Source of the DNA: Rhizobacter sp. AJA081-3
GTDB lineage: Bacteria; Pseudomonadota; Gammaproteobacteria; Burkholderiales; Burkholderiaceae_C
Assembly (NCBI RefSeq): GCF_017795745.1
Contig: NZ_CP059067.1
Coordinates: 310,001 to 374,000, forward strand
Direction: 5' to 3'
Length of the DNA stretch: 64,000 nt
The notes below the pieces were generated by a model. That model was not told the DNA's origin and did not search any database. It was given only the letters and a program-made list of their open reading frames with translations. Shown here piece after piece: positions 1 through 64,000 of this stretch (the first letter of the stretch is position 1; every line of letters starts with the position of its first letter). The position numbers and the translations under genes were made by a program.

Positions 1-868
1 CCACATCGCGCTGGCCGCCGACGACGAACTGCTGCGCGTCACGCAGCAGACCGTGGCCACGCGCGAGGACTCGCTGCGGCTGATCAAGCTGCGCTTCGAC
101 AACGGCGCCAGCTCCGAGCTCGACCTGCGCCAGGCCGAGTCGCTGCTCGAGGCGGCGCGCGTGAGCCTCGCGCAGGCCACGCGCCAGCGCGCGCTCGACG
201 AGAACGCGCTGGTGCTGCTGGTCGGTCAACCGCTGCCGGGGGAGCTGCCGGCGGGCCTGGCGGTCGAGGTGGCCGCCGGCCTGCCCGAGCTGCCGGTGGG
301 CCTGCCCTCCGAGGTGCTGACGCGCCGGCCCGACGTGCGCCAGGCCGAGCAGCAGCTGATCGCGGCCAACGCCAACATCGGCGCGGCGCGCGCGGCCTTC
401 TTCCCGCGCATCACGCTGACCGGCAGCGCCGGCCTGGCCAGCGGGCACCTGTCGGACCTGTTCAAGTCGGGCGCCTCGGCCTGGAGCTTCGCGCCGCAGC
501 TGCTGCAGCCGATCTTCGACGCCGGCCGCAACCAGGGCAACCTGCAGCTCGCGCAGGTGAATCGCGACATCGCCGTGGCGCAGTACGAGCGCGCGGTGCA
601 GTCGGCCTTCCGCGAGGTGGCCGATGCGCTGGCCGGCCGCGCCACGCTCGCCGAGCAAGTGCGCGCGCAGCAGCGCCAGCTCGAGGCGGAGCGTACGCGC
701 AATCGCCTGGCCGAGCTGCGCTATCGCAACGGCGCGAGCAGCTACCTCGAGCTGCTCGACGCGCAGCGCTCGCTGTTCGCGGCTCAGCAGGCGCTGGTGC
801 AGGGCCAGGCGCAGTCGGCGCAGAACCTGGCCACGCTGTACAAGGTACTCGGCGGCGGCTGGCGCTAG
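1..868 (+). CDS. RND efflux outer-membrane factor, NodT/OprM type (5' truncated)
   Basis: The reading frame is open from base 2 and runs to a TAG at 866-868, so the start lies upstream of the window. The visible 288 residues are the C-terminal part of an outer-membrane efflux channel. They show the two repeated long helical hairpins of the TolC fold and the family phrase RRPDVRQAE followed by NIGAARAAFFPRI, typical of NodT-family outer-membrane lipoproteins of tripartite RND pumps. The last helices end in NLATLYKVLGGGWR, the usual ending of this family. The pump's membrane-fusion and RND subunits should lie upstream, outside the window. The substrate cannot be told from this fragment. Confidence 0.93.
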   Translation, partial: HIALAADDELLRVTQQTVATREDSLRLIKLRFDNGASSELDLRQAESLLEAARVSLAQATRQRALDENALVLLVGQPLPGELPAGLAVEVAAGLPELPVGLPSEVLTRRPDVRQAEQQLIAANANIGAARAAFFPRITLTGSAGLASGHLSDLFKSGASAWSFAPQLLQPIFDAGRNQGNLQLAQVNRDIAVAQYERAVQSAFREVADALAGRATLAEQVRAQQRQLEAERTRNRLAELRYRNGASSYLELLDAQRSLFAAQQALVQGQAQSAQNLATLYKVLGGGWR

Positions 869-874
869 GCTGCG

Positions 875-1645
875 CTAGCGCGTGGCGTCCGTCGGTCCGG
901 CCTCGCGGTAGGGGCTGTGCAGCTCCACCGGCTTGGCCGCGCGCTTCTTGCGCGCGCGGATGTTGAGCAGCTCCACGGTCACCGAGAAGGCCATCGCGAA
1001 GTACACGTAGCCCTTGGGCACGTGGTTGTCGAAGCCTTCGGCGATCAGCACCACGCCGACGACGACGAGGAAGGACAGCGCCAGCATCTTGATGCTCGGG
1101 TGCGCCGAGACGAACTCGCCGATGGCGCGTGCGAACAGCATCATCAGCGCCACCGAGGCGATCACCGCGGCGATCATGATGCGCACGTCGTCGACCATGC
1201 CCACGGCGGTGATGATCGAGTCGAGCGAGAACACCAGGTCGATCAACATGATCTGCAGGATCACCGCGCCGAAGGTGGCCTTCACCGCGCTGCTGGCGTG
1301 GCCCTCCTCGCCCTCGAGCGCGCCATGCACCTCGGTGGTTGCCTTCCAGACGAGGAACAGGCCGCCGACGATGAGGATCAGGTCGCGCCCGGAGATCGCC
1401 TGCCCGAGCACGGTGAACAAGGGCGCCACCAGCCCGACGATCCAGGCCAGCACCAGCAGCAGGCCGATGCGCATCAGCATGGCCATCGCCAGGCCGATGC
1501 GGCGCGCGAGCTCGCGCTTCTCGTGCGGCAGCTTGTCGACCAGGATCGAGATGAAGATGATGTTGTCGATGCCCAGCACCAGCTCCAGGGCGGTGAGGGT
1601 GGCGAAGGCGATCCAGGCCTCCGGCGAGGTGAGCAGTTCGATCAC
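875..1645 (-). CDS. TerC family integral membrane protein
   Basis: 256 residues with about seven hydrophobic segments. The N-terminal stretch LELVLGIDNIIFISI and the later DLVFSLDSIITAVGM are the two hallmark acidic membrane motifs of TerC/YkoY/Alx proteins, which are linked to tellurium resistance and to Mn2+ export. A short charged loop, EVHGALEGEEGHAS, separates the two halves. The gene converges with the efflux gene, leaving only 6 bases between them, and it diverges from the YeeE gene upstream. The metal handled is not evident from the sequence. Confidence 0.93.
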   Translation of the reverse strand: MIELLTSPEAWIAFATLTALELVLGIDNIIFISILVDKLPHEKRELARRIGLAMAMLMRIGLLLVLAWIVGLVAPLFTVLGQAISGRDLILIVGGLFLVWKATTEVHGALEGEEGHASSAVKATFGAVILQIMLIDLVFSLDSIITAVGMVDDVRIMIAAVIASVALMMLFARAIGEFVSAHPSIKMLALSFLVVVGVVLIAEGFDNHVPKGYVYFAMAFSVTVELLNIRARKKRAAKPVELHSPYREAGPTDATR

Positions 1646-1734
1646 GTGGGTCCTTCGGGGATAAGCGCGCGATGCTAAGCGGCATCTTGCCCGGAGGCCG
1701 ACAATCCCCTGATCAGCATGAGCCCGGAGTTTGT

Positions 1735-2208
1735 GTGTCGTCTCTTCTGTTCCCCCTCGGTTGGCAGCACTACCTGGCTGGCGGCCTGTGCATCGGCCTC
1801 GGCGTGGCGCTGCTGTACCTGGCCACCGGCCGCCTGGCCGGAATGAGCTCGGTATTCAGCTCGACCTGGTCGTACGTCAGCGCGCGGGCCTTCTTCCAGC
1901 AGCCACGCTGGCTGGGCAGCCGTGGCTGGCGGCTTCAGCTCGCGCTGGGGCTGGTCCTCGGCGCCGCCCTGTGGTGGCTGACGCTCGGGCCGGCCGAGCC
2001 GCTGTCCACCGCCGTGCCGGCGTGGCGGCTGCTGCTCGGCGGGTTGTTCGCCGGTTTCGGCGCGCGGCTGGCCGGCGGCTGCACTTCGGGACACGGCATC
2101 TGCGGCATCGGCTCGCTCAAGATGCCGTCGCTGCTGGCGGTGCTGACTTTCATGGCCACCGGCTTCGCCACGGCGCAGCTGCTGGCGGCACTCGGGGTGG
2201 CGCCATGA
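1735..2208 (+). CDS. YeeE/YedE family transporter subunit 1
   Basis: A small membrane protein of about 157 residues with four or five helices. The motif GGCTSGHGICG is the signature of the YeeE/YedE (thiosulfate or sulfur-compound transporter) family. An ATG in frame at 1672 exists, but the GTG at 1735 is preferred: CGGAG lies about 8 bases upstream and the protein then begins MSSLLFPLGWQHYLAGG, matching the usual family start. The stop overlaps the next gene's ATG. Half-size YeeE proteins of this kind usually work as a pair with the second subunit. Confidence 0.85.
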   Translation: MSSLLFPLGWQHYLAGGLCIGLGVALLYLATGRLAGMSSVFSSTWSYVSARAFFQQPRWLGSRGWRLQLALGLVLGAALWWLTLGPAEPLSTAVPAWRLLLGGLFAGFGARLAGGCTSGHGICGIGSLKMPSLLAVLTFMATGFATAQLLAALGVAP

Positions 2209-2657
2209 GCGGCGCCCGAATGACGAAGGCCACGGTTGCCACGGTTGCCGCCGGCGCGCTTTTCGGCTTCGGCCTGGCGCTGTCGGGGATGGTCCGGCCG
2301 GAAGTGATCCTGTCGTTCCTGCAGTTCCGCGACTGGGGGCTGATGCTGGTGATGGGCGGCGCGCTGACGGTCACGCTGCTCGCCTACCAGCTCGCGCCGC
2401 GCTGGCGCCGCACGCCGCTGCTCGGGGGGGCCTACGAAGCGCACACGGCGCGGATGCACCGCGACACCTTCATCGGCTCGGCGCTGTTCGGTGTCGGCTG
2501 GGGCCTGAGCGGCGTGTGCCCCGGGCCGGCCATCGCCGGCCTGGGCACGGGCAATCTGCAGCTGCTGTGGGTGCTCGGTGGGCTGGCCGCGGGCGCCTGG
2601 CTGCAGGGCGTGCTCGCCTCGCCGCGGGCGCAGGGCGGAGCGTTGCAGGAGGGCTGA
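2205..2657 (+). CDS. YeeE/YedE family transporter subunit 2 (DUF6691 type)
   Basis: 150 residues, starting at the ATGA overlap with the previous gene. It has four predicted membrane helices. The motif GFGLALSGMVRP near the N-terminus and GWGLSGVCPGPA near residue 100 are the paired Cys/Gly motifs of the second half of split YeeE/YedE transporters. Together with the preceding gene it makes a two-subunit importer of a reduced sulfur compound; Pfam-type partners are often next to sulfur-metabolism genes or rhodanese. No such partner lies immediately beside it here, but a sulfur-oxidation island lies 25 kb away. Confidence 0.85.
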   Translation: MSGARMTKATVATVAAGALFGFGLALSGMVRPEVILSFLQFRDWGLMLVMGGALTVTLLAYQLAPRWRRTPLLGGAYEAHTARMHRDTFIGSALFGVGWGLSGVCPGPAIAGLGTGNLQLLWVLGGLAAGAWLQGVLASPRAQGGALQEG

Positions 2658-2984
2658 GCCCGTCGCGGTCTTCGAGGGTCCTCCTGGGTCTGCGTTCGTG
2701 CGACGGGCATGGTCGCAGGTCAACGGCGGTACCCGCGTTCTCCGGCCCACGCTCGCGGGCGGCCACCGAGGGCCGCCACCGTGGTCGCATCAACACCGGG
2801 TGTGCCATGCCCTCGCCAGGGCGACCGCGAATGGGGCCTGCGCCCGCGGGCACCACCGCCGCCCTGCCGGCATCCGCGGTGGCCTGCCGTCACAAAGTCC
2901 TCGGTGCTTGTGGGGCAGGTGGTTCGGGTATGCGCTCTCCGGCCCACGCGCCACTTCCTGAATCCCTGAATGCGATCCGCGCGA
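2658..2984. other. 327-base gene-free stretch with a GC hairpin
   Basis: No convincing gene on either strand. A perfect 7-base-pair hairpin (GGCGGCC, loop ACCGAG, GGCCGCC) lies at 2758-2777 without a T-run; it could stop or stabilise the transcript of the YeeE pair. The phrase CTCCGGCCCACGC occurs twice, near 2740 and 2938. The neighbouring genes converge here, so no promoter is required. Confidence 0.4.
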
Positions 2985-4349
2985 TCAGCCGAGTGCGCGC
3001 AACTCGGCGATCAGCGCACGCTGCGCCGCCTCGCGACGCGGCGAATCGGTTTCGGCCCACTGCGGGTGGGCGCGGGCCGGTTGCACGGCTCGCAGCACCG
3101 GTTGCAGCCGCTCCACCGGCAGCGCCGCGTGTTCCAGGTCGACGCGGCCATGAGCGGCGTGGCCGCGCGCGCTCAGTGACGCATGCAGCACCAGCAGCCG
3201 CTGCACCACCACCATCACCACCGCGTCTTCCAGCGACAGTGCCTCGCGGCCTTGCAGTGCGTCCGCCACGCGGCGGCCGAGCGTGCCGAAACCCTGGCTC
3301 GCGGCACCGCCGATCGTGGCGCCTAGCGCCGCCGCGCTGCCCAGCGACAGCCCGGCCAGCGCCACGTCGGCGGCCAGCCCGATGCCCGCGCCGATGGCCG
3401 CGCCCTTGCCCAGGCGCACGCCGGCATCGCGCAGCGTCTCGGGGTGGAACAGGTCCGCCGCCCAGCGGCCGTCGAGCCAGGGCAGCAGGGCGAGCTCGGC
3501 GTCGTCATGCGCGAAAGCGTGCACGTCGAGTAGCGACTGCACGGCGCGGCGCGCACGCTGCAGCACGTCGGCGCGGAAGCGCTCGACGATCTGCGCCTTG
3601 AGCGCCGCCGAGCTCGCCTCTTCGCGCGACAGCGTCACGCGCAGTGCGCCCAGCGAGAGCAGCGCATCGGCGATCAGGCGCAGGCCGGCCTCGTGCCGTT
3701 CGGCACGCTCGCGATCGAGGAAGCCAGCCACCTGCTGCAGCACTTCCTGCTGCTGCGGCAGCAGCGCCTGCAGGCTGGCGTAGAGCTGTGCCTGGCCGCC
3801 TTCGAACGGTGCCACTGCGTCGAATCGCGCCTGTGCATGCAGCGCGAAATCGGCCAGCAAGGCGCTCCACTGCGCCTCACGCGACTGCGGGTCGCGCACG
3901 AAGTTGAGCACCGGCAGCACCGGCTTGCCGCAGGACGCGAGGATCTCCACCTCGCAGCGGAACTTGGCGACCACCGGCTCGCGGCAGTCGATGACGAACA
4001 GCGCGGCGTCGATGTCCAGCAGTGCGCGCAGCACCTTCGCCTCCTGCTCGAAGTCCTCGCGCGCGGCGCGCGTCTCGAGGAAGGCGCGGATGCGCTGCGG
4101 CGGCGTCATGTCGGCGCGCAGCGGGCCCAGCGCGGCGAGCAGGCCGGTCGGGTCTTCCAGGCCCGGTGTGTCGAAGAAGCGCAGCACGGCGCGGCCGTCG
4201 ATGGCCAGGTCGACCGACTCGACGTGGCGAGTCGTGCCCGGCCGGTCCGACACCTCGCCGAAATCGCGCCTGCGCGTCAGCGTGCGCAGCAGCGAGGTCT
4301 TGCCGGCGTTGGTGTGGCCGACGACCGCGATGGCCAGCGGCTCAGCCAT
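2985..4349 (-). CDS. GTPase with DUF3482 domain (Era-like, membrane associated)
   Basis: 454 residues. The N-terminal 170 residues are a small Ras-like GTPase: P-loop VVGHTNAGKTS, switch region DRPGTTRHVES and FFDTPGLED for G3. The remaining 280 residues are the DUF3482 extension, with two glycine/alanine-rich hydrophobic stretches near residues 355-400 that resemble a membrane hairpin. The start at 4349 was chosen because it begins directly at the GTPase fold. It overlaps the stop of the upstream DUF2868 gene by 8 bases, showing translational coupling. The DUF2868-DUF3482 pair is a conserved module of unknown function in Proteobacteria. Confidence 0.9.
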   Translation of the reverse strand: MAEPLAIAVVGHTNAGKTSLLRTLTRRRDFGEVSDRPGTTRHVESVDLAIDGRAVLRFFDTPGLEDPTGLLAALGPLRADMTPPQRIRAFLETRAAREDFEQEAKVLRALLDIDAALFVIDCREPVVAKFRCEVEILASCGKPVLPVLNFVRDPQSREAQWSALLADFALHAQARFDAVAPFEGGQAQLYASLQALLPQQQEVLQQVAGFLDRERAERHEAGLRLIADALLSLGALRVTLSREEASSAALKAQIVERFRADVLQRARRAVQSLLDVHAFAHDDAELALLPWLDGRWAADLFHPETLRDAGVRLGKGAAIGAGIGLAADVALAGLSLGSAAALGATIGGAASQGFGTLGRRVADALQGREALSLEDAVVMVVVQRLLVLHASLSARGHAAHGRVDLEHAALPVERLQPVLRAVQPARAHPQWAETDSPRREAAQRALIAELRALG

Positions 4350-5697
4350 GGCTGCTCCAGCGCCGTGCCTCGCCGGCCTCGGCGAACACCGGCACATCGG
4401 CGCGGCCGGCGGCGTCCAGCCAGGCGCGCCAGCGGGGCAGGGCGGTCGATGCCAGAGCGGCGGGCAGGAGCAGGAGCGCTGTGGGCACCGGCCGCGCGCC
4501 GTCGAGAATGCGGCCGGTGCCGCGGTCGGGTGTCGAGACGGCATGGCAGACCAGCAGCAGCCGCGCCGGCGGTGCCGCGGCCAGCCGTTGCAGCAGCGCG
4601 GCGCGCTCGTCGCCGCGGCCTTCGATGCGCTCGCTCCATGCCGCGTCGGCGGCCAGCGACGGCGGCAGCTCGGACTCCGGCGGCAGTTCGAAGCCGACCA
4701 GTGCGAACGTGCCGCCGAGGGCCGGCGCGGCCATCGCATCGCGCCGCGCTTGCGGCACCGCATGCTCGGCGTCGATCACCTGCGTCGGCGCGAGCGCTTC
4801 GAAGCGGTTGATCAGCGTGCGGTAGTACGGGTCCTGCGTGTCCAGCGCCAGCGCCGCGCTGCGCGCGCGGGCCACCACGGCGCACAGTGCCAGCAGCAGC
4901 AGGCGAGGCAACGCGCCGTAGGCCAGCGTACCGGAGATCAGCCACCAGCCCAGCGCATGCGAGGCGCCGGCGGTTTCCGCGGCATCCGGCACCCGCGCCT
5001 GCAGACCGAGCTGGGCCGGCAGCCAGGCGATCGCGCGCGCCGTCTCGTGCAGCGCCTGCGGCGACAGGATGGTGGTCTCGAAGCCCAGGCGGTATTCGCT
5101 CAGCGACAGCACGGCCACCAGGCCCAGCGCCGCCAGAAGGTAGGCCACCGCCCACAGCAGGTGGTTGAGCCCGCCGAGCAGCCAGGGTGCGAGGCGGCTT
5201 GCGTCGAGCAGGCGCAGCGCGGCCGGCGCGACGCGCGCCGAGCGGCGCTGCCACGGGCCGCGGCGCCCGAGCCAGGCCGCTGCGTGGCCGAGCACGCCGG
5301 CGCCGCCACGGCCCGGCAGCGCGGCGAACAGCGCCCAGGCCGCGATGCCTGCGAGGTTGGGCAGCACGAGCAGCGCCAGTGCCGCGAGCGCATTGATGCG
5401 CCGGCCATCACCGAGCAGCGACATCGTCACCAGCGCGGCGAACAGCACGCCGGCGGCCACTGCGGTCAGGCCCAGCATCGGCAGTGCGCGGCGCAGCCAG
5501 GCGGCGTCGGCGTCCAGGCCGGTGTCGGCGGCGAGGGTGAGTGCCCGCTGCACGATGCGCGCCTCGCGTTGCGGCGATGCGGCCACCGCCGCGCGCATCG
5601 CCCGCTCGTCCTGCAGCGGCGTGGCCGCTTCGAGGTCCTTCACGGCCTCGGTGAGCAGCAGGTCCTGCAGGGAGAACACGGGGGCGTGGCGCGGCAT
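4342..5697 (-). CDS. DUF2868 domain membrane protein
   Basis: About 451 residues when started at MPRHAPVFSLQDLLLTEAV, the usual family beginning, although the frame stays open further upstream. It has about five hydrophobic segments: LPMLGLTAVAAGVLFAAL, the NALAALALLVLPNLAGIAAW region, a WLLGGLNHLLWAVAYLLAAL region and one near residue 270. A soluble C-terminal domain of about 170 residues follows and contains the phrase LLLVCHAVSTPDRGTGRIL. DUF2868 proteins are always found next to DUF3482 GTPases, as here, and are presumed membrane partners of them. Function unknown. Confidence 0.87.
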   Translation of the reverse strand: MPRHAPVFSLQDLLLTEAVKDLEAATPLQDERAMRAAVAASPQREARIVQRALTLAADTGLDADAAWLRRALPMLGLTAVAAGVLFAALVTMSLLGDGRRINALAALALLVLPNLAGIAAWALFAALPGRGGAGVLGHAAAWLGRRGPWQRRSARVAPAALRLLDASRLAPWLLGGLNHLLWAVAYLLAALGLVAVLSLSEYRLGFETTILSPQALHETARAIAWLPAQLGLQARVPDAAETAGASHALGWWLISGTLAYGALPRLLLLALCAVVARARSAALALDTQDPYYRTLINRFEALAPTQVIDAEHAVPQARRDAMAAPALGGTFALVGFELPPESELPPSLAADAAWSERIEGRGDERAALLQRLAAAPPARLLLVCHAVSTPDRGTGRILDGARPVPTALLLLPAALASTALPRWRAWLDAAGRADVPVFAEAGEARRWSSHG

Positions 5698-5827
5698 CGC
5701 GGCAAGGGTAGCAGGCTCGCCGAGCGCGCCCAGGCTGTGGGTCGTGCGCGATAGGAGTGTGAAAACTTGCCGCTGCGGCCGCCGCACCCACTGGCGGCCG
5801 CGGGGCCTGCGCTCCTAAGCTGGGCGC

Positions 5828-6034
5828 ATGCCGAAAGTCGCCCGTGCCCCCACCTACGAGATCGTCGTCAACGACCGCCGCGAGTACGCCGTCTGGCCGA
5901 GCGCGCGGCCCTTGCCGGCGGGATGGCGGCACAGCGGCAAGTCCGGCGGGCGCGACGCTCTGCTCGCCTACCTGAAGTCGGTGTGCATGGACCCGGTGGA
6001 GGTGGTGGCGCTGACGCCGCCTGTCCGGAAGTGA
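5828..6034 (+). CDS. Orphan MbtH-like protein with altered C-terminal motif
   Basis: 68 residues. The stretch VVNDRREYAVWPSARPLPAGW follows the MbtH signature (N-x-E-x-Q-x-S-x-W-P then P-x-G-W), and the spacing to the conserved Leu also fits. MbtH proteins are obligate activators of adenylation domains in non-ribosomal peptide synthetases. The closing motif that should read WTDxRP is here CMDPVE at the same distance, so residues normally contacting the adenylation domain have changed. No NRPS gene is visible in the window. It stands alone between the DUF2868 gene, transcribed away, and the isochorismatase gene. Confidence 0.75.
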   Translation: MPKVARAPTYEIVVNDRREYAVWPSARPLPAGWRHSGKSGGRDALLAYLKSVCMDPVEVVALTPPVRK

Positions 6035-6120
6035 TCGGCGAACGTCGCTGAGCGCGTGGCCGCCGCAGGGCGGCGGGGGCACAGTCCGGGCATCCCTACC
6101 CGACTGAAAAGGAGCCCTCC

Positions 6121-6684
6121 ATGAAGAGCGCATTGATCGTCATCGACGTGCAGGAATCGTTCACCCGGCGTCCCTACTTCTCCGCGGCCGACGTGCCGGC
6201 CTACCTGGCCGCGCAGAACCGGCTGATCGAAGGCTTCGAGGCGCAGGGCCTGCCCATCGTTCGTGTGTTCCACGTCTCGCCCGGTGGCGATGCGAGCGAC
6301 CCCTTCACCGTGGCCAGCGGCCAGGTCAAGCCGCTCGAGGGACTGCGCGATTTCACCCCGGCGCACGAGGTGCACAAGACGCGCCACAGCGCCCTGGTGG
6401 GTACCGGCCTGGACGTCTGGCTCACCGAGCAGGGCATCGGGCAGGTCGTGGTCAGCGGCATCCGCACCGAGCAGTGCTGCGAGACCACCACGCGCCACGC
6501 CAGCGACCTGGGCTGGCGGGTGGTGTTCGTGCCCGAGGCCACGCTGACCTTCGACATGACACTGCCCGACGGCAGCCCGTTCCGCGCCGCCGACATCCGC
6601 GCGCGCACGGCCAGCGTGCTGCAGGGGCGCTTTGCCCGCGTGCTGGGGGTGGACGACACTCTCGCCCATGTCCGCGCCGACTGA
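6121..6684 (+). CDS. Isochorismatase-family cysteine hydrolase
   Basis: 187 residues, the normal length for this family. The catalytic triad is visible: Asp9 in ALIVIDVQ, Lys86 in HEVHKTRHS and Cys119 in the phrase VVSGIRTEQCCETTTRHA. The double Cys at 119-120 is a little unusual. AAGGAGCCCTCC just before the ATG gives a strong ribosome site. The stop lies inside the beginning of the next gene, a GlxA-like regulator, so the pair is co-transcribed. Such pairs usually hydrolyse amides such as nicotinamide or ureidoacrylate analogues; the substrate is unknown. Confidence 0.92.
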   Translation: MKSALIVIDVQESFTRRPYFSAADVPAYLAAQNRLIEGFEAQGLPIVRVFHVSPGGDASDPFTVASGQVKPLEGLRDFTPAHEVHKTRHSALVGTGLDVWLTEQGIGQVVVSGIRTEQCCETTTRHASDLGWRVVFVPEATLTFDMTLPDGSPFRAADIRARTASVLQGRFARVLGVDDTLAHVRAD

Positions 6685-7666
6685 GCCCATCGACGTCTAC
6701 TTCGTACTGCCGCGCGGCAGCCTGATCCTCGACTGGGCCGGCCCGGCCGAGGCGCTGCGTTTCGCCAACACCGAGCTGCCGCCGCGCCGGCCGGCCTTCG
6801 TGCTGCACTTCGTGGCGCCCGAAGCCACGTCGCAGAGTTCGGTCGGTGCGATGGTCGCCGGCCTGGCGCCGCTGCCCGAACGTGTCGACGCGCCGGCCTG
6901 GGTGGTGCTGGTCGGGCGCACGTCGAACTCGCAGCGCCGCGGCGACGATCACCGCACCGACCGCGAGGACCGTCTCGTCGTCGACTGGCTGCGCCGCGTG
7001 CAGCCGGGCGAGCGCGGCGTGCGCCTGGTGACCGTGTGCTCGGGCGCGTTGCTGGCCGCATCGGCCGGACTGTTCGCACGCAGGCGCGTCACCACGCACC
7101 ACGGCGACCTCGACGAACTGGCACGGCGAGCGCCGGATGCCACCGTCGTGCCCGACCGCGTCTTCGTGCACGACGGCGACATCTGGTCGAGTGCCGGCGT
7201 CACCGCAGGCATCGACCTCGCGCTGCACCTGGTGGCCGCGCACTGCGGTCCGGTGGTGGCCGCGCGGGTGGCGCAGCGCATGGCGGTGGCGCTGCGCCGG
7301 GGGCCCGACGATCCGCAGCTCTCGCCCTTCCTCGCGCACCGCCAGCATTTCAATGCGCGGCTGCATCGCGTGCAGGACGCGCTGTCGGCCGCGCCGCGCG
7401 AGCCCTGGAGCGTGGCGCGCATGGCCGAGTTCGTGCACACCACGCCGCGCACGCTGACGCGCCTGTTCGGCGAGCACGCCGGCACCACACCGCTGGCCTA
7501 CCTGCGCGGCATTCGCCTGGCACTGGCGCGCACCGCGCTCGAGGCCGGCAGCAGCGTCGGCGCTGCGGCCGAAGCGGCCGGTTTCCACTCCGACCTGCAG
7601 CTGCGCCGCGCCTGGCATGCGGCCGGCCTGTCCGGATCGCCGAACGCATCGCGTGGGACAGGGTGA
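6668..7666 (+). CDS. GlxA family transcriptional regulator (DJ-1/PfpI + AraC HTH)
   Basis: 332 residues when started at MSAPTEPIDVYFVLP (6668). Residues 1-190 form a DJ-1/PfpI-like amidotransferase fold, including the elbow phrase LVTVCSGALLAASAGLFARRRVTTHH. Residues 225-330 carry two AraC helix-turn-helix motifs (WSVARMAEFVHTTPRTLTRLF and VGAAAEAAGFHSDLQLRRAW). It overlaps the isochorismatase gene by 17 bases, so it probably controls that operon in response to the hydrolase's substrate or product. Confidence 0.93.
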   Translation: MSAPTEPIDVYFVLPRGSLILDWAGPAEALRFANTELPPRRPAFVLHFVAPEATSQSSVGAMVAGLAPLPERVDAPAWVVLVGRTSNSQRRGDDHRTDREDRLVVDWLRRVQPGERGVRLVTVCSGALLAASAGLFARRRVTTHHGDLDELARRAPDATVVPDRVFVHDGDIWSSAGVTAGIDLALHLVAAHCGPVVAARVAQRMAVALRRGPDDPQLSPFLAHRQHFNARLHRVQDALSAAPREPWSVARMAEFVHTTPRTLTRLFGEHAGTTPLAYLRGIRLALARTALEAGSSVGAAAEAAGFHSDLQLRRAWHAAGLSGSPNASRGTG

Positions 7667-7715
7667 GCAGGGTGCGAGGCGCACCCGTGCACCTCAACCC
7701 ACCGGAGCTCTTTCC

Positions 7716-8078
7716 ATGCGATTCACCTTCATTGCCGCGCCGCTGCTCGGCCTGGCCATGGCCACGATCAGCCCGGCGGTGCCGGCGCAGGCCGTGAAGG
7801 CCGAGCTGCGCGGCGCCGCGCAGTCGGCCCGCCAGGCACGCGCCGAGCACGACTTCCGAGCGGGCCGCTACGCCTCGGCCTATGCCCGCTTTGCCTCGCT
7901 GGCCGACGCAGGACATGCTCCTTCGGCACAGGTTGCGCTGCTGATGGTGCGCCACGGCCCGGCGCTGTTCGGCAGCGACTGGTTCGCCACGCCGGCGCAG
8001 CAGATGCGCTGGAATGCACTGGTCGTCAACGCGGCGCGCGGCCGCCTCGACATCGAGGACAACGAGCGCGGCGACTGA
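7716..8078 (+). CDS. Small exported protein of unknown function
   Basis: 120 residues. The first 26 residues (MRFTFIAAPLLGLAMATISP, then AVPAQA) form a clear Sec signal peptide with an AQA cleavage site. The mature part contains FRAGRYASAYARFASLADAGHAPSAQVA-like sequence, resembling a single Sel1/TPR-type helical hairpin, followed by PALFGSDWFATPAQQMRW. An upstream in-frame ATG at 7617 is rejected because it would precede the signal peptide. It follows the GlxA regulator by 49 bases and may share its transcript. No function assigned. Confidence 0.75.
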   Translation: MRFTFIAAPLLGLAMATISPAVPAQAVKAELRGAAQSARQARAEHDFRAGRYASAYARFASLADAGHAPSAQVALLMVRHGPALFGSDWFATPAQQMRWNALVVNAARGRLDIEDNERGD

Positions 8079-8093
8079 GCCGCCGGCCCGCCG

Positions 8094-8603
8094 TCACGCT
8101 GCCGGCAGTGTCGGCTGCGCGGAGCGGGCCAGGCGCAACTGGACCAGCGCGACGAAGACCGCGGCCAGCGGCCAGACGAGCAGCACCGTGCGCACGATCT
8201 CGCGGTCCATCGTCAACACACCCGCCCCCACGAGTGCCGCGGCCAGCAGGTCAGCGGCCAGCGAGATGCACAGGCACAGGGTGCACTCCGCCATGCGCTG
8301 AGTCAGCGAGACGAGCATCAGCGCCGCATAGGCCAGCCCCGCGCCGAACAGCACCTGAGCGCCGGGTTCATGCCCGGCCACGCCGTGCCGCAGCCAGGCG
8401 GCGACGAAGAACAACGCGCTGCAGGCCAGGAACCCCGGGCTGAGCACGCGGATGGACGGAGGCACCGAGCGGTGCGCGCCGGCGAACAACAGCCCGCGCA
8501 GGCCGATGCCGACGATCTGCAGCATCAGGCGGCCTGCCAGCACGATGGGCTGCAGGGCCAGGTGCTGCGTGCGGTGAGCGCGGATCGGTGTGGGTGCGGG
8601 CAT
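8094..8603 (-). CDS. Four-helix membrane protein of unknown function
   Basis: 169 residues with four hydrophobic segments: the Leu-rich stretch around residues 18-42, GFLACSALFFVAAWLR, VLFGAGLAYAALMLVSL, and the C-terminal half. A Cys-rich segment, MAECTLCLCISLAADL, lies in the third or fourth helix region. The start at 8603 is chosen because GAGGAG sits 6-11 bases upstream. It converges on the preceding small exported protein and diverges from the acyltransferase gene. No family recognised. Confidence 0.6.
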   Translation of the reverse strand: MPAPTPIRAHRTQHLALQPIVLAGRLMLQIVGIGLRGLLFAGAHRSVPPSIRVLSPGFLACSALFFVAAWLRHGVAGHEPGAQVLFGAGLAYAALMLVSLTQRMAECTLCLCISLAADLLAAALVGAGVLTMDREIVRTVLLVWPLAAVFVALVQLRLARSAQPTLPAA

Positions 8604-8664
8604 GGGTGCTCCTCGTCGAGGCGTTCGCATCAGGCCACGAGCCCGGCGATGCGGCAATCCGCTC

Positions 8665-8689
8665 CCTTGGGGGACGCCATCCCCCTAGG
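8665..8689. promoter_or_regulatory. Inverted repeat in divergent promoter region
   Basis: CCTTGGGGGA, spacer CGCCA, TCCCCCTAGG: 10-base arms with one mismatch. It lies between the divergent starts at 8603 and 8760, the right place for an operator that controls both. A related CCTAGGGGGG string occurs at 60826-60835, also in a divergent promoter region. The cognate regulator is unknown. Confidence 0.45.
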
Positions 8690-8759
8690 CCGTCGCTGGC
8701 GCAGCCGTGCCGGGGGTGTTGCGGCAGGTCATGCCCCGTGGCCGACGCCGGAGGCGACA

Positions 8760-9677
8760 ATGCCGCCGATGCTGTCCTTCCTGCCTGCTGGCCTGCGTGG
8801 TGCCCTTGCCGGGCTCGCGCTCGGCCTGAACACCCTGATCTTCACGCTGCTGATGGTGCCGCCGGCTCTCGTCAAGCTGGTGCTGCCCCTGCCCGGCGTG
8901 CGCACCGTCTGCGACCGGATGCTCAATGCGCTGGCCTCGCGCTGGGTGGCCAACAACGACGCCTGGATCACCGCGGTGAACCCGCGCGCGGTGTGGGACG
9001 TCCAGGGCGTGGCGAGCCTGCATCCGCGCGGCTGGTACCTGGTGTCGAGCAACCACCAGAGCTGGGTCGACATCCTGGTGCTGCAGCGCGTGCTGCACGG
9101 CCACGTGCCCTTCCTGAAGTTCTTCCTCAAGGCCGAACTGATCTGGGTGCCGGTGATCGGGCTGGCCTGGTGGGCGCTGGACTTCCCGTTCATGAAACGC
9201 GGCAAGGGCCGCGGCGCGCGCCACAACGACCTGCGCACCACGCGCGAGGCCTGCGAGAAGTTCAAGCGCATCCCGACCACGGTGATGAACTTCGTCGAAG
9301 GCACGCGCTTCACGCCGGCCAAGCATGCCGCGCAGGCCAGCCCCTACCGCCACCTGCTCAAGCCGAAGATCGGCGGCCTGGGCATCGCGCTGGCCACCAT
9401 GGGTGAGCAGTTCGAGGCGCTGCTCGACGTCACCATCGTCTACCCGCATGGCGCGCCGACCTTCTGGCACCTGCTGTGCGGCGGCATCGATGCGGTCACC
9501 GTGCGCGTGCGGCAGTGCGCCATCCCGCCCGATCTGCTCGGTGGCGACCCGATGGGCGACAAGGCCTATCGGCAGCGCATCGGCGCCTGGATCGACGCGC
9601 AATGGGCCGAGAAGGATGCGTTGATCGACTCCCTGCTCCAGGCCGACGTTCAGGCACGCCGCGCGGCGACGCACTGA
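8760..9677 (+). CDS. YihG-type 1-acyl-glycerol-3-phosphate acyltransferase
   Basis: 305 residues. N-terminal membrane segment LGLNTLIFTLLMVPPALVKL, then the PlsC acyltransferase blocks: SSNHQSWVDI (NHxxxxD catalytic motif), MKRGKGRG (block II) and NFVEGTRFT (block III). These match the E. coli YihG subfamily in length and motif spelling. The enzyme would transfer an acyl chain to lysophosphatidic acid at the inner membrane. The ATG at 8760 is preferred because CCGGAGG precedes it by 6 bases and the protein then begins at the membrane segment. Confidence 0.9.
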   Translation: MPPMLSFLPAGLRGALAGLALGLNTLIFTLLMVPPALVKLVLPLPGVRTVCDRMLNALASRWVANNDAWITAVNPRAVWDVQGVASLHPRGWYLVSSNHQSWVDILVLQRVLHGHVPFLKFFLKAELIWVPVIGLAWWALDFPFMKRGKGRGARHNDLRTTREACEKFKRIPTTVMNFVEGTRFTPAKHAAQASPYRHLLKPKIGGLGIALATMGEQFEALLDVTIVYPHGAPTFWHLLCGGIDAVTVRVRQCAIPPDLLGGDPMGDKAYRQRIGAWIDAQWAEKDALIDSLLQADVQARRAATH

Positions 9678-9696
9678 CGGCGGCCCGGCGGCGCGC

Positions 9697-10335
9697 TCAC
9701 GGCAGCGAGCGGCCCGCTTTGCGCAGCGCGTGCCGCTGCACCTTGGCGCGGTTGCCGCAGGTGCTCATCGAGCACCAGCGCCGGCTGCCGCCCTTGCTGT
9801 CGTCGACGAACAGCCAGCGGCACTTCTCGTTCGCGCACTGGCGCAGGCGCACGCGCTGCGTGGCCAGTGCCAGATCGGCCGCCGACCACAGCACCGGCGC
9901 GAGCACCTCGCTCGCGACGGGCGAGACCATGGGCACGCGCCAGCCGGCGCGCTGGCCCTCGAGCACCCAGTGGCGGCGCGGCGGTGTGCCGGCCAGCCAG
10001 TCGCCCAGGGCCTGGGTCTCGGCCGCGGGTTGCGTGCCGCCGGCCAGCGCGGCGAACAGGCAGTAGAGCAACTCGCGCAACTGCAGCGCGTCGTCGAAGA
10101 GGCGCTGCGCCACGCCGGGATCGGTGCGGCGCAGCGCCTGCAGGCTCGCGCCCGTGCGGGCGTCCACGACGCCGGCGCCTTCGAGCCAGCGCTCCAGCGC
10201 AGTGAAGTCGACCAGCGATTCGGTGGGGGCCCCGCTGCCGCGCCAGTAGCGCGTGTTGGCGAAGTCCAGGCACAGCGTCGGCGCCGGCGCGGCCACCAGG
10301 CGAGAAGGGGTGCCGCCCTCCGTGGGGAAACTCAT
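9697..10335 (-). CDS. CGNR zinc-finger / ABATE domain regulator
   Basis: 212 residues. The N-terminal ABATE domain starts with PTLCLDFANTRYWR. The C-terminal zinc finger carries the sequence RQCANEKCRWLFVDDS, then RRWCSMSTCGNRAKV, giving four Cys ligands and the diagnostic CGNR motif. CGNR proteins are putative stress-response DNA-binding regulators. Start at MSFPTEGG (10335). It is transcribed away from the AraC gene at 10400; the shared 64-base region contains repeated ACTAACC half-sites. Confidence 0.92.
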   Translation of the reverse strand: MSFPTEGGTPSRLVAAPAPTLCLDFANTRYWRGSGAPTESLVDFTALERWLEGAGVVDARTGASLQALRRTDPGVAQRLFDDALQLRELLYCLFAALAGGTQPAAETQALGDWLAGTPPRRHWVLEGQRAGWRVPMVSPVASEVLAPVLWSAADLALATQRVRLRQCANEKCRWLFVDDSKGGSRRWCSMSTCGNRAKVQRHALRKAGRSLP

Positions 10336-10345
10336 GCGGCATCCT

Positions 10346-10412
10346 ACTAACCCCCCAGGCGGTTGACAACGCCGGCCGCTCGGATCGAAACTAACCTGCA
10401 TGAGGGTTAGTT
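10346..10412. promoter_or_regulatory. Divergent promoter with perfect AACTAACC palindrome
   Basis: AACTAACC at 10389-10396 and GGTTAGTT at 10405-10412 form a perfect inverted repeat with an 8-base spacer. The repeat straddles the ATG of the AraC gene at 10400. A third half-site ACTAACC occurs at 10346-10352, 44 bases upstream and close to the CGNR start. TTGACA at 10363-10368 is a good -35 box, with a weak -10 GAAACT at 10387-10392, so the palindrome covers the -10 and the start. Binding there should repress the AraC gene. Confidence 0.65.
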
Positions 10413-11290
10413 CTATCGGATCCGCACCGCGCCCGCCACGCCAGGTGCTGCTGCGCAGCCAGGGCCTGTCGGTCGTCGACTACCGCTGCACAGCCGCGCA
10501 GGGCGATCCGGCCGTGACCGAACTGCACACTCGGCATGTGCTCGCTTACGTGCGCCGCGGCGGCTTCGGCTGCCGCTGCCGCGGGCGGCAGTTCGACCTG
10601 GTGGCCGGCTCGATGTTCGTCGGCCACCCCGGCGACGAATACACCTGCACGCACGATCACCATGCCGGCGGCGACGAATGCCTGTCCTTTCATGTCGAGC
10701 CCGCGCTGGCCGACGAGATCGGTGCTCCGCCGATGGCCTGGCGCGTCGGTGCGCTGGCGCCGGTGCCGGCGCTGGTGGTGCTGGGCGAACTGGCGCAGGC
10801 CGCGGCCCGGGGCCGCACCGACATCGGTGTCGACGAGGCCGGCCTGCGGCTCGTGCGGCGCTTCGTCGAGCTGGTTGCCGGCCGCGAGGCACCGGCGCCG
10901 GCCGCCTCCGCCGCCGACCGCAGGCGTGCGATGCGTGCGGCGCTGTGGATCGAATCGAATTCGCAGGATCCGATCGACCTCGACGCTGCGGCCGCGCAGG
11001 CCGGCCTGAGCAGCTTTCACTTCCTGCGCGTGTTCTCGCGCGTGTTCGGGCTCACGCCACACCAGTACCTGGTCCGCCGGCGACTGGGCCACGCGGCGCG
11101 CTTGCTGGCCGACGACACGATGCCGGTGACCGACCTGGCTTTCCACGTCGGCTTCGGCGACCTGTCGAACTTCGTGCGCAGCTTCGGGCAGGCGGCCGGC
11201 ATGTCGCCGACGCAGTTTCGCCGCCTGGCCCGGGGCGAGCGGCGGGCGTTGCGCGACCGCCTGGGCGCGCCGATCGCCGAGCTTCGCTGA
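10400..11290 (+). CDS. AraC family transcriptional regulator
   Basis: 296 residues. The N-terminal cupin-like sensor runs to about residue 140 ([20 protein letters not shown], then the [11 protein letters not shown] region). The C-terminal HTH pair comprises [37 protein letters not shown] and [20 protein letters not shown]. It diverges from the CGNR gene across a region with a perfect palindrome spanning this start codon, suggesting autoregulation or control by the CGNR protein. The ligand is unknown. The VOC gene follows 79 bases downstream. Confidence 0.92.
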
Positions 11291-11369
11291 ACCGGCCCGC
11301 ATCGCAAGTTTCTCCAAGCGCCGCCGCCGCGTTGCGCGGAGCATGCCGCCACCAACCCTGGAGGTGAGC

Positions 11370-11729
11370 ATGTTCGATCACATCGGCATCAAGGTCCGCG
11401 ATCTGCAGGCGAGCGCGGCGTTCTACGCGGCGGTGCTCGGCCCACTGGGTCATGAACTGGGCTACGCCGACGAAGCCAGCGTCGGCTTCGGCCCCGCCGC
11501 GGCGCCCTCGCTGTGGCTGTACGCCTGCGACACGCCGGTCGGGCCAGGCAGCCACATCGCCTTTCGCGCCGCCGACCCCGCTGCAGTCGATCGTTTCCAC
11601 CGTGCCGCGCTGCAGGCCGGCGGGCGCGACAACGGTGCGCCCGGCCCGCGGCCGCACTACAGCGATACCTACTACGCGGCCTTCGTCATCGACCCCGACG
11701 GCAACAACGTCGAGGCGGTGCGCCCTTGA
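11370..11729 (+). CDS. VOC family protein (glyoxalase/dioxygenase fold)
   Basis: 119 residues beginning MFDHIGIKVRDLQASAAFY, the standard opening of a vicinal-oxygen-chelate protein. His4 and the closing phrase YYAAFVIDPDGNNVEAV supply the usual metal-ligand positions His and Glu. Ribosome site GGAGGTGAGC lies directly before the ATG. It follows the AraC gene, which may control it. Substrate unknown; many relatives are annotated only as glyoxalase-like or bleomycin-resistance-like. Confidence 0.9.
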   Translation: MFDHIGIKVRDLQASAAFYAAVLGPLGHELGYADEASVGFGPAAAPSLWLYACDTPVGPGSHIAFRAADPAAVDRFHRAALQAGGRDNGAPGPRPHYSDTYYAAFVIDPDGNNVEAVRP

Positions 11730-11734
11730 GTGCC

Positions 11735-12634
11735 ATGAAGGGCCGCTTTGCGCCGCTGATCGTGGCCAACTGCGCCGCCGCGCTGCTGGCCTTCGGCGCC
11801 CGGGCCGGCGCGGCCGCAGCGGTGCCGGCCGAAGCGCTGGCGGAATCCCAACTGCTCGCCATCGACCGGGTCATCGTCGGGGCCGGGCCTGCACGCGATG
11901 CCGGTTCGCTGGGCGAGCTGGTCGGCAACGACTTCCGCATGGTCGGACACGACGGCGCCCGAGTCGATCGGTCCGCCTTCCTCGCCGCGTCGGTGCGGCC
12001 GAACCGCCCCGGCAGGCTGTCGCACGAGGAGGTGCGCGTGCGGCTGTTCGGCGCGGTGGCGCTGGTGCACGGCGTGGTCGAGGCGCTCGATGACGGCCAG
12101 CCTCCGCTGCGGCTGCGCTATACCCACGTGTTCCATTGGCAGGCCGATCGCTGGCTGCTGGTGGCTGCGCAGTCGACGCCGCTGCGCGAGGGCGTCGCGA
12201 CGGCGGTTCGGCAGAGCAACCCGCCGCCGCAGGTCGCGGCTTGGCTTGGCCGCGATCCGGTCGGCGACGACACCGACGTGCTGCGCCAGCTCAACGAGCA
12301 GTATGTGCGCGCCTTCCGCGAGGCGGACGTGGCCTGGTATGAAGCCCACCTGGCGTCCGACTACATGGTCACCCAGGGCGACGGCGCGTTCGAGTACCGC
12401 GCCGGCGCGCTGGCCGCATTCGCGCGGCCGACCTTCGCCACGCACTTCCGCAGCTTCCCGGTCGAGCAAGTGAACATCCGCCGCTTCGGCGAGCTGGCGC
12501 TGATCGAGGCCGACAACCCGTACGAGATGAAGGACGGCCGCACCGGCACCGCCCGCTACACCGACATCTGGCAGAAGCAGCCGGGCGGCTGGCGCTGCAT
12601 CTCGGCGCACATCACGCCGGTGCGCGTCGGCTGA
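11735..12634 (+). CDS. Exported tandem DUF4440 / SnoaL-like protein
   Basis: 299 residues. A signal peptide (MKGRFAPLIVANCAAALLAF, then the GARAGAAAA region) is followed by two NTF2-like domains, roughly 35-150 and 165-299. Each has the DUF4440 layout: a start helix with a DF/DYMV segment, then HVFHW or YTDIWQK and a closing sheet. Two domains in one exported chain are less common than a single one. The start is ATG 11735; a TTG at 11726 would overlap the VOC stop. It probably forms one transcript with the VOC gene. Function unknown. Confidence 0.8.
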   Translation: MKGRFAPLIVANCAAALLAFGARAGAAAAVPAEALAESQLLAIDRVIVGAGPARDAGSLGELVGNDFRMVGHDGARVDRSAFLAASVRPNRPGRLSHEEVRVRLFGAVALVHGVVEALDDGQPPLRLRYTHVFHWQADRWLLVAAQSTPLREGVATAVRQSNPPPQVAAWLGRDPVGDDTDVLRQLNEQYVRAFREADVAWYEAHLASDYMVTQGDGAFEYRAGALAAFARPTFATHFRSFPVEQVNIRRFGELALIEADNPYEMKDGRTGTARYTDIWQKQPGGWRCISAHITPVRVG

Positions 12635-12717
12635 GTGGGCGCCGCGCAGCGAGGGCGTCGATCGGCGCAAGCCGCGAACTTCGACACGCTTGCAGGCGGG
12701 AACTGGTAACGAAGTCT

Positions 12718-12745
12718 TTGCCGTCGGGTTGCGTCTGGATACAGT
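12718..12745 (+). promoter_or_regulatory. Predicted sigma70 promoter of the c-di-GMP riboswitch transcript
   Basis: TTGCCG at 12718-12723, a 16-base spacer and TACAGT at 12740-12745. The predicted start near 12752 falls exactly where the aptamer begins. Sequence-only prediction, supported mainly by position. Confidence 0.45.
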
Positions 12746-12751
12746 TGCCCG

Positions 12752-12840
12752 CGAGACAAAGGCACACCCGTGCGAAAGCCGGGGTCGCAAAGCTTCCGGT
12801 CTACCGCCCTGGCAACGGGCCACGACAGCGGGGTTGCCCA
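12752..12840 (+). promoter_or_regulatory. Cyclic-di-GMP-I (GEMM-I) riboswitch aptamer
   Basis: The core elements of the GEMM-I class appear in order: GGCACACC, a P2 hairpin closed by a GAAA tetraloop (TGCGAAAGC at 12771-12779), the invariant TCGCAAAGC (12785-12793), the TTCCGGTCTAC strand, a variable GCCC/GGGC hairpin, and the closing CAGCGGGGTTGCC (12827-12839). The A in GCAAAGC that intercalates between the two ligand guanines, the tetraloop and the GGGGTTGCC strand are all conserved. The ligand of this class is c-di-GMP. The single downstream gene is an 80-residue orphan. Confidence 0.9.
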
Positions 12841-12865
12841 GCACGCGAGGCCGGCCCGGTTTCGC

Positions 12866-12887
12866 CTGGGTGCATCGATTCACCCAG
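12866..12887 (+). promoter_or_regulatory. Hairpin between riboswitch and ribosome site (expression platform)
   Basis: CTGGGTG, an 8-base loop, CACCCAG: a perfect 7-base-pair stem. It ends 3 bases before AGGAG (12891-12895), the ribosome site of the gene starting at 12902. No T-run follows, so regulation at the level of translation is more likely than termination. Whether the ligand turns the gene on or off cannot be decided by eye. Confidence 0.55.
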
Positions 12888-12901
12888 CGCAGGAGCCCCC
12901 C

Positions 12902-13144
12902 ATGCAGGCCATCCGGATCGAGAAGACCCTTCACCGCGGCGCCGGCGAGCACGTCGTCATCGCGCAGGACCCCGCCAACCGCTGCTACGTGGGTGTGAGC
13001 AACGGGCCTGGCGAGCCGGGTGACTTCATGTTCGTCGAGATCGACCGCGTCACCCTGCTCGAACTCGAGCGCGGCACCACCGATGCCGGCACGGTGATGC
13101 GCGATCGCTGCGCAGGCATCGTGCTGCTGCCCCTGGACGCGTGA
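12902..13144 (+). CDS. 80-residue protein controlled by c-di-GMP riboswitch
   Basis: MQAIRIEKTLHRGAGEHVVI begins an 80-residue protein with no signal peptide or membrane helix. It looks like a small beta-rich fold: alternating hydrophobic strands (EHVVIAQ, CYVGVSN, DFMFVEID, AGIVLLPL) around one short helix (RVTLLELERGT). It is monocistronic: the next gene, an aldo/keto reductase, is on the other strand with 6 bases between stops. The start is fixed by AGGAG 6 bases upstream. No family recognised; the riboswitch implies a role in a c-di-GMP-governed lifestyle switch such as surface attachment or motility. Confidence 0.75.
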   Translation: MQAIRIEKTLHRGAGEHVVIAQDPANRCYVGVSNGPGEPGDFMFVEIDRVTLLELERGTTDAGTVMRDRCAGIVLLPLDA

Positions 13145-13150
13145 GCCCGC

Positions 13151-14149
13151 TCAGCGGCGGCCCGACAGCGGATAGGCCGGGTCGTTGTAGCCCGGCGTGG
13201 ACGGGTGCCCGGGCGAGACCAGCGAATCGACCAGCGCTTCGTCGGCCGTGTCGATGGCGATGTCGAGCGCGCCGAGGTACGACTGCCATTGCGCGAGCGT
13301 GCGCGGGCCGGCGATGACCGAACTGATAGCGCGATGCGCGAGCACCCAGGCCGTGGCGAAGTGCAGCAGCGACAGACCCTTGCCCGCGCAATGCGCCTGC
13401 AGCGTCTGCGCGATCTGCAGCGATTCGTCGCGGAACTCGGTCTGCAGCATCCGCTTGTCGCCGCGCCCGGCGCGCGTGCCCTGCGCAGGCTGGCTGCCCG
13501 GCGCGTACTTGCCGGCGAGCACGCCACGCGCGATCGGGCTGTACGGGACCACGCCGATGCCGTGGTGCGCGCAGACGTCGAGCACCTCCACCTCGGGCTG
13601 GCGGTTGAGCAGGTTGTAGTACGGCTGGCAAACCACCGGCGCGGGCATGTTCAGCGCGCGCGCCAGGGCCACCATCTCGGCGATGCGCCAGCCGCGGAAG
13701 TTCGACACGCCCCAGTAGCGGATCTTGCCGTCGCGCAGCAGCGTGTCGATGGCGCGCAGCGGCTCCTCCAGGTCCATGCCGTTGTAGTCGCGGTGCAGGT
13801 AGTGGATGTCGACGTGGTCGGTGCCCAGCCGCTGCAGGCTGGCCTCGCATTCGCGCAGCACCCAGGCGCGCGAGTAGTGCGATTCGTTCGGCCGCTCCGA
13901 CATCTTGTTGCCCACCTTGGTGGCCAGCACCCAGTCGTGCCGGCTGCCCTTCAGCAACTCGCCGACCATGGTCTCCGATCCCCCGGTCGAGTACACATCG
14001 GCGGTGTCGATGAAGTTGACGCCGTGCTCCTTGGCGTGGGCGACGATGCTGCGCGCTTCGGGCAGATCGGTCTGGTCGGCGAACATCATCGTGCCGAGGC
14101 ACAGCTCGGACACCTGCAGCGGGCTCTTGCCGAGGGGGCGGTAGCGCAT
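13151..14149 (-). CDS. Aldo/keto reductase
   Basis: 332 residues, the usual length. It begins MRYRPLGKSPLQVSELCLGTM and contains the catalytic Asp in FIDTADVYSTG, Tyr in VYS, Lys in VLATKVGNKM and His in DIHYLHRDYN. The C-terminal NADPH site reads SSVIAGPRTLAQWQ. It is a TIM-barrel oxidoreductase of the AKR family acting on an unknown carbonyl substrate. A start further upstream is rejected as it adds a low-complexity tail. The gene is oriented with the IclR gene upstream, with a 71-base gap. Confidence 0.94.
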   Translation of the reverse strand: MRYRPLGKSPLQVSELCLGTMMFADQTDLPEARSIVAHAKEHGVNFIDTADVYSTGGSETMVGELLKGSRHDWVLATKVGNKMSERPNESHYSRAWVLRECEASLQRLGTDHVDIHYLHRDYNGMDLEEPLRAIDTLLRDGKIRYWGVSNFRGWRIAEMVALARALNMPAPVVCQPYYNLLNRQPEVEVLDVCAHHGIGVVPYSPIARGVLAGKYAPGSQPAQGTRAGRGDKRMLQTEFRDESLQIAQTLQAHCAGKGLSLLHFATAWVLAHRAISSVIAGPRTLAQWQSYLGALDIAIDTADEALVDSLVSPGHPSTPGYNDPAYPLSGRR

Positions 14150-14220
14150 GGGAGATCCTGGTCGCGTGGCGGGTGGAGGCGGCAGCATAGCCGCAGCGCC
14201 GCCGGCACGGGTGGGCACGC

Positions 14221-15033
14221 CTATGCGCCGGCGCTGCCCGTCCAGCCCAGGCGCGACGAGATGCTGCGTGCCACCTCCACCACCGCCGGCGCGAACTGCT
14301 TCACGACGCGCGACTTGAGGCGGTCGACGGGGCCGGAGATGCCGATCGCCGCGATCACGCTGCCGCGGCCGTCGCGGATGGGCGCGGCCACGCCACACAC
14401 GCCTTCGCGCCACTCACCGCGGTTGATGGCGTAGCCGGCCTCGCGCACGCGCTTGAGTTCGGCGCGCAGCTCGGTCGGGTCGGTGATGGTGTTGGCGGTG
14501 TGGCTACGCAGCTCGCGCGCCACCGCGTCGACCACGGCTGCACTGGCATGAGCGAGCAGCGCCTTGCCGGTGGCCACGCAGTAGGCGGGGGCGCGCCCGC
14601 CCACCTTGGAATACGCGCGCACAGGCTGCGGGCTGTCGACCTTGTCGATGTAGACCACCTCGCCGTGGTCGAGGATGGACAGGTGCACTGTCTCGCCGGT
14701 CAGCGCGACGAGCCGCTCCATCGGCTCGAAGGCCACGCGCTTCACGTCGAGCTTGTCGAGCACTTCCACGCCGAGCTCCCAGAGCTTGAGCGTGACCTCG
14801 TAGCGGCCCGTGGCGCCGACGTTCTGGACGTAGCCCTGTTCGTTCAGCGTCTGCAGCAGGCGGTGCACGTTGCTCTTGGTGAGCTGCAGCTGCCGCGCGA
14901 GTTCGCTGACGCCGCAGGGTTCGCCGGCGCGCGCCAGCGCCTCCAGGAGCGCCAGGCCGTTGACGAAGGTCGTGTTCATCGGGGATCCCGCCGGTGCGGC
15001 GGGCGCGGCAGCGCCTGAGGTCGAGGCTGTCAT
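14221..15033 (-). CDS. IclR family transcriptional regulator
   Basis: 270 residues. N-terminal winged helix-turn-helix (ALLEALARAGEPCGVSELAR, then LQLTKSNVHRLLQTL) is followed by the IclR effector domain with GETVHLSILDHGEVVYIDKV and the closing VIAAIGISGPVDRL. It diverges from the Rieske-oxygenase operon at 15210. The shared region contains the perfect palindrome TGATAC-AGC-GTATCA, typical in size for IclR operators, so it very likely controls the catabolic operon. A start at 15072 is possible; MTASTSG at 15033 is preferred because AGGAG lies upstream. Confidence 0.93.
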   Translation of the reverse strand: MTASTSGAAAPAAPAGSPMNTTFVNGLALLEALARAGEPCGVSELARQLQLTKSNVHRLLQTLNEQGYVQNVGATGRYEVTLKLWELGVEVLDKLDVKRVAFEPMERLVALTGETVHLSILDHGEVVYIDKVDSPQPVRAYSKVGGRAPAYCVATGKALLAHASAAVVDAVARELRSHTANTITDPTELRAELKRVREAGYAINRGEWREGVCGVAAPIRDGRGSVIAAIGISGPVDRLKSRVVKQFAPAVVEVARSISSRLGWTGSAGA

Positions 15034-15146
15034 GGCGAGGTTCGATCTCCTGGGCTGCGGCAGGCGGGGCAAATGCTACGGGTAAGCACCCGCCTGCCAC
15101 ACGTTGACAGGGGCAAGCGCCGGCGCCTAAAGTTCGTACCAGGTAA

Positions 15147-15161
15147 TGATACAGCGTATCA
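15147..15161. promoter_or_regulatory. Candidate IclR operator (15-base palindrome)
   Basis: TGATACAGCGTATCA: 6-base arms with a 3-base centre, perfect symmetry, sitting in an AT-rich island (AATATATAGA follows) in otherwise GC-rich DNA. It lies between the divergent IclR gene and the Rieske-oxygenase operon, 49 bases before the oxygenase ATG, so it would overlap a promoter. Confidence 0.7.
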
Positions 15162-15209
15162 ATATATAGAACAAGCGAAATCTGCGATCGGTCGCAACAG
15201 GAGACAGGC

Positions 15210-16298
15210 GTGGCAGGGACCTTGATCAGGAACATGTGGTACGTCGCCGGCTGGAGTGAGGAGTTCGCGGCCGGCAGACTGGTTGGGCAGACCATCGTCG
15301 GCCTGCCCGTGGTGCTGTGGCGTGTCGAGAGCGGCAGCGATGCCGGCCAGGTGGTGGCCCTGGAGGGCCGCTGCTGCCACAAGCGCATGCCGCTGGCCTC
15401 GGGCAAGCTGCTCGCCGACGGCACGCTCGAATGCGCGTACCACGGCCTGTGCTTCAACAGCACCGGCCAGTGCGTGAAGATCCCTTCGCAACCCGGCAGT
15501 CCGATCCCCAAGCGCGCCAAGGTGCGCCCGTATCCGGTGCTGGAGCAGGACGGGCTCGTGTGGGTCTGGATGGGCGATGCCGACCCGGCCGCCGCGCCCC
15601 CGCGCGTGCCCGAGATGAAGAGCGCCGACTGGGAATGCATCCACCAGCCCAACAACGTGGTGGCCGCGAACTACCTGCTGCTGATCGAGAACCTGCTCGA
15701 CATCAGCCACTTCTATCCGCTGCACGACGGCAACATCGGCGACGCGGCGCACAGCGAGATCCCGGTCGAATTCGACTTTGCCTCGATCGATGGCAACCGC
15801 TCGATCAAGTGCATCCGCCAGGCCAAGAGCTATCACCACCCGCCCTACCTGGCCGACTTCTTCGGCTACGAGCTGGTCGACCGCTACCACACGCATGCGA
15901 TGGTCTCGCCGGGCATCGTGCGGGTCGACCTGCGCTGCGCACCGCCGGGGCAGCTCGGCACCGAGGCCGAGCGCGGCTACATCCTTACCCACATGATCAC
16001 GCCGATCGACGAGAAGCACCACAACTGGCGCATCGGAGTGACCTGCAAGGCCGACCACCGCTGGCCCGCCGACCCGAGCATCTCCACCGCGCGCCGCGTG
16101 GCCACGCAGTTCCCCGGTGTCGTGGCCGAAGACCTGTGGGCCCTGGTCGAGCAGCAGTCGATGTTCGACCTCGGCGACGAGCGCTACCCCGGCGAGATGC
16201 ACCTGCGCTCCGACACGGCGCTGCTCAAGGCGCGCGAGATCGTGCGCGAGCTGGTGGCGGCCGAGACCGCGCCGGCCGCCGACACCGCGGCGGCCTGA
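15210..16298 (+). CDS. Rieske non-haem iron oxygenase, VanA-like
   Basis: 362 residues. Rieske [2Fe-2S] ligands are C55-x-H57 and C75-x2-H78 with the standard 17-residue gap. Catalytic iron site ENLLDISHFYPLH supplies Asp and two His. The overall shape follows the vanillate-O-demethylase and related single-component oxygenase group, which need a separate reductase. No reductase gene is adjacent, but a rubredoxin follows by 3 bases and may carry electrons. GGAGACAGGC precedes the ATG. It is the first gene of an operon with a Liv-type importer and CoA-linked enzymes, so it probably hydroxylates or demethylates an imported acid. Confidence 0.92.
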   Translation: MAGTLIRNMWYVAGWSEEFAAGRLVGQTIVGLPVVLWRVESGSDAGQVVALEGRCCHKRMPLASGKLLADGTLECAYHGLCFNSTGQCVKIPSQPGSPIPKRAKVRPYPVLEQDGLVWVWMGDADPAAAPPRVPEMKSADWECIHQPNNVVAANYLLLIENLLDISHFYPLHDGNIGDAAHSEIPVEFDFASIDGNRSIKCIRQAKSYHHPPYLADFFGYELVDRYHTHAMVSPGIVRVDLRCAPPGQLGTEAERGYILTHMITPIDEKHHNWRIGVTCKADHRWPADPSISTARRVATQFPGVVAEDLWALVEQQSMFDLGDERYPGEMHLRSDTALLKAREIVRELVAAETAPAADTAAA

Positions 16299-16301
16299 GG
16301 C

Positions 16302-16493
16302 ATGGCCGACGACTCGCCGCCCGCCGTCTGGCTGTGCGTCATCTGCGGTTTCGTCTACGACGAGAGCCTGGGCCTGCCTGAAGACGGCATCGCGCCGGGA
16401 ACGCGCTGGGCCGACGTGCCCGAGGACTGGGGCTGCCCCGAGTGCGGGGCGGCCAAGGCCGAGTTCGAGATGGTTCGCATCGAGGGCGCCTGA
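16302..16493 (+). CDS. Rubredoxin
   Basis: 63 residues with both metal knuckles: C12-V-I-C15-G-F-V-Y-D and C45-P-E-C48-G. The interior [16 protein letters not shown] is the classic rubredoxin core. A one-iron electron carrier; here placed directly after the Rieske oxygenase, which suggests it delivers electrons to that enzyme or to a downstream oxidoreductase. Confidence 0.96.
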
Positions 16494-16518
16494 GAGCACC
16501 CGTCGCCTGGAGACTTTT

Positions 16519-16553
16519 CCCCTGCCGCGGACCGACCATCCCCACGGCAGGGG
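16519..16553 (+). terminator. Intercistronic stem-loop between rubredoxin and transporter genes
   Basis: CCCCTGCCG (16519-16527) and CGGCAGGGG (16545-16553): a perfect 9-base-pair stem with a 17-base loop. No T-run follows. It lies 29 bases before the binding-protein start and could be a partial terminator, a processing site, or a stabiliser raising expression of the binding protein. Confidence 0.5.
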
Positions 16554-16581
16554 CCCTTCCAAAACAATGGAGACACCCGAC

Positions 16582-17919
16582 ATGAACGGACACCAAGACG
16601 AGGACTCACGCCGGCAACGGCGCGAGCTGATGAAGTTCGCGGCCCTGAACGCCGGGCTGCTGGCCCTGCCCGGCGGCCTGCGCGAAGCGATGGCCCAGAC
16701 GTCGGTGGGCAACTTCCCGGACGGCGTGAAGGGCGACACCGCCTTCGTCGGCGTGTCGGTGCCACTGACCGGCCCGTTCTCTGCCGAGGGCAAGGACCAG
16801 CAGCTCGGCTTCGAACTCGCCTTCGAGCACCTGAACTCCGGCAAGTGGGTCGGGCTCGTGCCCGAGCTCAAGGCCAAGGGCGTGCTGGGCAAGCGCATCG
16901 AGTTCGGCGTCGCCGACACCGAAGCCAAGCCCGAGCCGGCGATCCAGGCGCAGACGCGCTTCCTGCGCAACAACAAGGCCATCCTGATGACCGGCTGCTA
17001 CAGCAGCGCGGTGACGGTGGCACTGGGCAAGCTGGCCACGCGCGAGAAGGTGCTCTACATGGCCGGCCCGGCCGGCTCCGACGACGTGACTGGCAAGGAT
17101 TGCCAGCGATTCAGCTTCCGCTCGCAGCCGAGCACCTACATGGCGGCCAAGGCGCTCGCGCCGGTGCTCGCCGAAAAGCTCGGCAAGGGCCGCAAGGTCG
17201 CCTATCTGGTGCCCGACTACACCTTCGGCCACACGCAGTTCAACGCCATGGTGCGCTTCACCGAAGGCATGGGCTGGACGGTGGCCACCAAGCAGGTCTG
17301 CCCGATCGGCACGGCCGACTACAGCACCTACCTGCTGAACATCGCCAACAGCGGCGCCGACGTGTTCGTCAACTGCACGGTGGGCAATGACTGCTCGCTG
17401 TCGGTGAAGCAGGCGCGCACCTTCGGCGTGCTGAAGAACACCGCGCTGGTGGTGCCCACGCTGCAGCCCTTCCTCGCGCAGCAGCTCGGCGCCGAGGTCA
17501 CGCAGGGCCTTTGGGGCGCGATGGACTTCTGGTGGACGATGGGCGCCAACAACCCGATCGCCAAGCTGTTCGTCGATGACTTCCTCGCCAAGCACAAGTA
17601 CAAGCCGTACTGGCCGGCGCACATCGCCTACAGCCAGATGCAGATCTGGGCGGCGGCGGTGGAACGGGCCCAGTCGTTCAACCCGATCGAGGTGATCAAG
17701 CAGCTGGAATCCGGCAAGCCGATGACCACCAGCCTCGGCGAGGTGTACTACCGCGCCGGCGACCACCAGCTGATCCGCCCCGTGCCGGTGATGCGCGGCA
17801 AGAAGCCTTCGGAGATGAAGTCCCCCGACGACTACTACGAGCTGGTGCAGACGGTCGCCGGCAAGGACGCCGTGCCGCCGCTCGAGGAGACGAACTGCAA
17901 GATGGGCGATCTCGCCTGA
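16582..17919 (+). CDS. Branched-chain-type ABC transporter substrate-binding protein
   Basis: 445 residues. The N-terminus has the pattern RRQRRELMKFAALNAGLLAL and a cleavage site near AMAQ, so it is exported, possibly by the Tat route (RRxxR context). The mature protein begins VGVSVPLTGPFSAEGKDQQ, the opening of LivK/UrtA-type periplasmic binding proteins. Internal phrases YLVPDYTFGHTQFNAM and WPAHIAYSQMQIWAAAVE are characteristic. ATG 16582 is chosen over 16567 because GGAGACA then acts as the ribosome site. The substrate is probably a carboxylated compound degraded by the surrounding enzymes. Confidence 0.92.
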   Translation: MNGHQDEDSRRQRRELMKFAALNAGLLALPGGLREAMAQTSVGNFPDGVKGDTAFVGVSVPLTGPFSAEGKDQQLGFELAFEHLNSGKWVGLVPELKAKGVLGKRIEFGVADTEAKPEPAIQAQTRFLRNNKAILMTGCYSSAVTVALGKLATREKVLYMAGPAGSDDVTGKDCQRFSFRSQPSTYMAAKALAPVLAEKLGKGRKVAYLVPDYTFGHTQFNAMVRFTEGMGWTVATKQVCPIGTADYSTYLLNIANSGADVFVNCTVGNDCSLSVKQARTFGVLKNTALVVPTLQPFLAQQLGAEVTQGLWGAMDFWWTMGANNPIAKLFVDDFLAKHKYKPYWPAHIAYSQMQIWAAAVERAQSFNPIEVIKQLESGKPMTTSLGEVYYRAGDHQLIRPVPVMRGKKPSEMKSPDDYYELVQTVAGKDAVPPLEETNCKMGDLA

Positions 17920-17933
17920 GCGGGAGCCCGAGC

Positions 17934-18809
17934 ATGCCGCCCACCGGGTTGATCCTCTCGCAAGTCTTCCACGGCCTCGTGCTGGGCGGCATGCTCGCCC
18001 TCGTCGGCTCGGGGCTGACGATCATCCTGGGCACGCTCGGGCTGGTGAACTTCGCGCACGGGGCCTTCTTCACCTTCGCCGCCTACGCCGGCTGGATCGT
18101 CTACGAACAGACCGGCTCCTACCTCGTCGCACTGGTGCTGGGCTCGCTGCTGACCTGCGCGCTCGGCCTGGTCATCGAACGCTCGCTGATCAGCCGCTTC
18201 TACCAGCGCCCCCACGAAGACCAGATCCTGCTCACCTTCGGCCTGGGCATCGTCATCACCGAAGCACTGCGCTGGCAGTTCGGCGGTGTCGGCAAGACCA
18301 TGCCGGTGCCCGAGCTCCTGTCGGGCGCGCTGCGTGTCGGGCCGATCATCTACCCCGAGTACCGTCTCGCAGTGTTCGGCATCGCCGCGCTGGCGCTGCT
18401 GGGCTGCTACCTGCTGCTCTACCACTCGCGCCTGGGCCTGATCGTGCGGGCGGCGATCGAGGACACGGTGATGGTGCGCATGCTCGGACTGCGCGCCTCG
18501 CGCATCCGCTCGATGGTGTTCGGCCTGGGCGTGCTGGCAGTGGGCGTGGCCGGCGTGGCGCTCGGGCCGATCGTCTCGATCTACCCGGACGTCGGCGCGC
18601 GCTTCATGGTGCACTCCTTCGTCGTCGTGGTGATCGGCGGGCTGGGCTCGTTCCCCGGCGCCATCCTCGGCGGCTTCGTCGCCGGGCAGATCCAGACGCT
18701 GACCTCGATCTTCGATCCGGCCTACAGCGACCTGATGCTCTTCCTCGTGATGGTCATCATCCTGGCGGTGCGTCCGCGTGGCCTGCTCGGTGTGGAGGGG
18801 CGGCAATGA
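17934..18809 (+). CDS. livH: Branched-chain-type ABC permease LivH
   Basis: 291 residues with about eight hydrophobic segments. The signature LGTLGLVNFAHGAFF and the closing VVIGGLGSFPGAILGGFVAG are those of LivH-family permeases. It follows the binding-protein gene by 14 bases and overlaps the next gene by 4 (ATGA). It forms the importer channel with the LivM half of the next protein. Confidence 0.94.
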   Translation: MPPTGLILSQVFHGLVLGGMLALVGSGLTIILGTLGLVNFAHGAFFTFAAYAGWIVYEQTGSYLVALVLGSLLTCALGLVIERSLISRFYQRPHEDQILLTFGLGIVITEALRWQFGGVGKTMPVPELLSGALRVGPIIYPEYRLAVFGIAALALLGCYLLLYHSRLGLIVRAAIEDTVMVRMLGLRASRIRSMVFGLGVLAVGVAGVALGPIVSIYPDVGARFMVHSFVVVVIGGLGSFPGAILGGFVAGQIQTLTSIFDPAYSDLMLFLVMVIILAVRPRGLLGVEGRQ

Positions 18810-20698
18810 CCGACGACGCGCAGGCCCGGGCGATTCCAGCGCGCGCGCGTTCGCCGCGCCTGGCGCTCGCGCCGGAGGCCTGGATCGTGCTCGCGCTGGC
18901 CGCGATGCCCTTCGTGCTGCTGCAGACCGGCGGCTCCGTCGACACCGCGATCCGCATCCTCATCTGGGGCCTGTTCGGACTGGGCTTCGACATCCTGTTC
19001 GGCTACGCCGGCCTGCTGTCGTTCGGGCAGGCGGCCTTCTTCGGCGCCGGCGGCTTCGTCACGGCCTACCTGCTCATCAGCGGCGCGGTCAGCAGCGTGC
19101 TGCTGGCCACGCTGATCGGCATCACCGTCGCGATGGCGCTCAGCGTGCTGGTCGGCTGGGTCTCGCTGCGTCGCGTGGGCATCTACTTCTCGATGATCAC
19201 CTTCGCCATCGGCGAGCTCGCCCACTTCATGCAGAACTCGGTGCTGTCGCGCTGGACCGGTGGCGACAACGGCCTGCCCGGCGTGCCCTACCCGCGCTTC
19301 AAGGTCGGCGAGCGGCTGGTCGAGATCGCGCCGGGCTGGGGCATGTATGTCATGCTGGCAGTGATCTTCGTGGCCACCTTCTGGTTCGCGCGGCGCCTCG
19401 TGCAGTCGCCCTTCGGCCACGTGCTCAACGCGATGCGGATCAACCCCGACCGCACCCTGGCGGTGGGCCACCACCTGCAGCGCTACAAGATGGCGGCGCT
19501 GGTCGTCTCGGCGGCCTACTCGGGCCTGGCCGGTGCGATGCTCGGCGTCTTCCAAAGCTACATCGGGCCCGATGCCGTGTCGCTCGAGACCTCCAGCCAG
19601 GTCGTGATGCAGACGGTGATCGGCGGCGTGCGCACGCTGGTCGGCCCGCTGGTCGGTGCGGCGATCTGGATCTTCCTGCGCGACGTGCTGCAGCAGATCC
19701 CGGGCATCGGCGGCGCCTGGAAGCTGATCCTCGGCGCGCTGTTCGTGCTGGCGGTGACGGTGATGCGCCGCGGCATCGTCGGCGAGATCCGCCACTGGCA
19801 CCAGCAGCGAACGGCGCGAGCCATTGCGGGCGCTGCGGCGGCGCGGCCGCGAGACCTTGGCCCGGCCGCCGAAAAGGTGCAGCCGATCCGCGCGAGCGCC
19901 GTCGCCACGCGCGTCGCGCCCGGCGCCGACGCGCCGGTGGCCATCGAGGCACGCGACATCCGCATGCAGTTCGGCGGCCTGGTGGCGCTCGAGCAGGTCA
20001 ACCTGGCCGTGCGCAGCGGCGAGATCATGGGCCTGATCGGCCCGAACGGCGCGGGCAAGAGCACGCTGTTCAAGATCATGACCGGCGAGCTGCGGCCCAC
20101 CGCCGGCGACGTGGTCTTCGGCGAACGCGTGATCACCGGCATCGGCGTGCGCGAGGCCTGCCGCATCGGCGTGAGCAAGAGCTACCAGATCGTGCAGGTC
20201 TACCCGGAGCTGACGGCGCGCGAGAACCTGTACGTGCCGATCCTGGCGCGCCAGCGCGGCGCCTTCCGCTTCGACGTGCTGCGCACGCTGCGCGGCAACC
20301 CGGCGATGGAGGAAGAGGTCGAGCGGGCGCTGCGCGTGATGGAGCTGCACGAGCGCTGCGATGTGATGGTCTCGGAGATGGCCTACGGCGAGAAGCGCCG
20401 CCTGGAGATCGCCATCGCGCTGGCCACCGAGCCGCGCGTGCTGCTGCTCGACGAGCCGCTGGCCGGCCTGAGCCCGGCCGAGCGCGTGCAGGTGGTGCAG
20501 GTGATCCGCCACGCCGCGGAGGGCCGCACGGTGCTGATCGTCGAGCACGACATGGACGCGGTGTTCGAGCTGGCCGACCGCATCACCATGCTGCACATGG
20601 GCCGCAACCTGATCACCGGCACGCCGGCCGAGATCCGGGACAACGCGGCGGTGCACACCGCCTACCTGGGAGCGCGCGATGAACGCCCCGCTGCTTGA
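18806..20698 (+). CDS. LivM-LivG fusion: ABC permease joined to ATPase
   Basis: 630 residues. Residues 1-330 are a LivM-type permease (GYAGLLSFGQAAFFGAGGFV motif, closing GGVRTLVGPLVGAAIW). A linker rich in Ala and Arg, residues about 335-380, joins it to a LivG-type ATPase. That ATPase has P-loop GLIGPNGAGKSTL, signature MAYGEKRRLEIA, Walker B VLLLDEPLAGLSP and H-loop IVEHDM. Both halves keep all key residues. Such fusions occur in Burkholderiales but are not universal. It overlaps livH by 4 bases and livF by 20. Confidence 0.94.
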   Translation: MTDDAQARAIPARARSPRLALAPEAWIVLALAAMPFVLLQTGGSVDTAIRILIWGLFGLGFDILFGYAGLLSFGQAAFFGAGGFVTAYLLISGAVSSVLLATLIGITVAMALSVLVGWVSLRRVGIYFSMITFAIGELAHFMQNSVLSRWTGGDNGLPGVPYPRFKVGERLVEIAPGWGMYVMLAVIFVATFWFARRLVQSPFGHVLNAMRINPDRTLAVGHHLQRYKMAALVVSAAYSGLAGAMLGVFQSYIGPDAVSLETSSQVVMQTVIGGVRTLVGPLVGAAIWIFLRDVLQQIPGIGGAWKLILGALFVLAVTVMRRGIVGEIRHWHQQRTARAIAGAAAARPRDLGPAAEKVQPIRASAVATRVAPGADAPVAIEARDIRMQFGGLVALEQVNLAVRSGEIMGLIGPNGAGKSTLFKIMTGELRPTAGDVVFGERVITGIGVREACRIGVSKSYQIVQVYPELTARENLYVPILARQRGAFRFDVLRTLRGNPAMEEEVERALRVMELHERCDVMVSEMAYGEKRRLEIAIALATEPRVLLLDEPLAGLSPAERVQVVQVIRHAAEGRTVLIVEHDMDAVFELADRITMLHMGRNLITGTPAEIRDNAAVHTAYLGARDERPAA

Positions 20699-21383
20699 GC
20701 TGGATCGCGTCAACACCTTCTACGGCGAGTCGCACGCGCTGCACGACGTGCAGGTGCATGTGGGCGAGGGCGAAGTGGTGGCGCTGCTCGGCCGCAACGG
20801 TGCCGGCAAGAGCACGACGCTGAAGACCATCATGGGCGTGCTGCCGCCGCGCAGCGGCAGCCTGCGCTTCGGCGGCGAGACGCTGACCGACCCGACCCCC
20901 GAAGACCTGGCACGCCGCGGCGTGCAGCTGGTGCCGGAAGACCGGCGCATCTTCGGCAGCCTGAGCGTCGAGGAGAACCTGGTGATCGCCGCGCTGAGCT
21001 GCGAGCAGCCGATGCCGATCGCCGAGATCTACCGCATCTTCCCGCGCCTGGAAGAGCGCCGCCGCTCGCTCGGCCGCTTCCTCTCCGGCGGCGAGCAGCA
21101 GATGCTGTCGATCGCGCGGGCGATGGTGCGCAAGCCGCGCCTGCTCATGCTCGACGAGCCCTTCGAGGGCCTCGCGCCGATCATCGTGCAGGCGCTGCTC
21201 GCCGTCGTGGCCGATCTTGCGCGGCATGGCCAGACCATCGTCATCGTCGAGCAGAACGTCGAGGTCTGCCTGCGCCTGGCGCAGCGCGCCTACGTGCTGA
21301 GCAATGGCCAGGTGGTCTACGAGGGCCGCGCCGCGGACCTGCGCGAAGACCGAGAGACCCAGCGCCGCTACCTGAGCGTCTGA
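20679..21383 (+). CDS. livF: Branched-chain-type ABC ATPase LivF
   Basis: 234 residues. P-loop ALLGRNGAGKSTT, then the LivF-specific phrase RRGVQLVPEDRRIFGSLSVE, signature LSGGEQQML, Walker B LLMLDEPFEGLAP and H-loop VIVEQNV (Gln in place of His, usual in LivF). The gene overlaps the end of the fusion by 20 bases, and its stop is next to the CoA-transferase gene. Pairs with the LivG half to drive import. Confidence 0.95.
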   Translation: MNAPLLELDRVNTFYGESHALHDVQVHVGEGEVVALLGRNGAGKSTTLKTIMGVLPPRSGSLRFGGETLTDPTPEDLARRGVQLVPEDRRIFGSLSVEENLVIAALSCEQPMPIAEIYRIFPRLEERRRSLGRFLSGGEQQMLSIARAMVRKPRLLMLDEPFEGLAPIIVQALLAVVADLARHGQTIVIVEQNVEVCLRLAQRAYVLSNGQVVYEGRAADLREDRETQRRYLSV

Positions 21384-21417
21384 GATGAATCACCAAGAAA
21401 GTACAGGGAGCCGCCCG

Positions 21418-22590
21418 ATGTCCGACCCCACCTTCCGACCCCTGGCCGGCGTGCGCGTGCTGGAGTTCGGGCAGATCGTCACTGCGCCGTTCTGCTCGCT
21501 GCTGCTGGCCGACTTCGGCGCCGACGTCGTGAAGGTCGAGAACCCCGAGGGCGGCGATGGCATGCGCCAATGGCCGCCGCTGATGCAGGAGAGCGAGGGC
21601 GGGGAGCGTTTCAGCGGCAACTTCGCCTCGCTGAACCGCAACAAGCGCAGCCTGGTGGCCGACCTCAAGGACGCGCAGCAGGTCGAGCGCCTGCGCGAGC
21701 TGTGCGCCAGCGCCGACATCGTGCTGGAGAACTTCCGCCCCGGCGTGATGGATCGGCTGGGCCTGGGCTACGAGGCGCTGCGCGAGCGCAACCCGCGGCT
21801 GATCTACTGCTCTCTCACCGGCTACGGCCAGACCGGGCCGTACGCGAAGAAGGGCGCCTTCGACGTCACCGTGCAGGCGATCAGCGGCGTGATGAGCGTC
21901 ACCGGCGAGGAAGAAGGCCCGCCGGTCAAATGCGGCGTGCCGGTGGCCGATTTCACGGCGGGCCTGTATGCCGCGTACTCGTCGCTCGCGGCGTACGAGC
22001 AATCCAAACGCACCGGGCAGGGCACGCACGTGGACTGCTCGATGCTCGGCTGCATGCTGGGCATCTCGGCGCTGCAGATCAGCGAGTACTTCGGCACCGG
22101 CAACGCGCCCAAGCGCCTGGGCTCGGCGCACCCGCGCAACGCGCCCTACCAGGCCTTCGACGCGCGCGACAAGCCCTTCGCCATCGCCGCGGGCAACGAC
22201 AAGCTGTGGGGAGAAGTCTGCGCCGCGGTGGGCATGCCGCAGCTCAAGGCAGACGAGCGCTTCTCGACGCAGACGCTGCGCGCCAAGCACCAGCAGGCGC
22301 TGGCCGCCATCCTGCAGCCGCATTTCGAACAGCGCGACGCGGCCGACTGGCTGGCCGAGTTCGACCGCCGCGGCGTGCCCTGCGCGCCGGTGAACAGCTT
22401 CGCCGACATCCTGGCCGACGAGCATGTGGCCGGGATGGGCATCGTGCAGGACATCGAGCTGCCCAACGGCGTGCACACGCCCACGCTCGTGTACCCGGTC
22501 AAGCTCAAGGGCTACAGCTTCGAGACCGGCGTGCGGCCGCCGCGGCTGGGCGAGCACACCGAGGAGGTCTACACGCAATGGCTGTCGTGA
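21418..22590 (+). CDS. CaiB/BaiF family III CoA transferase
   Basis: 390 residues from ATG 21418. Typical opening PLAGVRVLEFGQIVTAPFCS, catalytic Asp in VPVADFTAGLYA, plus VENPEGGDGMRQWPP and LKGYSFETG near the C-terminus. It transfers CoA from an acyl-CoA donor to a carboxylic acid. An ATG at 21385 abuts the LivF stop, but CAGGGAG just before 21418 and family length favour the later start. It sits after the importer, so it likely activates the imported acid as its CoA thioester. Confidence 0.93.
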   Translation: MSDPTFRPLAGVRVLEFGQIVTAPFCSLLLADFGADVVKVENPEGGDGMRQWPPLMQESEGGERFSGNFASLNRNKRSLVADLKDAQQVERLRELCASADIVLENFRPGVMDRLGLGYEALRERNPRLIYCSLTGYGQTGPYAKKGAFDVTVQAISGVMSVTGEEEGPPVKCGVPVADFTAGLYAAYSSLAAYEQSKRTGQGTHVDCSMLGCMLGISALQISEYFGTGNAPKRLGSAHPRNAPYQAFDARDKPFAIAAGNDKLWGEVCAAVGMPQLKADERFSTQTLRAKHQQALAAILQPHFEQRDAADWLAEFDRRGVPCAPVNSFADILADEHVAGMGIVQDIELPNGVHTPTLVYPVKLKGYSFETGVRPPRLGEHTEEVYTQWLS

Positions 22591-23321
22591 ACGCTGGCGA
22601 TGCGCTGCTCGGCGAAGTCGGCCCGCGCGGCGTGCGCACGCTGACGCTGAACCGCCCCGACAAGGCGAATGCGCTCAGCGACAGCCTGGTGCGGCGCGTG
22701 CACGAACTGCTCGACCAGATCGGCGAAGAGACGCGTGTGCTGGTGATCGCCGGCGCCGGCAAGCACTTCTGCGGCGGCTTCGATTTCGACGGCCACGAGG
22801 CGCTGTCCGAAGGCGATCTGCTGCTGCGCTTCGTGCAGATCAACGAGTTGCTGGCGCGCCTGCGCCAGGCGCCCTACGCCACGCTGGCCTGGGTGCACGG
22901 CGCGGCCTTCGGCGCCGGCGCCGACATCGCCTGCGCCTGCGCTTACCGGCTGGGCACGATGCGTGCGCGCTTTCGTTTCCCCGGTTTCCAGTTCGGCGTG
23001 GCGCTGGGCACGCGCCGGCTGATGGCGCTGATCGGCCAGCAGAACGCGCGCGAGGTGCTGTCGCGCAATGAGCCGATCGATGCCATGCGCGCGCAGGAAT
23101 GGGGGCTGCTCGCCGAGGTGATGGATGAACCGAGCTTCGCGCCGCGGCCGGCCGAGCTGGCGAGGCTGATCGAAGGGCTCGATCCGACCGCGTTGCGCAC
23201 GCTGCTGCGCATCACCGACCCGGCCGAACACGACGCCGACCTCGCCGAGCTGGTGCGCAGCGTGGCCCGACCCGGGCTGCACGAACGCATCGCGCGCTAT
23301 CGCCAGGCCAGCGGCGCCTGA
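22578..23321 (+). CDS. Enoyl-CoA hydratase/isomerase family protein
   Basis: 247 residues. The crotonase-fold core is clear: TLTLNRPDKANALS, the oxyanion-hole segment GAGKHFCGGFDFDG and the second VHGAAFGAGADIACAC. The Glu/Glu hydratase pair is not obvious at either standard position, so the reaction may be an isomerisation or C-C cleavage rather than hydration. Overlaps the CoA-transferase gene by 13 bases, so the two are coupled and act in sequence on the same CoA thioester. Confidence 0.9.
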   Translation: MAVVNAGDALLGEVGPRGVRTLTLNRPDKANALSDSLVRRVHELLDQIGEETRVLVIAGAGKHFCGGFDFDGHEALSEGDLLLRFVQINELLARLRQAPYATLAWVHGAAFGAGADIACACAYRLGTMRARFRFPGFQFGVALGTRRLMALIGQQNAREVLSRNEPIDAMRAQEWGLLAEVMDEPSFAPRPAELARLIEGLDPTALRTLLRITDPAEHDADLAELVRSVARPGLHERIARYRQASGA

Positions 23322-23343
23322 ACCCCTTGCCGGAGCCCGCCCG

Positions 23344-23931
23344 ATGCACGAAGCCCTTGATGTGATCCGCGCCGAGCACGAGGCGCTCGGCGCCGTGCTG
23401 ACCACGCTGCTCGCTCTGAACGAACCCGGGCGTGCCGCGCCGGCGGACTTCAAGCCCTGGCGCGCGATGCTGCTGTACATCGACGAATTCCCCGAGCGGC
23501 TGCATCACGTCAAGGAGAGCGAGGTGCTGTTCACTCGGCTGCGCCAGCGTGCACCGCTGGCCGCGACGGTGCTCGACCGTCTGGACCGCGAGCACGAACG
23601 CGGCGAGGCCGCCATCCGCGATCTGCAGCATGCACTGCTGGCCTACGAGCTGATCGGGCCGTCGCGGCGCACTGAGTACAGCACGGCGCTCGAACGCTAC
23701 GCAGGCTTCTACTTCGAGCACATGCGCACCGAGGAGCGCGAGGTACTGCCGCTGGCCGAACAGGTGCTGAGCGAGCAGGACTGGCTGGAGATCGACGCCG
23801 CCTTCCTTAGCAACCGCGATCCGTTGACCGGCCATGCGCCCGATGCGGTGTACGCCGAGCTGTTCCAGCTGATCGCGACCCTCACGCCCGCACCCTACGG
23901 CCTGGCCGCGCCACTCGCGCCGCGGCCCTGA
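23344..23931 (+). CDS. Hemerythrin domain protein
   Basis: 195 residues. The di-iron His/Glu set of bacterial hemerythrin-like proteins is visible: His12 in IRAEHEAL, His54-His55 and Glu58 in RLHHVKESE, His84 in DREHERGE, and His126 with Glu130 in FEHMRTEER. It would bind oxygen or store and sense iron. It lies 22 bases after the hydratase and 9 bases before a histidine-kinase gene, so an oxygen-linked input to the two-component pair is a reasonable inference. Confidence 0.92.
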   Translation: MHEALDVIRAEHEALGAVLTTLLALNEPGRAAPADFKPWRAMLLYIDEFPERLHHVKESEVLFTRLRQRAPLAATVLDRLDREHERGEAAIRDLQHALLAYELIGPSRRTEYSTALERYAGFYFEHMRTEEREVLPLAEQVLSEQDWLEIDAAFLSNRDPLTGHAPDAVYAELFQLIATLTPAPYGLAAPLAPRP

Positions 23932-23940
23932 CGACCGGCC

Positions 23941-26468
<2,528 letters not shown>

Positions 26469-26481
26469 GGAGAGACCGTCC

Positions 26482-26940
26482 ATGACGAACGAGCCGATGC
26501 CCGTGATCACGGCTGCCGAGGTGCTGTCGCAGACCCGTTTCTTCGGCGACCTGAGCGCTGCCCAGCTGCAGAAGGTGGCCGCGCTGGGCGAGATCCACGA
26601 GTGCGGCGAGGGCGAGCCGATCTACCGCAACGGGGAGCCGGCGCAGAACATGTACGTGCTGGTGCGCGGCATGGTGCGCATGGCGGTGGGCTACGGCGGA
26701 CGCAACGCCAGTGCCGGCGACGTGCTGCGCCGCGGCGACGTGTTCGGCTGGGCCGCGCTGACGCCCAGCTGCAACCGCCGCCTCGCCACGGCCACCTGCC
26801 TGACGCCCTGCACCTTCCTGTCGATCAACGGCGAACGGCTGCTCGAGCTGATGGAGCGGGACCACACGCTCGGCTACCGGCTGATGACGCAGCTCAGCAG
26901 CCTGATCACCGGCACGTTGACGGCTTTCGCGGGCGGCTGA
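26482..26940 (+). CDS. Stand-alone cNMP-binding-like domain protein
   Basis: 152 residues comprising a single cyclic-nucleotide-binding-type beta-roll, with no HTH. The phosphate-binding-cassette region reads RRGDVFGWAALTPSCNRRLA, so Trp90 stands where cAMP-binding proteins have a conserved Glu; the later Arg is kept. The same VFGWAA signature occurs in two fused domains in the window (37236 and 39316 genes). It follows the sigma54 regulator by 13 bases and is likely co-expressed with it. It may be a trans-acting sensor for the sulfonate operon. Confidence 0.88.
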   Translation: MTNEPMPVITAAEVLSQTRFFGDLSAAQLQKVAALGEIHECGEGEPIYRNGEPAQNMYVLVRGMVRMAVGYGGRNASAGDVLRRGDVFGWAALTPSCNRRLATATCLTPCTFLSINGERLLELMERDHTLGYRLMTQLSSLITGTLTAFAGG

Positions 26941-26955
26941 GCGGCTCGACCCGCC

Positions 26956-27711
26956 TCACAGCGCGCGCAGCAGCAGCGCGCTGCCCACGACGACGCACAG
27001 CACGCCGACGAAGCTGCGCAGATGTCGAGCATCGACGCGGTGGGCGAGCTGCACGCCCAGCCACACGCCGGCGATCTCGAACAGCACCAGCCCCGCGGCC
27101 AGCCGCAGGTCGACCAGGTCGCGCGCCAGGTAGCCGGCGCTGCCCGACAGCGCGGCGAGGATCTGGATCACCTGGCTGGCGCCGATGGCGCCCAGCGTCG
27201 GAAAGCCCAGCAGCACCATGATCGGCACCGACACGGCCGGCCCGCCCACGCCGGTGAGGCCCGAGCCGAAGCCGGTGAGCGCGCCGATCAGCACGAGCAG
27301 CGCACGTTGCATCCGCGGCCGCCCGGCGAAGGCGGCTTGCTGCCGGCCGCGGCCGCCGAACAGCGTGTAGGCCCCGGCCAGCACGATCAGCGAGGCCAGC
27401 ACCAGCGCGAGCGGCTGGGCGTCCAGTCGTGAATTGGCCCAGGCGCCGACGGCACCGAAGACCAGGCCGCCGGCGCACATCGGCAGCGTCATGCCCCAGT
27501 CGATGCTGCCGCGGCGCTGGAACATCGCAGTGCCGACGATGCCGGTGAAGACGAAGGTGAACAGCGCCGTGCCCATCGAGGCCTGCAGCGACAGCGGCGT
27601 GAGCGCGTGCAGCGCCGGGATGAGCAGGATGCCGCCCACGCCGACGGCGCCGATGAACAGGCCGACGACCAGGGCGATGGCGGCCACGCAGGCCATGGCG
27701 ACGAGCGACAT
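26956..27711 (-). CDS. TauE/SafE family sulfite or sulfonate exporter
   Basis: 251 residues with about eight membrane helices. The first repeat begins ALVVGLFIGAVGVGGILLIP and the second has LTGFGSGLTGVGGPAVSVPI, the duplicated motif of TauE/SafE proteins. These export sulfite, sulfoacetate or related organosulfur anions. It is the last gene of a leftward operon, 28 bases after the SoeC-like gene, and therefore likely removes surplus sulfite made by the pathway. Confidence 0.92.
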   Translation of the reverse strand: MSLVAMACVAAIALVVGLFIGAVGVGGILLIPALHALTPLSLQASMGTALFTFVFTGIVGTAMFQRRGSIDWGMTLPMCAGGLVFGAVGAWANSRLDAQPLALVLASLIVLAGAYTLFGGRGRQQAAFAGRPRMQRALLVLIGALTGFGSGLTGVGGPAVSVPIMVLLGFPTLGAIGASQVIQILAALSGSAGYLARDLVDLRLAAGLVLFEIAGVWLGVQLAHRVDARHLRSFVGVLCVVVGSALLLRAL

Positions 27712-27739
27712 CGGTGTCGGCCGCTCCCCGGCCGCGAAC

Positions 27740-28681
27740 TCAGGACACGGCCTGGTAGTAGAGGTTCTGCGGGTGGTTGGCCTGCGCGAAGAAGAACCAG
27801 CGCTCGGCGATCAGCCCGACGTACTGCACCACGAAGGCCGTCGCCAGCAGTGCGCCCGAGCCGCTGCGCAGGCCCAGCGCCAGCAGCACGAGCGGCACGG
27901 CGAAGGCGAGCACGAGGAAGGCCCACTTGATCTGGCGAAGCAGCGCGGCGCTGCGCCGGTGGAAGAACTCGCGCGTGTTGTACGAGCTGCCGGTGAAGCC
28001 CTGCGACTTCTGCACGATGCGCGGGTGGTGGATGCCGGTGGCCGACTGCAGCGTCGACTTCGGCTTCAGCCGTGCGTTGCGCAGCAGCGAGGCCGAGCGC
28101 GTGGCCAGGCCCAGCACAGTGAACACCATCGCCGCCACCGCGTAGGCGCCGGCCAGCGGTGCCGCGGCGAAGGCCGCATAGGCGCTGGCCAGCGTCAGGC
28201 CGCAGGCGCAGCCCAGCAGCACGAAGTTGGCCACCGTCAGCGGGCTGGCCCATTCCTGCAGGAAGCGGATGCAGGCGTAGATCATGCCGGTGCACACGAA
28301 CAGCGTGATGCACAGCAGCGCCCCCACGGCGCCGATGGCCACGCTGCCCGGCCAGCCCTGCCCGTGCGCCAGGCCGTAGGCGAAGACGACGCCACCGAAG
28401 GCGATCAGCGCGATGCCCTCGCGCGACAGCCACGAAGTGCGCCACATCGCCATCGCACGCCAGGCCCGCTCCGGGTGGCCGAGGTGGAACAGCGAGGCCA
28501 CCGCGCCGGCGGCAACGAGCAGCAGCGAGACGATGCTGCCGCCGACCCAGAAGGCCGCGTCGGGCCGCGGCGAGAACACCTGCGCGAGCGCGGCGAGCTC
28601 GGTCGCGTACAGCGCAAGGAACAGGCCCTGGCCGGCGCCGATCAGCGTGGTCAGGAAGATCACCGAGAAGCCAGGATGCAT
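27740..28681 (-). CDS. soeC: SoeC-like membrane anchor (DmsC family)
   Basis: 313 residues with eight hydrophobic segments; begins MHPGFSVIFLTTLIGAGQGL as DmsC/SoeC proteins do. It anchors the molybdoenzyme to the inner membrane and passes electrons to quinone. A soluble stretch near residues 205-245 (GIHHPRIVQKSQGFTGSSYN) links the two halves. It lies after the iron-sulfur subunit gene with a 43-base gap and before the exporter gene. Assignment as sulfite rather than DMSO anchor rests on the neighbours. Confidence 0.88.
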   Translation of the reverse strand: MHPGFSVIFLTTLIGAGQGLFLALYATELAALAQVFSPRPDAAFWVGGSIVSLLLVAAGAVASLFHLGHPERAWRAMAMWRTSWLSREGIALIAFGGVVFAYGLAHGQGWPGSVAIGAVGALLCITLFVCTGMIYACIRFLQEWASPLTVANFVLLGCACGLTLASAYAAFAAAPLAGAYAVAAMVFTVLGLATRSASLLRNARLKPKSTLQSATGIHHPRIVQKSQGFTGSSYNTREFFHRRSAALLRQIKWAFLVLAFAVPLVLLALGLRSGSGALLATAFVVQYVGLIAERWFFFAQANHPQNLYYQAVS

Positions 28682-28724
28682 CGTCGAATCCGTCGGGAGT
28701 GGTGTGGGCCGGGCGCGCGAACGC

Positions 28725-29465
28725 TCAACCGGAGAAGTTGATCGCGTCGTCGAGCGTGCTGCGCGGCTTGGCACCCGGCGCGGGCGGCACCACGTCGATC
28801 TGCTGCGGGTTGTCGGCGCGCACCAGCTCGTCGTCGCGGATGTTGATGACGGTGCGCCGCCGCGGCAGGTAGTGGTTCGACGGCTGCGTGCCCCATTCGG
28901 GCATCAGCGTGTAGCCGCCGCGCTCGCGGATCGCGGTGGACACCTCGGACTCGGGGTCGTGCACGTCGCCGAACAGCCGCGCGTTGGTCGGGCAGGCCAT
29001 CACGCAGGCGGGGCGGCGGTCGGCCTCGGGCAGTTCGGTGCTGTGGATGCGGTCCACGCACAGCGTGCACTTGGTCATCACCTGGCGCTGCTCGTCGAGC
29101 TCGCGCACGCCGTAGGGGCAGGCCCAGGCGCAGTAGCCGCAGCCGATGCACTTGTCGAAGTCGACCAGCACGATGCCGTCCTCGGCGCGCTTGTAGCTGG
29201 CGCCGGTGGGACACACCGGCACGCAGGGCGGGTCTTCGCAATGCAGGCAGCTCTTCGGGAAGTGCACCGTCTGCGTGGACGGGAACTCGCCCACCTCGAA
29301 GGTCTGCACGCGGTTGAAGAAGGTGCCGGCGGGGTTCTCGTCGTAGGGCCGCACGTCGGTCAGCGCGCCGGCGCTGCCCGAGGTGTTCCACGATTTGCAG
29401 CTGGTCACGCAGGCCTGGCAGCCCACGCACACGTTCAGGTCGATCACCAGGGCGAGCTGGGTCAT
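28725..29465 (-). CDS. soeB: SoeB-like four [4Fe-4S] ferredoxin subunit
   Basis: 246 residues. Cys clusters appear in order: CVGCQACVTSCKSW, CLHCEDPPCVPVCPT, CIGCGYCAWACPYG, and CTLCVDRI with a partnering CVMACP. This is the standard layout of a DmsB/SoeB electron-transfer subunit with four clusters. The start MTQLALVIDLNVCVGC overlaps the stop of the catalytic-subunit gene by one base. It passes electrons from the molybdenum site to the SoeC-like anchor. Confidence 0.92.
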   Translation of the reverse strand: MTQLALVIDLNVCVGCQACVTSCKSWNTSGSAGALTDVRPYDENPAGTFFNRVQTFEVGEFPSTQTVHFPKSCLHCEDPPCVPVCPTGASYKRAEDGIVLVDFDKCIGCGYCAWACPYGVRELDEQRQVMTKCTLCVDRIHSTELPEADRRPACVMACPTNARLFGDVHDPESEVSTAIRERGGYTLMPEWGTQPSNHYLPRRRTVINIRDDELVRADNPQQIDVVPPAPGAKPRSTLDDAINFSG

Positions 29466-32383
29466 CACGCACCCCCTTCGGAAGGCTGCTTTCGGCCGGC
29501 GAAGTAGGCCTGCCACAGCCGCCGCGCCGGCCCCATGCCGGGCACCGGTGTCATCGGCGCGAACTGCGGCGAGGTCTCGGCCGGCTCGTCGGCGCCGGCC
29601 TTGCGGATGCGCACGCGCACGTCGTACCAGCCGGCCTGGCCGGTGATCGGGTCGGAGTTCGACAGCGGCGCCGCGCCGCCGGCCTGCGGCAGCACCTCGC
29701 TGATCAGGTGGTTGAGCAGGAAGCCCTTCTTCGCCTCGTCGGCGGCGGCCCCGAGCTGCCAGGCGCCGGCGGCCTTGCCGATGGCGTTCCAGGTCCACAC
29801 TGTGCCGGGCTCCACCGCCTCGCTGAAGCGGCACATGCAGCGCACCTGGCCCCAGGTCGACTCGACCCAGATCCAGTCGCCGTCGGCGATGCCCTGCGCG
29901 CGTGCCGCGAGCGGGTTGACGAACAGGTAGTTGTGGCTGTGGATCTGGCGCAGCCAGGCGTTCTGCGAATCCCAGGAGTGGTACATCGCCATCGGCCGCT
30001 GCGTCACCGCGGCGAGCGGGTAGCGCTCGCCGTCGGTGGCCTGCATCTCCAGCGGCGCCTGGTAGAAGGGCAGCGGGTCGAAGTGCCGCGCGACACGCTC
30101 GCGCAGGTGGGCGGGCGGCTGCTTGCCGGCGCGCTTGCCCTGCGCCGCGAGGCGGAACTTCTGCAGCACATCCGAGTACAGGTGGATCAGGATCGGATCG
30201 GCGTCGCGCCGCATGCGCACGCTCTTCGACCAGTTCATGTAGCCCTGGTTCCAGTTGCGCATGAACTGGTAGGCGGGCGGCAACTCGTGGTGGAAGACGC
30301 AGTTGTTCTGCGCGTACATCTCCCACTGGTTCGGGTTGGGCTCGCCGACGATGGACTTGCTGCCGTCGGCGCCGCGCCAGCCGGCGAGGAAGCCGATGCC
30401 CGAGCCCGGCGCGGTCTCGTAGTTGACGACGAAATCCGTGTAGCCCTTGAACTTGCGCGTGCCGTCGGCGGCGGTGAAGGCCGGCAGCTTCAGGCGCGAA
30501 GCGAGCTCGACGATCACTTCCTGAAAGGGCTTGCACTGGCCGAGTGGCTCGACCACCGGGATGCGCACCGCGTCCACCGGCCCGTCGAACTCCGAGATCG
30601 GCCGGTCGAGGATGGACATCACGTCGTGCCGCTCGAGGTAGGTGGTGTCGGGCAGCACCAGGTCGGCGAAGGCGGTGGTCTCGGACTGGAAGGCGTCGCA
30701 CACCACCAGGAAGGGGATCTTGTAGCCGCCGTCGGCGTCCTTGTCGGTGAGCATGGTGCGCACCTGCGAGGTGTTCATGCTCGAGTTCCAGGCCATGTTG
30801 GCCATGAAGATCATCAGCGTGTCGATGCGGTAGGGGTCGCCGCGCCAGGCGTTGGTGATGACGCTGTGCATCAGCCCGTGCACCGACAGCGGGTGTTCCC
30901 ACGAGAAGGCCTTGTCGATGCGCACCGGCCCGCCGTGCTCGTCGACGAACAGGTCGTTCGGGTCGGCCGGGAAGCCCAGCGGCATGCCTTCGAGCACGCT
31001 GTTCGGCTTGACGTCCTGCGGCCCCTTGGGCGGCTTGGCGATCGGCGGGATGGCGCGCGGGAACGGCGCCTTGTGGCGAAAGCCGCCGGGGCGGTCGATC
31101 GTGCCCAGCAGCGACATCAGGATGGCCAGCGCGCGCACCGTGTGGAAGCCGTTGCTGTGCGCGGCCAGGCCGCGCATCGCATGGAAGGCCACCGGGTTGC
31201 CGGTCACCGTCTGGTGCTCGACGCCCCAGGAGTCGGTCCAGGCGATCGGCAGGTGGATCTTGTGGTCGCGTGCGGTCACGCCCATCTCGTGGGCGAGGCG
31301 GTAGATCGTCTCGACCGGGATGCCGGTGATGCCGCTGGCCCATTCGGGCGTGTAGCCGGCCACGCGCTCGACCAGCAGCTGGAAGGCCGGCTTCACCGCC
31401 TTGCCATCGGGCATCAGGTACTCGCCGCGCAGGCGCGGGTCGGCGCCGGGCGTGTGGGTGGCCACGGCGCTGTCGGTGTGGCGGTCCCACCAGAACTTGT
31501 TGTGCGGGTAGTCGGGGTTGAGCACCTCGCCATCGGCGTCCATCGCGAACAGGCCGAACTCGCCGTCGCCGGGCATCTGGTTCACCAGCTGGCCGCCGTT
31601 GGTGTAGCGGGCGATGAACTCGCGGTCGTACAGGCCCTTGTCGATGATCACGTGGATCAGCGCGAGCAGCAGCGCGCCGTCGGTGCCGGGGCGCACCGGC
31701 ACCCATTCGTCGGCGATCGCCGAGTAGCCGGTGCGGATCGGGTTGATCGACACGAAGCGCCCGCCGCCGCGCTTGAACTTCGAGATGGCGATCTTCAGCG
31801 GATTGCTGTGGTGGTCTTCCGCCGTGCCGATCATGATGAACAGCTTGGCGCGGTCGAGGTCGGGGCCGCCGAACTCCCAGAACGAGCCGCCGATCGTGTA
31901 GATCATGCCGGCGGCCATGTTCACCGAGCAGAAGCCGCCGTGCGCCGCGTAGTTGGGCGTGCCGAACTGCTTGGCGAACAGGCCGGTCAGCGCCTGCATC
32001 TGGTCGCGGCCGGTGAACAGCGCGAACTTCTTCGGGTCGGTGGCGCGCAGGTGTGCCAGCCGCTTCTCGAGCAGCGAAAAGGTCTCGTCCCAGGAGATCT
32101 CGTCGTAGACGCCGGCGCCACGCTCGGTGCCTTCACGGCGCAGCAGCGGCGCCGTCAGGCGCGCGGGCGAGACCTGCTTCATCGCGCCCGAGGCGCCCTT
32201 GGCGCAGATGACGCCCTGGTTCAGCGGGTGATCGGGGTTGCCGTCGATGTAGCGCACCTCGCCGTCACGAAGGTGAACGCGGATGCCGCAGCGGCAGGCG
32301 CACATGTAGCAGGTGGTCTTCTTGACCTCGAGGCTGCCGATGTCCTCGGACTGCGGGTTGGAAAGTCGCTGTTCGCTCGTCAT
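29465..32383 (-). CDS. soeA: SoeA-like molybdopterin catalytic subunit, sulfite:quinone oxidoreductase
   Basis: 972 residues. N-terminal [4Fe-4S] ligands are Cys25, Cys28, Cys32 and Cys60. A Cys at 152 in HGGFCSVNMAAG is the likely molybdenum ligand, as in polysulfide/thiosulfate reductase-type enzymes. No Tat signal is present (it begins MTSEQRLSNPQSEDIGSLEV), so the enzyme is cytoplasmic, as known for SoeABC sulfite-oxidising enzymes. The neighbouring SulP and TauE genes support sulfite as substrate. It oxidises cytoplasmic sulfite to sulfate and reduces quinone. An in-frame upstream extension overlapping the SulP gene is rejected. Confidence 0.9.
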   Translation of the reverse strand: MTSEQRLSNPQSEDIGSLEVKKTTCYMCACRCGIRVHLRDGEVRYIDGNPDHPLNQGVICAKGASGAMKQVSPARLTAPLLRREGTERGAGVYDEISWDETFSLLEKRLAHLRATDPKKFALFTGRDQMQALTGLFAKQFGTPNYAAHGGFCSVNMAAGMIYTIGGSFWEFGGPDLDRAKLFIMIGTAEDHHSNPLKIAISKFKRGGGRFVSINPIRTGYSAIADEWVPVRPGTDGALLLALIHVIIDKGLYDREFIARYTNGGQLVNQMPGDGEFGLFAMDADGEVLNPDYPHNKFWWDRHTDSAVATHTPGADPRLRGEYLMPDGKAVKPAFQLLVERVAGYTPEWASGITGIPVETIYRLAHEMGVTARDHKIHLPIAWTDSWGVEHQTVTGNPVAFHAMRGLAAHSNGFHTVRALAILMSLLGTIDRPGGFRHKAPFPRAIPPIAKPPKGPQDVKPNSVLEGMPLGFPADPNDLFVDEHGGPVRIDKAFSWEHPLSVHGLMHSVITNAWRGDPYRIDTLMIFMANMAWNSSMNTSQVRTMLTDKDADGGYKIPFLVVCDAFQSETTAFADLVLPDTTYLERHDVMSILDRPISEFDGPVDAVRIPVVEPLGQCKPFQEVIVELASRLKLPAFTAADGTRKFKGYTDFVVNYETAPGSGIGFLAGWRGADGSKSIVGEPNPNQWEMYAQNNCVFHHELPPAYQFMRNWNQGYMNWSKSVRMRRDADPILIHLYSDVLQKFRLAAQGKRAGKQPPAHLRERVARHFDPLPFYQAPLEMQATDGERYPLAAVTQRPMAMYHSWDSQNAWLRQIHSHNYLFVNPLAARAQGIADGDWIWVESTWGQVRCMCRFSEAVEPGTVWTWNAIGKAAGAWQLGAAADEAKKGFLLNHLISEVLPQAGGAAPLSNSDPITGQAGWYDVRVRIRKAGADEPAETSPQFAPMTPVPGMGPARRLWQAYFAGRKQPSEGGA

Positions 32384-32390
32384 GGGGGGC

Positions 32391-34154
32391 TCAGGCTGGG
32401 GAGGGCGCGGTGCGGCACAGCCTGAACGCGCGCACGGTGCAGCGGCGGCAGACCTCGGGGTCGAGCTTCGGGAAGATGCGGTCGACGACGTCGTCGCCGA
32501 TGGCGAACAGCTGGGCGCGGCCGATGTCGTCGAGGCAGCCGGCGCGCTCCAGCGTGTCCACCACCTGCGGCTGCAGGCGATGGAAGTACAGGCCGCCGCC
32601 GAGCGCCTTGCGGCGGCGCGCCTCCTGCGCGAGCAGGTCGGCGCCGGCGCTGTCGACGAAGTTGATGCCCGGCGCGAGCAGCAGCAGATGCTTGCGCGCC
32701 GGCGCGTCGGCATCGACGGCGCGCAGGTTCCGCTGCACGTGATCGATGGCGCCGAAGTACAGCGGACCGTCGACGAACAGCATCTTCAGCTGCGGGCACT
32801 CGGGCTCGGCAGCGCGGTCGACGAAGTGGTAGGCGCCGACGCCGGGGGCCGGCTTCGCGTCGCGCAGGCTCGGCCGCGCCGTGCGCTCGAGGAACAGCAC
32901 CAGCGACAGCAGCACGCCGGCGTAGATGGCGAACTCCAGCTGCATGAACAGCGTGGCCAGCAGCGTGACCACGAGCACGGCGAGCTCGGCGCGGCTGGTG
33001 CGAGCAATGGCCGCGATGTGGTGCCAGTCGACCAGGGACCACGCCACCAGCAGCAGGATCGCCGCCATCGAGGCGATCGGCAGGAAGCGCACCAGCGGCG
33101 CCAGCGCCACCAGCGTGAGCAGCAGCAGCCCAGCCGAGAACACCGCGGCCAGCGGCGTCACCGCGCCGGCCGTGTAGTTGACGCCGCTGCGCGTGAACGA
33201 GCCGCTGGAGACATAGCTCGAGGCGAAGCTGCCGCACAGGTTGGCCAGGCCCTGGCCGATGAACTCCTGGCTGCCGTCGATGCGCTGGCCCGACTTCAGC
33301 GCGATGGCGCGCGCGATGGCGATCGCCTCGGTGAGCGACAGCATGGTCAACGCGACGGCCACCGCGCCGAGTTCGCGCAGGCTCTGCGCCGACAAGTCCG
33401 GCATCGACAGCGGGGGCAGGCTGCGCGGAATGGCTCCGACCGTGGCGATGCCCAGGTCGGGCCCGAACATCGATTGCAGCGCGGCCGCAAACACGCTGCC
33501 CACCAGCATCGCGCTGATCATGTACGGCACCTGCGGCAGGTGGCGCCGCGTGACCAGGCCCGCGAGCAGCGATACGCCGCCGACGGCCAGCACCCACGGG
33601 TTGGTGTGGCCGAGCTCACGCGCGAATCCGGCGAGCGTCTCGACGAAGGACGAGGTGGCCGGCGTCTTCAGGCCGAACAGGTTCTTCAACTGACTGGCCG
33701 CGATCAGCACCGCCGCGCCGGCGGTGAAGCCGATCACCACGGTGTGCGAGATGAAGTTGACAATGAAGCCCAGCCGCGCCAGCCCCATGGCCAGCATCAG
33801 CACGCCGGTCATGAAGCTCAACGTCACCACGTGCTGGATGTAGGCCGCGCTGCCCGGCTCGGCGATCGGGCTGATGGTGGCGAAGATGACCAGCGACAGC
33901 GCCGCGGTCGGCCCCGACACCAGGTGCATCGACGAGCCGAACAGAGCCGCCACGATCACCGGCACGATCGCCGTGTACAGGCCGTACTGCGGCGGCAGCC
34001 CGGCGATGCTGGCATAGGCCACCGCCTGCGGCACGAGGATGATCGCGCCCGTCAGGCCGGCCAGCGCATCCGCGCGCAGGCTGCGTGCATCGACCTGCGG
34101 CCACCAGCGCAGCATCGGCAGGACTCTCGCTAGCCGACCCTCGGGTGTTGCCAT
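32391..34154 (-). CDS. SulP family anion permease with STAS domain
   Basis: 587 residues. Ten to twelve membrane helices open with DALAGLTGAIILVPQAVAYA, the SulP signature; a C-terminal STAS domain (residues about 445-560) contains APGINFVDSAGADLLAQEA. An extra tail holds CRRCTVRAFRLC with paired Cys, unusual for the family. It is the first gene of the leftward operon that includes SoeABC and TauE, with an AGAGGA ribosome site and a sigma54-type promoter 36-51 bases upstream. In this context it may export the sulfate made, or exchange anions. Confidence 0.92.
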   Translation of the reverse strand: MATPEGRLARVLPMLRWWPQVDARSLRADALAGLTGAIILVPQAVAYASIAGLPPQYGLYTAIVPVIVAALFGSSMHLVSGPTAALSLVIFATISPIAEPGSAAYIQHVVTLSFMTGVLMLAMGLARLGFIVNFISHTVVIGFTAGAAVLIAASQLKNLFGLKTPATSSFVETLAGFARELGHTNPWVLAVGGVSLLAGLVTRRHLPQVPYMISAMLVGSVFAAALQSMFGPDLGIATVGAIPRSLPPLSMPDLSAQSLRELGAVAVALTMLSLTEAIAIARAIALKSGQRIDGSQEFIGQGLANLCGSFASSYVSSGSFTRSGVNYTAGAVTPLAAVFSAGLLLLTLVALAPLVRFLPIASMAAILLLVAWSLVDWHHIAAIARTSRAELAVLVVTLLATLFMQLEFAIYAGVLLSLVLFLERTARPSLRDAKPAPGVGAYHFVDRAAEPECPQLKMLFVDGPLYFGAIDHVQRNLRAVDADAPARKHLLLLAPGINFVDSAGADLLAQEARRRKALGGGLYFHRLQPQVVDTLERAGCLDDIGRAQLFAIGDDVVDRIFPKLDPEVCRRCTVRAFRLCRTAPSPA

Positions 34155-34189
34155 GTTCCTCTTGCGGCGTTCGGTACCCGCTGCCGGTT

Positions 34190-34205
34190 TGCAAGCTTGA
34201 TGCCA
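34190..34205 (-). promoter_or_regulatory. Sigma54-type promoter of the SulP-SoeABC-TauE operon
   Basis: Read on the minus strand: TGGCATCAAGCTTGCA. It matches the -24/-12 consensus TGGCACG-N4-TTGCW except for two bases (C6 to T, G7 to C), with the exact GG-N10-GC spacing. Transcription would start near 34179, giving a 25-base leader before the SulP ATG at 34154. Confidence 0.75.
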
Positions 34206-34271
34206 CGCGCCCCTTGCGCAGGCCGCTCACTCGCAGCGCGCAGGCGGGCTCGCGCAGCGCCTTGCGCAGCG

Positions 34272-34309
34272 GTTTCGATCGGAAACGAAGGTTGGTTTCG
34301 GATCGAAAC
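34272..34309. promoter_or_regulatory. Paired palindromes between divergent sigma54 promoters (candidate enhancer)
   Basis: GTTTCG-ATC-GGAAAC at 34272-34286 and GTTTCG-GAT-CGAAAC at 34295-34309, centres 23 bases apart (about two helical turns). The second is a perfect 6-3-6 palindrome and the first has one mismatch. A lone CGAAAC half-site follows at 34321. They lie about 95-130 bases upstream of the leftward start and 125-160 upstream of the rightward start, the usual distance for NtrC-type activators. Confidence 0.7.
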
Positions 34310-34406
34310 GCGACCCGATGCGAAACGTCGAGACAAACCCTAGGAAAGTGGCCCCGCGAGGCCCTCGAAGGCCTTCAATCGCCTCGATTCGCCGTGTTTG
34401 CGGTGT

Positions 34407-34422
34407 GGGCACGAAGCATGCA
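34407..34422 (+). promoter_or_regulatory. Sigma54-type promoter of the oxygenase operon
   Basis: GGGCACGAAGCATGCA fits TGGCACG-N4-TTGCW with two mismatches (T1 to G, T12 to A) and exact GG-N10-GC spacing. The predicted start near 34433 gives a 26-base leader containing GGAGACAG before the ATG at 34459, the mirror image of the leftward promoter. Confidence 0.72.
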
Positions 34423-34458
34423 AAGACAGGCCTGCCCATCGACCCACGGAGACAGGCC

Positions 34459-35667
34459 ATGTCGCGCAATTCGAACGAGTGGAAAGAGCGCCCGCAGTTC
34501 CCGCAGACGCACTACGTCAGCACCGAGATCTACACCAGCGAACAGATCTTCCGCGAGGAGCAGGCGAAGGTGTTCGGCAAGGTCTGGATCATCGCGTGCC
34601 ACGAGTCGGAGCTGGTCAACCCGTACGACTTCCGCACCTTCAACCACCCCAGCGGCGCGCCGCTGATCGTGATCCGCGGCGAAGACAACACGGTGCGCAG
34701 CTTCTACAACATCTGCCCGCACCGCGGCAACACGCTGCTGTACGACCCGGTGGGCAATGCCAAGCGCATCACCTGCATCTTCCATGCGTGGTCGTTCAAC
34801 GCGAAGGGCGACTGCATCGACATCTCGCGCGCCAAGCAGGGCTACCAGGACCGCTACGAGTGCAAGGACGCCGGCCTGCGCGAGGTGAAGACCTCGATCG
34901 GCTACGGCGGCTTCGTGTGGGTCAACGTCGACGACGACTGCTGCTCGCTGCAGGAGTACATCGGCGACGCGATGGGCCTGCTCGACGAGAACCTGAACAT
35001 GCCGCTCGAGGTCTTCCATTACCACAAGGCCGTGGTCGACACGAACTACAAGCTGTGGCACGACACGAACAGCGAGTTCTATCACGACTACATGCACTAC
35101 TTCAATCGAATCACCGGGATGATCCAGCCCGGCTACTTCGATCGCAAGTACACCGGCTACCCGAACGGCCACGCGTCGGTGGGCTCGATGTCCATCAAGT
35201 ACGACGCCTATGAAGGCAGCCAGGCGCGCGGCGTGGGCTGGCCGGGCCTGGCCCCCGGCGGCTGGGTGCTGATCGACATCTTCCCCGGCATGACCTTCAA
35301 CCTGCGCACCTCGGTGCTGCGCATGGATACAGCGATACCGCTCGGGCCGAACAAGCTGCTCATCGAGTTCCGCGGCCTGGGCCTGAAGAGCGACACGCCG
35401 GAGCAGCGTGCCGAGCGCATCCGCGACCACAACACCATCTGGGGCCCGTTCGGCCGCAACCTGCACGAAGACCTGCTCGGCGTGAAGGGCCAGGGCCAGG
35501 CGATGCGCGAGGGCACCGACAGCCAGTGGGTGATCCACGGCCGCGAGGAGAACATGACCATCCACGACGAAGGCGGCATGCGGCACTTCTACGCCGAGTG
35601 GAGCCGTCGCATGGGCCGCCCGGCCAGCGAGCCGCTGCCGTCCACCGCCTCGACGCAAGCCGCCTGA
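34459..35667 (+). CDS. Rieske oxygenase alpha subunit, methanesulfonate monooxygenase-like
   Basis: 402 residues. Rieske ligands are C86-x-H88 and C106-x2-H109 with a 17-residue gap. The catalytic site reads NSEFYHDYMH (Glu206, His209, His213): Glu where most relatives have Asp, and only three residues between the two His instead of four. It resembles MsmA of methanesulfonate monooxygenase in length and in gene company: beta subunit, reductase, Rieske ferredoxin and sulfonate importer. MsmA is described with a longer 26-residue Rieske gap, so this is a relative and not MsmA itself. It likely cleaves a small sulfonate to an aldehyde and sulfite. GGAGACAG precedes the ATG. Confidence 0.85.
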   Translation: MSRNSNEWKERPQFPQTHYVSTEIYTSEQIFREEQAKVFGKVWIIACHESELVNPYDFRTFNHPSGAPLIVIRGEDNTVRSFYNICPHRGNTLLYDPVGNAKRITCIFHAWSFNAKGDCIDISRAKQGYQDRYECKDAGLREVKTSIGYGGFVWVNVDDDCCSLQEYIGDAMGLLDENLNMPLEVFHYHKAVVDTNYKLWHDTNSEFYHDYMHYFNRITGMIQPGYFDRKYTGYPNGHASVGSMSIKYDAYEGSQARGVGWPGLAPGGWVLIDIFPGMTFNLRTSVLRMDTAIPLGPNKLLIEFRGLGLKSDTPEQRAERIRDHNTIWGPFGRNLHEDLLGVKGQGQAMREGTDSQWVIHGREENMTIHDEGGMRHFYAEWSRRMGRPASEPLPSTASTQAA

Positions 35668-35700
35668 GCGCTGCTGCCCACCCCACCGACGCGAGGATGC

Positions 35701-36164
35701 CCGTGGACCAACGACACGCCCTGACCGAACTCGTCTGCCGCTCGTGCATGACGCTCGACGACCGCGCCTTCGGCGCCTACCTCGAGCTGTGCGACCCGGC
35801 CTATCGCTACCGCATCACCGCCTACAGCCCGGAGATCCGCAAGGAGATGACCTGGCTGGAGCACGACAAGCCCGGCATGCAGACGCTGTTCACCAACCTG
35901 CCGCGCCACAACAGCGACCAGTCGCCGCTGACGCGTCACGTCACCGTCTACACCGTCGACCAGGACGACGCGAAAGGCCGCGCCAGAGTGGTCAGCGCGC
36001 TGCAGGTGTTCAAGACCACGCTGGACGGCGGCGCGACCGAGCTGTACGCGGTGGGCAAGATCGAGGACGACATCGCGCTCACCGACGCCGGCCCGAAGCT
36101 GCTCGACCGCAACGTCCGCCTGCAGACGCGCATGCTGGGCATCGGCTACCACATCCCCTTCTGA
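35701..36164 (+). CDS. Ring-hydroxylating oxygenase beta subunit (MsmB-like)
   Basis: 154 residues with the NTF2-like fold of oxygenase small subunits: helical start LTELVCRSCMTLDDRAFGAY, core strands CDPAYRYRITAYSPEIRKEM and the closing RNVRLQTRMLGIGYHIPF. It stabilises the alpha trimer and has no cofactor. The start is ATG 35699-35701 region, with GCGAGGATG context. It follows the alpha gene by 33 bases and precedes the reductase. Confidence 0.87.
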
Positions 36165-36187
36165 GCGCAGCGCCGGTGGCCCTCCCC

Positions 36188-37225
36188 ATGAAGATCCAGA
36201 TCAACGCCCGCAACCGCGCGCATCACTTCGAGGCCGCGCCCGGCGAAAAGGTGCTGTGCGCCGGCCTGGCGCAGTCCGTCGGACTGCCCTACGAATGCGG
36301 CAGCGGCACCTGTGGCACCTGCCGTGCGCGGCTCGTCTCGGGCACGATCGAGGAAGGCTGGCCGGAGGCGCCAGGGCGCAAGTCGCTGAAGTCGGCCGAC
36401 GAGTTCCTGATGTGCCAGTGCACCGCCACCAGCGACCTGTCGCTGGAGGTCACCGCCTTCGTCGAGGCCTTCGACCCGGCGGTGTGCGTGCCCGCCGCGC
36501 TGAAGGGGCACATCCACGGGATGACGCTGCTCACGCACGACGTGGTCGAGATCGACATCGCGCTCGAGGCACCGATGGACTTCGATGCCGGGCAGTTCGT
36601 GCTCGTGCAGATGCCGGGCATCGCCGGCTCGCGCGGCTGGTCGATGGTGAACCATGCGCGCGGTGCGACCATGCTGCGCTTCGTGGTCAAGAAGAAGCCC
36701 GGTGGCCACCTGTCGGAATGGCTCTTCACCGAGCCGCGCGTCGGCGTTCCCGTCGAACTGTTCGGCCCGCTGGGCAGCGCCACCTTCTACCCCGACATCG
36801 CGAAGAACATCGTGTGCATCGCCGGCGGCAGCGGCATCGCCGGGATGATGTCGATCCTCGAGCGGGCCATCGCGGCGCAGCACTTCGCGCGCTTCGACGG
36901 CGACGTCTTCTTCGGCGTGCGCACGATGAAGGACGCCTTCTACCTCGACGAGTTGTCGGCGCAGAAGGCGCGCGGCGGCGATCGGCTGAACATCACCGTG
37001 GTGCTGTCCGACCAGCCGGCCACGGCGGCCGAGCAGGCCGCGTACCCGCTGCTCGCCTTCGACACCGGCTTCGTGCACGAGGCAGCCGGCCGGCGCATGC
37101 AGGGCCGCTTCCAGGGCGTGCGCGCCTACCTGGCCGGTCCGCCACCGGCGGTGGATGCCAGCGTGAGGCTGCTGCTGATGTCGCGCGTCTCGGGCGACAA
37201 CATCCGCTACGACAAGTTCAGCTGA
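36188..37225 (+). CDS. Ferredoxin-FAD reductase component (MsmD-like)
   Basis: 345 residues. The N-terminal plant-type [2Fe-2S] domain has Cys37, Cys42, Cys45 (PYECGSGTCGTCRARL) and Cys76 (EFLMCQC). It is followed by an FAD-binding domain (PMDFDAGQFVLVQMPG then RGWSMVNHA) and an NAD-binding domain (IVCIAGGSGIAGMMSI). It moves electrons from NADH through FAD and the iron-sulfur cluster to the Rieske ferredoxin encoded next. ATG 36188 follows the beta gene by 23 bases. Confidence 0.93.
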   Translation: MKIQINARNRAHHFEAAPGEKVLCAGLAQSVGLPYECGSGTCGTCRARLVSGTIEEGWPEAPGRKSLKSADEFLMCQCTATSDLSLEVTAFVEAFDPAVCVPAALKGHIHGMTLLTHDVVEIDIALEAPMDFDAGQFVLVQMPGIAGSRGWSMVNHARGATMLRFVVKKKPGGHLSEWLFTEPRVGVPVELFGPLGSATFYPDIAKNIVCIAGGSGIAGMMSILERAIAAQHFARFDGDVFFGVRTMKDAFYLDELSAQKARGGDRLNITVVLSDQPATAAEQAAYPLLAFDTGFVHEAAGRRMQGRFQGVRAYLAGPPPAVDASVRLLLMSRVSGDNIRYDKFS

Positions 37226-37235
37226 AAGCCGGGAC

Positions 37236-37964
37236 ATGAAGCGCATCCCCATCTGCAAGGCGAGCGACATCCCGGCCAACGGGATGAAGAGCTACGACAC
37301 CGCGCTCGGCGTGAAGGTGCTCATCGCCAACGCGGGTGACGCCTACTACGGCTACCAGGGCATGTGCCCGCACCAGGACGTCTGCCTCGACGAGGGCTTC
37401 TTCGACGGCGCCACGCTCACCTGCCACCAGCACCTGTGGCAGTGGGACATCACCACCGGCGAGGCCGTCGGCCTGGCCGAGGCGCCGCTGGAGCGCTTCG
37501 TCATCGAGCACGAGGGCGACGAGCTGTTCGTGCTGCAGTCCAGCGCGCTGAAGGTGTCGGAGCTGTTCAAGGGCGCCTCCGACGCGGCCATCGCGAAGCT
37601 CGATGCGCTGGCGCGCCGCGAAACGCACCAGAGCCTGGCCACGCTGTACGACGTGAACGACCCGGCCGACGACCTGTGGGTGCTGGAGTCGGGCCGCGTC
37701 GAATTCATCATCGGCCGCGGCGAGCGCACCAGCCCCGCCGGCTTCATGTTGCGCAAGGGCGAGGTGTTCGGCTGGGCGGCGCTGCTCGAGAACCACCCGA
37801 AGCGCATCGCCCGCGCGGCCTGCGCCGAGACCTCGACGCTGCTGCGCCTGAAGGGCGAGGACGTGTTGCGCGTGCTCGCCGAAGACCCGGCCTCGGGGTA
37901 CCTGGTGATGCGGCAGCTCTCGTCGCTGATCACGAAGCACCTCTGGTCGCAGGGGGGCAAATAG
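37236..37964 (+). CDS. Rieske ferredoxin fused to a cNMP-like domain
   Basis: 242 residues. Residues 1-105 are a Rieske ferredoxin (C44-P-H46 and C63-H-Q-H66), the electron carrier expected for this oxygenase. Residues about 108-242 are a cyclic-nucleotide-binding-type beta-roll with RKGEVFGWAALLENHPKRIA; Trp180 replaces the ligand-binding Glu of cAMP-binding proteins. An electron carrier fused to a nucleotide-sensor-like domain is very unusual and suggests allosteric control of electron flow. Overlap and spacing show it belongs to the operon (10 bases after the reductase). Confidence 0.93.
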   Translation: MKRIPICKASDIPANGMKSYDTALGVKVLIANAGDAYYGYQGMCPHQDVCLDEGFFDGATLTCHQHLWQWDITTGEAVGLAEAPLERFVIEHEGDELFVLQSSALKVSELFKGASDAAIAKLDALARRETHQSLATLYDVNDPADDLWVLESGRVEFIIGRGERTSPAGFMLRKGEVFGWAALLENHPKRIARAACAETSTLLRLKGEDVLRVLAEDPASGYLVMRQLSSLITKHLWSQGGK

Positions 37965-38080
37965 ACCGAACAAGAGTCGCTTGGAACGGCACGGCGCCGA
38001 GTCGTTCGTTCCGCTGGGAGGACAGGCAGCAAGGGTTGATCGGCGTCGCGGTATCTCGACTACAAAACCAGGAGACAGAC

Positions 38081-39226
38081 ATGACGTTTGGCATCTACAA
38101 GGGCGTGCGCACCGCGCTGGCGGCCGTCGCCGCCGCAGCCGGGCTCGGATTCATCGCACCGTCGGCCGCGCTCGCGGGCGACCTCGAGTACGGCAAGCCG
38201 GGCGAGCCGGTGAACCTCGTCATCGGCTACCAGCCGTACTACACGGAGTCGTGGTCGGGCGTGATCATGCGCGGCAAGAAGCTCTACGAGAAGTACCTGC
38301 CCAAGGGCTCGACGGTGGAGTTCTCGGTGGGCCTGCAGGGCGCGGTGATCGTCAACGCCATGCTCGCCGGCAAGCAGCACATCGGCTACGTGGGCGACAT
38401 GCCGGGCATCGTCTCGACCACCAAGCAGGACGTGGCCGACATCCGCATCATCGCCTCCGTGGGCCTGGGCACCGACGCGTGCAACGTGCTGCTCGCCCGC
38501 CCCGACGCGCCGAAGTTCGCCAGCGGCAAGGAAGGCATCAAGTGGCTCGACGGCAAGCGCGTCGCGATCCCGCTGGGCAGCTGCGCCGACCGTTTCGCGC
38601 AGGAAGCATTCAGGAAGGAAGGCGTCAAGCCCGAGGCGGTGCTGAACCAGAACATCGAGGTCATCACCAGCGGCTTCCGCGCCGGCAAGCTCGACGCCGC
38701 GGTGATCTGGGAGCCCACGGCCTCGCGCCTGGTGCAGGAAGGGCTGGCCAAGCGCATCGCCTCCGGCGCCACCGTCAACGAGAACGACGGCGCCTTCCTG
38801 ACGATGCGGGCCGACCTGATCAAGCAGCGCCCCGACATCGTCAAGGCCTGGCTGAACGCCGAGCTCGACGCGCAGCTGTTCCTGGCCGACCCGAAGAACG
38901 CGATGGAGGTGGCGGCGATGGCCACCGCGCAGACCACCGGCTTCACCGAGAAGATGCTGTGGTCGTCGATGTACGGCCAGAACCCGGCCGAATCCGGCGG
39001 CGCGACGACGCGGCTCACGCTGCCCTTCGCGCTGACCCCGGACGTGATGAACCTGGTCACCACGGCGGCGAAGTTCCTGCACTCGATCAAGAGCATCAAC
39101 GTCGACACGCTGCGCGCCGATGCGGTGATGCCCGAGTTCACCCAGCAGATCCTCAAGGAGCGAGGCCTGTCCGCGCCGGTCGGCAAGGTCATGGCCCAGC
39201 CCGACAGCGCCTACAAGTCGAAGTAG
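38081..39226 (+). CDS. Sulfonate-type ABC transporter substrate-binding protein
   Basis: 381 residues. A signal peptide ends near SAALAGDLEYG. The mature protein begins VNLVIGYQPYYTESWSGVIM and contains STVEFSVGLQGAVIVNAMLAG, YVGDMPGIVST and DAAVIWEPTASRLV, the pattern of SsuA/TauA/NrtA-type periplasmic binding proteins. AGGAGACAGAC precedes the ATG. It follows the Rieske-cNMP gene by 116 bases, the only sizeable gap in the operon. Sulfonate uptake is inferred from its place beside the oxygenase; nitrate or nitrile relatives also exist. Confidence 0.9.
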   Translation: MTFGIYKGVRTALAAVAAAAGLGFIAPSAALAGDLEYGKPGEPVNLVIGYQPYYTESWSGVIMRGKKLYEKYLPKGSTVEFSVGLQGAVIVNAMLAGKQHIGYVGDMPGIVSTTKQDVADIRIIASVGLGTDACNVLLARPDAPKFASGKEGIKWLDGKRVAIPLGSCADRFAQEAFRKEGVKPEAVLNQNIEVITSGFRAGKLDAAVIWEPTASRLVQEGLAKRIASGATVNENDGAFLTMRADLIKQRPDIVKAWLNAELDAQLFLADPKNAMEVAAMATAQTTGFTEKMLWSSMYGQNPAESGGATTRLTLPFALTPDVMNLVTTAAKFLHSIKSINVDTLRADAVMPEFTQQILKERGLSAPVGKVMAQPDSAYKSK

Positions 39227-39248
39227 TCGCATCGCCCGGTGCCGGCTG

Positions 39249-39276
39249 CCGGCGGCGACAACGATGTCGTCGCCGG
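39249..39276 (+). promoter_or_regulatory. Strong stem-loop between binding-protein and permease genes
   Basis: CCGGCGGCGACA (39249-39260), loop ACGA, TGTCGTCGCCGG (39265-39276): 12 pairs including one G-T wobble. There is no T-run. Stem-loops at this place are known to stabilise the binding-protein message so that it is made in excess over the membrane subunits. Confidence 0.65.
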
Positions 39277-39315
39277 GACCGGTGCCGCCCGTGCCCAGAC
39301 AGAGGAAACCACTGC

Positions 39316-40659
39316 ATGGACCAGACCAACGCCCTGCTCAGACGGGCGATGCCCTTCCAGACGGTGTCGGACGAGCTGCTCGCCGACATCGGCAAGCTGG
39401 CCAAGCTGAAGTCGTACGCCCGCGGCGACGTGATCTACAACGCCGGCGACGTGGCCGACAACATCCAGATCGTCTCCTCGGGCGCGGTCGAGCACGTGCT
39501 CAAGGTCGGCGCCCAGGGCAGCGACATCGAGCGCGTGATGCGCAGCGGCGACGTGTTCGGCTGGGCCGCCGTGCTCGACGGCACCCGCGGCCGACTGGCC
39601 AGCACGAAGAGCCTGGAGCGCACCGAGATCCTGCAGATCGACGGCGAGGAGCTGATGGCGCTGATCGCCCGCTCGCCGCAGACGGGCGACGTGATCATGA
39701 GCCGCTTCGCGACCATGATCACCAAGGAGTTCGCCGCGCCCGATGCAGTGGCGGCGCGCATCCCTCACTTCGGGCAGGCCGCCGGCACCGCTGCAATGCC
39801 CGCGCAAGGCGACGGCGTGGGCAGCGGCTGGGCGCTCACCGCGTTCCGCCTGTCGCAGTGGCTCAAGAGCCCCAAGCCCTACCTGATGCTGGGCGGCTTC
39901 GCGATCCTGCTGTCGTTCTGGTACCTGACGGTGGAGGTGTGGAAGCTGCCGCGCTTCAAGGACACGCCGGGGCTGACCACCGTGGTCAAGGAGCTGTTCA
40001 GCACCAACCCGGTGTACGGCCTGTCGGTCTACACGCCCGAGTACTACCAGCACATCTGGGCCAGCGTCCGGCGCGTGGCGATCGCCTTCTTCCTGGCCAC
40101 CGTGCTGGGCGTGCCGCTGGGCCTGTTCCTCGGCTGGTCGAAGAAGTTCCGCGAATACGTGTTCCCGGTGTTCGAGACATTGCGGCCGATCCCCATCCTG
40201 GCCTGGGTGCCGCTGGCGATCCTGATGTTCTCGGGCGCCGAGACGCCGGTGATCTTCCTGACCTTTCTGGCCTCGTTCTTCGCCACCGCGCTGAACACGA
40301 TGCTCGGCGTCGAGTCGATCGACGAGTCGTACAGCCGCGCCGCCTACTGCCTGGGCGCGAGCAAGTGGCAGGTGTTCCGCGAGGTCATCGTGCCCGGCGC
40401 GATGCCCTTCATCTTCACCGGGCTGCAGATCTCGGTGGGTGTCGCGTGGTTCTCGCTGGTGGCCGGCGAGATGGTGTCGGGCGAGTTCGGCCTGGGCTAC
40501 GTGATCAACACCTCGTACACGATGGTGCGCTACCCGACCATCGTGATCGGCATGGCCACGCTCGGCGCGGTCGGCTACGGCACCAGCGCGCTGGTGCGGA
40601 TGGTGGGGGACTACATGATGCAGTGGCGTGTGCGCGAACTCGCGCTGGGCGGCCGGTGA
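39316..40659 (+). CDS. ABC permease with N-terminal cNMP-like domain
   Basis: 447 residues. Residues 1-150 form a cNMP-type beta-roll (MRSGDVFGWAAVLDGTRGRL; Trp83 in place of the usual Glu). Residues about 190-447 are a TauC/SsuC-type permease with six membrane helices and the ATPase-contacting loop SRAAYCLGASKWQVFREVIV. The sensor faces the cytoplasm next to the ATPase contact. A nucleotide-sensor domain on an importer permease is rarely seen and suggests gating of transport by an internal ligand. The stop overlaps the next start (TGATG). GGAAACCACTGC precedes ATG 39316. Confidence 0.93.
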   Translation: MDQTNALLRRAMPFQTVSDELLADIGKLAKLKSYARGDVIYNAGDVADNIQIVSSGAVEHVLKVGAQGSDIERVMRSGDVFGWAAVLDGTRGRLASTKSLERTEILQIDGEELMALIARSPQTGDVIMSRFATMITKEFAAPDAVAARIPHFGQAAGTAAMPAQGDGVGSGWALTAFRLSQWLKSPKPYLMLGGFAILLSFWYLTVEVWKLPRFKDTPGLTTVVKELFSTNPVYGLSVYTPEYYQHIWASVRRVAIAFFLATVLGVPLGLFLGWSKKFREYVFPVFETLRPIPILAWVPLAILMFSGAETPVIFLTFLASFFATALNTMLGVESIDESYSRAAYCLGASKWQVFREVIVPGAMPFIFTGLQISVGVAWFSLVAGEMVSGEFGLGYVINTSYTMVRYPTIVIGMATLGAVGYGTSALVRMVGDYMMQWRVRELALGGR

Positions 40660-41522
40660 TGAACAACATGATCGAGACAGGCCGTATGTCGCAGCAGGCC
40701 GCGACGCAAGGGGCGATCCGCATCGAGGACGTGGTCAAGATCTACGACCCCGACGGCGCGGCGGTGATGGCGGTGGACCACTGCTCGCTGGACATCCCGG
40801 CCGGCGAGATCTGCATGATCGTCGGGCCTTCGGGCTGCGGCAAGACGACGCTGCTCAACGCCATCGCCGGCTTCCACAGCATCACCTCGGGCCGCATCTT
40901 CATGGACGGCAAGCTGCTGTGCGGGCCCGACAAGCCGATGGCCGAGCCCGGCTCCGACCGCATCGTGGTGTTCCAGAACGGCGCGCTGTTCCCGTGGAAG
41001 ACCAACCTCGAGAACGTCGCCTTCGGCCCGCTGATGCAGGGCAAGCTGAGCAAGAAGGAGATCTACGACAAGGCCCGCAGCATGATGGCCGACGCGGGCC
41101 TCAGCGGCACCGAGAACAACTTCCCCGGCGAGGTCTCGTCGGGTTTGCGCCGGCGCGTGGAGATCGTGCGCGCGCTGATGAACGACCCGAAGGTGCTGCT
41201 GTTCGACGAGCCCTACCGCGCGCTGGACTCGCTGACCAAGTCGGTGATGCACGAGGCGCTGCTGGAGATCTACTACAAGAACAAGGTCACCATCTTCTTC
41301 ATCACGCACGACCTGGAGGAGGCGATCTTCCTCGGCCACCGCCTGGTCATCATGACCTCGCGGCCGTGCAAGCCGAAGAAGATCCTGACGGTGGACATCC
41401 CGCACCCGCGCGACTACGGCGTGCTCACCAGCCCGCGTTTCCGCGAGCTGATGGAAGAGACCAGTGCCGTCGTGCACGAGGAGGCGAAGAAGTCCTTCGC
41501 CGCCGGCGAGAGGGAGGGCTGA
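40659..41522 (+). CDS. ABC ATPase 1, degenerate signature motif
   Basis: 287 residues. Walker A IVGPSGCGKTTLL, Q-loop VVFQNGALFPW, Walker B VLLFDEPYRALD and H-loop FFITHDLEE are intact. The signature that should read LSGGQ is SSGLRRRVE, lacking the second Gly and the Gln. In an ABC dimer each ATP site joins one protein's Walker motifs to the partner's signature, so this protein spoils the site formed by ATPase 2. It overlaps the permease stop and is followed by permease 2 after 3 bases. Confidence 0.92.
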   Translation: MNNMIETGRMSQQAATQGAIRIEDVVKIYDPDGAAVMAVDHCSLDIPAGEICMIVGPSGCGKTTLLNAIAGFHSITSGRIFMDGKLLCGPDKPMAEPGSDRIVVFQNGALFPWKTNLENVAFGPLMQGKLSKKEIYDKARSMMADAGLSGTENNFPGEVSSGLRRRVEIVRALMNDPKVLLFDEPYRALDSLTKSVMHEALLEIYYKNKVTIFFITHDLEEAIFLGHRLVIMTSRPCKPKKILTVDIPHPRDYGVLTSPRFRELMEETSAVVHEEAKKSFAAGEREG

Positions 41523-41525
41523 GCC

Positions 41526-42350
41526 ATGGAAAAGTCGCTGACCCGACTGCGAAAGAAGCTGCTCAGCCGCGCCAGCCTGCGCGCGATGATCTCGCTGCTG
41601 GTGTTCGTGCTCCTTTGGGAGCTGGGCTCGCGCTCCAAGCAGTGGCTGGGCTTCTCGCTGCCCTGGATCGGCCAGGTGCCCGCGCCCAGCGGCGTGCTGC
41701 GCGTGTGGTCCACGCTGATCACCGATGCGGGCTACTGGCAGAGCTGGTACCTGAGCCTGCTGCGCGTGCTGGCCGGCTTCATCGCGGCGATGGTGATCGG
41801 CATCCCGCTCGGGCTGCTGATGGCGGTGAGCAAGACCTTCTACGGCCTGTCGTTCCCGAGCTTCGAGATCCTGCGGCCGATCCCGCCGCTGGCCTGGGTG
41901 CCGATCTCGATCATCTTCTGGCCCACGCAGGAGCTGTCGATCGCGTTCGTGACCTTTCTCGGCGCCTTCTTCACCGTCGTCATCAACGTCGTCGGTGGGG
42001 CCAAGTCGATCGACGGCCGCTTCTTCCAGGCGGCGCAGGCGATGGGCGCCTCGCAGTGGGACATCTTCCGCCGCGTCGTGCTGCCGGCCACGCTGCCGTC
42101 GATCGTCGTCGGCTCGTCGGTGGGCATGGGCATCACCTGGAACGTGGTCGTGGCCGCCGAGATGATCTCCGGCGGCGGCGGCAGCGGATCGGGCGGCGGC
42201 CTCGGGTTCTTCATCTGGAACTCCTACGTCGGCGGTTCGTACGAGCAGATCGTGGTGGGCATGATCAGCATCGGCATCGCGGGCTTCGGCTGCAGCGAGG
42301 TGCTGCGCGCGCTCGGCGGACTGTCCACCCCCTGGCTGCAGAAGCGCTGA
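41526..42350 (+). CDS. ABC permease 2, sulfonate-type, Gly-rich insert
   Basis: 274 residues with six membrane segments. The loop that docks on the ATPase reads FFQAAQAMGASQWDIFRRVV. A short insert, ISGGGGSGSGGGLGFF, near residues 213-228 is a glycine-serine run that the partner permease lacks (its equivalent is VSGEFGLGYVINTSY). This indicates a heterodimeric channel made with the cNMP-permease. Lies between the two ATPase genes. Confidence 0.92.
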   Translation: MEKSLTRLRKKLLSRASLRAMISLLVFVLLWELGSRSKQWLGFSLPWIGQVPAPSGVLRVWSTLITDAGYWQSWYLSLLRVLAGFIAAMVIGIPLGLLMAVSKTFYGLSFPSFEILRPIPPLAWVPISIIFWPTQELSIAFVTFLGAFFTVVINVVGGAKSIDGRFFQAAQAMGASQWDIFRRVVLPATLPSIVVGSSVGMGITWNVVVAAEMISGGGGSGSGGGLGFFIWNSYVGGSYEQIVVGMISIGIAGFGCSEVLRALGGLSTPWLQKR

Positions 42351-42359
42351 AGGACGAGC

Positions 42360-43277
42360 ATGAGCAACCCCATCGCAAGCGACCGGCCCGCCGGCACCAA
42401 CGGCAAGGCGCCGACGACGGCCGGCGAGATCCGCGTCGAGGGCGTCAGCAAGGCCTACGGCACCGGCCTGTTCTCCAAGACGGTGATCAACGACTGCTCG
42501 TTCGCCATTCCGCGCAACAAGCTGACCGTGATGATCGGCCCCTCGGGCTGCGGCAAGAGCACGCTGATCCGCCTGCTGGCCGGGTTCGAGAAGCCCACCA
42601 GCGGAACGATCACCATCGACGGCAAGCCGATCACCGGGCCGGGCAAGGACCGGCTGGTGGTGTTCCAGGAGTCGGCACTGTTCCCCTGGATGACCACCTT
42701 CGACAACATCATGTACGGCCCGCGGGCGCGCGGCGAGGACAACCCGCAAAGCCGCGCGCAGGCTGAGTTCCTGCTCGAGAAGGTGGGCCTGAAGGCCTTC
42801 CGCAAGAAGTACCCGCCGCAGCTGTCGGGCGGCATGCAGCGCCGCGCCGAACTGGCGCGCGCGATGATCAACAACCCCGACGTGATGATCCTCGACGAGC
42901 CCTTCCGCGGCCTGGACGCGATGTCCAAGGAACTGATGTGGGAGTACTACGCGGGCCTGTTCGAGGAGTCGCACCGCACCAACTTCTTCGTCACCACCGA
43001 CATCGACGAGGCCATCTTCCTGGCCGACCGGCTGATCGTGATGACGAACACGCCGACCAAGGTGCGCGCGGTGATCGACGTGGACATCCCGCGCCCGCGG
43101 CGGCTCGTCAACATCTTCGACAACGACCATGCCAACGAAGTGAAGATGCGCGCCCTCTCGCTGCTGCACGAGGAGGCGATGAAGTCCTTCTCCGGCGGAA
43201 GCCGCGCCGCCGCGGACTTCGTCGAGGCCTATTCCAGGCGCACGGGCGACCGTGCCAACGGCGCCAAGCCGGCCTGA
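42360..43277 (+). CDS. ABC ATPase 2, degenerate H-loop
   Basis: 305 residues. Walker A MIGPSGCGKSTLI, Q-loop VVFQESALFPW, intact signature QLSGGMQRRAE and Walker B VMILDEPFRGLD. The H-loop that should read THD is TTD (FFVTTDIDEAI), losing the His that senses the ATP gamma-phosphate. With ATPase 1 it would form one complete site (ATPase 1 Walker motifs with this LSGGM) and one degenerate site. The N-terminal 25 residues are a disordered extension. Confidence 0.93.
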   Translation: MSNPIASDRPAGTNGKAPTTAGEIRVEGVSKAYGTGLFSKTVINDCSFAIPRNKLTVMIGPSGCGKSTLIRLLAGFEKPTSGTITIDGKPITGPGKDRLVVFQESALFPWMTTFDNIMYGPRARGEDNPQSRAQAEFLLEKVGLKAFRKKYPPQLSGGMQRRAELARAMINNPDVMILDEPFRGLDAMSKELMWEYYAGLFEESHRTNFFVTTDIDEAIFLADRLIVMTNTPTKVRAVIDVDIPRPRRLVNIFDNDHANEVKMRALSLLHEEAMKSFSGGSRAAADFVEAYSRRTGDRANGAKPA

Positions 43278-43304
43278 ACCCCATTCCAACCAGGAGAACA
43301 GAAC

Positions 43305-44159
43305 ATGGCAAAAAAAGTGATCGACATGCGCAGCCGGCCGTCGTTCCTGCATGACTTCTACGGCAAGACCCGTGGCACGCCGGAGTTCGAGGTGGTCAAG
43401 TGGCTCAACGGCCGCGTCGGCTCGAAGAACGTCGAGCACTTCACGGCCTCGCGCGACATCGAGTCCTTCGTCCGCGAGATCAAGGACACGCGCATCGCGG
43501 CCTCGGTGGTGGTGGGCCGCGACACGCCGGGCATCAAGCACTCGAACGACGAGATCCACGAGATGGTGCGCCGCCACAAGGAGCTGGTGGGCGTGGGCTC
43601 GATCGACCCGCACCGCTGGGGCGCCCGCGCCGCCGTGCAGGAGGTGGAGCGCGCGATCACGGTGCTCGGCCTGAAGGCGATCAACGTCGAGCCCGGCTTC
43701 GGCAGCCCGCTGCGCAGCGCCGACGACCCGATGCTGTTCCCGGTCTACGACGCCTGCGAGCAGCTCGGCGTGCCGGTGTCGATCATGTCGGGCCCGACGG
43801 CGCCGAGCCTGGACTTCGTGCGCCCGGCCGCGGTGGGCCACGTGGCCAAGGCGTTCCCGAAGCTGGCCATCGTCTGCTACCACGGCTTCTACCCGTTCGT
43901 GAACGAGATCCTCGGCGTCGCGCTGCGCTGGGAGAACGTCTTCATCGTGCCCGACATGTACATCTTTGCGCCGGGCGGCAGCCTGTACGTCGAGGCGGCC
44001 AACGGCGCGATGCGCCAGCAGATCCTGTTCGGCAGCTCCTACCCGTTCCGGCCGATGGCGCAATCGATCAACGACTACCGCATGCTCGGCTTCGACGACG
44101 GCGTGATCGACGACGTGATGTACGGCAACGCCAAGCGCGTGCTGAAGCTGGCGGTCTGA
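43305..44159 (+). CDS. Amidohydrolase-fold protein lacking usual metal ligands
   Basis: 284 residues with the amidohydrolase-2 TIM-barrel pattern (CYHGFYPFVNEI, then LFGSSYPFRPMAQSINDYR). The family's first metal motif D-x-H-x-H is here D7-M-R9-S-R11, and the conserved G-S-D-x-P is G-S-S245-Y-P. His193 in CYHG is kept. The missing His pair and Asp suggest a metal-free or altered activity, perhaps binding the sulfonate or an aldehyde product. Gap of 27 bases after ATPase 2; AGGAGAACAGAAC precedes the ATG. Confidence 0.85.
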   Translation: MAKKVIDMRSRPSFLHDFYGKTRGTPEFEVVKWLNGRVGSKNVEHFTASRDIESFVREIKDTRIAASVVVGRDTPGIKHSNDEIHEMVRRHKELVGVGSIDPHRWGARAAVQEVERAITVLGLKAINVEPGFGSPLRSADDPMLFPVYDACEQLGVPVSIMSGPTAPSLDFVRPAAVGHVAKAFPKLAIVCYHGFYPFVNEILGVALRWENVFIVPDMYIFAPGGSLYVEAANGAMRQQILFGSSYPFRPMAQSINDYRMLGFDDGVIDDVMYGNAKRVLKLAV

Positions 44160-44178
44160 GCGCGCGACGGGCCCCGCC

Positions 44179-44649
44179 GTGCACCTTCTGATCCGCCCGG
44201 CCCTGCCAGCCGACCTGCCGCAGGTGCTGGCCCTGTGCCGGCAGCTCGACCTGCCCGGCGAGCCCGCGCTGAGCGATCGCCAGGCGCAGGCGCATTTCGA
44301 GGCGCTGACGGCCGGCGACCGGCACCGCATCTACGTCGCCGAGCAACAGGGGCAGGTGGTGGGCACCTTCGCGCTGAACTTCGTCGGCGGCCTGGCCCAC
44401 TCGGCGCGCGACTCCGGCATCGTCGAGGACGTCGTCGTCGCGCCGCTGCTGCGCGGCACCGGAGTAGGCAAGAAGATGATGGACTTCGCGATGCGCGAAT
44501 GCGCCGCGCGCGGTTGCTACAAGCTCGTGCTGTCGAGCCACCTGCAGCGCGACCGGGCGCACAGCTTCTACGAGGGCCTGGGATTCCGCAAGCACGGCTT
44601 CAGCTTCCTCATCGACCCGGAGGCGGTTGATGGAGCCGGACAGCCGTAA
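44179..44649 (+). CDS. GNAT family N-acetyltransferase
   Basis: 156 residues from a GTG start at 44179. It has the GNAT acetyl-CoA site DVVVAPLLRGTGVGKKMMDF (V-x-x-x-x-R-G-x-G-x-G/A pattern) and the C-terminal YEGLGFRKHGFSF. It lies 19 bases after the amidohydrolase gene and overlaps the small gene after it. The acceptor is unknown; acetylation of an amine-bearing pathway compound or of a pathway enzyme would fit. Confidence 0.9.
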   Translation: MHLLIRPALPADLPQVLALCRQLDLPGEPALSDRQAQAHFEALTAGDRHRIYVAEQQGQVVGTFALNFVGGLAHSARDSGIVEDVVVAPLLRGTGVGKKMMDFAMRECAARGCYKLVLSSHLQRDRAHSFYEGLGFRKHGFSFLIDPEAVDGAGQP

Positions 44650-44920
44650 CGTCACCGTGGACGCGATCGACGAGGCCGGCGGCGGCTTCGCGATCGACGT
44701 GAGTTCCGTGCCGCTGGCTTCGGGCACCTGCTACGCGGCCAAGGTGGTGGTGCGGCAGCTGCCCTCGCAGATCGAGATGTTCTGCGACCGCGCGATCAAC
44801 GGCGGGCAGGGCTGGCCGACACCGCAGGAGGCGCTGGCCGTGGCGCTGGCGCGCGGGCGCCGCTACGTGCGGGATCAGGTGTGCGTCGCGGCCCTGCCGC
44901 CGGCGCCGGCGACTGAATGA
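44630..44920 (+). CDS. Small conserved-looking protein of unknown function
   Basis: 96 residues from ATG 44630, with GGAGG (44619-44623) upstream. It overlaps the GNAT gene by 20 bases. The sequence opens EPDSRNVTVDAIDEAGGGFA and has a predicted beta-strand region and a C-terminal helix, EALAVALARGRRYVRDQVCV. No membrane segment or signal. Position inside the operon supports it as a real gene, but no family was recognised. Confidence 0.55.
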   Translation: MEPDSRNVTVDAIDEAGGGFAIDVSSVPLASGTCYAAKVVVRQLPSQIEMFCDRAINGGQGWPTPQEALAVALARGRRYVRDQVCVAALPPAPATE

Positions 44921-45011
44921 CCGAAACCGGGCGCGCAGCAGGCGCGGCGGCCAACGGCCCGGAAGGCGGATCGCCGTCTCGCGGCCACAACCATGAACCC
45001 TGGAGGACGAC

Positions 45012-46325
45012 ATGACAGACAGCAAGAGCTCCCGGCTCGTCAGCGCGGCGAGATCGGAACTGCAGGCGGCGGGGTCGATCACGCACGACCCGTCGCGGCG
45101 CGCGATGCTCGGCCGCACGGCGGCCGCAGCTGCCGGCGGCGTGGCCGCACTGGCGGGCGGGCGCGCCGCCGCGGCCCCCGTGCCCGTGCCGGCGTCGAAC
45201 CTGGCGCTGGGCCGCGCCCTGCCCGAGACCGAGTACGGCATGCCATCGAAGTACGAGGCGCACGTCAAGCGACGGCGCACCGATGTGCTCGTGAACCGGC
45301 AGAACTTCTCCGACTGGAGCATGACGCCGCTGCACCAGCAGCACGGCACGCTCACGCCCAACGGCCTGATCTACGAGCGCCACCACAGCGGCGTGCCCGA
45401 CATCGACCCGCAGCAGCACCGCTTCGCCATCCACGGCATGGTGCGCAAGCCGCTGCTGTTCACGATGGACGACCTGATGAAGTACCCGTCGGTGACGCGC
45501 TTCCACTTCATGGAGTGCTCGGGCAACGGCCTGACCGACTGGCTCAAGGCGAGCTCCAAGACCGTGCAGCAGACGCATGGCCTGCTGTCGTGCGCGCAGT
45601 GGACCGGCGTGCCGGTGTCGACCCTGCTCGACGAAGCCGGCGTGCGACCCGAAGCCACCTGGGCATTGGCCGAAGGCGCCGACGGCGCGGCGCATGCGCG
45701 CAGCATCCCGATGGCCAAGCTGCTCGAGGACGCGATGATCGTCTACGCCTCCAACGGCGAGATGCTGCGGCCCGAGAACGGCTACCCGCTGCGCCTGTTC
45801 ATCCCCGGCTGGGAAGGCAACGTCAGCATCAAGTGGCTGCGCCGCATCAAGCTCGGCGACCAGCCCTGGCACCTGCGCAGCGAGACGGCGCGCTACACCG
45901 ACCCGATGCCCGACGGCAAGTGGCGGCAGTTCAGCTTCGCGATGGAGGCCAAGTCGGTGATCACCTCGCCGTCGGGCGGCATGAACGTGCGCCCGGGCGA
46001 GATCGAGATCCTCGGCTTCGCCTGGTCGGGCCTTGGCAAGATCCGCACGGTCGACGTCACGCTCGACGGCGGACGCACCTGGCGCGAGGCCACGCTCGAG
46101 GAGCCGGTGCTCGACAAGTGCCTGACGCGCTTCCGGCTGCGATGGCAGTGGGACGGCACGCCCGCGACGATCGCCAGCCGCGCGGTCGACTCCACCGGCT
46201 ACGTGCAGCCCACCGTGGAAGAGATCAGGAAGGTCCGCGCGATCACCGGATTCGTGCAGCACCACAACGGCGTGTTCCCGTGGTCCATCAATGCCGCAGG
46301 GGAGGTGAAGAATGCAATCGCCTAA
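45012..46325 (+). CDS. soxC: SoxC-like periplasmic sulfite dehydrogenase, molybdenum subunit
   Basis: 437 residues. The N-terminus carries a twin-arginine signal (PSRRAMLGRTAAAAAGGVAA) for export of the folded molybdoenzyme. The sulfite-oxidase fold has the Mo-pterin ligand Cys169 in FHFMECSGNG, and the dimerisation domain ends in AITGFVQHHNGVFPWSI. Length matches SoxC. GGAGGACGAC precedes the ATG. It overlaps the cytochrome gene by 14 bases. It oxidises periplasmic sulfite to sulfate and passes electrons to the SoxD-like cytochrome. Confidence 0.9.
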   Translation: MTDSKSSRLVSAARSELQAAGSITHDPSRRAMLGRTAAAAAGGVAALAGGRAAAAPVPVPASNLALGRALPETEYGMPSKYEAHVKRRRTDVLVNRQNFSDWSMTPLHQQHGTLTPNGLIYERHHSGVPDIDPQQHRFAIHGMVRKPLLFTMDDLMKYPSVTRFHFMECSGNGLTDWLKASSKTVQQTHGLLSCAQWTGVPVSTLLDEAGVRPEATWALAEGADGAAHARSIPMAKLLEDAMIVYASNGEMLRPENGYPLRLFIPGWEGNVSIKWLRRIKLGDQPWHLRSETARYTDPMPDGKWRQFSFAMEAKSVITSPSGGMNVRPGEIEILGFAWSGLGKIRTVDVTLDGGRTWREATLEEPVLDKCLTRFRLRWQWDGTPATIASRAVDSTGYVQPTVEEIRKVRAITGFVQHHNGVFPWSINAAGEVKNAIA

Positions 46326-46914
46326 GTTTCTCTGGCTCGCGCTTGCCGCGGGATTCGTGCTGGCCGGTTGTGCGGCCACCAAGTCGACGGCCGGCGGCAG
46401 CCCCGCGCAGCCGCGCGGGCAGGCGGTCAGCGAGGCCGACCTGCTGGCCTGGAACATCGACGTGCGCACGCCGGATGGGCTGGGCCTGCCGCCGGGCTCC
46501 GGCTCGGTCGCGGCGGGCAAGGCGGTGTTCGACGCCAAGTGCGCTTCGTGCCACGGTGCGGCAGCGGCCGGCGGGCCGGTGTTCGGCAGCATGGTCGGGG
46601 GCATCGGCTCGTTCAAGACCGACCGCCGCGTGCTCACCCCGGGCAGCATGTACCCGTATGCACCGGTGTTGTTCGACTACGTGCGGCGTGCCATGCCAAT
46701 GAACGCGCCACAGTCGCTGAGCAACGACGAGGCCTATGCGGTGACGGGCTACGTCCTGCAGCTCAACGGCCTGGTCGCGGCCGATGCGGTGATGACGGCG
46801 GCCAGCCTGACGGCCGTGCAGATGCCCAACCGCAACGGCTTCATGGTCGACGACCGGCCCGACACCGCGGCCACGCGCTGCATGAGCCAGTGCACGCCGA
46901 TCTCGGGCAAGTGA
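46312..46914 (+). CDS. soxD: SoxD-like c-type cytochrome lipoprotein
   Basis: 200 residues. It begins MQSPKFLWLALAAGFVLAGC, with a lipobox (LAGC) anchoring it to a membrane. One haem-c site CASCH lies near residues 77-81, and the axial Met is probably in YVRRAMPMNAPQ. SoxD of Paracoccus is a longer diheme protein, so this is a short monohaem version closer to SorB-like partners. The C-terminal RCMSQCTPISGK contains a Cys pair. It overlaps soxC by 14 bases. It is the natural electron acceptor. Confidence 0.88.
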   Translation: MQSPKFLWLALAAGFVLAGCAATKSTAGGSPAQPRGQAVSEADLLAWNIDVRTPDGLGLPPGSGSVAAGKAVFDAKCASCHGAAAAGGPVFGSMVGGIGSFKTDRRVLTPGSMYPYAPVLFDYVRRAMPMNAPQSLSNDEAYAVTGYVLQLNGLVAADAVMTAASLTAVQMPNRNGFMVDDRPDTAATRCMSQCTPISGK

Positions 46915-46932
46915 ACCCGACGATGTGATGGC

Positions 46933-46963
46933 CCGGCGGCGCGGTTCAACGCTGCGCCGCCGG
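46933..46963. terminator. GC-rich hairpin at convergent gene ends
   Basis: CCGGCGGCGC (46933-46942), 11-base loop, GCGCCGCCGG (46954-46963): a perfect 10-base-pair stem. It lies between the soxD stop and overlaps the last codons of the convergent BrkB gene. No T-run, so a factor-assisted or structural block is more likely than a classical terminator. Confidence 0.45.
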
Positions 46964-47764
46964 CCCCGCTGAGGCCGAACGCGCCAGGTTGGCCGCCACG
47001 AGCGCGGCCGCCAGCGTCACCAGCCACGAGAAGTAGACCCACAGCAGGAACACCGGGAACACCGCGAAGGCGCCGTAGACCGCCTTGTAGGTGGGGATCT
47101 TCAACAGGTAGGCGGTGAAACCGCGCTTGCCCAGCTCGATCGCGATGCTGGCCAGCAGCCCGCCGATGATGGCGTCGCGGCGCCGCACCTTCGTGTTCGG
47201 CACGAAGTAGAACAGGCAGGCCAGGCCGGCCCAGGCCAGTGCCGCCGGGCCCAGGTTGAGCACGAACTGCGCTTCGCGGGGCAGCGGACCGAGCCAACCC
47301 ATCGACATCCCCAGCACGTACGAAGTGGCCCACAGGCTCACGCCGAGGGCTGGCGGCCCCAACGCGAGAATCAGCAGGTACAGGCCCACGCGCTTGAGGA
47401 AGGGGCGCTTGCGCTTGACGTTCCAGATCTGGTTGAAGGCGTTCTCCACCGTCAGCAGCATCGCGATCGCGGCCCCGAGCAGGAACAGCGAGCCCGCCCA
47501 GGTGAGGCCGTTCGCGTTGGCGGCGAACTGGTGCAGGTACCTGAGCACCGTGCGCGCAATGTCGGCCGGCAGCATGCTCTTGAGCAGATGCTCCTCGAGC
47601 GCCGCCTCGAAGCGGCTGAAGATCGGGAAGCGCGTGAACAGCGCGAAGCTCACCGCGAGCAGCGGCACGACGGACAGCAGGGTCGTGAAGGCGAGCGTGC
47701 CGGCGATCTGCGGCAGGCGCTCCTGCCGCGCGCGGCGCAGGGTGAGTCGGGTCAGGGTGAACAT
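46946..47764 (-). CDS. YihY/BrkB family membrane protein
   Basis: 272 residues from ATG 47764 (MFTLTRLTLRRARQERLPQI). Six predicted helices, including TLAFTTLLSVVPLLAVSFAL and the C-terminal FPVFLLWVYFSWLVTLAAAL. YihY/BrkB proteins are uncharacterised inner-membrane proteins, once mis-named ribonuclease BN. An upstream in-frame start adds a Pro/Arg-rich tail and is rejected. Confidence 0.92.
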   Translation of the reverse strand: MFTLTRLTLRRARQERLPQIAGTLAFTTLLSVVPLLAVSFALFTRFPIFSRFEAALEEHLLKSMLPADIARTVLRYLHQFAANANGLTWAGSLFLLGAAIAMLLTVENAFNQIWNVKRKRPFLKRVGLYLLILALGPPALGVSLWATSYVLGMSMGWLGPLPREAQFVLNLGPAALAWAGLACLFYFVPNTKVRRRDAIIGGLLASIAIELGKRGFTAYLLKIPTYKAVYGAFAVFPVFLLWVYFSWLVTLAAALVAANLARSASAGPAAQR

Positions 47765-47826
47765 GGGTCGACCGCGGCGCGGGTCGACCGACGCGGCGCG
47801 CAACGATAGCGCACCGGCCTTGCCGT

Positions 47827-48084
47827 TCACTCCCGGGGTGGCTGGCCTCGTGGGGCACGCACGCGCACGGCGACGAGCCGGTACAGCGTCGGTACGCCGG
47901 CCAGCAGCAGGATCGGCCACAGGCAGCTGCTGATCAGCACCCACAAAGCCCGGCTGGCCAGCGAGACGGGTTCGCCCGGCTCGGCGGGCCGGGCGCGGCC
48001 TTCGCTGAACAGATGCTGAACCGACCCTGTCGCCAGGCCGAAGAGGGCACCGACAAGGAAGAACACGATGATAGGAGTGGTCAC
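47827..48084 (-). CDS. Small two-helix membrane protein
   Basis: 85 residues from a GTG at 48084 with GGAGG 5-9 bases upstream. Two hydrophobic helices (TPIIVFFLVGALFGLATGSV and ALWVLISSCLWPILLLAGVP) are joined by a charged loop, EGRARPAEPGEP, with a basic C-terminal tail. No family recognised. The frame is open further upstream, but that part lacks coding character. Confidence 0.6.
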   Translation of the reverse strand: MTTPIIVFFLVGALFGLATGSVQHLFSEGRARPAEPGEPVSLASRALWVLISSCLWPILLLAGVPTLYRLVAVRVRAPRGQPPRE

Positions 48085-48337
48085 GACGGCCTCCGATGGA
48101 CCGTGCACGGGGCCCACCGGCTCAGTCTCGCTCAAGCGCCCGGAGATGTCCAAACCCCTACGACGAGCATGCCCGGACTCGGCTGTGCGGGCCACGGTGG
48201 CGCGATGGGTCGTCGGCAGGTTCGAAGGGTGGGCGATCGGCCAGGAGGCGGCCCGGCGGCAAGGCCGGGCTCGGACGTGGGAACCTTCTGACGCTGCGGC
48301 GACCGAATTCGCCTTGCCCACCCACCCGGACTGCCAC

Positions 48338-49270
48338 ATGACCCCTGCCGAAACCCAGGCCATCGCCACCCTCGCCGTGCTCGCCGCATTCGCGGACGGC
48401 AACAAGCACGATCGCGAGCGAGACGAACTCAAGCGCATTGCCGAAGGCCTGGGCCAAGCCGATGCCGTGCGTCTGCCGACCCTCTACCAAGACGTGTTGA
48501 TGAAACGCGTCGACATTGCTTCGGCCGTCGCCGCGCTCGGCAGCCCCGAAGCGCGACAGCTCGCCTACGAGATGGCCGTCTGCGTCTGCGACGCCGACGG
48601 CGCCCAGTCGGAGGCGGAGGCTCGGTTCCTGGCCAGCCTGCTCAGCCAGCTCGGTCTGGGCACGTCGGCCCGGGACTTCAATGCGCAGGCCGAGGAGATC
48701 GCAGCCGCGCCCATCGATGAGCAAAACGTGTTGCCGGCCAAGGCGGCGGCGGTCGACGACGCCGCCCTCGACCAGGCCATCCTGAATGCGGCCATCCTCA
48801 ACGGCGCCCTCGAGCTCCTGCCCGAGACGCTGTCGACGATGGCGATCATCCCGCTGCAGATGAAGCTGGTGTACGGCATCGGCCAGGCCCACGGCTATCA
48901 GCTCGACAGTGGGCACGTGAAGGACTTCATCGCGACCGTCGGTGTGGGCCTGACCTCGCAGTACCTCGAACAGGCCGGCCGCAAGCTGCTGGGCGGACTG
49001 CTGGGCAAAGTGGGCGGAGGCTTGCTCGGTGGCCTGGGCCGGCAGGCGGTCAGTTCGAGCATGAGTTTCGCTACGACCTATGCGCTCGGCCACGTCGCGA
49101 AGCGCTATTACGCCGGCGGGCGCACCCTGTCGACGCAGATGTTGAGGGAGGCCTACAGTGGCGTCGTCGCTGAAGCCCAAGGCCTGCAGGCGCGCTACCT
49201 GCCTGCGATGCAGCAGAAGGCACGCGGGCTCGACGTCAGCAAGGTGCTGGCACTGGCTCGAGGCCGCTGA
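48338..49270 (+). CDS. TerB-like domain protein with hydrophobic C-terminal half
   Basis: 310 residues. Residues 1-115 are a TerB-like acidic helical domain with two repeats: ADGNKHDRERDELKRIAEGL and DADGAQSEAEARFLASLL. Residues 165-270 carry a Gly-rich hydrophobic stretch (LLGGLLGKVGGGLLGGLGRQ) resembling DUF697-type membrane modules. TerB domains bind divalent metal at the inner face of the membrane. The start at 48338 is the first residue of the TerB domain. A stretch of about 250 bases upstream contains no other gene. Confidence 0.75.
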   Translation: MTPAETQAIATLAVLAAFADGNKHDRERDELKRIAEGLGQADAVRLPTLYQDVLMKRVDIASAVAALGSPEARQLAYEMAVCVCDADGAQSEAEARFLASLLSQLGLGTSARDFNAQAEEIAAAPIDEQNVLPAKAAAVDDAALDQAILNAAILNGALELLPETLSTMAIIPLQMKLVYGIGQAHGYQLDSGHVKDFIATVGVGLTSQYLEQAGRKLLGGLLGKVGGGLLGGLGRQAVSSSMSFATTYALGHVAKRYYAGGRTLSTQMLREAYSGVVAEAQGLQARYLPAMQQKARGLDVSKVLALARGR

Positions 49271-49299
49271 CGGAAACAGGACACCAGCATCCCGGCGAG

Positions 49300-49983
49300 T
49301 CAAGCCGCAGCCTTCGGCCGCCGCACCGCGCGCACCTTGCCGCTCGGACCGCCGCCGCAGTACAGCAGATCGGCGCCGTCGGACTCGAGCCCGCTGACGC
49401 CGGTGCCGGCAGGCATGGCCAGCCGCTCGAGCACGGCGCCGCTGGCCGGGTCGAGGCGGCGCAGTTCGCTCTCCTCGCCTTCCCAGGTGCCGTGCCACAT
49501 ATCGCCATCGACGAAGGTCACGCCGGTGACGTAGCGGTTGGACTCGATGGTGCGCAGGATGGCGCCGGTGGCCGGATCGATCTGGTGGATCTTGCGGTCG
49601 AGGTACTGCCCGACCCACAGGCTGCCCTCGGCCCAGGTCAGGCCCGAGTCGCCGCCGTTCCCGGGCGCGGGGATCGAGGCCACCACCGCACCGCTGGCCG
49701 GATCGATCTTGTCGATGCGCGACGCGGCGATCTGGTAGAGGTGCGTGCCGTCGAAGGCGGTGCCGGCATCGCTGGCGCAATCGAGCGTGCGCACCGTCTG
49801 GCCGCTGGCCGGATCGAAGGCGACCAGCGTCGCGCCGGTGGCAGCCCACACGCGCTGCCCGTCGTGGCTGACGCCGTGGATGCGCTGCGAGTCGCCGAAG
49901 GGGCCGTACTCGCGCACGATCTCGGCGGGGCGCACGGTGGCCTGCGCTGCGGGGCGCGTGGCTCGGGCGGAAGTGGCGGTCAT
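49300..49983 (-). CDS. Beta-propeller repeat protein
   Basis: 227 residues with at least five repeats of the pattern IDPASGAVVASI, FDPASGQTVRTLD, IDPATGAILRTI and LDPASGAVLERLAMP, each followed by a WxG or similar strand. This is the repeat spacing of PQQ/NHL-like propellers and of glutamine-cyclotransferase-like proteins. No signal peptide, so probably cytoplasmic. It is transcribed just after the HTH regulator gene at 50031 (same strand), which may control it. Ligand unknown. Confidence 0.8.
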   Translation of the reverse strand: MTATSARATRPAAQATVRPAEIVREYGPFGDSQRIHGVSHDGQRVWAATGATLVAFDPASGQTVRTLDCASDAGTAFDGTHLYQIAASRIDKIDPASGAVVASIPAPGNGGDSGLTWAEGSLWVGQYLDRKIHQIDPATGAILRTIESNRYVTGVTFVDGDMWHGTWEGEESELRRLDPASGAVLERLAMPAGTGVSGLESDGADLLYCGGGPSGKVRAVRRPKAAA

Positions 49984-50030
49984 GGTCTGCTTCCCTTCGG
50001 CACGTCGATGCGGCGCCGTAGATACCGAAT

Positions 50031-51251
50031 CTACGTGAGCGGCAGCGCGGCAGGGAGTAACAAGTTCGTCGTGAATCCGGCCAGCGGCGCCGCCAGCCAG
50101 CGCTGCGCGCGCGCCTGCCCGACCGAGCGCACGCGGCCCGCAGCTTCGAGCTCGGCGAGTGCGCGCTGCACGGTGCGCTGGCTGGCGCCGAGCGCGAGTG
50201 CCAGCGCCGAGGTCGACCAGGCGGCACCGTCGGCCAGCAGCGCCAGCAGCGAGGCCCGATCGCCGTCGATGGGCGGCAGCAGCACGACGACCGCAGGGGC
50301 GCCGATCGGCTCGAGTAAGAAGCCGCGCGCGCTGGCCTCGATGCGTGCCAGCGGTGCGGCGAGCGCGCGCAGGCGGCCGATCTCGACGCGCAGTCGCGCC
50401 CGGTGCGTCTCGTCGGGGCGGCGGGTGTGGAAGGCGCACGCGATCAGCGCGTTGCGCTCGACGTCGCCGGGCCAGGCCTCGGCCAGCGCGCGGGCCAGCG
50501 AGAACAGCACTGGCCGGCGCGCCAGCGGCTGCCAGAGGCTGCCGGCATGCAGGCCGCGGCGGCAGGCGTCGATCACCAGGGTGCCGCTGGCGAGCAGCGC
50601 CTCGACTTCATCCAGGCGCAGCATCTGTTCGTGCCCGGCCTGCAAGCGGCGCGCGGCGGGCCGTTCGAGCGCGGCGCAGGCCTCGCCCACTTCGGCCAGC
50701 AGCGCGGGCACGCGCGCACGGGTGGCCGCCGCCTGCGCGCGAGCCAGCGCCGCGCGCGCGGGCGCCGTGTGCAGCGAGCGCAGTGCCAGCTCGGCGGTGG
50801 CGAGTTCGGCCACCGCCACCAGCGAGGGCGGCGCGCCGGCCAGTTCCAGGCCCGCCAACGCGGCCCCGGCTTCGTCGAGCCGGCCGAGCAGCAGGGCGCG
50901 GCGCAGCGCGATCAGGCGGGCCTGCAATGCGTTGGCTCGATCGGCGCGGGCCTCGAGCGTGGCCGATGCCGCTGCCAGCGAACGCGGGCCGCCGCGCAGG
51001 TCCCGCATGGCCAGCGCCACCTCGGCCTCGGCGACCACGCAGCGGGCGTGCGCCAGCTCGTCACGGCTTGCGAAGCCGCGCGCCGCACGACGCAGCAGCT
51101 CCCGGGCGCGCGGGTGTTCGCCGAGCTGGGCCATGGCGATGCCGCGCAGCGCGAGCGCCTGCGCGTCCTCGCGCAGCGCCACGTGCTTGAGTGCGCCGAG
51201 CGCGTCGCCGGCCACGAGGGCGCGGGCGGCGGCGGCGATCAGGGAGTCCAT
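50031..51251 (-). CDS. Helical repeat protein with C-terminal helix-turn-helix
   Basis: 406 residues. Residues 1-210 are Ala/Leu-rich helical repeats of TPR type (for example [20 protein letters not shown]). Residues about 335-395 hold a winged-HTH ([20 protein letters not shown], then [20 protein letters not shown]). The layout suggests a ligand- or protein-sensing transcription regulator. It precedes the beta-propeller gene with a 47-base gap, likely in the same transcript. Confidence 0.78.
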
Positions 51252-51295
51252 GGCGAGAGGCTAACCCGGCGCCGCCGTGCGGCGAAAATGCCGCC

Positions 51296-51553
51296 ATGAC
51301 CGAGCCCTTGCCGCCCACTGCGCCAACGCAGCCGAAGAACCCGCTGCATGGCGTGACGCTCGAGCAGATCGTCACGCAGCTCTCCGAGCACTACGGCTGG
51401 CAGGGCCTCGCCGAGCGCATCGCGCTGCGCTGCTTCACCAGCGAGCCCAGCGTGGCCTCGAGCCTCAAGTTCCTGCGCAAGACACCGTGGGCGCGCGAGA
51501 AGGTCGAAGGCCTTTACCTGTTCATGCTGCGCGAGCAGCGCCGCGCGCGCTGA
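51296..51553 (+). CDS. VF530 family DNA-binding protein (DUF2132)
   Basis: 85 residues. Core [20 protein letters not shown] then [20 protein letters not shown] and [18 protein letters not shown] are the family's conserved segments. VF530 proteins (named after a Vibrio fischeri structure) are small helical proteins believed to bind DNA; role unknown. It is divergent from the HTH gene. Confidence 0.92.
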
Positions 51554-51650
51554 GCCTCCGAAGCGAGGCGCTTCTGAAAGTGCGCAGCGCAGGCGGCTCA
51601 GCTCAGGCCGACGCTGGCCAGCTTCGCAGGGCCTTCGCTCTGGCCTGAGC

Positions 51651-52637
51651 TCAGGCGGCGATCTCCCACGGCGCCGCGTCTGCCGCGCCCGCGTCCGGCA
51701 AGGCCGCGGGCACCGCGGCAGCCTGCCGTTCGTGCAGGCCGCCGAGCGCCTCGATCAGCGCCGGCAGCATCAGGCGCAGCTCGCCGGTGGCGATGGCCAC
51801 ATCAGCATCGAAGCCGTTGTCGTCCTTGCCCGCGTTGGCGGCGTCGACACCGGCGCCTTCGAGCACCACGTCGAGCAGCTGGATCTTCTTCAGCGTCAGC
51901 GCCTCGGTGAGCACGAAGGAGACGCGGCTGGCCCAGGTGAGCGCCAGCTGCGTGGGCAGCTTGCCCTGGCGGATGTGCTCGCCGACCTCGTCGATGTCGA
52001 GCGTGTGGCGCGCGTAGCGCACGGTGGCCTTCTCGCTGTCGGGCTGCTTGAGCTCGCACTCGCGGTCGATGCTGAAGCCCGACGGCGCTTCCTTCTCCGA
52101 CAGCCACAGCGACATCGCGGTGGCCGGCGACAGCTCGGTCTGCAGCAGCGCGAGCTTGAGCCCGCCGCCCAGGCACTCGATCAGCCGCGTGACCACGACG
52201 TCGGCGCGCTTGGTGCTGCCCGCGCCCACCCACACCATCCGCGCCGCGAGGTCGATCCAGACCAGCGTGTCGGTGCGCTTCGGGAACGCGCGCGGCATCA
52301 GCGCGTGCACCACCGCCTCCTTCAGCTCCTTGAGCTGCTTGCCCTTCGGGCGGCGGCCGGTCTGCTGCTCGATCGCATCGAGCTGCGCCTGCAGCTGCTG
52401 CTTGACCGCGCTGCCCGGCACGGCGCGCCGCTCGGCGCAGAGCTTGACGACCAGCTGACCGCCGACGATCTCGGCCAGCGCATCGTGCTTGTCGCCGCGC
52501 GGCGCCACCCAGCCGGCCGACTCGGGCTGCGTGAGCCCGCACTCGACGAAGGGCGAGCCCGACAGGCGCTGCGCGATCTCGGCCAGGCTCGGCTGGTCCC
52601 AGTGTTCGATGCGGTAGATCAGGGCGTTCTTCAGCAT
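51651..52637 (-). CDS. rdgC: Recombination-associated protein RdgC
   Basis: 328 residues. It begins MLKNALIYRIEHWDQPSLAE and contains RRPKGKQLKELKEAVVHALM and PRAFPKRTDTLVWID, highly conserved RdgC phrases. RdgC forms a ring-shaped dimer that binds duplex DNA and counteracts RecA. The start at 52637 is the family start; the frame is open upstream only as an antisense shadow. It lies 26 bases after the tautomerase gene on the same strand. Confidence 0.96.
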   Translation of the reverse strand: MLKNALIYRIEHWDQPSLAEIAQRLSGSPFVECGLTQPESAGWVAPRGDKHDALAEIVGGQLVVKLCAERRAVPGSAVKQQLQAQLDAIEQQTGRRPKGKQLKELKEAVVHALMPRAFPKRTDTLVWIDLAARMVWVGAGSTKRADVVVTRLIECLGGGLKLALLQTELSPATAMSLWLSEKEAPSGFSIDRECELKQPDSEKATVRYARHTLDIDEVGEHIRQGKLPTQLALTWASRVSFVLTEALTLKKIQLLDVVLEGAGVDAANAGKDDNGFDADVAIATGELRLMLPALIEALGGLHERQAAAVPAALPDAGAADAAPWEIAA

Positions 52638-52663
52638 GTCGGGGTCGGGGCGGCGGCGCACGG

Positions 52664-53080
52664 TCAGGGTGGTGGGGTGGCGAGTGTAGGGGAGCCCGGC
52701 CGCCGGGCCTGCTGCGTGCGGCCGCCGTAACCCCAGTCGCTGGCCGGCAACTCGTGCACGATCACGTAGCTGGTGGCTTCCAGCGACTCGCCCGGCGCCA
52801 GCTGATGCTGCAGCTCCGCGAAGGCGGCCTCGACGAACGCGGCCTTCTGCACGGCCGTGTTGGTGCCGGCGGTGATGCAGATCTGCAGCCACGCGGTCGG
52901 GCGTTGCACCGGTTGCGCCCCGATGAACCACTGCCCTGGCGGCAGGCCGTCGATGATCACCGCCGTGACCTCGGGGCGCTTGCCGAGCGTCTGCGCGGTG
53001 ATGCGGGTCAGCGCCTCGGCCAGCGCGCGCTGGCGCGGCGCGCCCTGCGGCGGGCAGGTCTTCAGCATCAGGGTCGGCAT
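52664..53080 (-). CDS. Tautomerase-family protein
   Basis: 138 residues from ATG 53080 (MPTLMLKTCPPQGAPRQRAL). The usual Pro1 after Met removal is the catalytic base of the 4-oxalocrotonate tautomerase superfamily. The phrase VIIDGLPPGQWFIGAQPVQR and a second half with ATSYVIVHELPASDWGYGG point to a tandem-domain, cis-CaaD or MIF-like member. Substrate unknown. It overlaps the small gene upstream by 13 bases and precedes rdgC. Confidence 0.88.
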   Translation of the reverse strand: MPTLMLKTCPPQGAPRQRALAEALTRITAQTLGKRPEVTAVIIDGLPPGQWFIGAQPVQRPTAWLQICITAGTNTAVQKAAFVEAAFAELQHQLAPGESLEATSYVIVHELPASDWGYGGRTQQARRPGSPTLATPPP

Positions 53081-53286
53081 GCCGGCTCCTTCGCGCGCAG
53101 CAACGCGGCCGGCCGATGCGCGGCGCGTGCCACTGCGTGCCATGCCGAGGCCACGTGGCGGAAGGCCGCAGCCCAGAAGGCGTCGATGGCTTCGCGGCGG
53201 GCCTGGAGGGCGCGATGCTTCGCGGCATCCATGACAGCGGCCCGCTCGAGAGGCGAGAGCGGGCGATCGAAAGGCGAGGCGTTCAT
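53068..53286 (-). CDS. Small helical protein of unknown function
   Basis: 72 residues (MNASPFDRPLSPLERAAVMD onward), mostly helical and basic. GGAG lies 7-10 bases upstream of ATG 53286, and it overlaps the tautomerase gene by 13 bases, supporting a real coupled gene. A C-terminal RAKEPACRP contains one Cys. It diverges from the LysR gene at 53405. No family recognised. Confidence 0.55.
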   Translation of the reverse strand: MNASPFDRPLSPLERAAVMDAAKHRALQARREAIDAFWAAAFRHVASAWHAVARAAHRPAALLRAKEPACRP

Positions 53287-53364
53287 GGCAGGCTCCGTTG
53301 AATCGGTGCGTCGACTCTAGGCAGCCGCCCTCGCGGCGGAAACGGCACGCCCGGCAAATCGGTC

Positions 53365-53379
53365 TTGCGCACACCGCAA
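53365..53379. promoter_or_regulatory. LysR-type operator candidate
   Basis: TTGCGCACACCGCAA, arms TTGCG/CGCAA, containing the T-N11-A pattern of LysR-regulator sites. It lies 26 bases before the LysR ATG (53405) in the divergent region shared with the tautomerase operon (53286). Confidence 0.6.
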
Positions 53380-53404
53380 AGCCGGCGCCTCTACCATCGC
53401 GCCC

Positions 53405-54337
53405 ATGGACGGTCTGGGTTTCGACGATCTGAAGCTGTTCGCCCGCGTGGCGGCGCTGGGCACCCTGTCGGCGGTGGCGCGCGAGCGCGACGTGCCGGTG
53501 AGCCAGGTGTCGCGATCGCTGTCGCGCATCGAGAAGGCCTGCGGCGCGCGGCTCATCCACCGCTCGACGCACGGCCTGGCACTCACCGCCGAAGGCGAGA
53601 CCTTCCTCGGCTACTGCCAGCGCCTGGGCCACACCCTCGAGGAACTGGAGGGCGAGTTCGACGCGCAGTCGCGCGAGCCCAGCGGCCTGGTGCGCGTGGC
53701 GGCGAGCACGGTGATCGCGCAGTACCTGCTGCTGCCCAGCCTGAACGCGCTGAGCGAGAAGCACCCGCGGCTGCGTGTCGAGCTCGAGGTCAGCGACCTG
53801 CTCGTCGACATGGCGCGCGGCGGTATCGACATCGCCATCCGCACCACCTCGTCGCTGGCCGACACCATGGTGGCGCGACCGATCGGCACGCTCGGCCGCG
53901 GCCTCTACGCCTCGCCGGCCTACGCGGCGCGCGCGGGCCTGCCCGCGCATCCCGATGAGCTCGGCTCGCACCGGCTCGTTGCCAACAGCGCCGCGACGCA
54001 GCTCAACCACTGGCCCTTCATCATCGACGGCCGCTCCGTGAAGCTGCCGATCGAAGGCTACTGGCGCAGCAACGACACCGGCATGGCTGCCAACATGGTG
54101 CTGCAGGGCCTGGGCATCGGGCGCCTGGCCACGATCGCGGCGGAGCCGCTGGTGCGGCAAGGGCGGCTGCTGCCGGTGCTGGCCGGCTTCGTCGACCCGC
54201 AGCCGGTGCCGATCCACGCGGTGATCGCCGGCGCCCGCCAGCGCCTGCCGAAGATCCGCGCCTGCATCGACCATTGGGCCGCGTGGATCGGGCAGTTCCA
54301 GGCGGCGACGCCGGAAGACGCGGCCTCGACTCGCTGA
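53405..54337 (+). CDS. LysR family transcriptional regulator
   Basis: 310 residues. N-terminal HTH: DLKLFARVAALGTLSAVARE and VPVSQVSRSLSRIEKACGAR. The effector domain (residues 90-300) includes the phrase VRVAASTVIAQYLLLPSLNA. It diverges from the tautomerase/72-residue gene pair with a T-N11-A palindrome at 53365, so it likely regulates those genes. Ligand unknown. Confidence 0.95.
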   Translation: MDGLGFDDLKLFARVAALGTLSAVARERDVPVSQVSRSLSRIEKACGARLIHRSTHGLALTAEGETFLGYCQRLGHTLEELEGEFDAQSREPSGLVRVAASTVIAQYLLLPSLNALSEKHPRLRVELEVSDLLVDMARGGIDIAIRTTSSLADTMVARPIGTLGRGLYASPAYAARAGLPAHPDELGSHRLVANSAATQLNHWPFIIDGRSVKLPIEGYWRSNDTGMAANMVLQGLGIGRLATIAAEPLVRQGRLLPVLAGFVDPQPVPIHAVIAGARQRLPKIRACIDHWAAWIGQFQAATPEDAASTR

Positions 54338-54541
54338 CGCTCGCCTGCAAGCGCAGGGCCATGGCCCTCGCATGGCTCTCGGGCCGGAGCTTCGATGGCC
54401 CGTCCGGGCGATGGCAGGCACGGCGCCCGGGCCGAGCATTCAGGCCCATGCGATCGCCCCCCGCGGGGCATCGCAAGCCCCGCGCGCACCGCTGAGAGTC
54501 GGCGTGCGTTCGTCCACCCCTGACACGCCATTGGATAGGCC
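54338..54541. other. 204-base intergenic stretch with hairpins
   Basis: No gene seen. A 14-base perfect palindrome AGGGCCATGGCCCT lies at 54355-54368. A hairpin with arms GCGAT-c-GCCCC and GGGGC-ATCGC lies at 54450-54474. The latter could end LysR transcription, though no T-run follows. The region must also hold the promoter for the cytochrome gene at 54542. Confidence 0.35.
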
Positions 54542-55777
54542 ATGCCATTCTCGAAACTCACCCCGCGCGCCTTGCTCGCCGCCGCCACGATCGCCCTCGC
54601 CGCCTGCGGCGGTGGCGGCGACGACGGCGCAGCGCAAGACAACTTCGCGGCCATCGATGCCCTCAAGGAGGCCGGTGCGGCCGATGCCGTGCTGGCCGAC
54701 CCGAACCTGCCGGCGCTGATCGCCCCGCGCAAGCCGCAGTTCGCCTTCCTCGACTTCCTCAAGGGGCGCCGCTTGTTCGAGCGCGAGACCTTCGGCGGCA
54801 ACGGCCGCACCTGCCTGACCTGCCACTCGCGCGAGACGGGCACCGTCTCGCCGCAGGACGCACAGCATCGTTTCGCCGCCAACCCGGCCGACCCGCTTTT
54901 CCTCGGCGACGGCAGCGACGACGGGCTGGGCCATGGCGCCACGCGCATGCAGCAGGATGCGACCGTGCTGGTGCGCATCGCGCTGCCCGACAACGTCAGC
55001 CTGGCCCAGGACCCGTCGGCGCGCAGCGTCGTGCTGCGCCGTGGCATCCCGTCGACGCTGAACACGCCGGCGCTCGACGAGGTGCTGATGCTCGACGGCC
55101 GCCAGCCCGACCTGCTCGCGCAGGCCCGCGGTGCGATCGCCGACCATGCCCGGGCCACGCGCGAACCGCGGCCCGACGAGCTGGCGCACATCGCGGCCTT
55201 CCAGCAGACGCCCGGCTTCTTCAGCTCGACGACGACGATGAAGTACGCCTACCTCGGGGTGAAGCCCGCGCTGCCGCCGGGGCACAGCGAGTCCGAGAAG
55301 CGCGGACGCCGCTTCTTCGTCGACGCGCCCCTGCAGGGAGACCTGAAGACCGGCCTGTGCTCGGGCTGCCACAGCGGGCCGATGCTCAACGAGACCAACG
55401 AGTTCATCCCCGCGCCGCCGTTCCGCCGCGGCGGGCGCTTCCAGTCGGTGGGGGTGTCCGAGTTCAACGTCGCCGGCAACCCGGTGCTCGACTACGTGTT
55501 CCGCAACGCCGACGGCAGCACGACCACGATCTCCAGCGCCGACCCCGGCCGTGCGCTGATCACCGGCAACGCGCAGGACTTCGAGAGCCTGAACGCGTTC
55601 AAGATCCCGTCGTTGTGGGGTGCTGCGCGCACCGCGCCGTACTTCCACGACAACTCTGCCAGGACGCTGGAAGACGTGGCGCGCCACTACGCGAAGTTCT
55701 TTTCCGTGGTGTCACCGATCGTGCTCACCGCCGAAGACCAGGCCGACATGGTGGCCTACATGAAACTGCTGCGCTGA
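54542..55777 (+). CDS. Di-haem c-type cytochrome lipoprotein
   Basis: 411 residues. A lipobox (LAACGGGG) near residue 22 marks a membrane-anchored lipoprotein. Two haem-c motifs occur: CLTCH near residue 95 and CSGCH near residue 278. The spacing and the phrase NGRTCLTCHSRETGT resemble diheme cytochrome-c-peroxidase/MauG-like proteins, and AFKIPSLWGAARTAPYFHDN is the typical MauG/CCP third motif with His. It may be a peroxidase or a quinoprotein-modifying oxidase. Confidence 0.9.
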   Translation: MPFSKLTPRALLAAATIALAACGGGGDDGAAQDNFAAIDALKEAGAADAVLADPNLPALIAPRKPQFAFLDFLKGRRLFERETFGGNGRTCLTCHSRETGTVSPQDAQHRFAANPADPLFLGDGSDDGLGHGATRMQQDATVLVRIALPDNVSLAQDPSARSVVLRRGIPSTLNTPALDEVLMLDGRQPDLLAQARGAIADHARATREPRPDELAHIAAFQQTPGFFSSTTTMKYAYLGVKPALPPGHSESEKRGRRFFVDAPLQGDLKTGLCSGCHSGPMLNETNEFIPAPPFRRGGRFQSVGVSEFNVAGNPVLDYVFRNADGSTTTISSADPGRALITGNAQDFESLNAFKIPSLWGAARTAPYFHDNSARTLEDVARHYAKFFSVVSPIVLTAEDQADMVAYMKLLR

Positions 55778-55809
55778 ACCGGTCCCGGGGACGGTGCAGG
55801 CGCCGGGCC

Positions 55810-56490
55810 TCACATGCGCGGTTCGCCGGCGCGGTTGACGGTGACGGTCCGCCCCGGCGGCTCGTTCATCTGGATGCGGTGTGCGCGGCCGCGGAAGGCG
55901 TAGCTCACCTCCCAGAAGGCGGGGGTGTCGTTGCGGACCTGCTCGCAACGTCGCACCACACTGCGGCCGATCTGGTGGCCGAGGACGCCGCGGCCCGCGC
56001 TGCTGCCGCCGCGCTGTTCGGGCTGGTGTTCGACCCAGCAGCGTTGTTCGGGGGCGCCGAGCACGGCACGCACGGAAGTCACCGGCACCTCGAACAAGCG
56101 CTCGCTCGGGCGTTGGCGGTAGGCATAGTCGGGGCGGCGCATCGGTGGCGAGGCTTCGTTCTCGTAGCTGGCGCGGGTCGGGGCCGGGCGCGCCGATGAG
56201 AGGCGGTCGTTCAGCCCCATGGTGCTGAGTCGGTCGTAGGCGCCCGGGCGAAGCACCGCGCAGCGCCCGTTGAAGCCGACGCCTTCGCAGACTTCCCAGC
56301 GGCCCTTGTCGACCACCACCGACGAGGCACGGTCGTTGAAGTCCCAGCCCGCAAAGTTGTCGAGCGCGCCCCGGGTGGTGTGGACACTGCCGCGGAATCC
56401 CTCGTGTTCGTAGAAGGTGATCTGCGCGACGGCCGGCGCCGCGAGCGTCAGTGCAGCGGCCGCGAGCGTGGCCTGGAGGAGGATGTGCAT
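55810..56490 (-). CDS. Exported beta/gamma-crystallin fold protein
   Basis: 226 residues with a signal peptide (MHILLQATLAAAALTLAAPA then VAQ). Residues 23-105 hold two Greek-key crystallin motifs: ITFYEHEGFRGSVHTTRG and WEVCEGVGFNGRCAVLRPG. The C-terminal half contains RGGSSAGRGVLGHQIGRSV, a short glycine-zipper-like stretch, and a final beta-rich tail. Such proteins bind calcium or interact with surfaces outside the cell. Transcribed away from the flavoprotein at 56664. Confidence 0.88.
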   Translation of the reverse strand: MHILLQATLAAAALTLAAPAVAQITFYEHEGFRGSVHTTRGALDNFAGWDFNDRASSVVVDKGRWEVCEGVGFNGRCAVLRPGAYDRLSTMGLNDRLSSARPAPTRASYENEASPPMRRPDYAYRQRPSERLFEVPVTSVRAVLGAPEQRCWVEHQPEQRGGSSAGRGVLGHQIGRSVVRRCEQVRNDTPAFWEVSYAFRGRAHRIQMNEPPGRTVTVNRAGEPRM

Positions 56491-56663
56491 CGAAGTCTCT
56501 TCGGCGCGACCGAGGGGTCTCGCCATGCGAGGAGCTTGGCCATTGCCGCGCCGAGTGTCTGTTCGACGGCGTACATGCCGACGTGCCGGCTGCGGGCAGT
56601 CCCGATTGCCTGATCGCGGCCGCGATGGGAACATGGGCCACGCCAACACCGCAGTGCCGCCTC

Positions 56664-58070
56664 GTGAACCACATCGACACCGACTACCTGGTCATCGGCA
56701 GCGGCACCGCCGGCCTGGCCTTCACCGACACGCTGATCGACGAGAGCGACGCGCACGTCACCATCGTCGACCGCCGCGGCAAGCCCGGCGGCCACTGGAA
56801 CGATGCCTACTCGTTCGTCACGCTGCACCAGCCCTCGGCCTTCTATGGCGTCAACTCGATGGAGCTGGGCAGCCGCCGCAAGGACACGGTCGGCCTGAAC
56901 CAGGGCCTGTACGAGCTGGCCTCGGGCGCCGAGATCAGCGGCTACTTCGACCGCGTGATGAACCACAGGCTGCTGCCCAGCGGCCGCGTGGCCTACCACC
57001 CGATGTGCAACCACCTCGGCGAAGGCCGCATCGAGAACTTGCTGTCCGGTGAGATCTCGCAAGTGAACGTACGCCGCAAGGTGGTGGACGCGAACTACAT
57101 GGGCCCATCGATCCCGTCCACGCACACGCCGCGCTTCGAGGTCGGCGAGGGCGTGCGGCTGGTGCCGCCGAACGCGCTGCCGCAGCTGTGGTTTGGCCAG
57201 GCGAAGGGCGGCCTGCCGCGGCGCTTCGTCATCCTCGGCGCCGGCAAGACGGCGATGGATGCCGCGGTGTGGCTGATCGGTGCCGGCGCCCCAGCCGACG
57301 CCATCCAGTGGGTGGTGCCGCGCGACTCGTGGCTGGTCAACCGCATCACCACGCAACCTGCCGTCGAGTTCTTCAAAGGAGGCCATCGGCGGCAGGCCGA
57401 CCAGATGGAGGCGCTCGCCCTGGCCACGTCCACGGAGGACCTTTTCCTGCGCCTGGAGGCCTGCGGCGCGCTGCTGCGCATCGACCGCGAGCGGATGCCG
57501 GCGATGTTCCACCTGGCCACCATCTCGCCGGGGGAGGTGGAGGTGCTGCGGCGCATCCGCGACGTGGTGCGGCTGGGCCGCGTGCAGCGCCTCTCTCCGG
57601 ACGCCATGGAGCTCGACCAGGGCCGCGTGCCGGTGGTGCCCGGCACGCTCTTTGTCGACTGCACCGCCTCCGCGGTGGAGCCGCGGCCGATGCAGCCGGT
57701 CTTCCAGGGCGGGCGCATCGTGCTGCAGATGCTGCGCCTGCCCCAGCCCGCGTTCAGCGCCGCGCTCACCGCCTACGTGGAGGCGCACTACGACAGCGAC
57801 AAGGACAAGAACCGCCTGTGCGGCACGGTGCCCTTTCCGCACACGCTGGACGATTACCCGCGCGCCATGGCGGCCAGCATGTGGAACCAGTACCAGTGGG
57901 GCCAGGACAAGGTGCTGCGCCAGTGGATCCGCGACAGCCGGCTCGACGGCTTCGGCAAGCTGATGACCGGCATCGACCCGGCCGACGCCGAGAAGCTGGC
58001 CATCCTGGCGCGCTACAAGCAGCAGGCGGTGGCGGCGATGGCGAACGTGTCGCGCTTGATTGCCGCCTGA
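56664..58070 (+). CDS. FAD/NAD(P)-dependent monooxygenase-like flavoprotein
   Basis: About 468 residues from GTG 56664 (NHIDTDYLVIGSGTAGLAFT); an ATG at 56625 would add 13 residues and cannot be excluded. FAD site GSGTAG, second dinucleotide site RFVILGAGKTAMDAAVWL and the DRRGKPGGHW segment give the two-nucleotide layout of flavin-containing monooxygenases. Active-site residues for a specific substrate are not recognisable. It is single and stands between the crystallin gene and the convergent large regulator. Confidence 0.87.
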   Translation: MNHIDTDYLVIGSGTAGLAFTDTLIDESDAHVTIVDRRGKPGGHWNDAYSFVTLHQPSAFYGVNSMELGSRRKDTVGLNQGLYELASGAEISGYFDRVMNHRLLPSGRVAYHPMCNHLGEGRIENLLSGEISQVNVRRKVVDANYMGPSIPSTHTPRFEVGEGVRLVPPNALPQLWFGQAKGGLPRRFVILGAGKTAMDAAVWLIGAGAPADAIQWVVPRDSWLVNRITTQPAVEFFKGGHRRQADQMEALALATSTEDLFLRLEACGALLRIDRERMPAMFHLATISPGEVEVLRRIRDVVRLGRVQRLSPDAMELDQGRVPVVPGTLFVDCTASAVEPRPMQPVFQGGRIVLQMLRLPQPAFSAALTAYVEAHYDSDKDKNRLCGTVPFPHTLDDYPRAMAASMWNQYQWGQDKVLRQWIRDSRLDGFGKLMTGIDPADAEKLAILARYKQQAVAAMANVSRLIAA

Positions 58071-58081
58071 ACTCCGGCGGC

Positions 58082-58123
58082 GGCCCGGCCCGTGCGGCCA
58101 TTGGCGGCTTCAAGGGCCGGGCC
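58082..58123. terminator. Long GC hairpin at convergent gene ends
   Basis: GGCCCGGCCC (58082-58091) and GGGCCGGGCC (58114-58123): a perfect 10-base-pair stem with a 22-base loop. It lies between the flavoprotein stop (58070) and the stop of the large regulator (58130) and may insulate the two convergent transcripts. Confidence 0.45.
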
Positions 58124-58129
58124 CGGGCC

Positions 58130-60697
58130 TCAAGCGTTCACGCACCCGGCCGCCTCGAAGGCGAGCCGGCGTGCCTCGGCACTGCTCGGCATTCGAGTCT
58201 GCGAACCGCGGCCGCTCGTCGCGATCGATGGCGCACCGGCCTCGAGGTCGCTCCACACGCGATCACACAGCGCCTGACGCAGACGGTCCAAGGCGTTGCG
58301 GGGGCCTGTCCCACGCGGACGGGCGTACTCGACCAGCGCGGCGGCCTGCCCATGCTGCCCGAGGCGCAGTGCGAGCAGGGCCATGTCGGCGGACATCTCC
58401 GCGTCGAGCCCGAACTCCCAGGCCAGGGCAATCGCCTGCGCTGCTTCGGCGCGGGCCCGCTCGATCTCGTCGGCCTCGACCAGGGCGCGAACGAGCGCCT
58501 CGCTCGCTTGCGCGAGGAAGGCGCGCTGGCCGAGCGCACGAAGCTCGGCCAGCGCGCTCGCACCGAGCGCCACCGCCGCAGGCCAGTCGCCGGCCATGAC
58601 GGCGGCACGGGGCAGGTAGGCCTGCACGTAGCAGGCCACGCGCGTCGCCTGGTGCTTCCGGGCCAGGTCGAGCGCCTCGCGCATGTGCGAGAGAAAGTCC
58701 ACCGCGTCGCCGCAGTACATCGCGACATGCCCGGCATGGATGGCCGTGATCATGTCGACCTTGGGGTGCGCCATCGTCTGCGCCACGGCCCGCGCCTGTG
58801 CCAGCACCTCGCGGGCCCGTTCGGCTTCGCCGTCCTTGGCGAGCTCGGTTGCCAGCAGCAGCAGCGTGTGCGACCGCGACATCGGCTCGGGCGGCGTCAG
58901 TCGCAGCCACTCGGCGACGGCCAGCTCGGCGGCCAGCCTGGGCGGCAGGCGTTCGTCGCGGACCCAGCCGCAGGTGGCGATCGTCGTCAGCAGCCGCGCC
59001 CGCGTGACGCCGGTGGCATGCGGCAGCAGCGCGTGCGCCGCCGGCAGCCGCGCCGGCGTGTTCAGCGTGTCGCCACTGAGCTGATCGAGCGATCGCAGCC
59101 CGATCAGCACGGCCGCGGCCGTGTCGGCATCGGCACGTTCGCAGGCGTACTCGTAGGCCTTCTCCATGTCGGCATAACTGCCGACGAAACGATCCAGCAA
59201 CTCATCGTCGCTGCATGACATGAACGCCTTGCGGATCTGCCACCACAGGCTGGCCATCGCGCGGCTGTGGCGCTGCAGGGCCGCATCGGCTTCGCCGGCC
59301 TCGACCAGCATCTCGCGGGCCAGCACGCGGGTGGTCTCGAGCAGGCGGTAGCGAACGGGTTCGGCCCCCTCGGCCCGCACCAGTGACCGGTCCACCAGCG
59401 CGCACAGCGCATCGAGCGCGGCCCACTCGTCGAGATCCGGTGCGGTGATCACGCGTCTGGCGTGGGCCAGCTCGAACGGCCCGGCGAAGACCGACAGGCG
59501 CCGCAGCGCCGACAGCTCCGCCGGGCTGAGCAGCGAGCAGCTCCATTCCAGCGTGGCGCGCAAGGTCTCCTGCCGCGAGGGGACCATGCGCCGCACGTTG
59601 CGCAGCATGCGCAGGCGTTCGCCGAGCAGGGTGTGCACCCCGTTCACGCCCAGCGTGGGGATGCGGGCGGCAGCCATCTCGATGGCCAGTGGCACGCCGT
59701 CCAGCCGCCGGCAGATGTCGATGGCCGGCGGTACGGCCGCCGGGGCCAGCTCGAAATCCTGCCGCGCCTCGGCGATGCGCCGAACGAGCAGCTGGAATGC
59801 GCCAAAGGCGGCGGCTTCCGCCGGCGATGCATCCAGCGGCGGAACACCGAGTACGCCCAGGCGGTGCAGATGCTCACCGTCCAGCTTGAGCGCCACCTGC
59901 GACGTGGCGAGAACGCGGACCCGGCGCGTGCCGTCCAGAACGGCGGCGATGACCGCGGCGACCGCGGCGACCAGGTGCTCGCAGTTGTCGAGCACGAGCA
60001 GGAGCTCGCGCTCGCCCAGTCCGCCGACGAGCCGCTGCAGCGGATCGCCCGGCACCAGCTCGATGCCGGCCGCCACCGCGATGGCCGGCGTCACCTGCGA
60101 GGCTTCCGACAGGGTTGCCAGGTCGATCCACCAGACACCGTGTTCGAAAAGCCCGACGGCCCGGCGCCCGACCGCGTGCGCCAGGCTCGTCTTGCCGATG
60201 CCACCGGCCCCCACGATGGTCAAGAGGCGCTGCTCTCGCAGCGAGGAGGCGACCGCCGCGACGTCATCGTCGCGCCCGAACAGGGTGGGGTCCGTCGCCG
60301 GAAGGTTGGAGACACGATGCGCCGCGGCCGCGGCGCGGCGCGGAAGTTCGGACGCCTGCGCCTGCGCGCCCGGCACCAGCACATAGCCCCGGCGGGCCAG
60401 GGTCCGGATGACGCTTCGATCGGTGTCGCCGAGCAGGCGCCGGATCTCGTTGACGACCTGCGTCAGCGAATCGTCGGTGACCACGGCCGGCGACCACACC
60501 CGTGTCATCAGTTCGTCCTTGCTGACGACATGGCCGGCCTGTTGCGCCAGCACGAGCAGGACTTCGAGGGCCTTGCGGCGCAGCAGGGCCTGTTCGCCGG
60601 ATGGCGAGCGCAGCTCACGGCGTTCGAGGTCGAGCTCGAAGCCGCGAATCCGCAGACAGGCCCGATCCGGGGCGGGCGGTGGTGGTGAGCGCTCCAT
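58130..60697 (-). CDS. Winged-helix / AAA-like ATPase transcription regulator
   Basis: 855 residues. Residues 15-110 are an OmpR/ToxR-type winged helix (LLRRKALEVLLVLAQQAG, then KDELMTRVWSP and LTQVVNEIRRLLGD). Residues about 140-420 are an NB-ARC/AfsR-type nucleoside-triphosphatase with Walker A VGAGGIGKTSLAHAV and Walker B LLLVLDNCEHLV. The rest is a TPR-like helical repeat region. Such proteins couple ATP binding to DNA binding. It diverges from the DUF4395 operon, and a tandem 14-base direct repeat lies between them, suggesting direct control. Confidence 0.92.
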   Translation of the reverse strand: MERSPPPPAPDRACLRIRGFELDLERRELRSPSGEQALLRRKALEVLLVLAQQAGHVVSKDELMTRVWSPAVVTDDSLTQVVNEIRRLLGDTDRSVIRTLARRGYVLVPGAQAQASELPRRAAAAAHRVSNLPATDPTLFGRDDDVAAVASSLREQRLLTIVGAGGIGKTSLAHAVGRRAVGLFEHGVWWIDLATLSEASQVTPAIAVAAGIELVPGDPLQRLVGGLGERELLLVLDNCEHLVAAVAAVIAAVLDGTRRVRVLATSQVALKLDGEHLHRLGVLGVPPLDASPAEAAAFGAFQLLVRRIAEARQDFELAPAAVPPAIDICRRLDGVPLAIEMAAARIPTLGVNGVHTLLGERLRMLRNVRRMVPSRQETLRATLEWSCSLLSPAELSALRRLSVFAGPFELAHARRVITAPDLDEWAALDALCALVDRSLVRAEGAEPVRYRLLETTRVLAREMLVEAGEADAALQRHSRAMASLWWQIRKAFMSCSDDELLDRFVGSYADMEKAYEYACERADADTAAAVLIGLRSLDQLSGDTLNTPARLPAAHALLPHATGVTRARLLTTIATCGWVRDERLPPRLAAELAVAEWLRLTPPEPMSRSHTLLLLATELAKDGEAERAREVLAQARAVAQTMAHPKVDMITAIHAGHVAMYCGDAVDFLSHMREALDLARKHQATRVACYVQAYLPRAAVMAGDWPAAVALGASALAELRALGQRAFLAQASEALVRALVEADEIERARAEAAQAIALAWEFGLDAEMSADMALLALRLGQHGQAAALVEYARPRGTGPRNALDRLRQALCDRVWSDLEAGAPSIATSGRGSQTRMPSSAEARRLAFEAAGCVNA

Positions 60698-60822
60698 GCT
60701 GCGTGCGCCTCGCTGGATGCGTGCTTTCGGTCTTCTTTCGGCGAAGGTTCAGGACACGCGTTGCCCTGGTCTCTACGCTGCACATTCTCATCCGCCTCCA
60801 TGGCCATCGGCATCGCGCCCGT

Positions 60823-60850
60823 GGACCTAGGGGGGCGGACCTGGGGATGC
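60823..60850. promoter_or_regulatory. Tandem 14-base direct repeat in divergent region
   Basis: GGACCTAGGGGGGC (60823-60836) and GGACCTGGGGATGC (60837-60850) agree at 11 of 14 bases and are adjacent. Winged-helix regulators of the OmpR type bind such direct repeats. It lies 55 bases before the DUF4395 ATG and 126 bases from the divergent regulator's start. Confidence 0.55.
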
Positions 60851-60904
60851 ACCGCGCCCGGGCTTGGCGCGACATTCAGGACCACTCGCCAGGAGTCACG
60901 CCAC

Positions 60905-61471
60905 ATGAATCCGAAACCCTACGGCCACATCGTGCCGGCCCTGCCGGCCAGCGGCACCGCGTTCGCGGCCGGCGTGTTCGACGAACGCCAGGTGCGCGTC
61001 GCCGCCGGCCTGACGCTGGCGGCAGGCGCCGTGGCTTTCGCCTACGCCGCGCTGGCCCGTGTCTACCTGCCCATCCAGGTCGTCACCTCGCTGTTCTTCG
61101 TCGAGTTCGCGATCAGGGTGGCGGCGGGCCTGCAGTACAGCCCGTTCGGCGTGCTGTCGCGCCTGTTGACGCGCGGGCAGCTGCCCGAGTGGGTGTCGGC
61201 CAAGCCCAAGCGCTTCGCCTGGAGCATGGGCCTCGTGATGTCGTTCGCCATGATGCTGATCACCAATGCGGGCATCCGCGGCAGTCTGCCTCTGGGCATC
61301 TGCCTGGTCTGCCTCGTCTTGATGTGGCTGGAGGCGGTGCTCGGCCTGTGCCTGGGCTGCGAGATCTACGCCGCGCTGCGCCGGCGCGGCTGGATCGGCC
61401 GGGACCCGGCCATCGAGGTCTGTTCCAACGGGGCCTGCGCCGGCGACGGCCGCGCGGATCGGCGTTCATGA
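60905..61471 (+). CDS. DUF4395 membrane protein
   Basis: 188 residues. Four membrane segments (for example RVAAGLTLAAGAVAFAYAAL and SLPLGICLVCLVLMWLEAVL) are preceded by FAAGVFDERQVRV, the family opening. The Cys motif LCLGCEIYAAL (CxxC) near residue 158 is conserved in DUF4395, suggesting thiol or sulfur handling. It precedes a cysteine-desulfurase-like gene with an ATGA overlap, so a sulfur-carrier role is plausible but unproven. Confidence 0.88.
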   Translation: MNPKPYGHIVPALPASGTAFAAGVFDERQVRVAAGLTLAAGAVAFAYAALARVYLPIQVVTSLFFVEFAIRVAAGLQYSPFGVLSRLLTRGQLPEWVSAKPKRFAWSMGLVMSFAMMLITNAGIRGSLPLGICLVCLVLMWLEAVLGLCLGCEIYAALRRRGWIGRDPAIEVCSNGACAGDGRADRRS

Positions 61472-62904
61472 GCGCCGGCGCTTTGCCCCTCGGGCCCACG
61501 ATGGCCGCGCATCGGTCGCGCATCGTGGGCATCGACCAGCTGGCACCGCTGCTCGGCGGCTCGATGCGGCCCTACGTCAACCTCGACAACGCGGCCACGG
61601 CCCCGGTGCTCCGGGACGTGCTGGACCACGTGAACCAGTGCCTGGGCTGGTACGCGTCGGTGCATCGCGGCAGCGGCTTCAAGAGCCAACGCACCACGCT
61701 GGCCTACGAGCAGGCGCGCGAGGCCGTGGCGCGCTTCGTCGGTGGCCGGCCGGGTGAGCACACCGTGATCTTCGGCAAGAACGCCACCGAGGCCATCAAC
61801 AAGCTTTCGCACCGCCTGCCGCTGACCGGCGACGACGTGGTGCTGGTCTCCTTGCTCGAGCATCACAGCAACGACCTGCCGTGGCGCGCGCGGGCGCGGG
61901 TCGCCCACATCGGGGCCGATGCGCAGGGGCGCCTCGACGAGGATCACTACGAGCACCTGCTGCGCCAGCATGCCGGCCGCGTCAAGCTGGTGTGCGTGAG
62001 CGGCGGCTCGAACGTCACCGGCGTGATGCCGCCGGTCCACCGGCTGGCCGTGAAGGCCCATGGTGCCGGTGCGCAGATCCTGGTCGATGCCGCCCAGCTC
62101 GCGCCGCACCGGCGCATCGACATCGGCGCGCTGGACGACCCTGCGCACCTGGACTTCGTGGCCCTGTCCGCGCACAAGATGTACGCCCCCTTCGGCACCG
62201 GCGCCCTGATCGGGCGGCGCGACGTGTTCGAGCTCGGCGAGCCCGAGCATCGCGGCGGCGGCACCATCGACTTCGTCTCGACCGAGTCGGTCGACTGGGC
62301 GGCGGCACCGGAGCGCGACGAAGCGGGCACGCCGAACGTGCTGGGCGTGCTGGCGCTGGCGCGTGCCATGCAGGAACTGGACGAGATCGGCTTCGACGCG
62401 ATCGCTGCGCACGAGGCGGCGCTGTGCGCCCACGCGCTCGAGCGGCTCTCGCGCGTGGACGGCCTCCGGCTCTATGGCGACGCCGACCCCCGGCATGCCG
62501 CGGACCGGCTCGGCGTCGTCGCCTTCAACCTCGATCGGCACCCGCATGCGCTGGTGGCTGCCGTGCTCGGCGCCGAGTTCGGCATCGGCGTGCGCAATGG
62601 CTGCTTCTGCGCCCAACCCTACGTGAGCCACCTGCTCGGCATGTCGCGGGACGCGTCGCAACGCTACCGCAAGGACATTGCAGGTGGCGATCGAAGCTGT
62701 CTGCCGGGCATGGTCCGCGCGAGCTTCGGCCTCTACAACAGCTTCGAGGAGATCGACATGCTGGTCGATGCGCTGGAAACCATCGCGCACACGGACTATC
62801 TTCAGCGCTACGAGGTGGAAGCCTCCAGCGGCAGCTTCACGCCTCGCGGGCATGCGCCGGCCGCTGCCGCATCGCAGCAGGATGGCCAGCCATGCACGCT
62901 GTGA
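61468..62904 (+). CDS. Class V aminotransferase, cysteine-desulfurase-like
   Basis: 478 residues, longer than SufS (about 410). PLP Lys237 lies in FVALSAHKMYAPFGTG. The active-site Cys381 lies in VRNGCFCAQPY, matching the R-x-G-x-x-C-A-Q position of SufS, with an extra Cys379. The opening YVNLDNAATAPVLRDV and NATEAINKLSHRL are standard. It would release sulfur from cysteine, or a related beta-elimination or transamination. It overlaps the DUF4395 gene and the decarboxylase gene, so all are translated together. Confidence 0.9.
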   Translation: MSAGALPLGPTMAAHRSRIVGIDQLAPLLGGSMRPYVNLDNAATAPVLRDVLDHVNQCLGWYASVHRGSGFKSQRTTLAYEQAREAVARFVGGRPGEHTVIFGKNATEAINKLSHRLPLTGDDVVLVSLLEHHSNDLPWRARARVAHIGADAQGRLDEDHYEHLLRQHAGRVKLVCVSGGSNVTGVMPPVHRLAVKAHGAGAQILVDAAQLAPHRRIDIGALDDPAHLDFVALSAHKMYAPFGTGALIGRRDVFELGEPEHRGGGTIDFVSTESVDWAAAPERDEAGTPNVLGVLALARAMQELDEIGFDAIAAHEAALCAHALERLSRVDGLRLYGDADPRHAADRLGVVAFNLDRHPHALVAAVLGAEFGIGVRNGCFCAQPYVSHLLGMSRDASQRYRKDIAGGDRSCLPGMVRASFGLYNSFEEIDMLVDALETIAHTDYLQRYEVEASSGSFTPRGHAPAAAASQQDGQPCTL

Positions 62905-63422
62905 GCGACTCGACCGGCGAGCGCTCCGGCGGCGTGGCCACGCCGGCGGCGTTCGGAACCATCGTGCTGTCGACGGGCCTCGGCGTGGGGCCGACCGCGC
63001 TGGCGGCCTTCGATGCCGCCTTGCTGGACGCGGGCGTGGCCAACTACAACCTGATCTGCCTGTCGTCGGTCATCCCGCCGGGCAGCCGCCTCGAGCGGCG
63101 GCGCTTCGTCACGCCGCCGCAGGAGTACGGCCAGCGGCTCTATGTGGTGATGTCGCAGATGCGCGAAGAGCGCCCTGGGTACACGGCGCACGCGGGCATC
63201 GGCTGGGTGCAGGACGAAGCGAGCGGCCGAGGCCTGTTCGTCGAACTCCACGACGGCCATCGTGATCAGTTGCTGAACGATCTGGCCGCGACGCTGGAGA
63301 CGATGCAGACGAACCGGGGCTTGCGGCTCGGGCCAGTGCACACCGAGGTGGCCAGTGCCACCTGCCATGGCGAGCCGGTGTGTGCCCTGGTGGTGGCGGT
63401 CTACGCCAGCGCACCGTGGTGA
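62892..63422 (+). CDS. Pyruvoyl-dependent arginine decarboxylase
   Basis: 176 residues. The conserved phrase STGLGVGPTALAAFDAALLD and the NYNLICLSSVIPPGSRLE segment mark the family; self-cleavage is expected between Ser58 and Ser59 (L-S-S-V-I-P), giving a pyruvoyl cofactor at the new N-terminus. Glu118 in LFVELHD is the likely proton donor. It converts arginine to agmatine and CO2. It overlaps the preceding gene by 13 bases and the following PACE gene by 4 (GTGA). Confidence 0.9.
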   Translation: MHAVSDSTGERSGGVATPAAFGTIVLSTGLGVGPTALAAFDAALLDAGVANYNLICLSSVIPPGSRLERRRFVTPPQEYGQRLYVVMSQMREERPGYTAHAGIGWVQDEASGRGLFVELHDGHRDQLLNDLAATLETMQTNRGLRLGPVHTEVASATCHGEPVCALVVAVYASAPW

Positions 63423-63853
63423 GCGAGGCCCCGGTTCGCGTCCGCGACCTGCGCGAGCGGATCATCCAGACGCTCGCCTTCGAGGTGCTGGGCGTGTTGC
63501 TCATCGCACCCTTGTACGGGTTCGTGAGCGGCGCGAGCGGCTCGGACTCGTTCAAGCTCATCGTTGCGCTGTCGATCGTGGTGATGGCCTGGAGTGCCGC
63601 TTTCAACGCCGCCTTCGACCGGGTCGAGGCACACCGCAAGCAGCGTGTGGCCAGCGCGCGCCCGACCGCCGCACGCCTCGTCCATGCCCTGGGGCACGAA
63701 CTGGGCGCCACCATCGTCAGCTGGCCGGTGATCGTCTGGATGACCGGCATGGGCTGGTGGCAGGCCCTCTTCGCGGACGTGGTGCTCTCGCTCGTGTATG
63801 CCGCCTACGCCTACCTGTTCCACCTCGGTTTTGATCGGCTGCGGCCGGTGTAG
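63419..63853 (+). CDS. PACE family efflux transporter
   Basis: 144 residues from GTG 63419. Two tandem bacterial transmembrane-pair units give four helices: IIQTLAFEVLGVLLIAPLYG (with the conserved Glu), SFKLIVALSIVVMAWSAAFN, a third near HALGHELGATIVSWPVIVW, and VVLSLVYAAYAYLFHLGFDR. PACE proteins (AceI type) export short diamines such as cadaverine and putrescine, and biocides such as chlorhexidine. Overlap with the arginine decarboxylase gene suggests export of an agmatine-derived amine. Confidence 0.9.
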   Translation: MSEAPVRVRDLRERIIQTLAFEVLGVLLIAPLYGFVSGASGSDSFKLIVALSIVVMAWSAAFNAAFDRVEAHRKQRVASARPTAARLVHALGHELGATIVSWPVIVWMTGMGWWQALFADVVLSLVYAAYAYLFHLGFDRLRPV

Positions 63854-63863
63854 TGGTTCATGA

Positions 63864-64000
63864 TCAGGCAGGCTTGGCGCTCCGCGCCGGCGGGTCCCGC
63901 AGGCACTGCGCCATGAGTTCTCGCACGACCTCCAGCCCTGGCGGCAGGGTGCGCCGCCTCAGCGTCACGAGACCGAAGCGCGCGGTGGCGGCGAGCTCGG
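63864..64000 (-). CDS. LysR family regulator, C-terminal fragment
   Basis: A minus-strand frame from the window edge to a TGA at 63864-63866. The visible 44 residues, including ARFGLVTLRRRTLPPGLEVV, match the final strand and helix of LysR effector domains. The rest lies beyond the window. It converges with the PACE gene. Confidence 0.75.
   Translation of the reverse strand, partial: ELAATARFGLVTLRRRTLPPGLEVVRELMAQCLRDPPARSAKPA

Follow-up and report, generated by a model that had tools for sequence, protein, structure and literature searches.

The locus and its genes

The DNA that was analysed, hereafter called the window, is a stretch of 64,000 nucleotides from Rhizobacter sp. AJA081-3 (contig NZ_CP059067.1). 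It contains an operon for a Rieske oxygenase with its reductase and ferredoxin, an ABC importer and an amidohydrolase, in which all genes from the oxygenase large subunit to the amidohydrolase lie on one strand and are separated by short gaps. A domain of the cyclic-nucleotide-binding type (CNBD) is found at the N-terminus of one permease, at the C-terminus of the ferredoxin, and as a free-standing protein encoded upstream. The relevant features are the following.

26482–26940, plus strand: free-standing CNBD of the same subfamily, 152 residues, directly after the gene for an NtrC-type response regulator
26956–27711, minus strand: sulfite exporter of the TauE/SafE family
27743–32299, minus strand: three-gene molybdoenzyme with catalytic, Fe-S and DmsC-like subunits
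34459–35667, plus strand: Rieske oxygenase large subunit, MsmA-like, motif CXH-X17-CXXH
35697–36164, plus strand: oxygenase small subunit (PF00866)
36188–37225, plus strand: Fe-S/FAD/NAD oxygenase reductase
37236–37964, plus strand: Rieske ferredoxin with C-terminal CNBD, 242 residues (PF00355 at residues 4–80, PF00027 at residues 136–217)
38081–39226, plus strand: periplasmic binding protein of the SsuA/TauA/NrtA kind (TIGR01728, 110.6 bits, under the cut-off of 163.5)
39316–40659, plus strand: fused permease, 447 residues (CNBD ~1–142, variable linker ~143–176, TauC/NrtB-type permease ~177–447)
39316–39741, plus strand: CNBD portion of the fused permease (FGWAA 81–85, RLA 93–95, C-helix 121–138)
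40659–41522, plus strand: first ABC ATPase, whose start codon overlaps the permease stop codon
41526–42350, plus strand: second permease, without CNBD
42360–43277, plus strand: second ABC ATPase
43305–44159, plus strand: Amidohydro_2 family protein
45012–46325, plus strand: sulfite dehydrogenase SoxC (TIGR04555, 624.4 bits, above the cut-off of 420)
46312–46914, plus strand: cytochrome c adjoining SoxC

The gene for the CNBD-bearing ferredoxin is located two genes upstream of that for the fused permease. The initial annotation, which was directed at the permease, overlooked the CNBD of the ferredoxin (37236–37964), the free-standing CNBD (26482–26940) and the loss of the ribose-binding glutamate discussed below. 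The Amidohydro_2 gene following the second ATPase gene is present in some of the loci with a fused permease and missing from others. The three-gene molybdoenzyme (27743–32299) resembles PhsA/DMSO reductases and scores under their cut-offs; it is perhaps a sulfite-oxidizing enzyme, for which we take SoeABC as the candidate name. A nearby minus-strand frame is taken, from its sequence, for a SulP transporter. The genes for a histidine kinase, the NtrC-type response regulator and the free-standing CNBD stand in a row (23941–26940, plus strand), and the free-standing CNBD may take part in this signaling pathway.

A CNBD fused to an importer permease

The initial annotation described one open frame joining a cyclic-nucleotide-type domain to a TauC-type permease, and its coordinates, strand and length are correct. 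The frame runs from an ATG at 39316 to a stop codon at 40657–40659 as a single frame of 447 codons with zero internal stops, and Pfam, fold and hydropathy all agree with the proposed domains. PF00027 matches residues 32–119 (E 5.2e-14; 52.4 bits against a curated cut-off of 27.5), and PF00528 matches residues 265–425 above its cut-off (E 1e-26). AlphaFold, run on residues 1–150 with 29 sequences, predicts a CNBD fold (pLDDT 87.4, pTM 0.82), and a Foldseek search with this model retrieved Crp-type CNBDs (best match 4byy, E 1.6e-12), the CNBDs of Crp/GlxR and PKG being among the nearest solved folds. The N-terminus thus belongs to the CNBD fold by its Pfam score and its predicted structure, and the Pfam score, the model and the Foldseek matches together rule out a chance or mis-scored domain.

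The remainder of the protein is a type I ABC importer permease of the TauC/NrtB kind (PF00528), as indicated by the BPD_transp_1 match, the membrane segments and an EAA-type loop identified from reading the sequence. Its nearest solved relatives are CmpB (E 6.2e-40) and the nitrate permease (E 5.6e-37), and it stays under the equivalog cut-offs of NCBIfam for TauC (140.9 vs. 342), NtrB (140 vs. 209.05) and SaoP (155.8 vs. 295). Hydropathy analysis yielded nine overlapping peaks, all from residue 188 on, which are read as six membrane segments, and no membrane segment in residues 1–170. The EAA loop of ABC importer permeases is cytosolic. Since four membrane segments separate the CNBD from the EAA-type loop in the hydropathy reading, both would be on the same side, and the CNBD is probably cytosolic. 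The orientation of the domains was not taken from the full-length model of 447 residues (17 rows), because that model is weak (pLDDT 68.6, pTM 0.39).

A break in the frame between residues 150 and 190, considered in the initial annotation, was not found; the two parts are fused in one frame in 23 loci, which also rules out a frame error or an assembly artefact. GC3 is high across the joint (0.99 in the CNBD, 0.86 in the linker and 0.98 in the permease). Within its own genome the fusion is singular: by position, one of the 58 PF00528 matches lies in one frame with any of the 26 PF00027 matches.

Distribution of the fusion

A search for the same fusion in other genomes, as had been proposed, brought the number of fused loci to 23, window included, and among them are loci of Thiobacillus thioparus, Methylibium, Glaciimonas and strain PBA. 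All but two are whole (21/23): in L028 the contig starts within the CNBD, and the sequence of L083 breaks off within the permease half. The related-locus search alone returned 19 loci, i.e., 13 fused ones (L017–L028 and L030), three with an orthologous permease without CNBD, and three with other permeases (L033–L035), which were excluded, as was L082, where the frame runs off the contig. The orthologous permeases without CNBD are those of L029, L031, L032 and L127. The contig of L022 is labeled as a metagenome-assembled genome of Rhizobium sp., and its proteins are near-identical to those of T. thioparus DSM 505 (L027); perhaps the label is wrong or the contig misbinned. Being near-identical, the two loci are not independent.

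Genomes were searched with a profile made from a 17-row alignment, and the own genome is counted in each tally. Matches to both domains were found in 8 of 399 genomes of the order, with a contig-cut match in a ninth (9/399), and fusion matches in 5 of 399 genomes of the family and 2 of 369 genomes of the class. No fusion was found among the five other genomes of the same genus listed in the family search. Its sparse presence within the family and its occurrence in several families suggest that the cluster is accessory and perhaps transferred.

The whole protein has relatives in 1467 plasmid records, three of which cover at least 80% of the query. Among the best 30, 27 start at residue 161 or later, i.e., in the permease part. 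Earlier starts are seen in H10 (54–421), which is one of the three among the matches listed, and in H17 and H30 (119–443), at 26–29% identity; these matches run across permease and binding-protein genes and are not accepted as fusions. No plasmid relative of the ferredoxin CNBD was found at E 1e-8. A related importer cluster without CNBD is present in L084, L085, L086 and L126, where the permease is 51–55% identical and the binding-protein gene comes last.

A twin fusion on the ferredoxin

Apart from L028, all fused loci include the ferredoxin gene in the stretch read, which makes 22 of 23, and a CNBD is attached to the ferredoxin in 21 of them. The sole exception is L030 of strain PBA, where the ferredoxin lacks a CNBD. 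Among the loci with an unfused permease, a ferredoxin-like match was found in L031 and L127, and in neither does it carry a CNBD; L031 has a 26-residue oxygenase signature and a free-standing CNBD adjoining the reductase. A free-standing CNBD is within the stretch read in eight of the 23 fused loci, i.e., the window, L020, L021 (cut; whole in L079), L028, L030, L074, L076 and L078, and the remaining fused loci may have one outside that stretch. Two variants of the arrangement were encountered: L071 encodes a permease with two tandem CNBDs before the membrane part (8508–10310, minus strand), and L125 has an operon with two consecutive Rieske ferredoxins, of which the first kind is bare and the other carries a CNBD (11888–12961, minus strand).

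The CNBDs were compared in a set of 50 sequences. This set and the tree made from it left out fragments of less than 100 residues (the permease CNBD of L028 and the free-standing CNBD of L021), the short loci L036–L046, L062 and L066–L069, which duplicate places covered by longer loci, and L070, L077 and L079–L081, which lie on the same contigs as L027, L020, L021, L017 and L029; the whole free-standing CNBD of L079 was dropped along with its locus. L125 is counted in the 23 loci and is outside the 50 sequences. In the tree, the permease CNBDs form one clade (100/100) and the ferredoxin CNBDs another (91/89), and the two clades group together with the CNBD of L031 (96/89). A simple history would be that a free-standing partner was duplicated and fused twice. 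As the permease tree leaves the place of L029 and L031 open, their permeases may have lost a CNBD.

The initial annotation placed the sensor on the permease and suggested that an internal ligand may gate uptake there. A sensor-type domain is indeed located on the permease, probably in the cytosol, but a reading confined to the permease misses the ferredoxin and free-standing copies; with these, the CNBD is better regarded as a module of the whole system.

A changed but conserved pocket

When aligned against the FGE motif of the PKG type, the subfamily has a tryptophan (Trp83) at the position of the glutamate, which we take to be the ribose-binding residue, in all 50 sequences, whichever of the three kinds they belong to. 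Arg93 of the RLA motif, presumably the phosphate-binding residue, is kept in 49 of the 50. Thus, of the two features expected of a cyclic-nucleotide-binding CNBD, the arginine is present and the glutamate is not. By comparison, 20 of 20 CNBDs from other genomes read GE (profile matches in 398 phylum genomes, E up to 1e-16, ten candidates scored per genome), and among the eight other CNBDs of the own genome five read GE and none GW. The replacement of the glutamate with retention of the arginine argues against a cyclic nucleotide, which is an unlikely ligand for this subfamily, and, as we infer, for a retained anion site. The term "cNMP-like" in the initial annotation is, as far as the ligand is concerned, not supported.

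The mean entropy of the pocket columns (residues 78–87, 93 and 95, hand-picked) is below that of all 133 contiguous 12-residue segments in each of the three kinds of CNBD. This does not prove binding, as conservation of this segment is a general property of CNBDs. In the permease CNBDs, where the C-helix leads into the membrane part, this helix is the most conserved of 127 segments of the same width, a rank that it does not reach in the ferredoxin or free-standing CNBDs.

Compared with the membrane part, the CNBD of the permease evolves more quickly: in blocks of 20 residues, 13 others show a mean identity with the window of 44–75% over residues 1–140 and 89–96% over residues 261–420. For the CNBD, dN/dS ratios of 0.056 and 0.067 were obtained with two Thiobacillus-type pairs, which reveals purifying selection in close pairs, and of 0.12–0.63 with six other pairs; the values of 0.45–0.63 in three pairs with the window and of 0.46 in L018/L019 are rough, synonymous change being low and codon-biased. 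For the membrane part, the ratio is 0.02–0.26 and lower than that of the CNBD in eight of eight pairs. Judged by these ratios, the permease CNBD appears constrained, yet more loosely than the transporter.

The substrate of the importer

The initial annotation proposed uptake of sulfonates, and this setting holds: the operon contains sulfonate-type import genes, and sulfite-handling genes are nearby. The presence of SoxC, cytochrome c, a TauE/SafE exporter, the molybdoenzyme and the SulP-like protein leads us to infer that the substrate is an organosulfonate from which sulfite is released.

Methanesulfonate is a possible substrate. The window has the gene content of the msmABCD/msmEFGH systems, i.e., a two-subunit Rieske oxygenase, ferredoxin, reductase and ABC importer, and the importer genes of Filomicrobium, as far as given in Table 1 of PMC4433239, are ordered as in the window: binding protein, permease, ATPase, permease and then a further ATPase gene. 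In contrast, the Rieske spacer comprises 17 residues in the window and not the 26 of the msm signature. The X17 form is found in the window and in all 21 of the 23 fused loci in which the motif was found (L018 is incomplete at this place, and the DNA of L028 does not extend upstream). According to the portions of that paper available to us, the 26-residue spacer is held to mark true methanesulfonate monooxygenases; short-spacer proteins occur in Methylibium, Methyloversatilis, Ralstonia and Thiobacillus among others, their clusters have been annotated as methanesulfonate monooxygenase without proof, and its authors are aware of no hard data that such proteins act on methanesulfonate (PMC4433239). 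By the coordinates in the same table, MsmF has ~295 and MsmC ~125 residues, which leaves no room for a CNBD in either. The cluster is also present in T. thioparus DSM 505, which is called an obligate chemolithoautotroph in the accessible part of PMC5248467; methylamines, methanol and methane are among the carbon sources tested there, in a partly available sentence that we read as stating that they did not support growth. The lifestyle of this strain and the 17-residue spacer argue against methanesulfonate.

In the X26 loci L128, L129 and L134, the ferredoxin lacks a CNBD, and neither a CNBD of the subfamily nor a related ABC permease was found in the 19.5–25.2 kb read; as regards the permease, these loci are therefore uninformative. 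The distant cluster L135 has a spacer of 17, a ferredoxin without CNBD and no CNBD of the subfamily; hence, the fusion does not follow from a spacer of 17 by itself. In addition to the spacer, the CNBD pair distinguishes the 23 loci from the four X26 clusters seen. L128 is located on a plasmid of Methylobacterium nodulans (2486–18210) and combines an X26 oxygenase with TauE/SafE, a molybdopterin oxidoreductase and a cytochrome c, with formate dehydrogenase and an MFS transporter nearby; the stretch contains no related ABC importer, and the cluster may represent a methanesulfonate pathway. In L073, the match to the oxygenase large subunit falls into two overlapping pieces in different frames (13091–14273, minus strand), i.e., a frameshift or sequencing error.

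A possible role for the CNBDs

We tentatively favor, at somewhat less than an even chance, a metabolite-sensing brake common to the permease and the ferredoxin. The fused protein would provide one of the two permease subunits of a type I ABC importer that takes up an organosulfonate. Its cytosolic N-terminal CNBD would function as a sensor and respond to a small metabolite that is anionic but not a cyclic nucleotide, the prime candidates being the imported sulfonate and the sulfite derived from it. Ligand binding would be relayed via the C-helix and the linker to the permease and brake import, as methionine brakes MetNI. A signal of the same kind would be perceived by the ferredoxin CNBD and perhaps also by the free-standing copy, which would coordinate import with electron supply and possibly with expression. 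Consistent with such a brake are the retention of the fusion in 23 loci, the distinct clades, the twin on the ferredoxin, the low entropy of the pocket, the low dN/dS in close pairs, the rank of the C-helix in the permease CNBDs, the predicted cytosolic side and the nearby sulfite genes. Against it count the faster evolution of the CNBD, the unfused orthologues in L029, L031, L032 and L127, and the availability of a cyclic-nucleotide signal in the cell, as indicated by the cyclase matches and canonical GE CNBDs. The CBDs of family 2B encapsulins, which in the accessible part of PMC12407261 keep the fold but are reported not to bind cyclic nucleotides, also count against a sensor.

The twin fusion and the sister clades would also fit if ligand-free CNBDs paired with each other and tethered the ferredoxin, and with it the oxygenase, to the importer, such that the substrate is oxidized on entry. 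We consider such docking rather unlikely. It would fit with the fact that one of the two permeases carries a CNBD, since the partner CNBD may then come from elsewhere. The distances of permease and ferredoxin CNBDs correlate, given seven other parts, with a partial coefficient of 0.27 (Mantel p = 0.004; 19 loci, leaving out L018, L030, L028 and L083), but the second permease, a control part, correlates as well, with 0.31; co-evolution of the CNBDs is therefore suggestive at most. Where the ferredoxin lacks its CNBD (L030), the permease CNBD is the only one of the 50 CNBDs without Arg93 and its terminal branch is the longest in the permease clade. However, this is a single case, and with 45% identity to the window, against 46–50% in L071–L076 and 35% in L125, it resembles other distant loci and is not a convincing outlier from identity alone. 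Docking, moreover, would not require conservation of the pocket. The permease and ferredoxin CNBDs might also meet with or without a shared ligand and thereby link entry and first oxidation both physically and allosterically at the membrane, a combination that we regard as unlikely.

It seems distinctly improbable that the domain is a passenger, i.e., an old duplication that adds little and is retained for folding or stability: the fast evolution of CNBD and linker and the existence of unfused orthologues would fit, but a single permease-CNBD clade has been kept over 23 loci with an invariant pocket and low dN/dS in close pairs. Very unlikely is a true sensor by which cAMP or cGMP gates sulfonate import within carbon control since, despite the fold, the arginine and the four class III cyclase matches in the own genome, the tryptophan replaces the glutamate throughout the subfamily, as opposed to the GE of the phylum sample.

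Comparison with known systems

The nearest solved permeases are those of NrtBCD and CmpBCD, whose known regulation is at the ATPase side. The chain names of the structures assign a C-terminal regulatory domain to the ATP-binding subunits, where we presume it to be located. The premise of the initial annotation, that importers are usually regulated through domains on the ATPases or PII-type proteins, agrees with the available portions of a 2023 review, which describe MetNI and ModABC as regulated by C-terminal domains on the ATPase and PII as contacting the nucleotide-binding domains of NrtABCD (PMC10710835). The window shares with MetNI and ModABC an importer with a fused domain of the small-molecule-regulated type, but in those systems the domain is on the ATPase, has another fold and has a known ligand.

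CNBDs on transporters have precedents in the MFS-CNBD fusions, cited for transporter regulation by fused domains in the same portions of that review (PMC10710835), and in the sperm Na+/H+ exchanger (PMC10620091, available in part). These are secondary transporters, unlike the ABC importer described here, and the accessible text of the two papers makes no mention of a twin CNBD on a redox partner. In the open-access literature, searched by titles and the starts of abstracts, no report was found in which the permease of an ABC importer carries a CNBD or a Rieske ferredoxin its twin.

Family 2B encapsulins likewise possess a CNBD fold outside transcription factors, and their profile weakly matches residues 9–127 of the permease (2.2e-8, 33.7 bits against a cut-off of 400). 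Their CBD is, in contrast, inserted in a shell protein; it is reported not to bind cyclic nucleotides, and its function is called unknown in the part of PMC12407261 available to us. If the sensor works as proposed, regulation of this ABC importer would operate via the permease instead of the ATPase, and the redox partner of the substrate-consuming enzyme would bear a copy of the sensor; the system would also offer a tractable way to address the ligands of CNBDs with a changed pocket, a question shared with the family 2B encapsulins.
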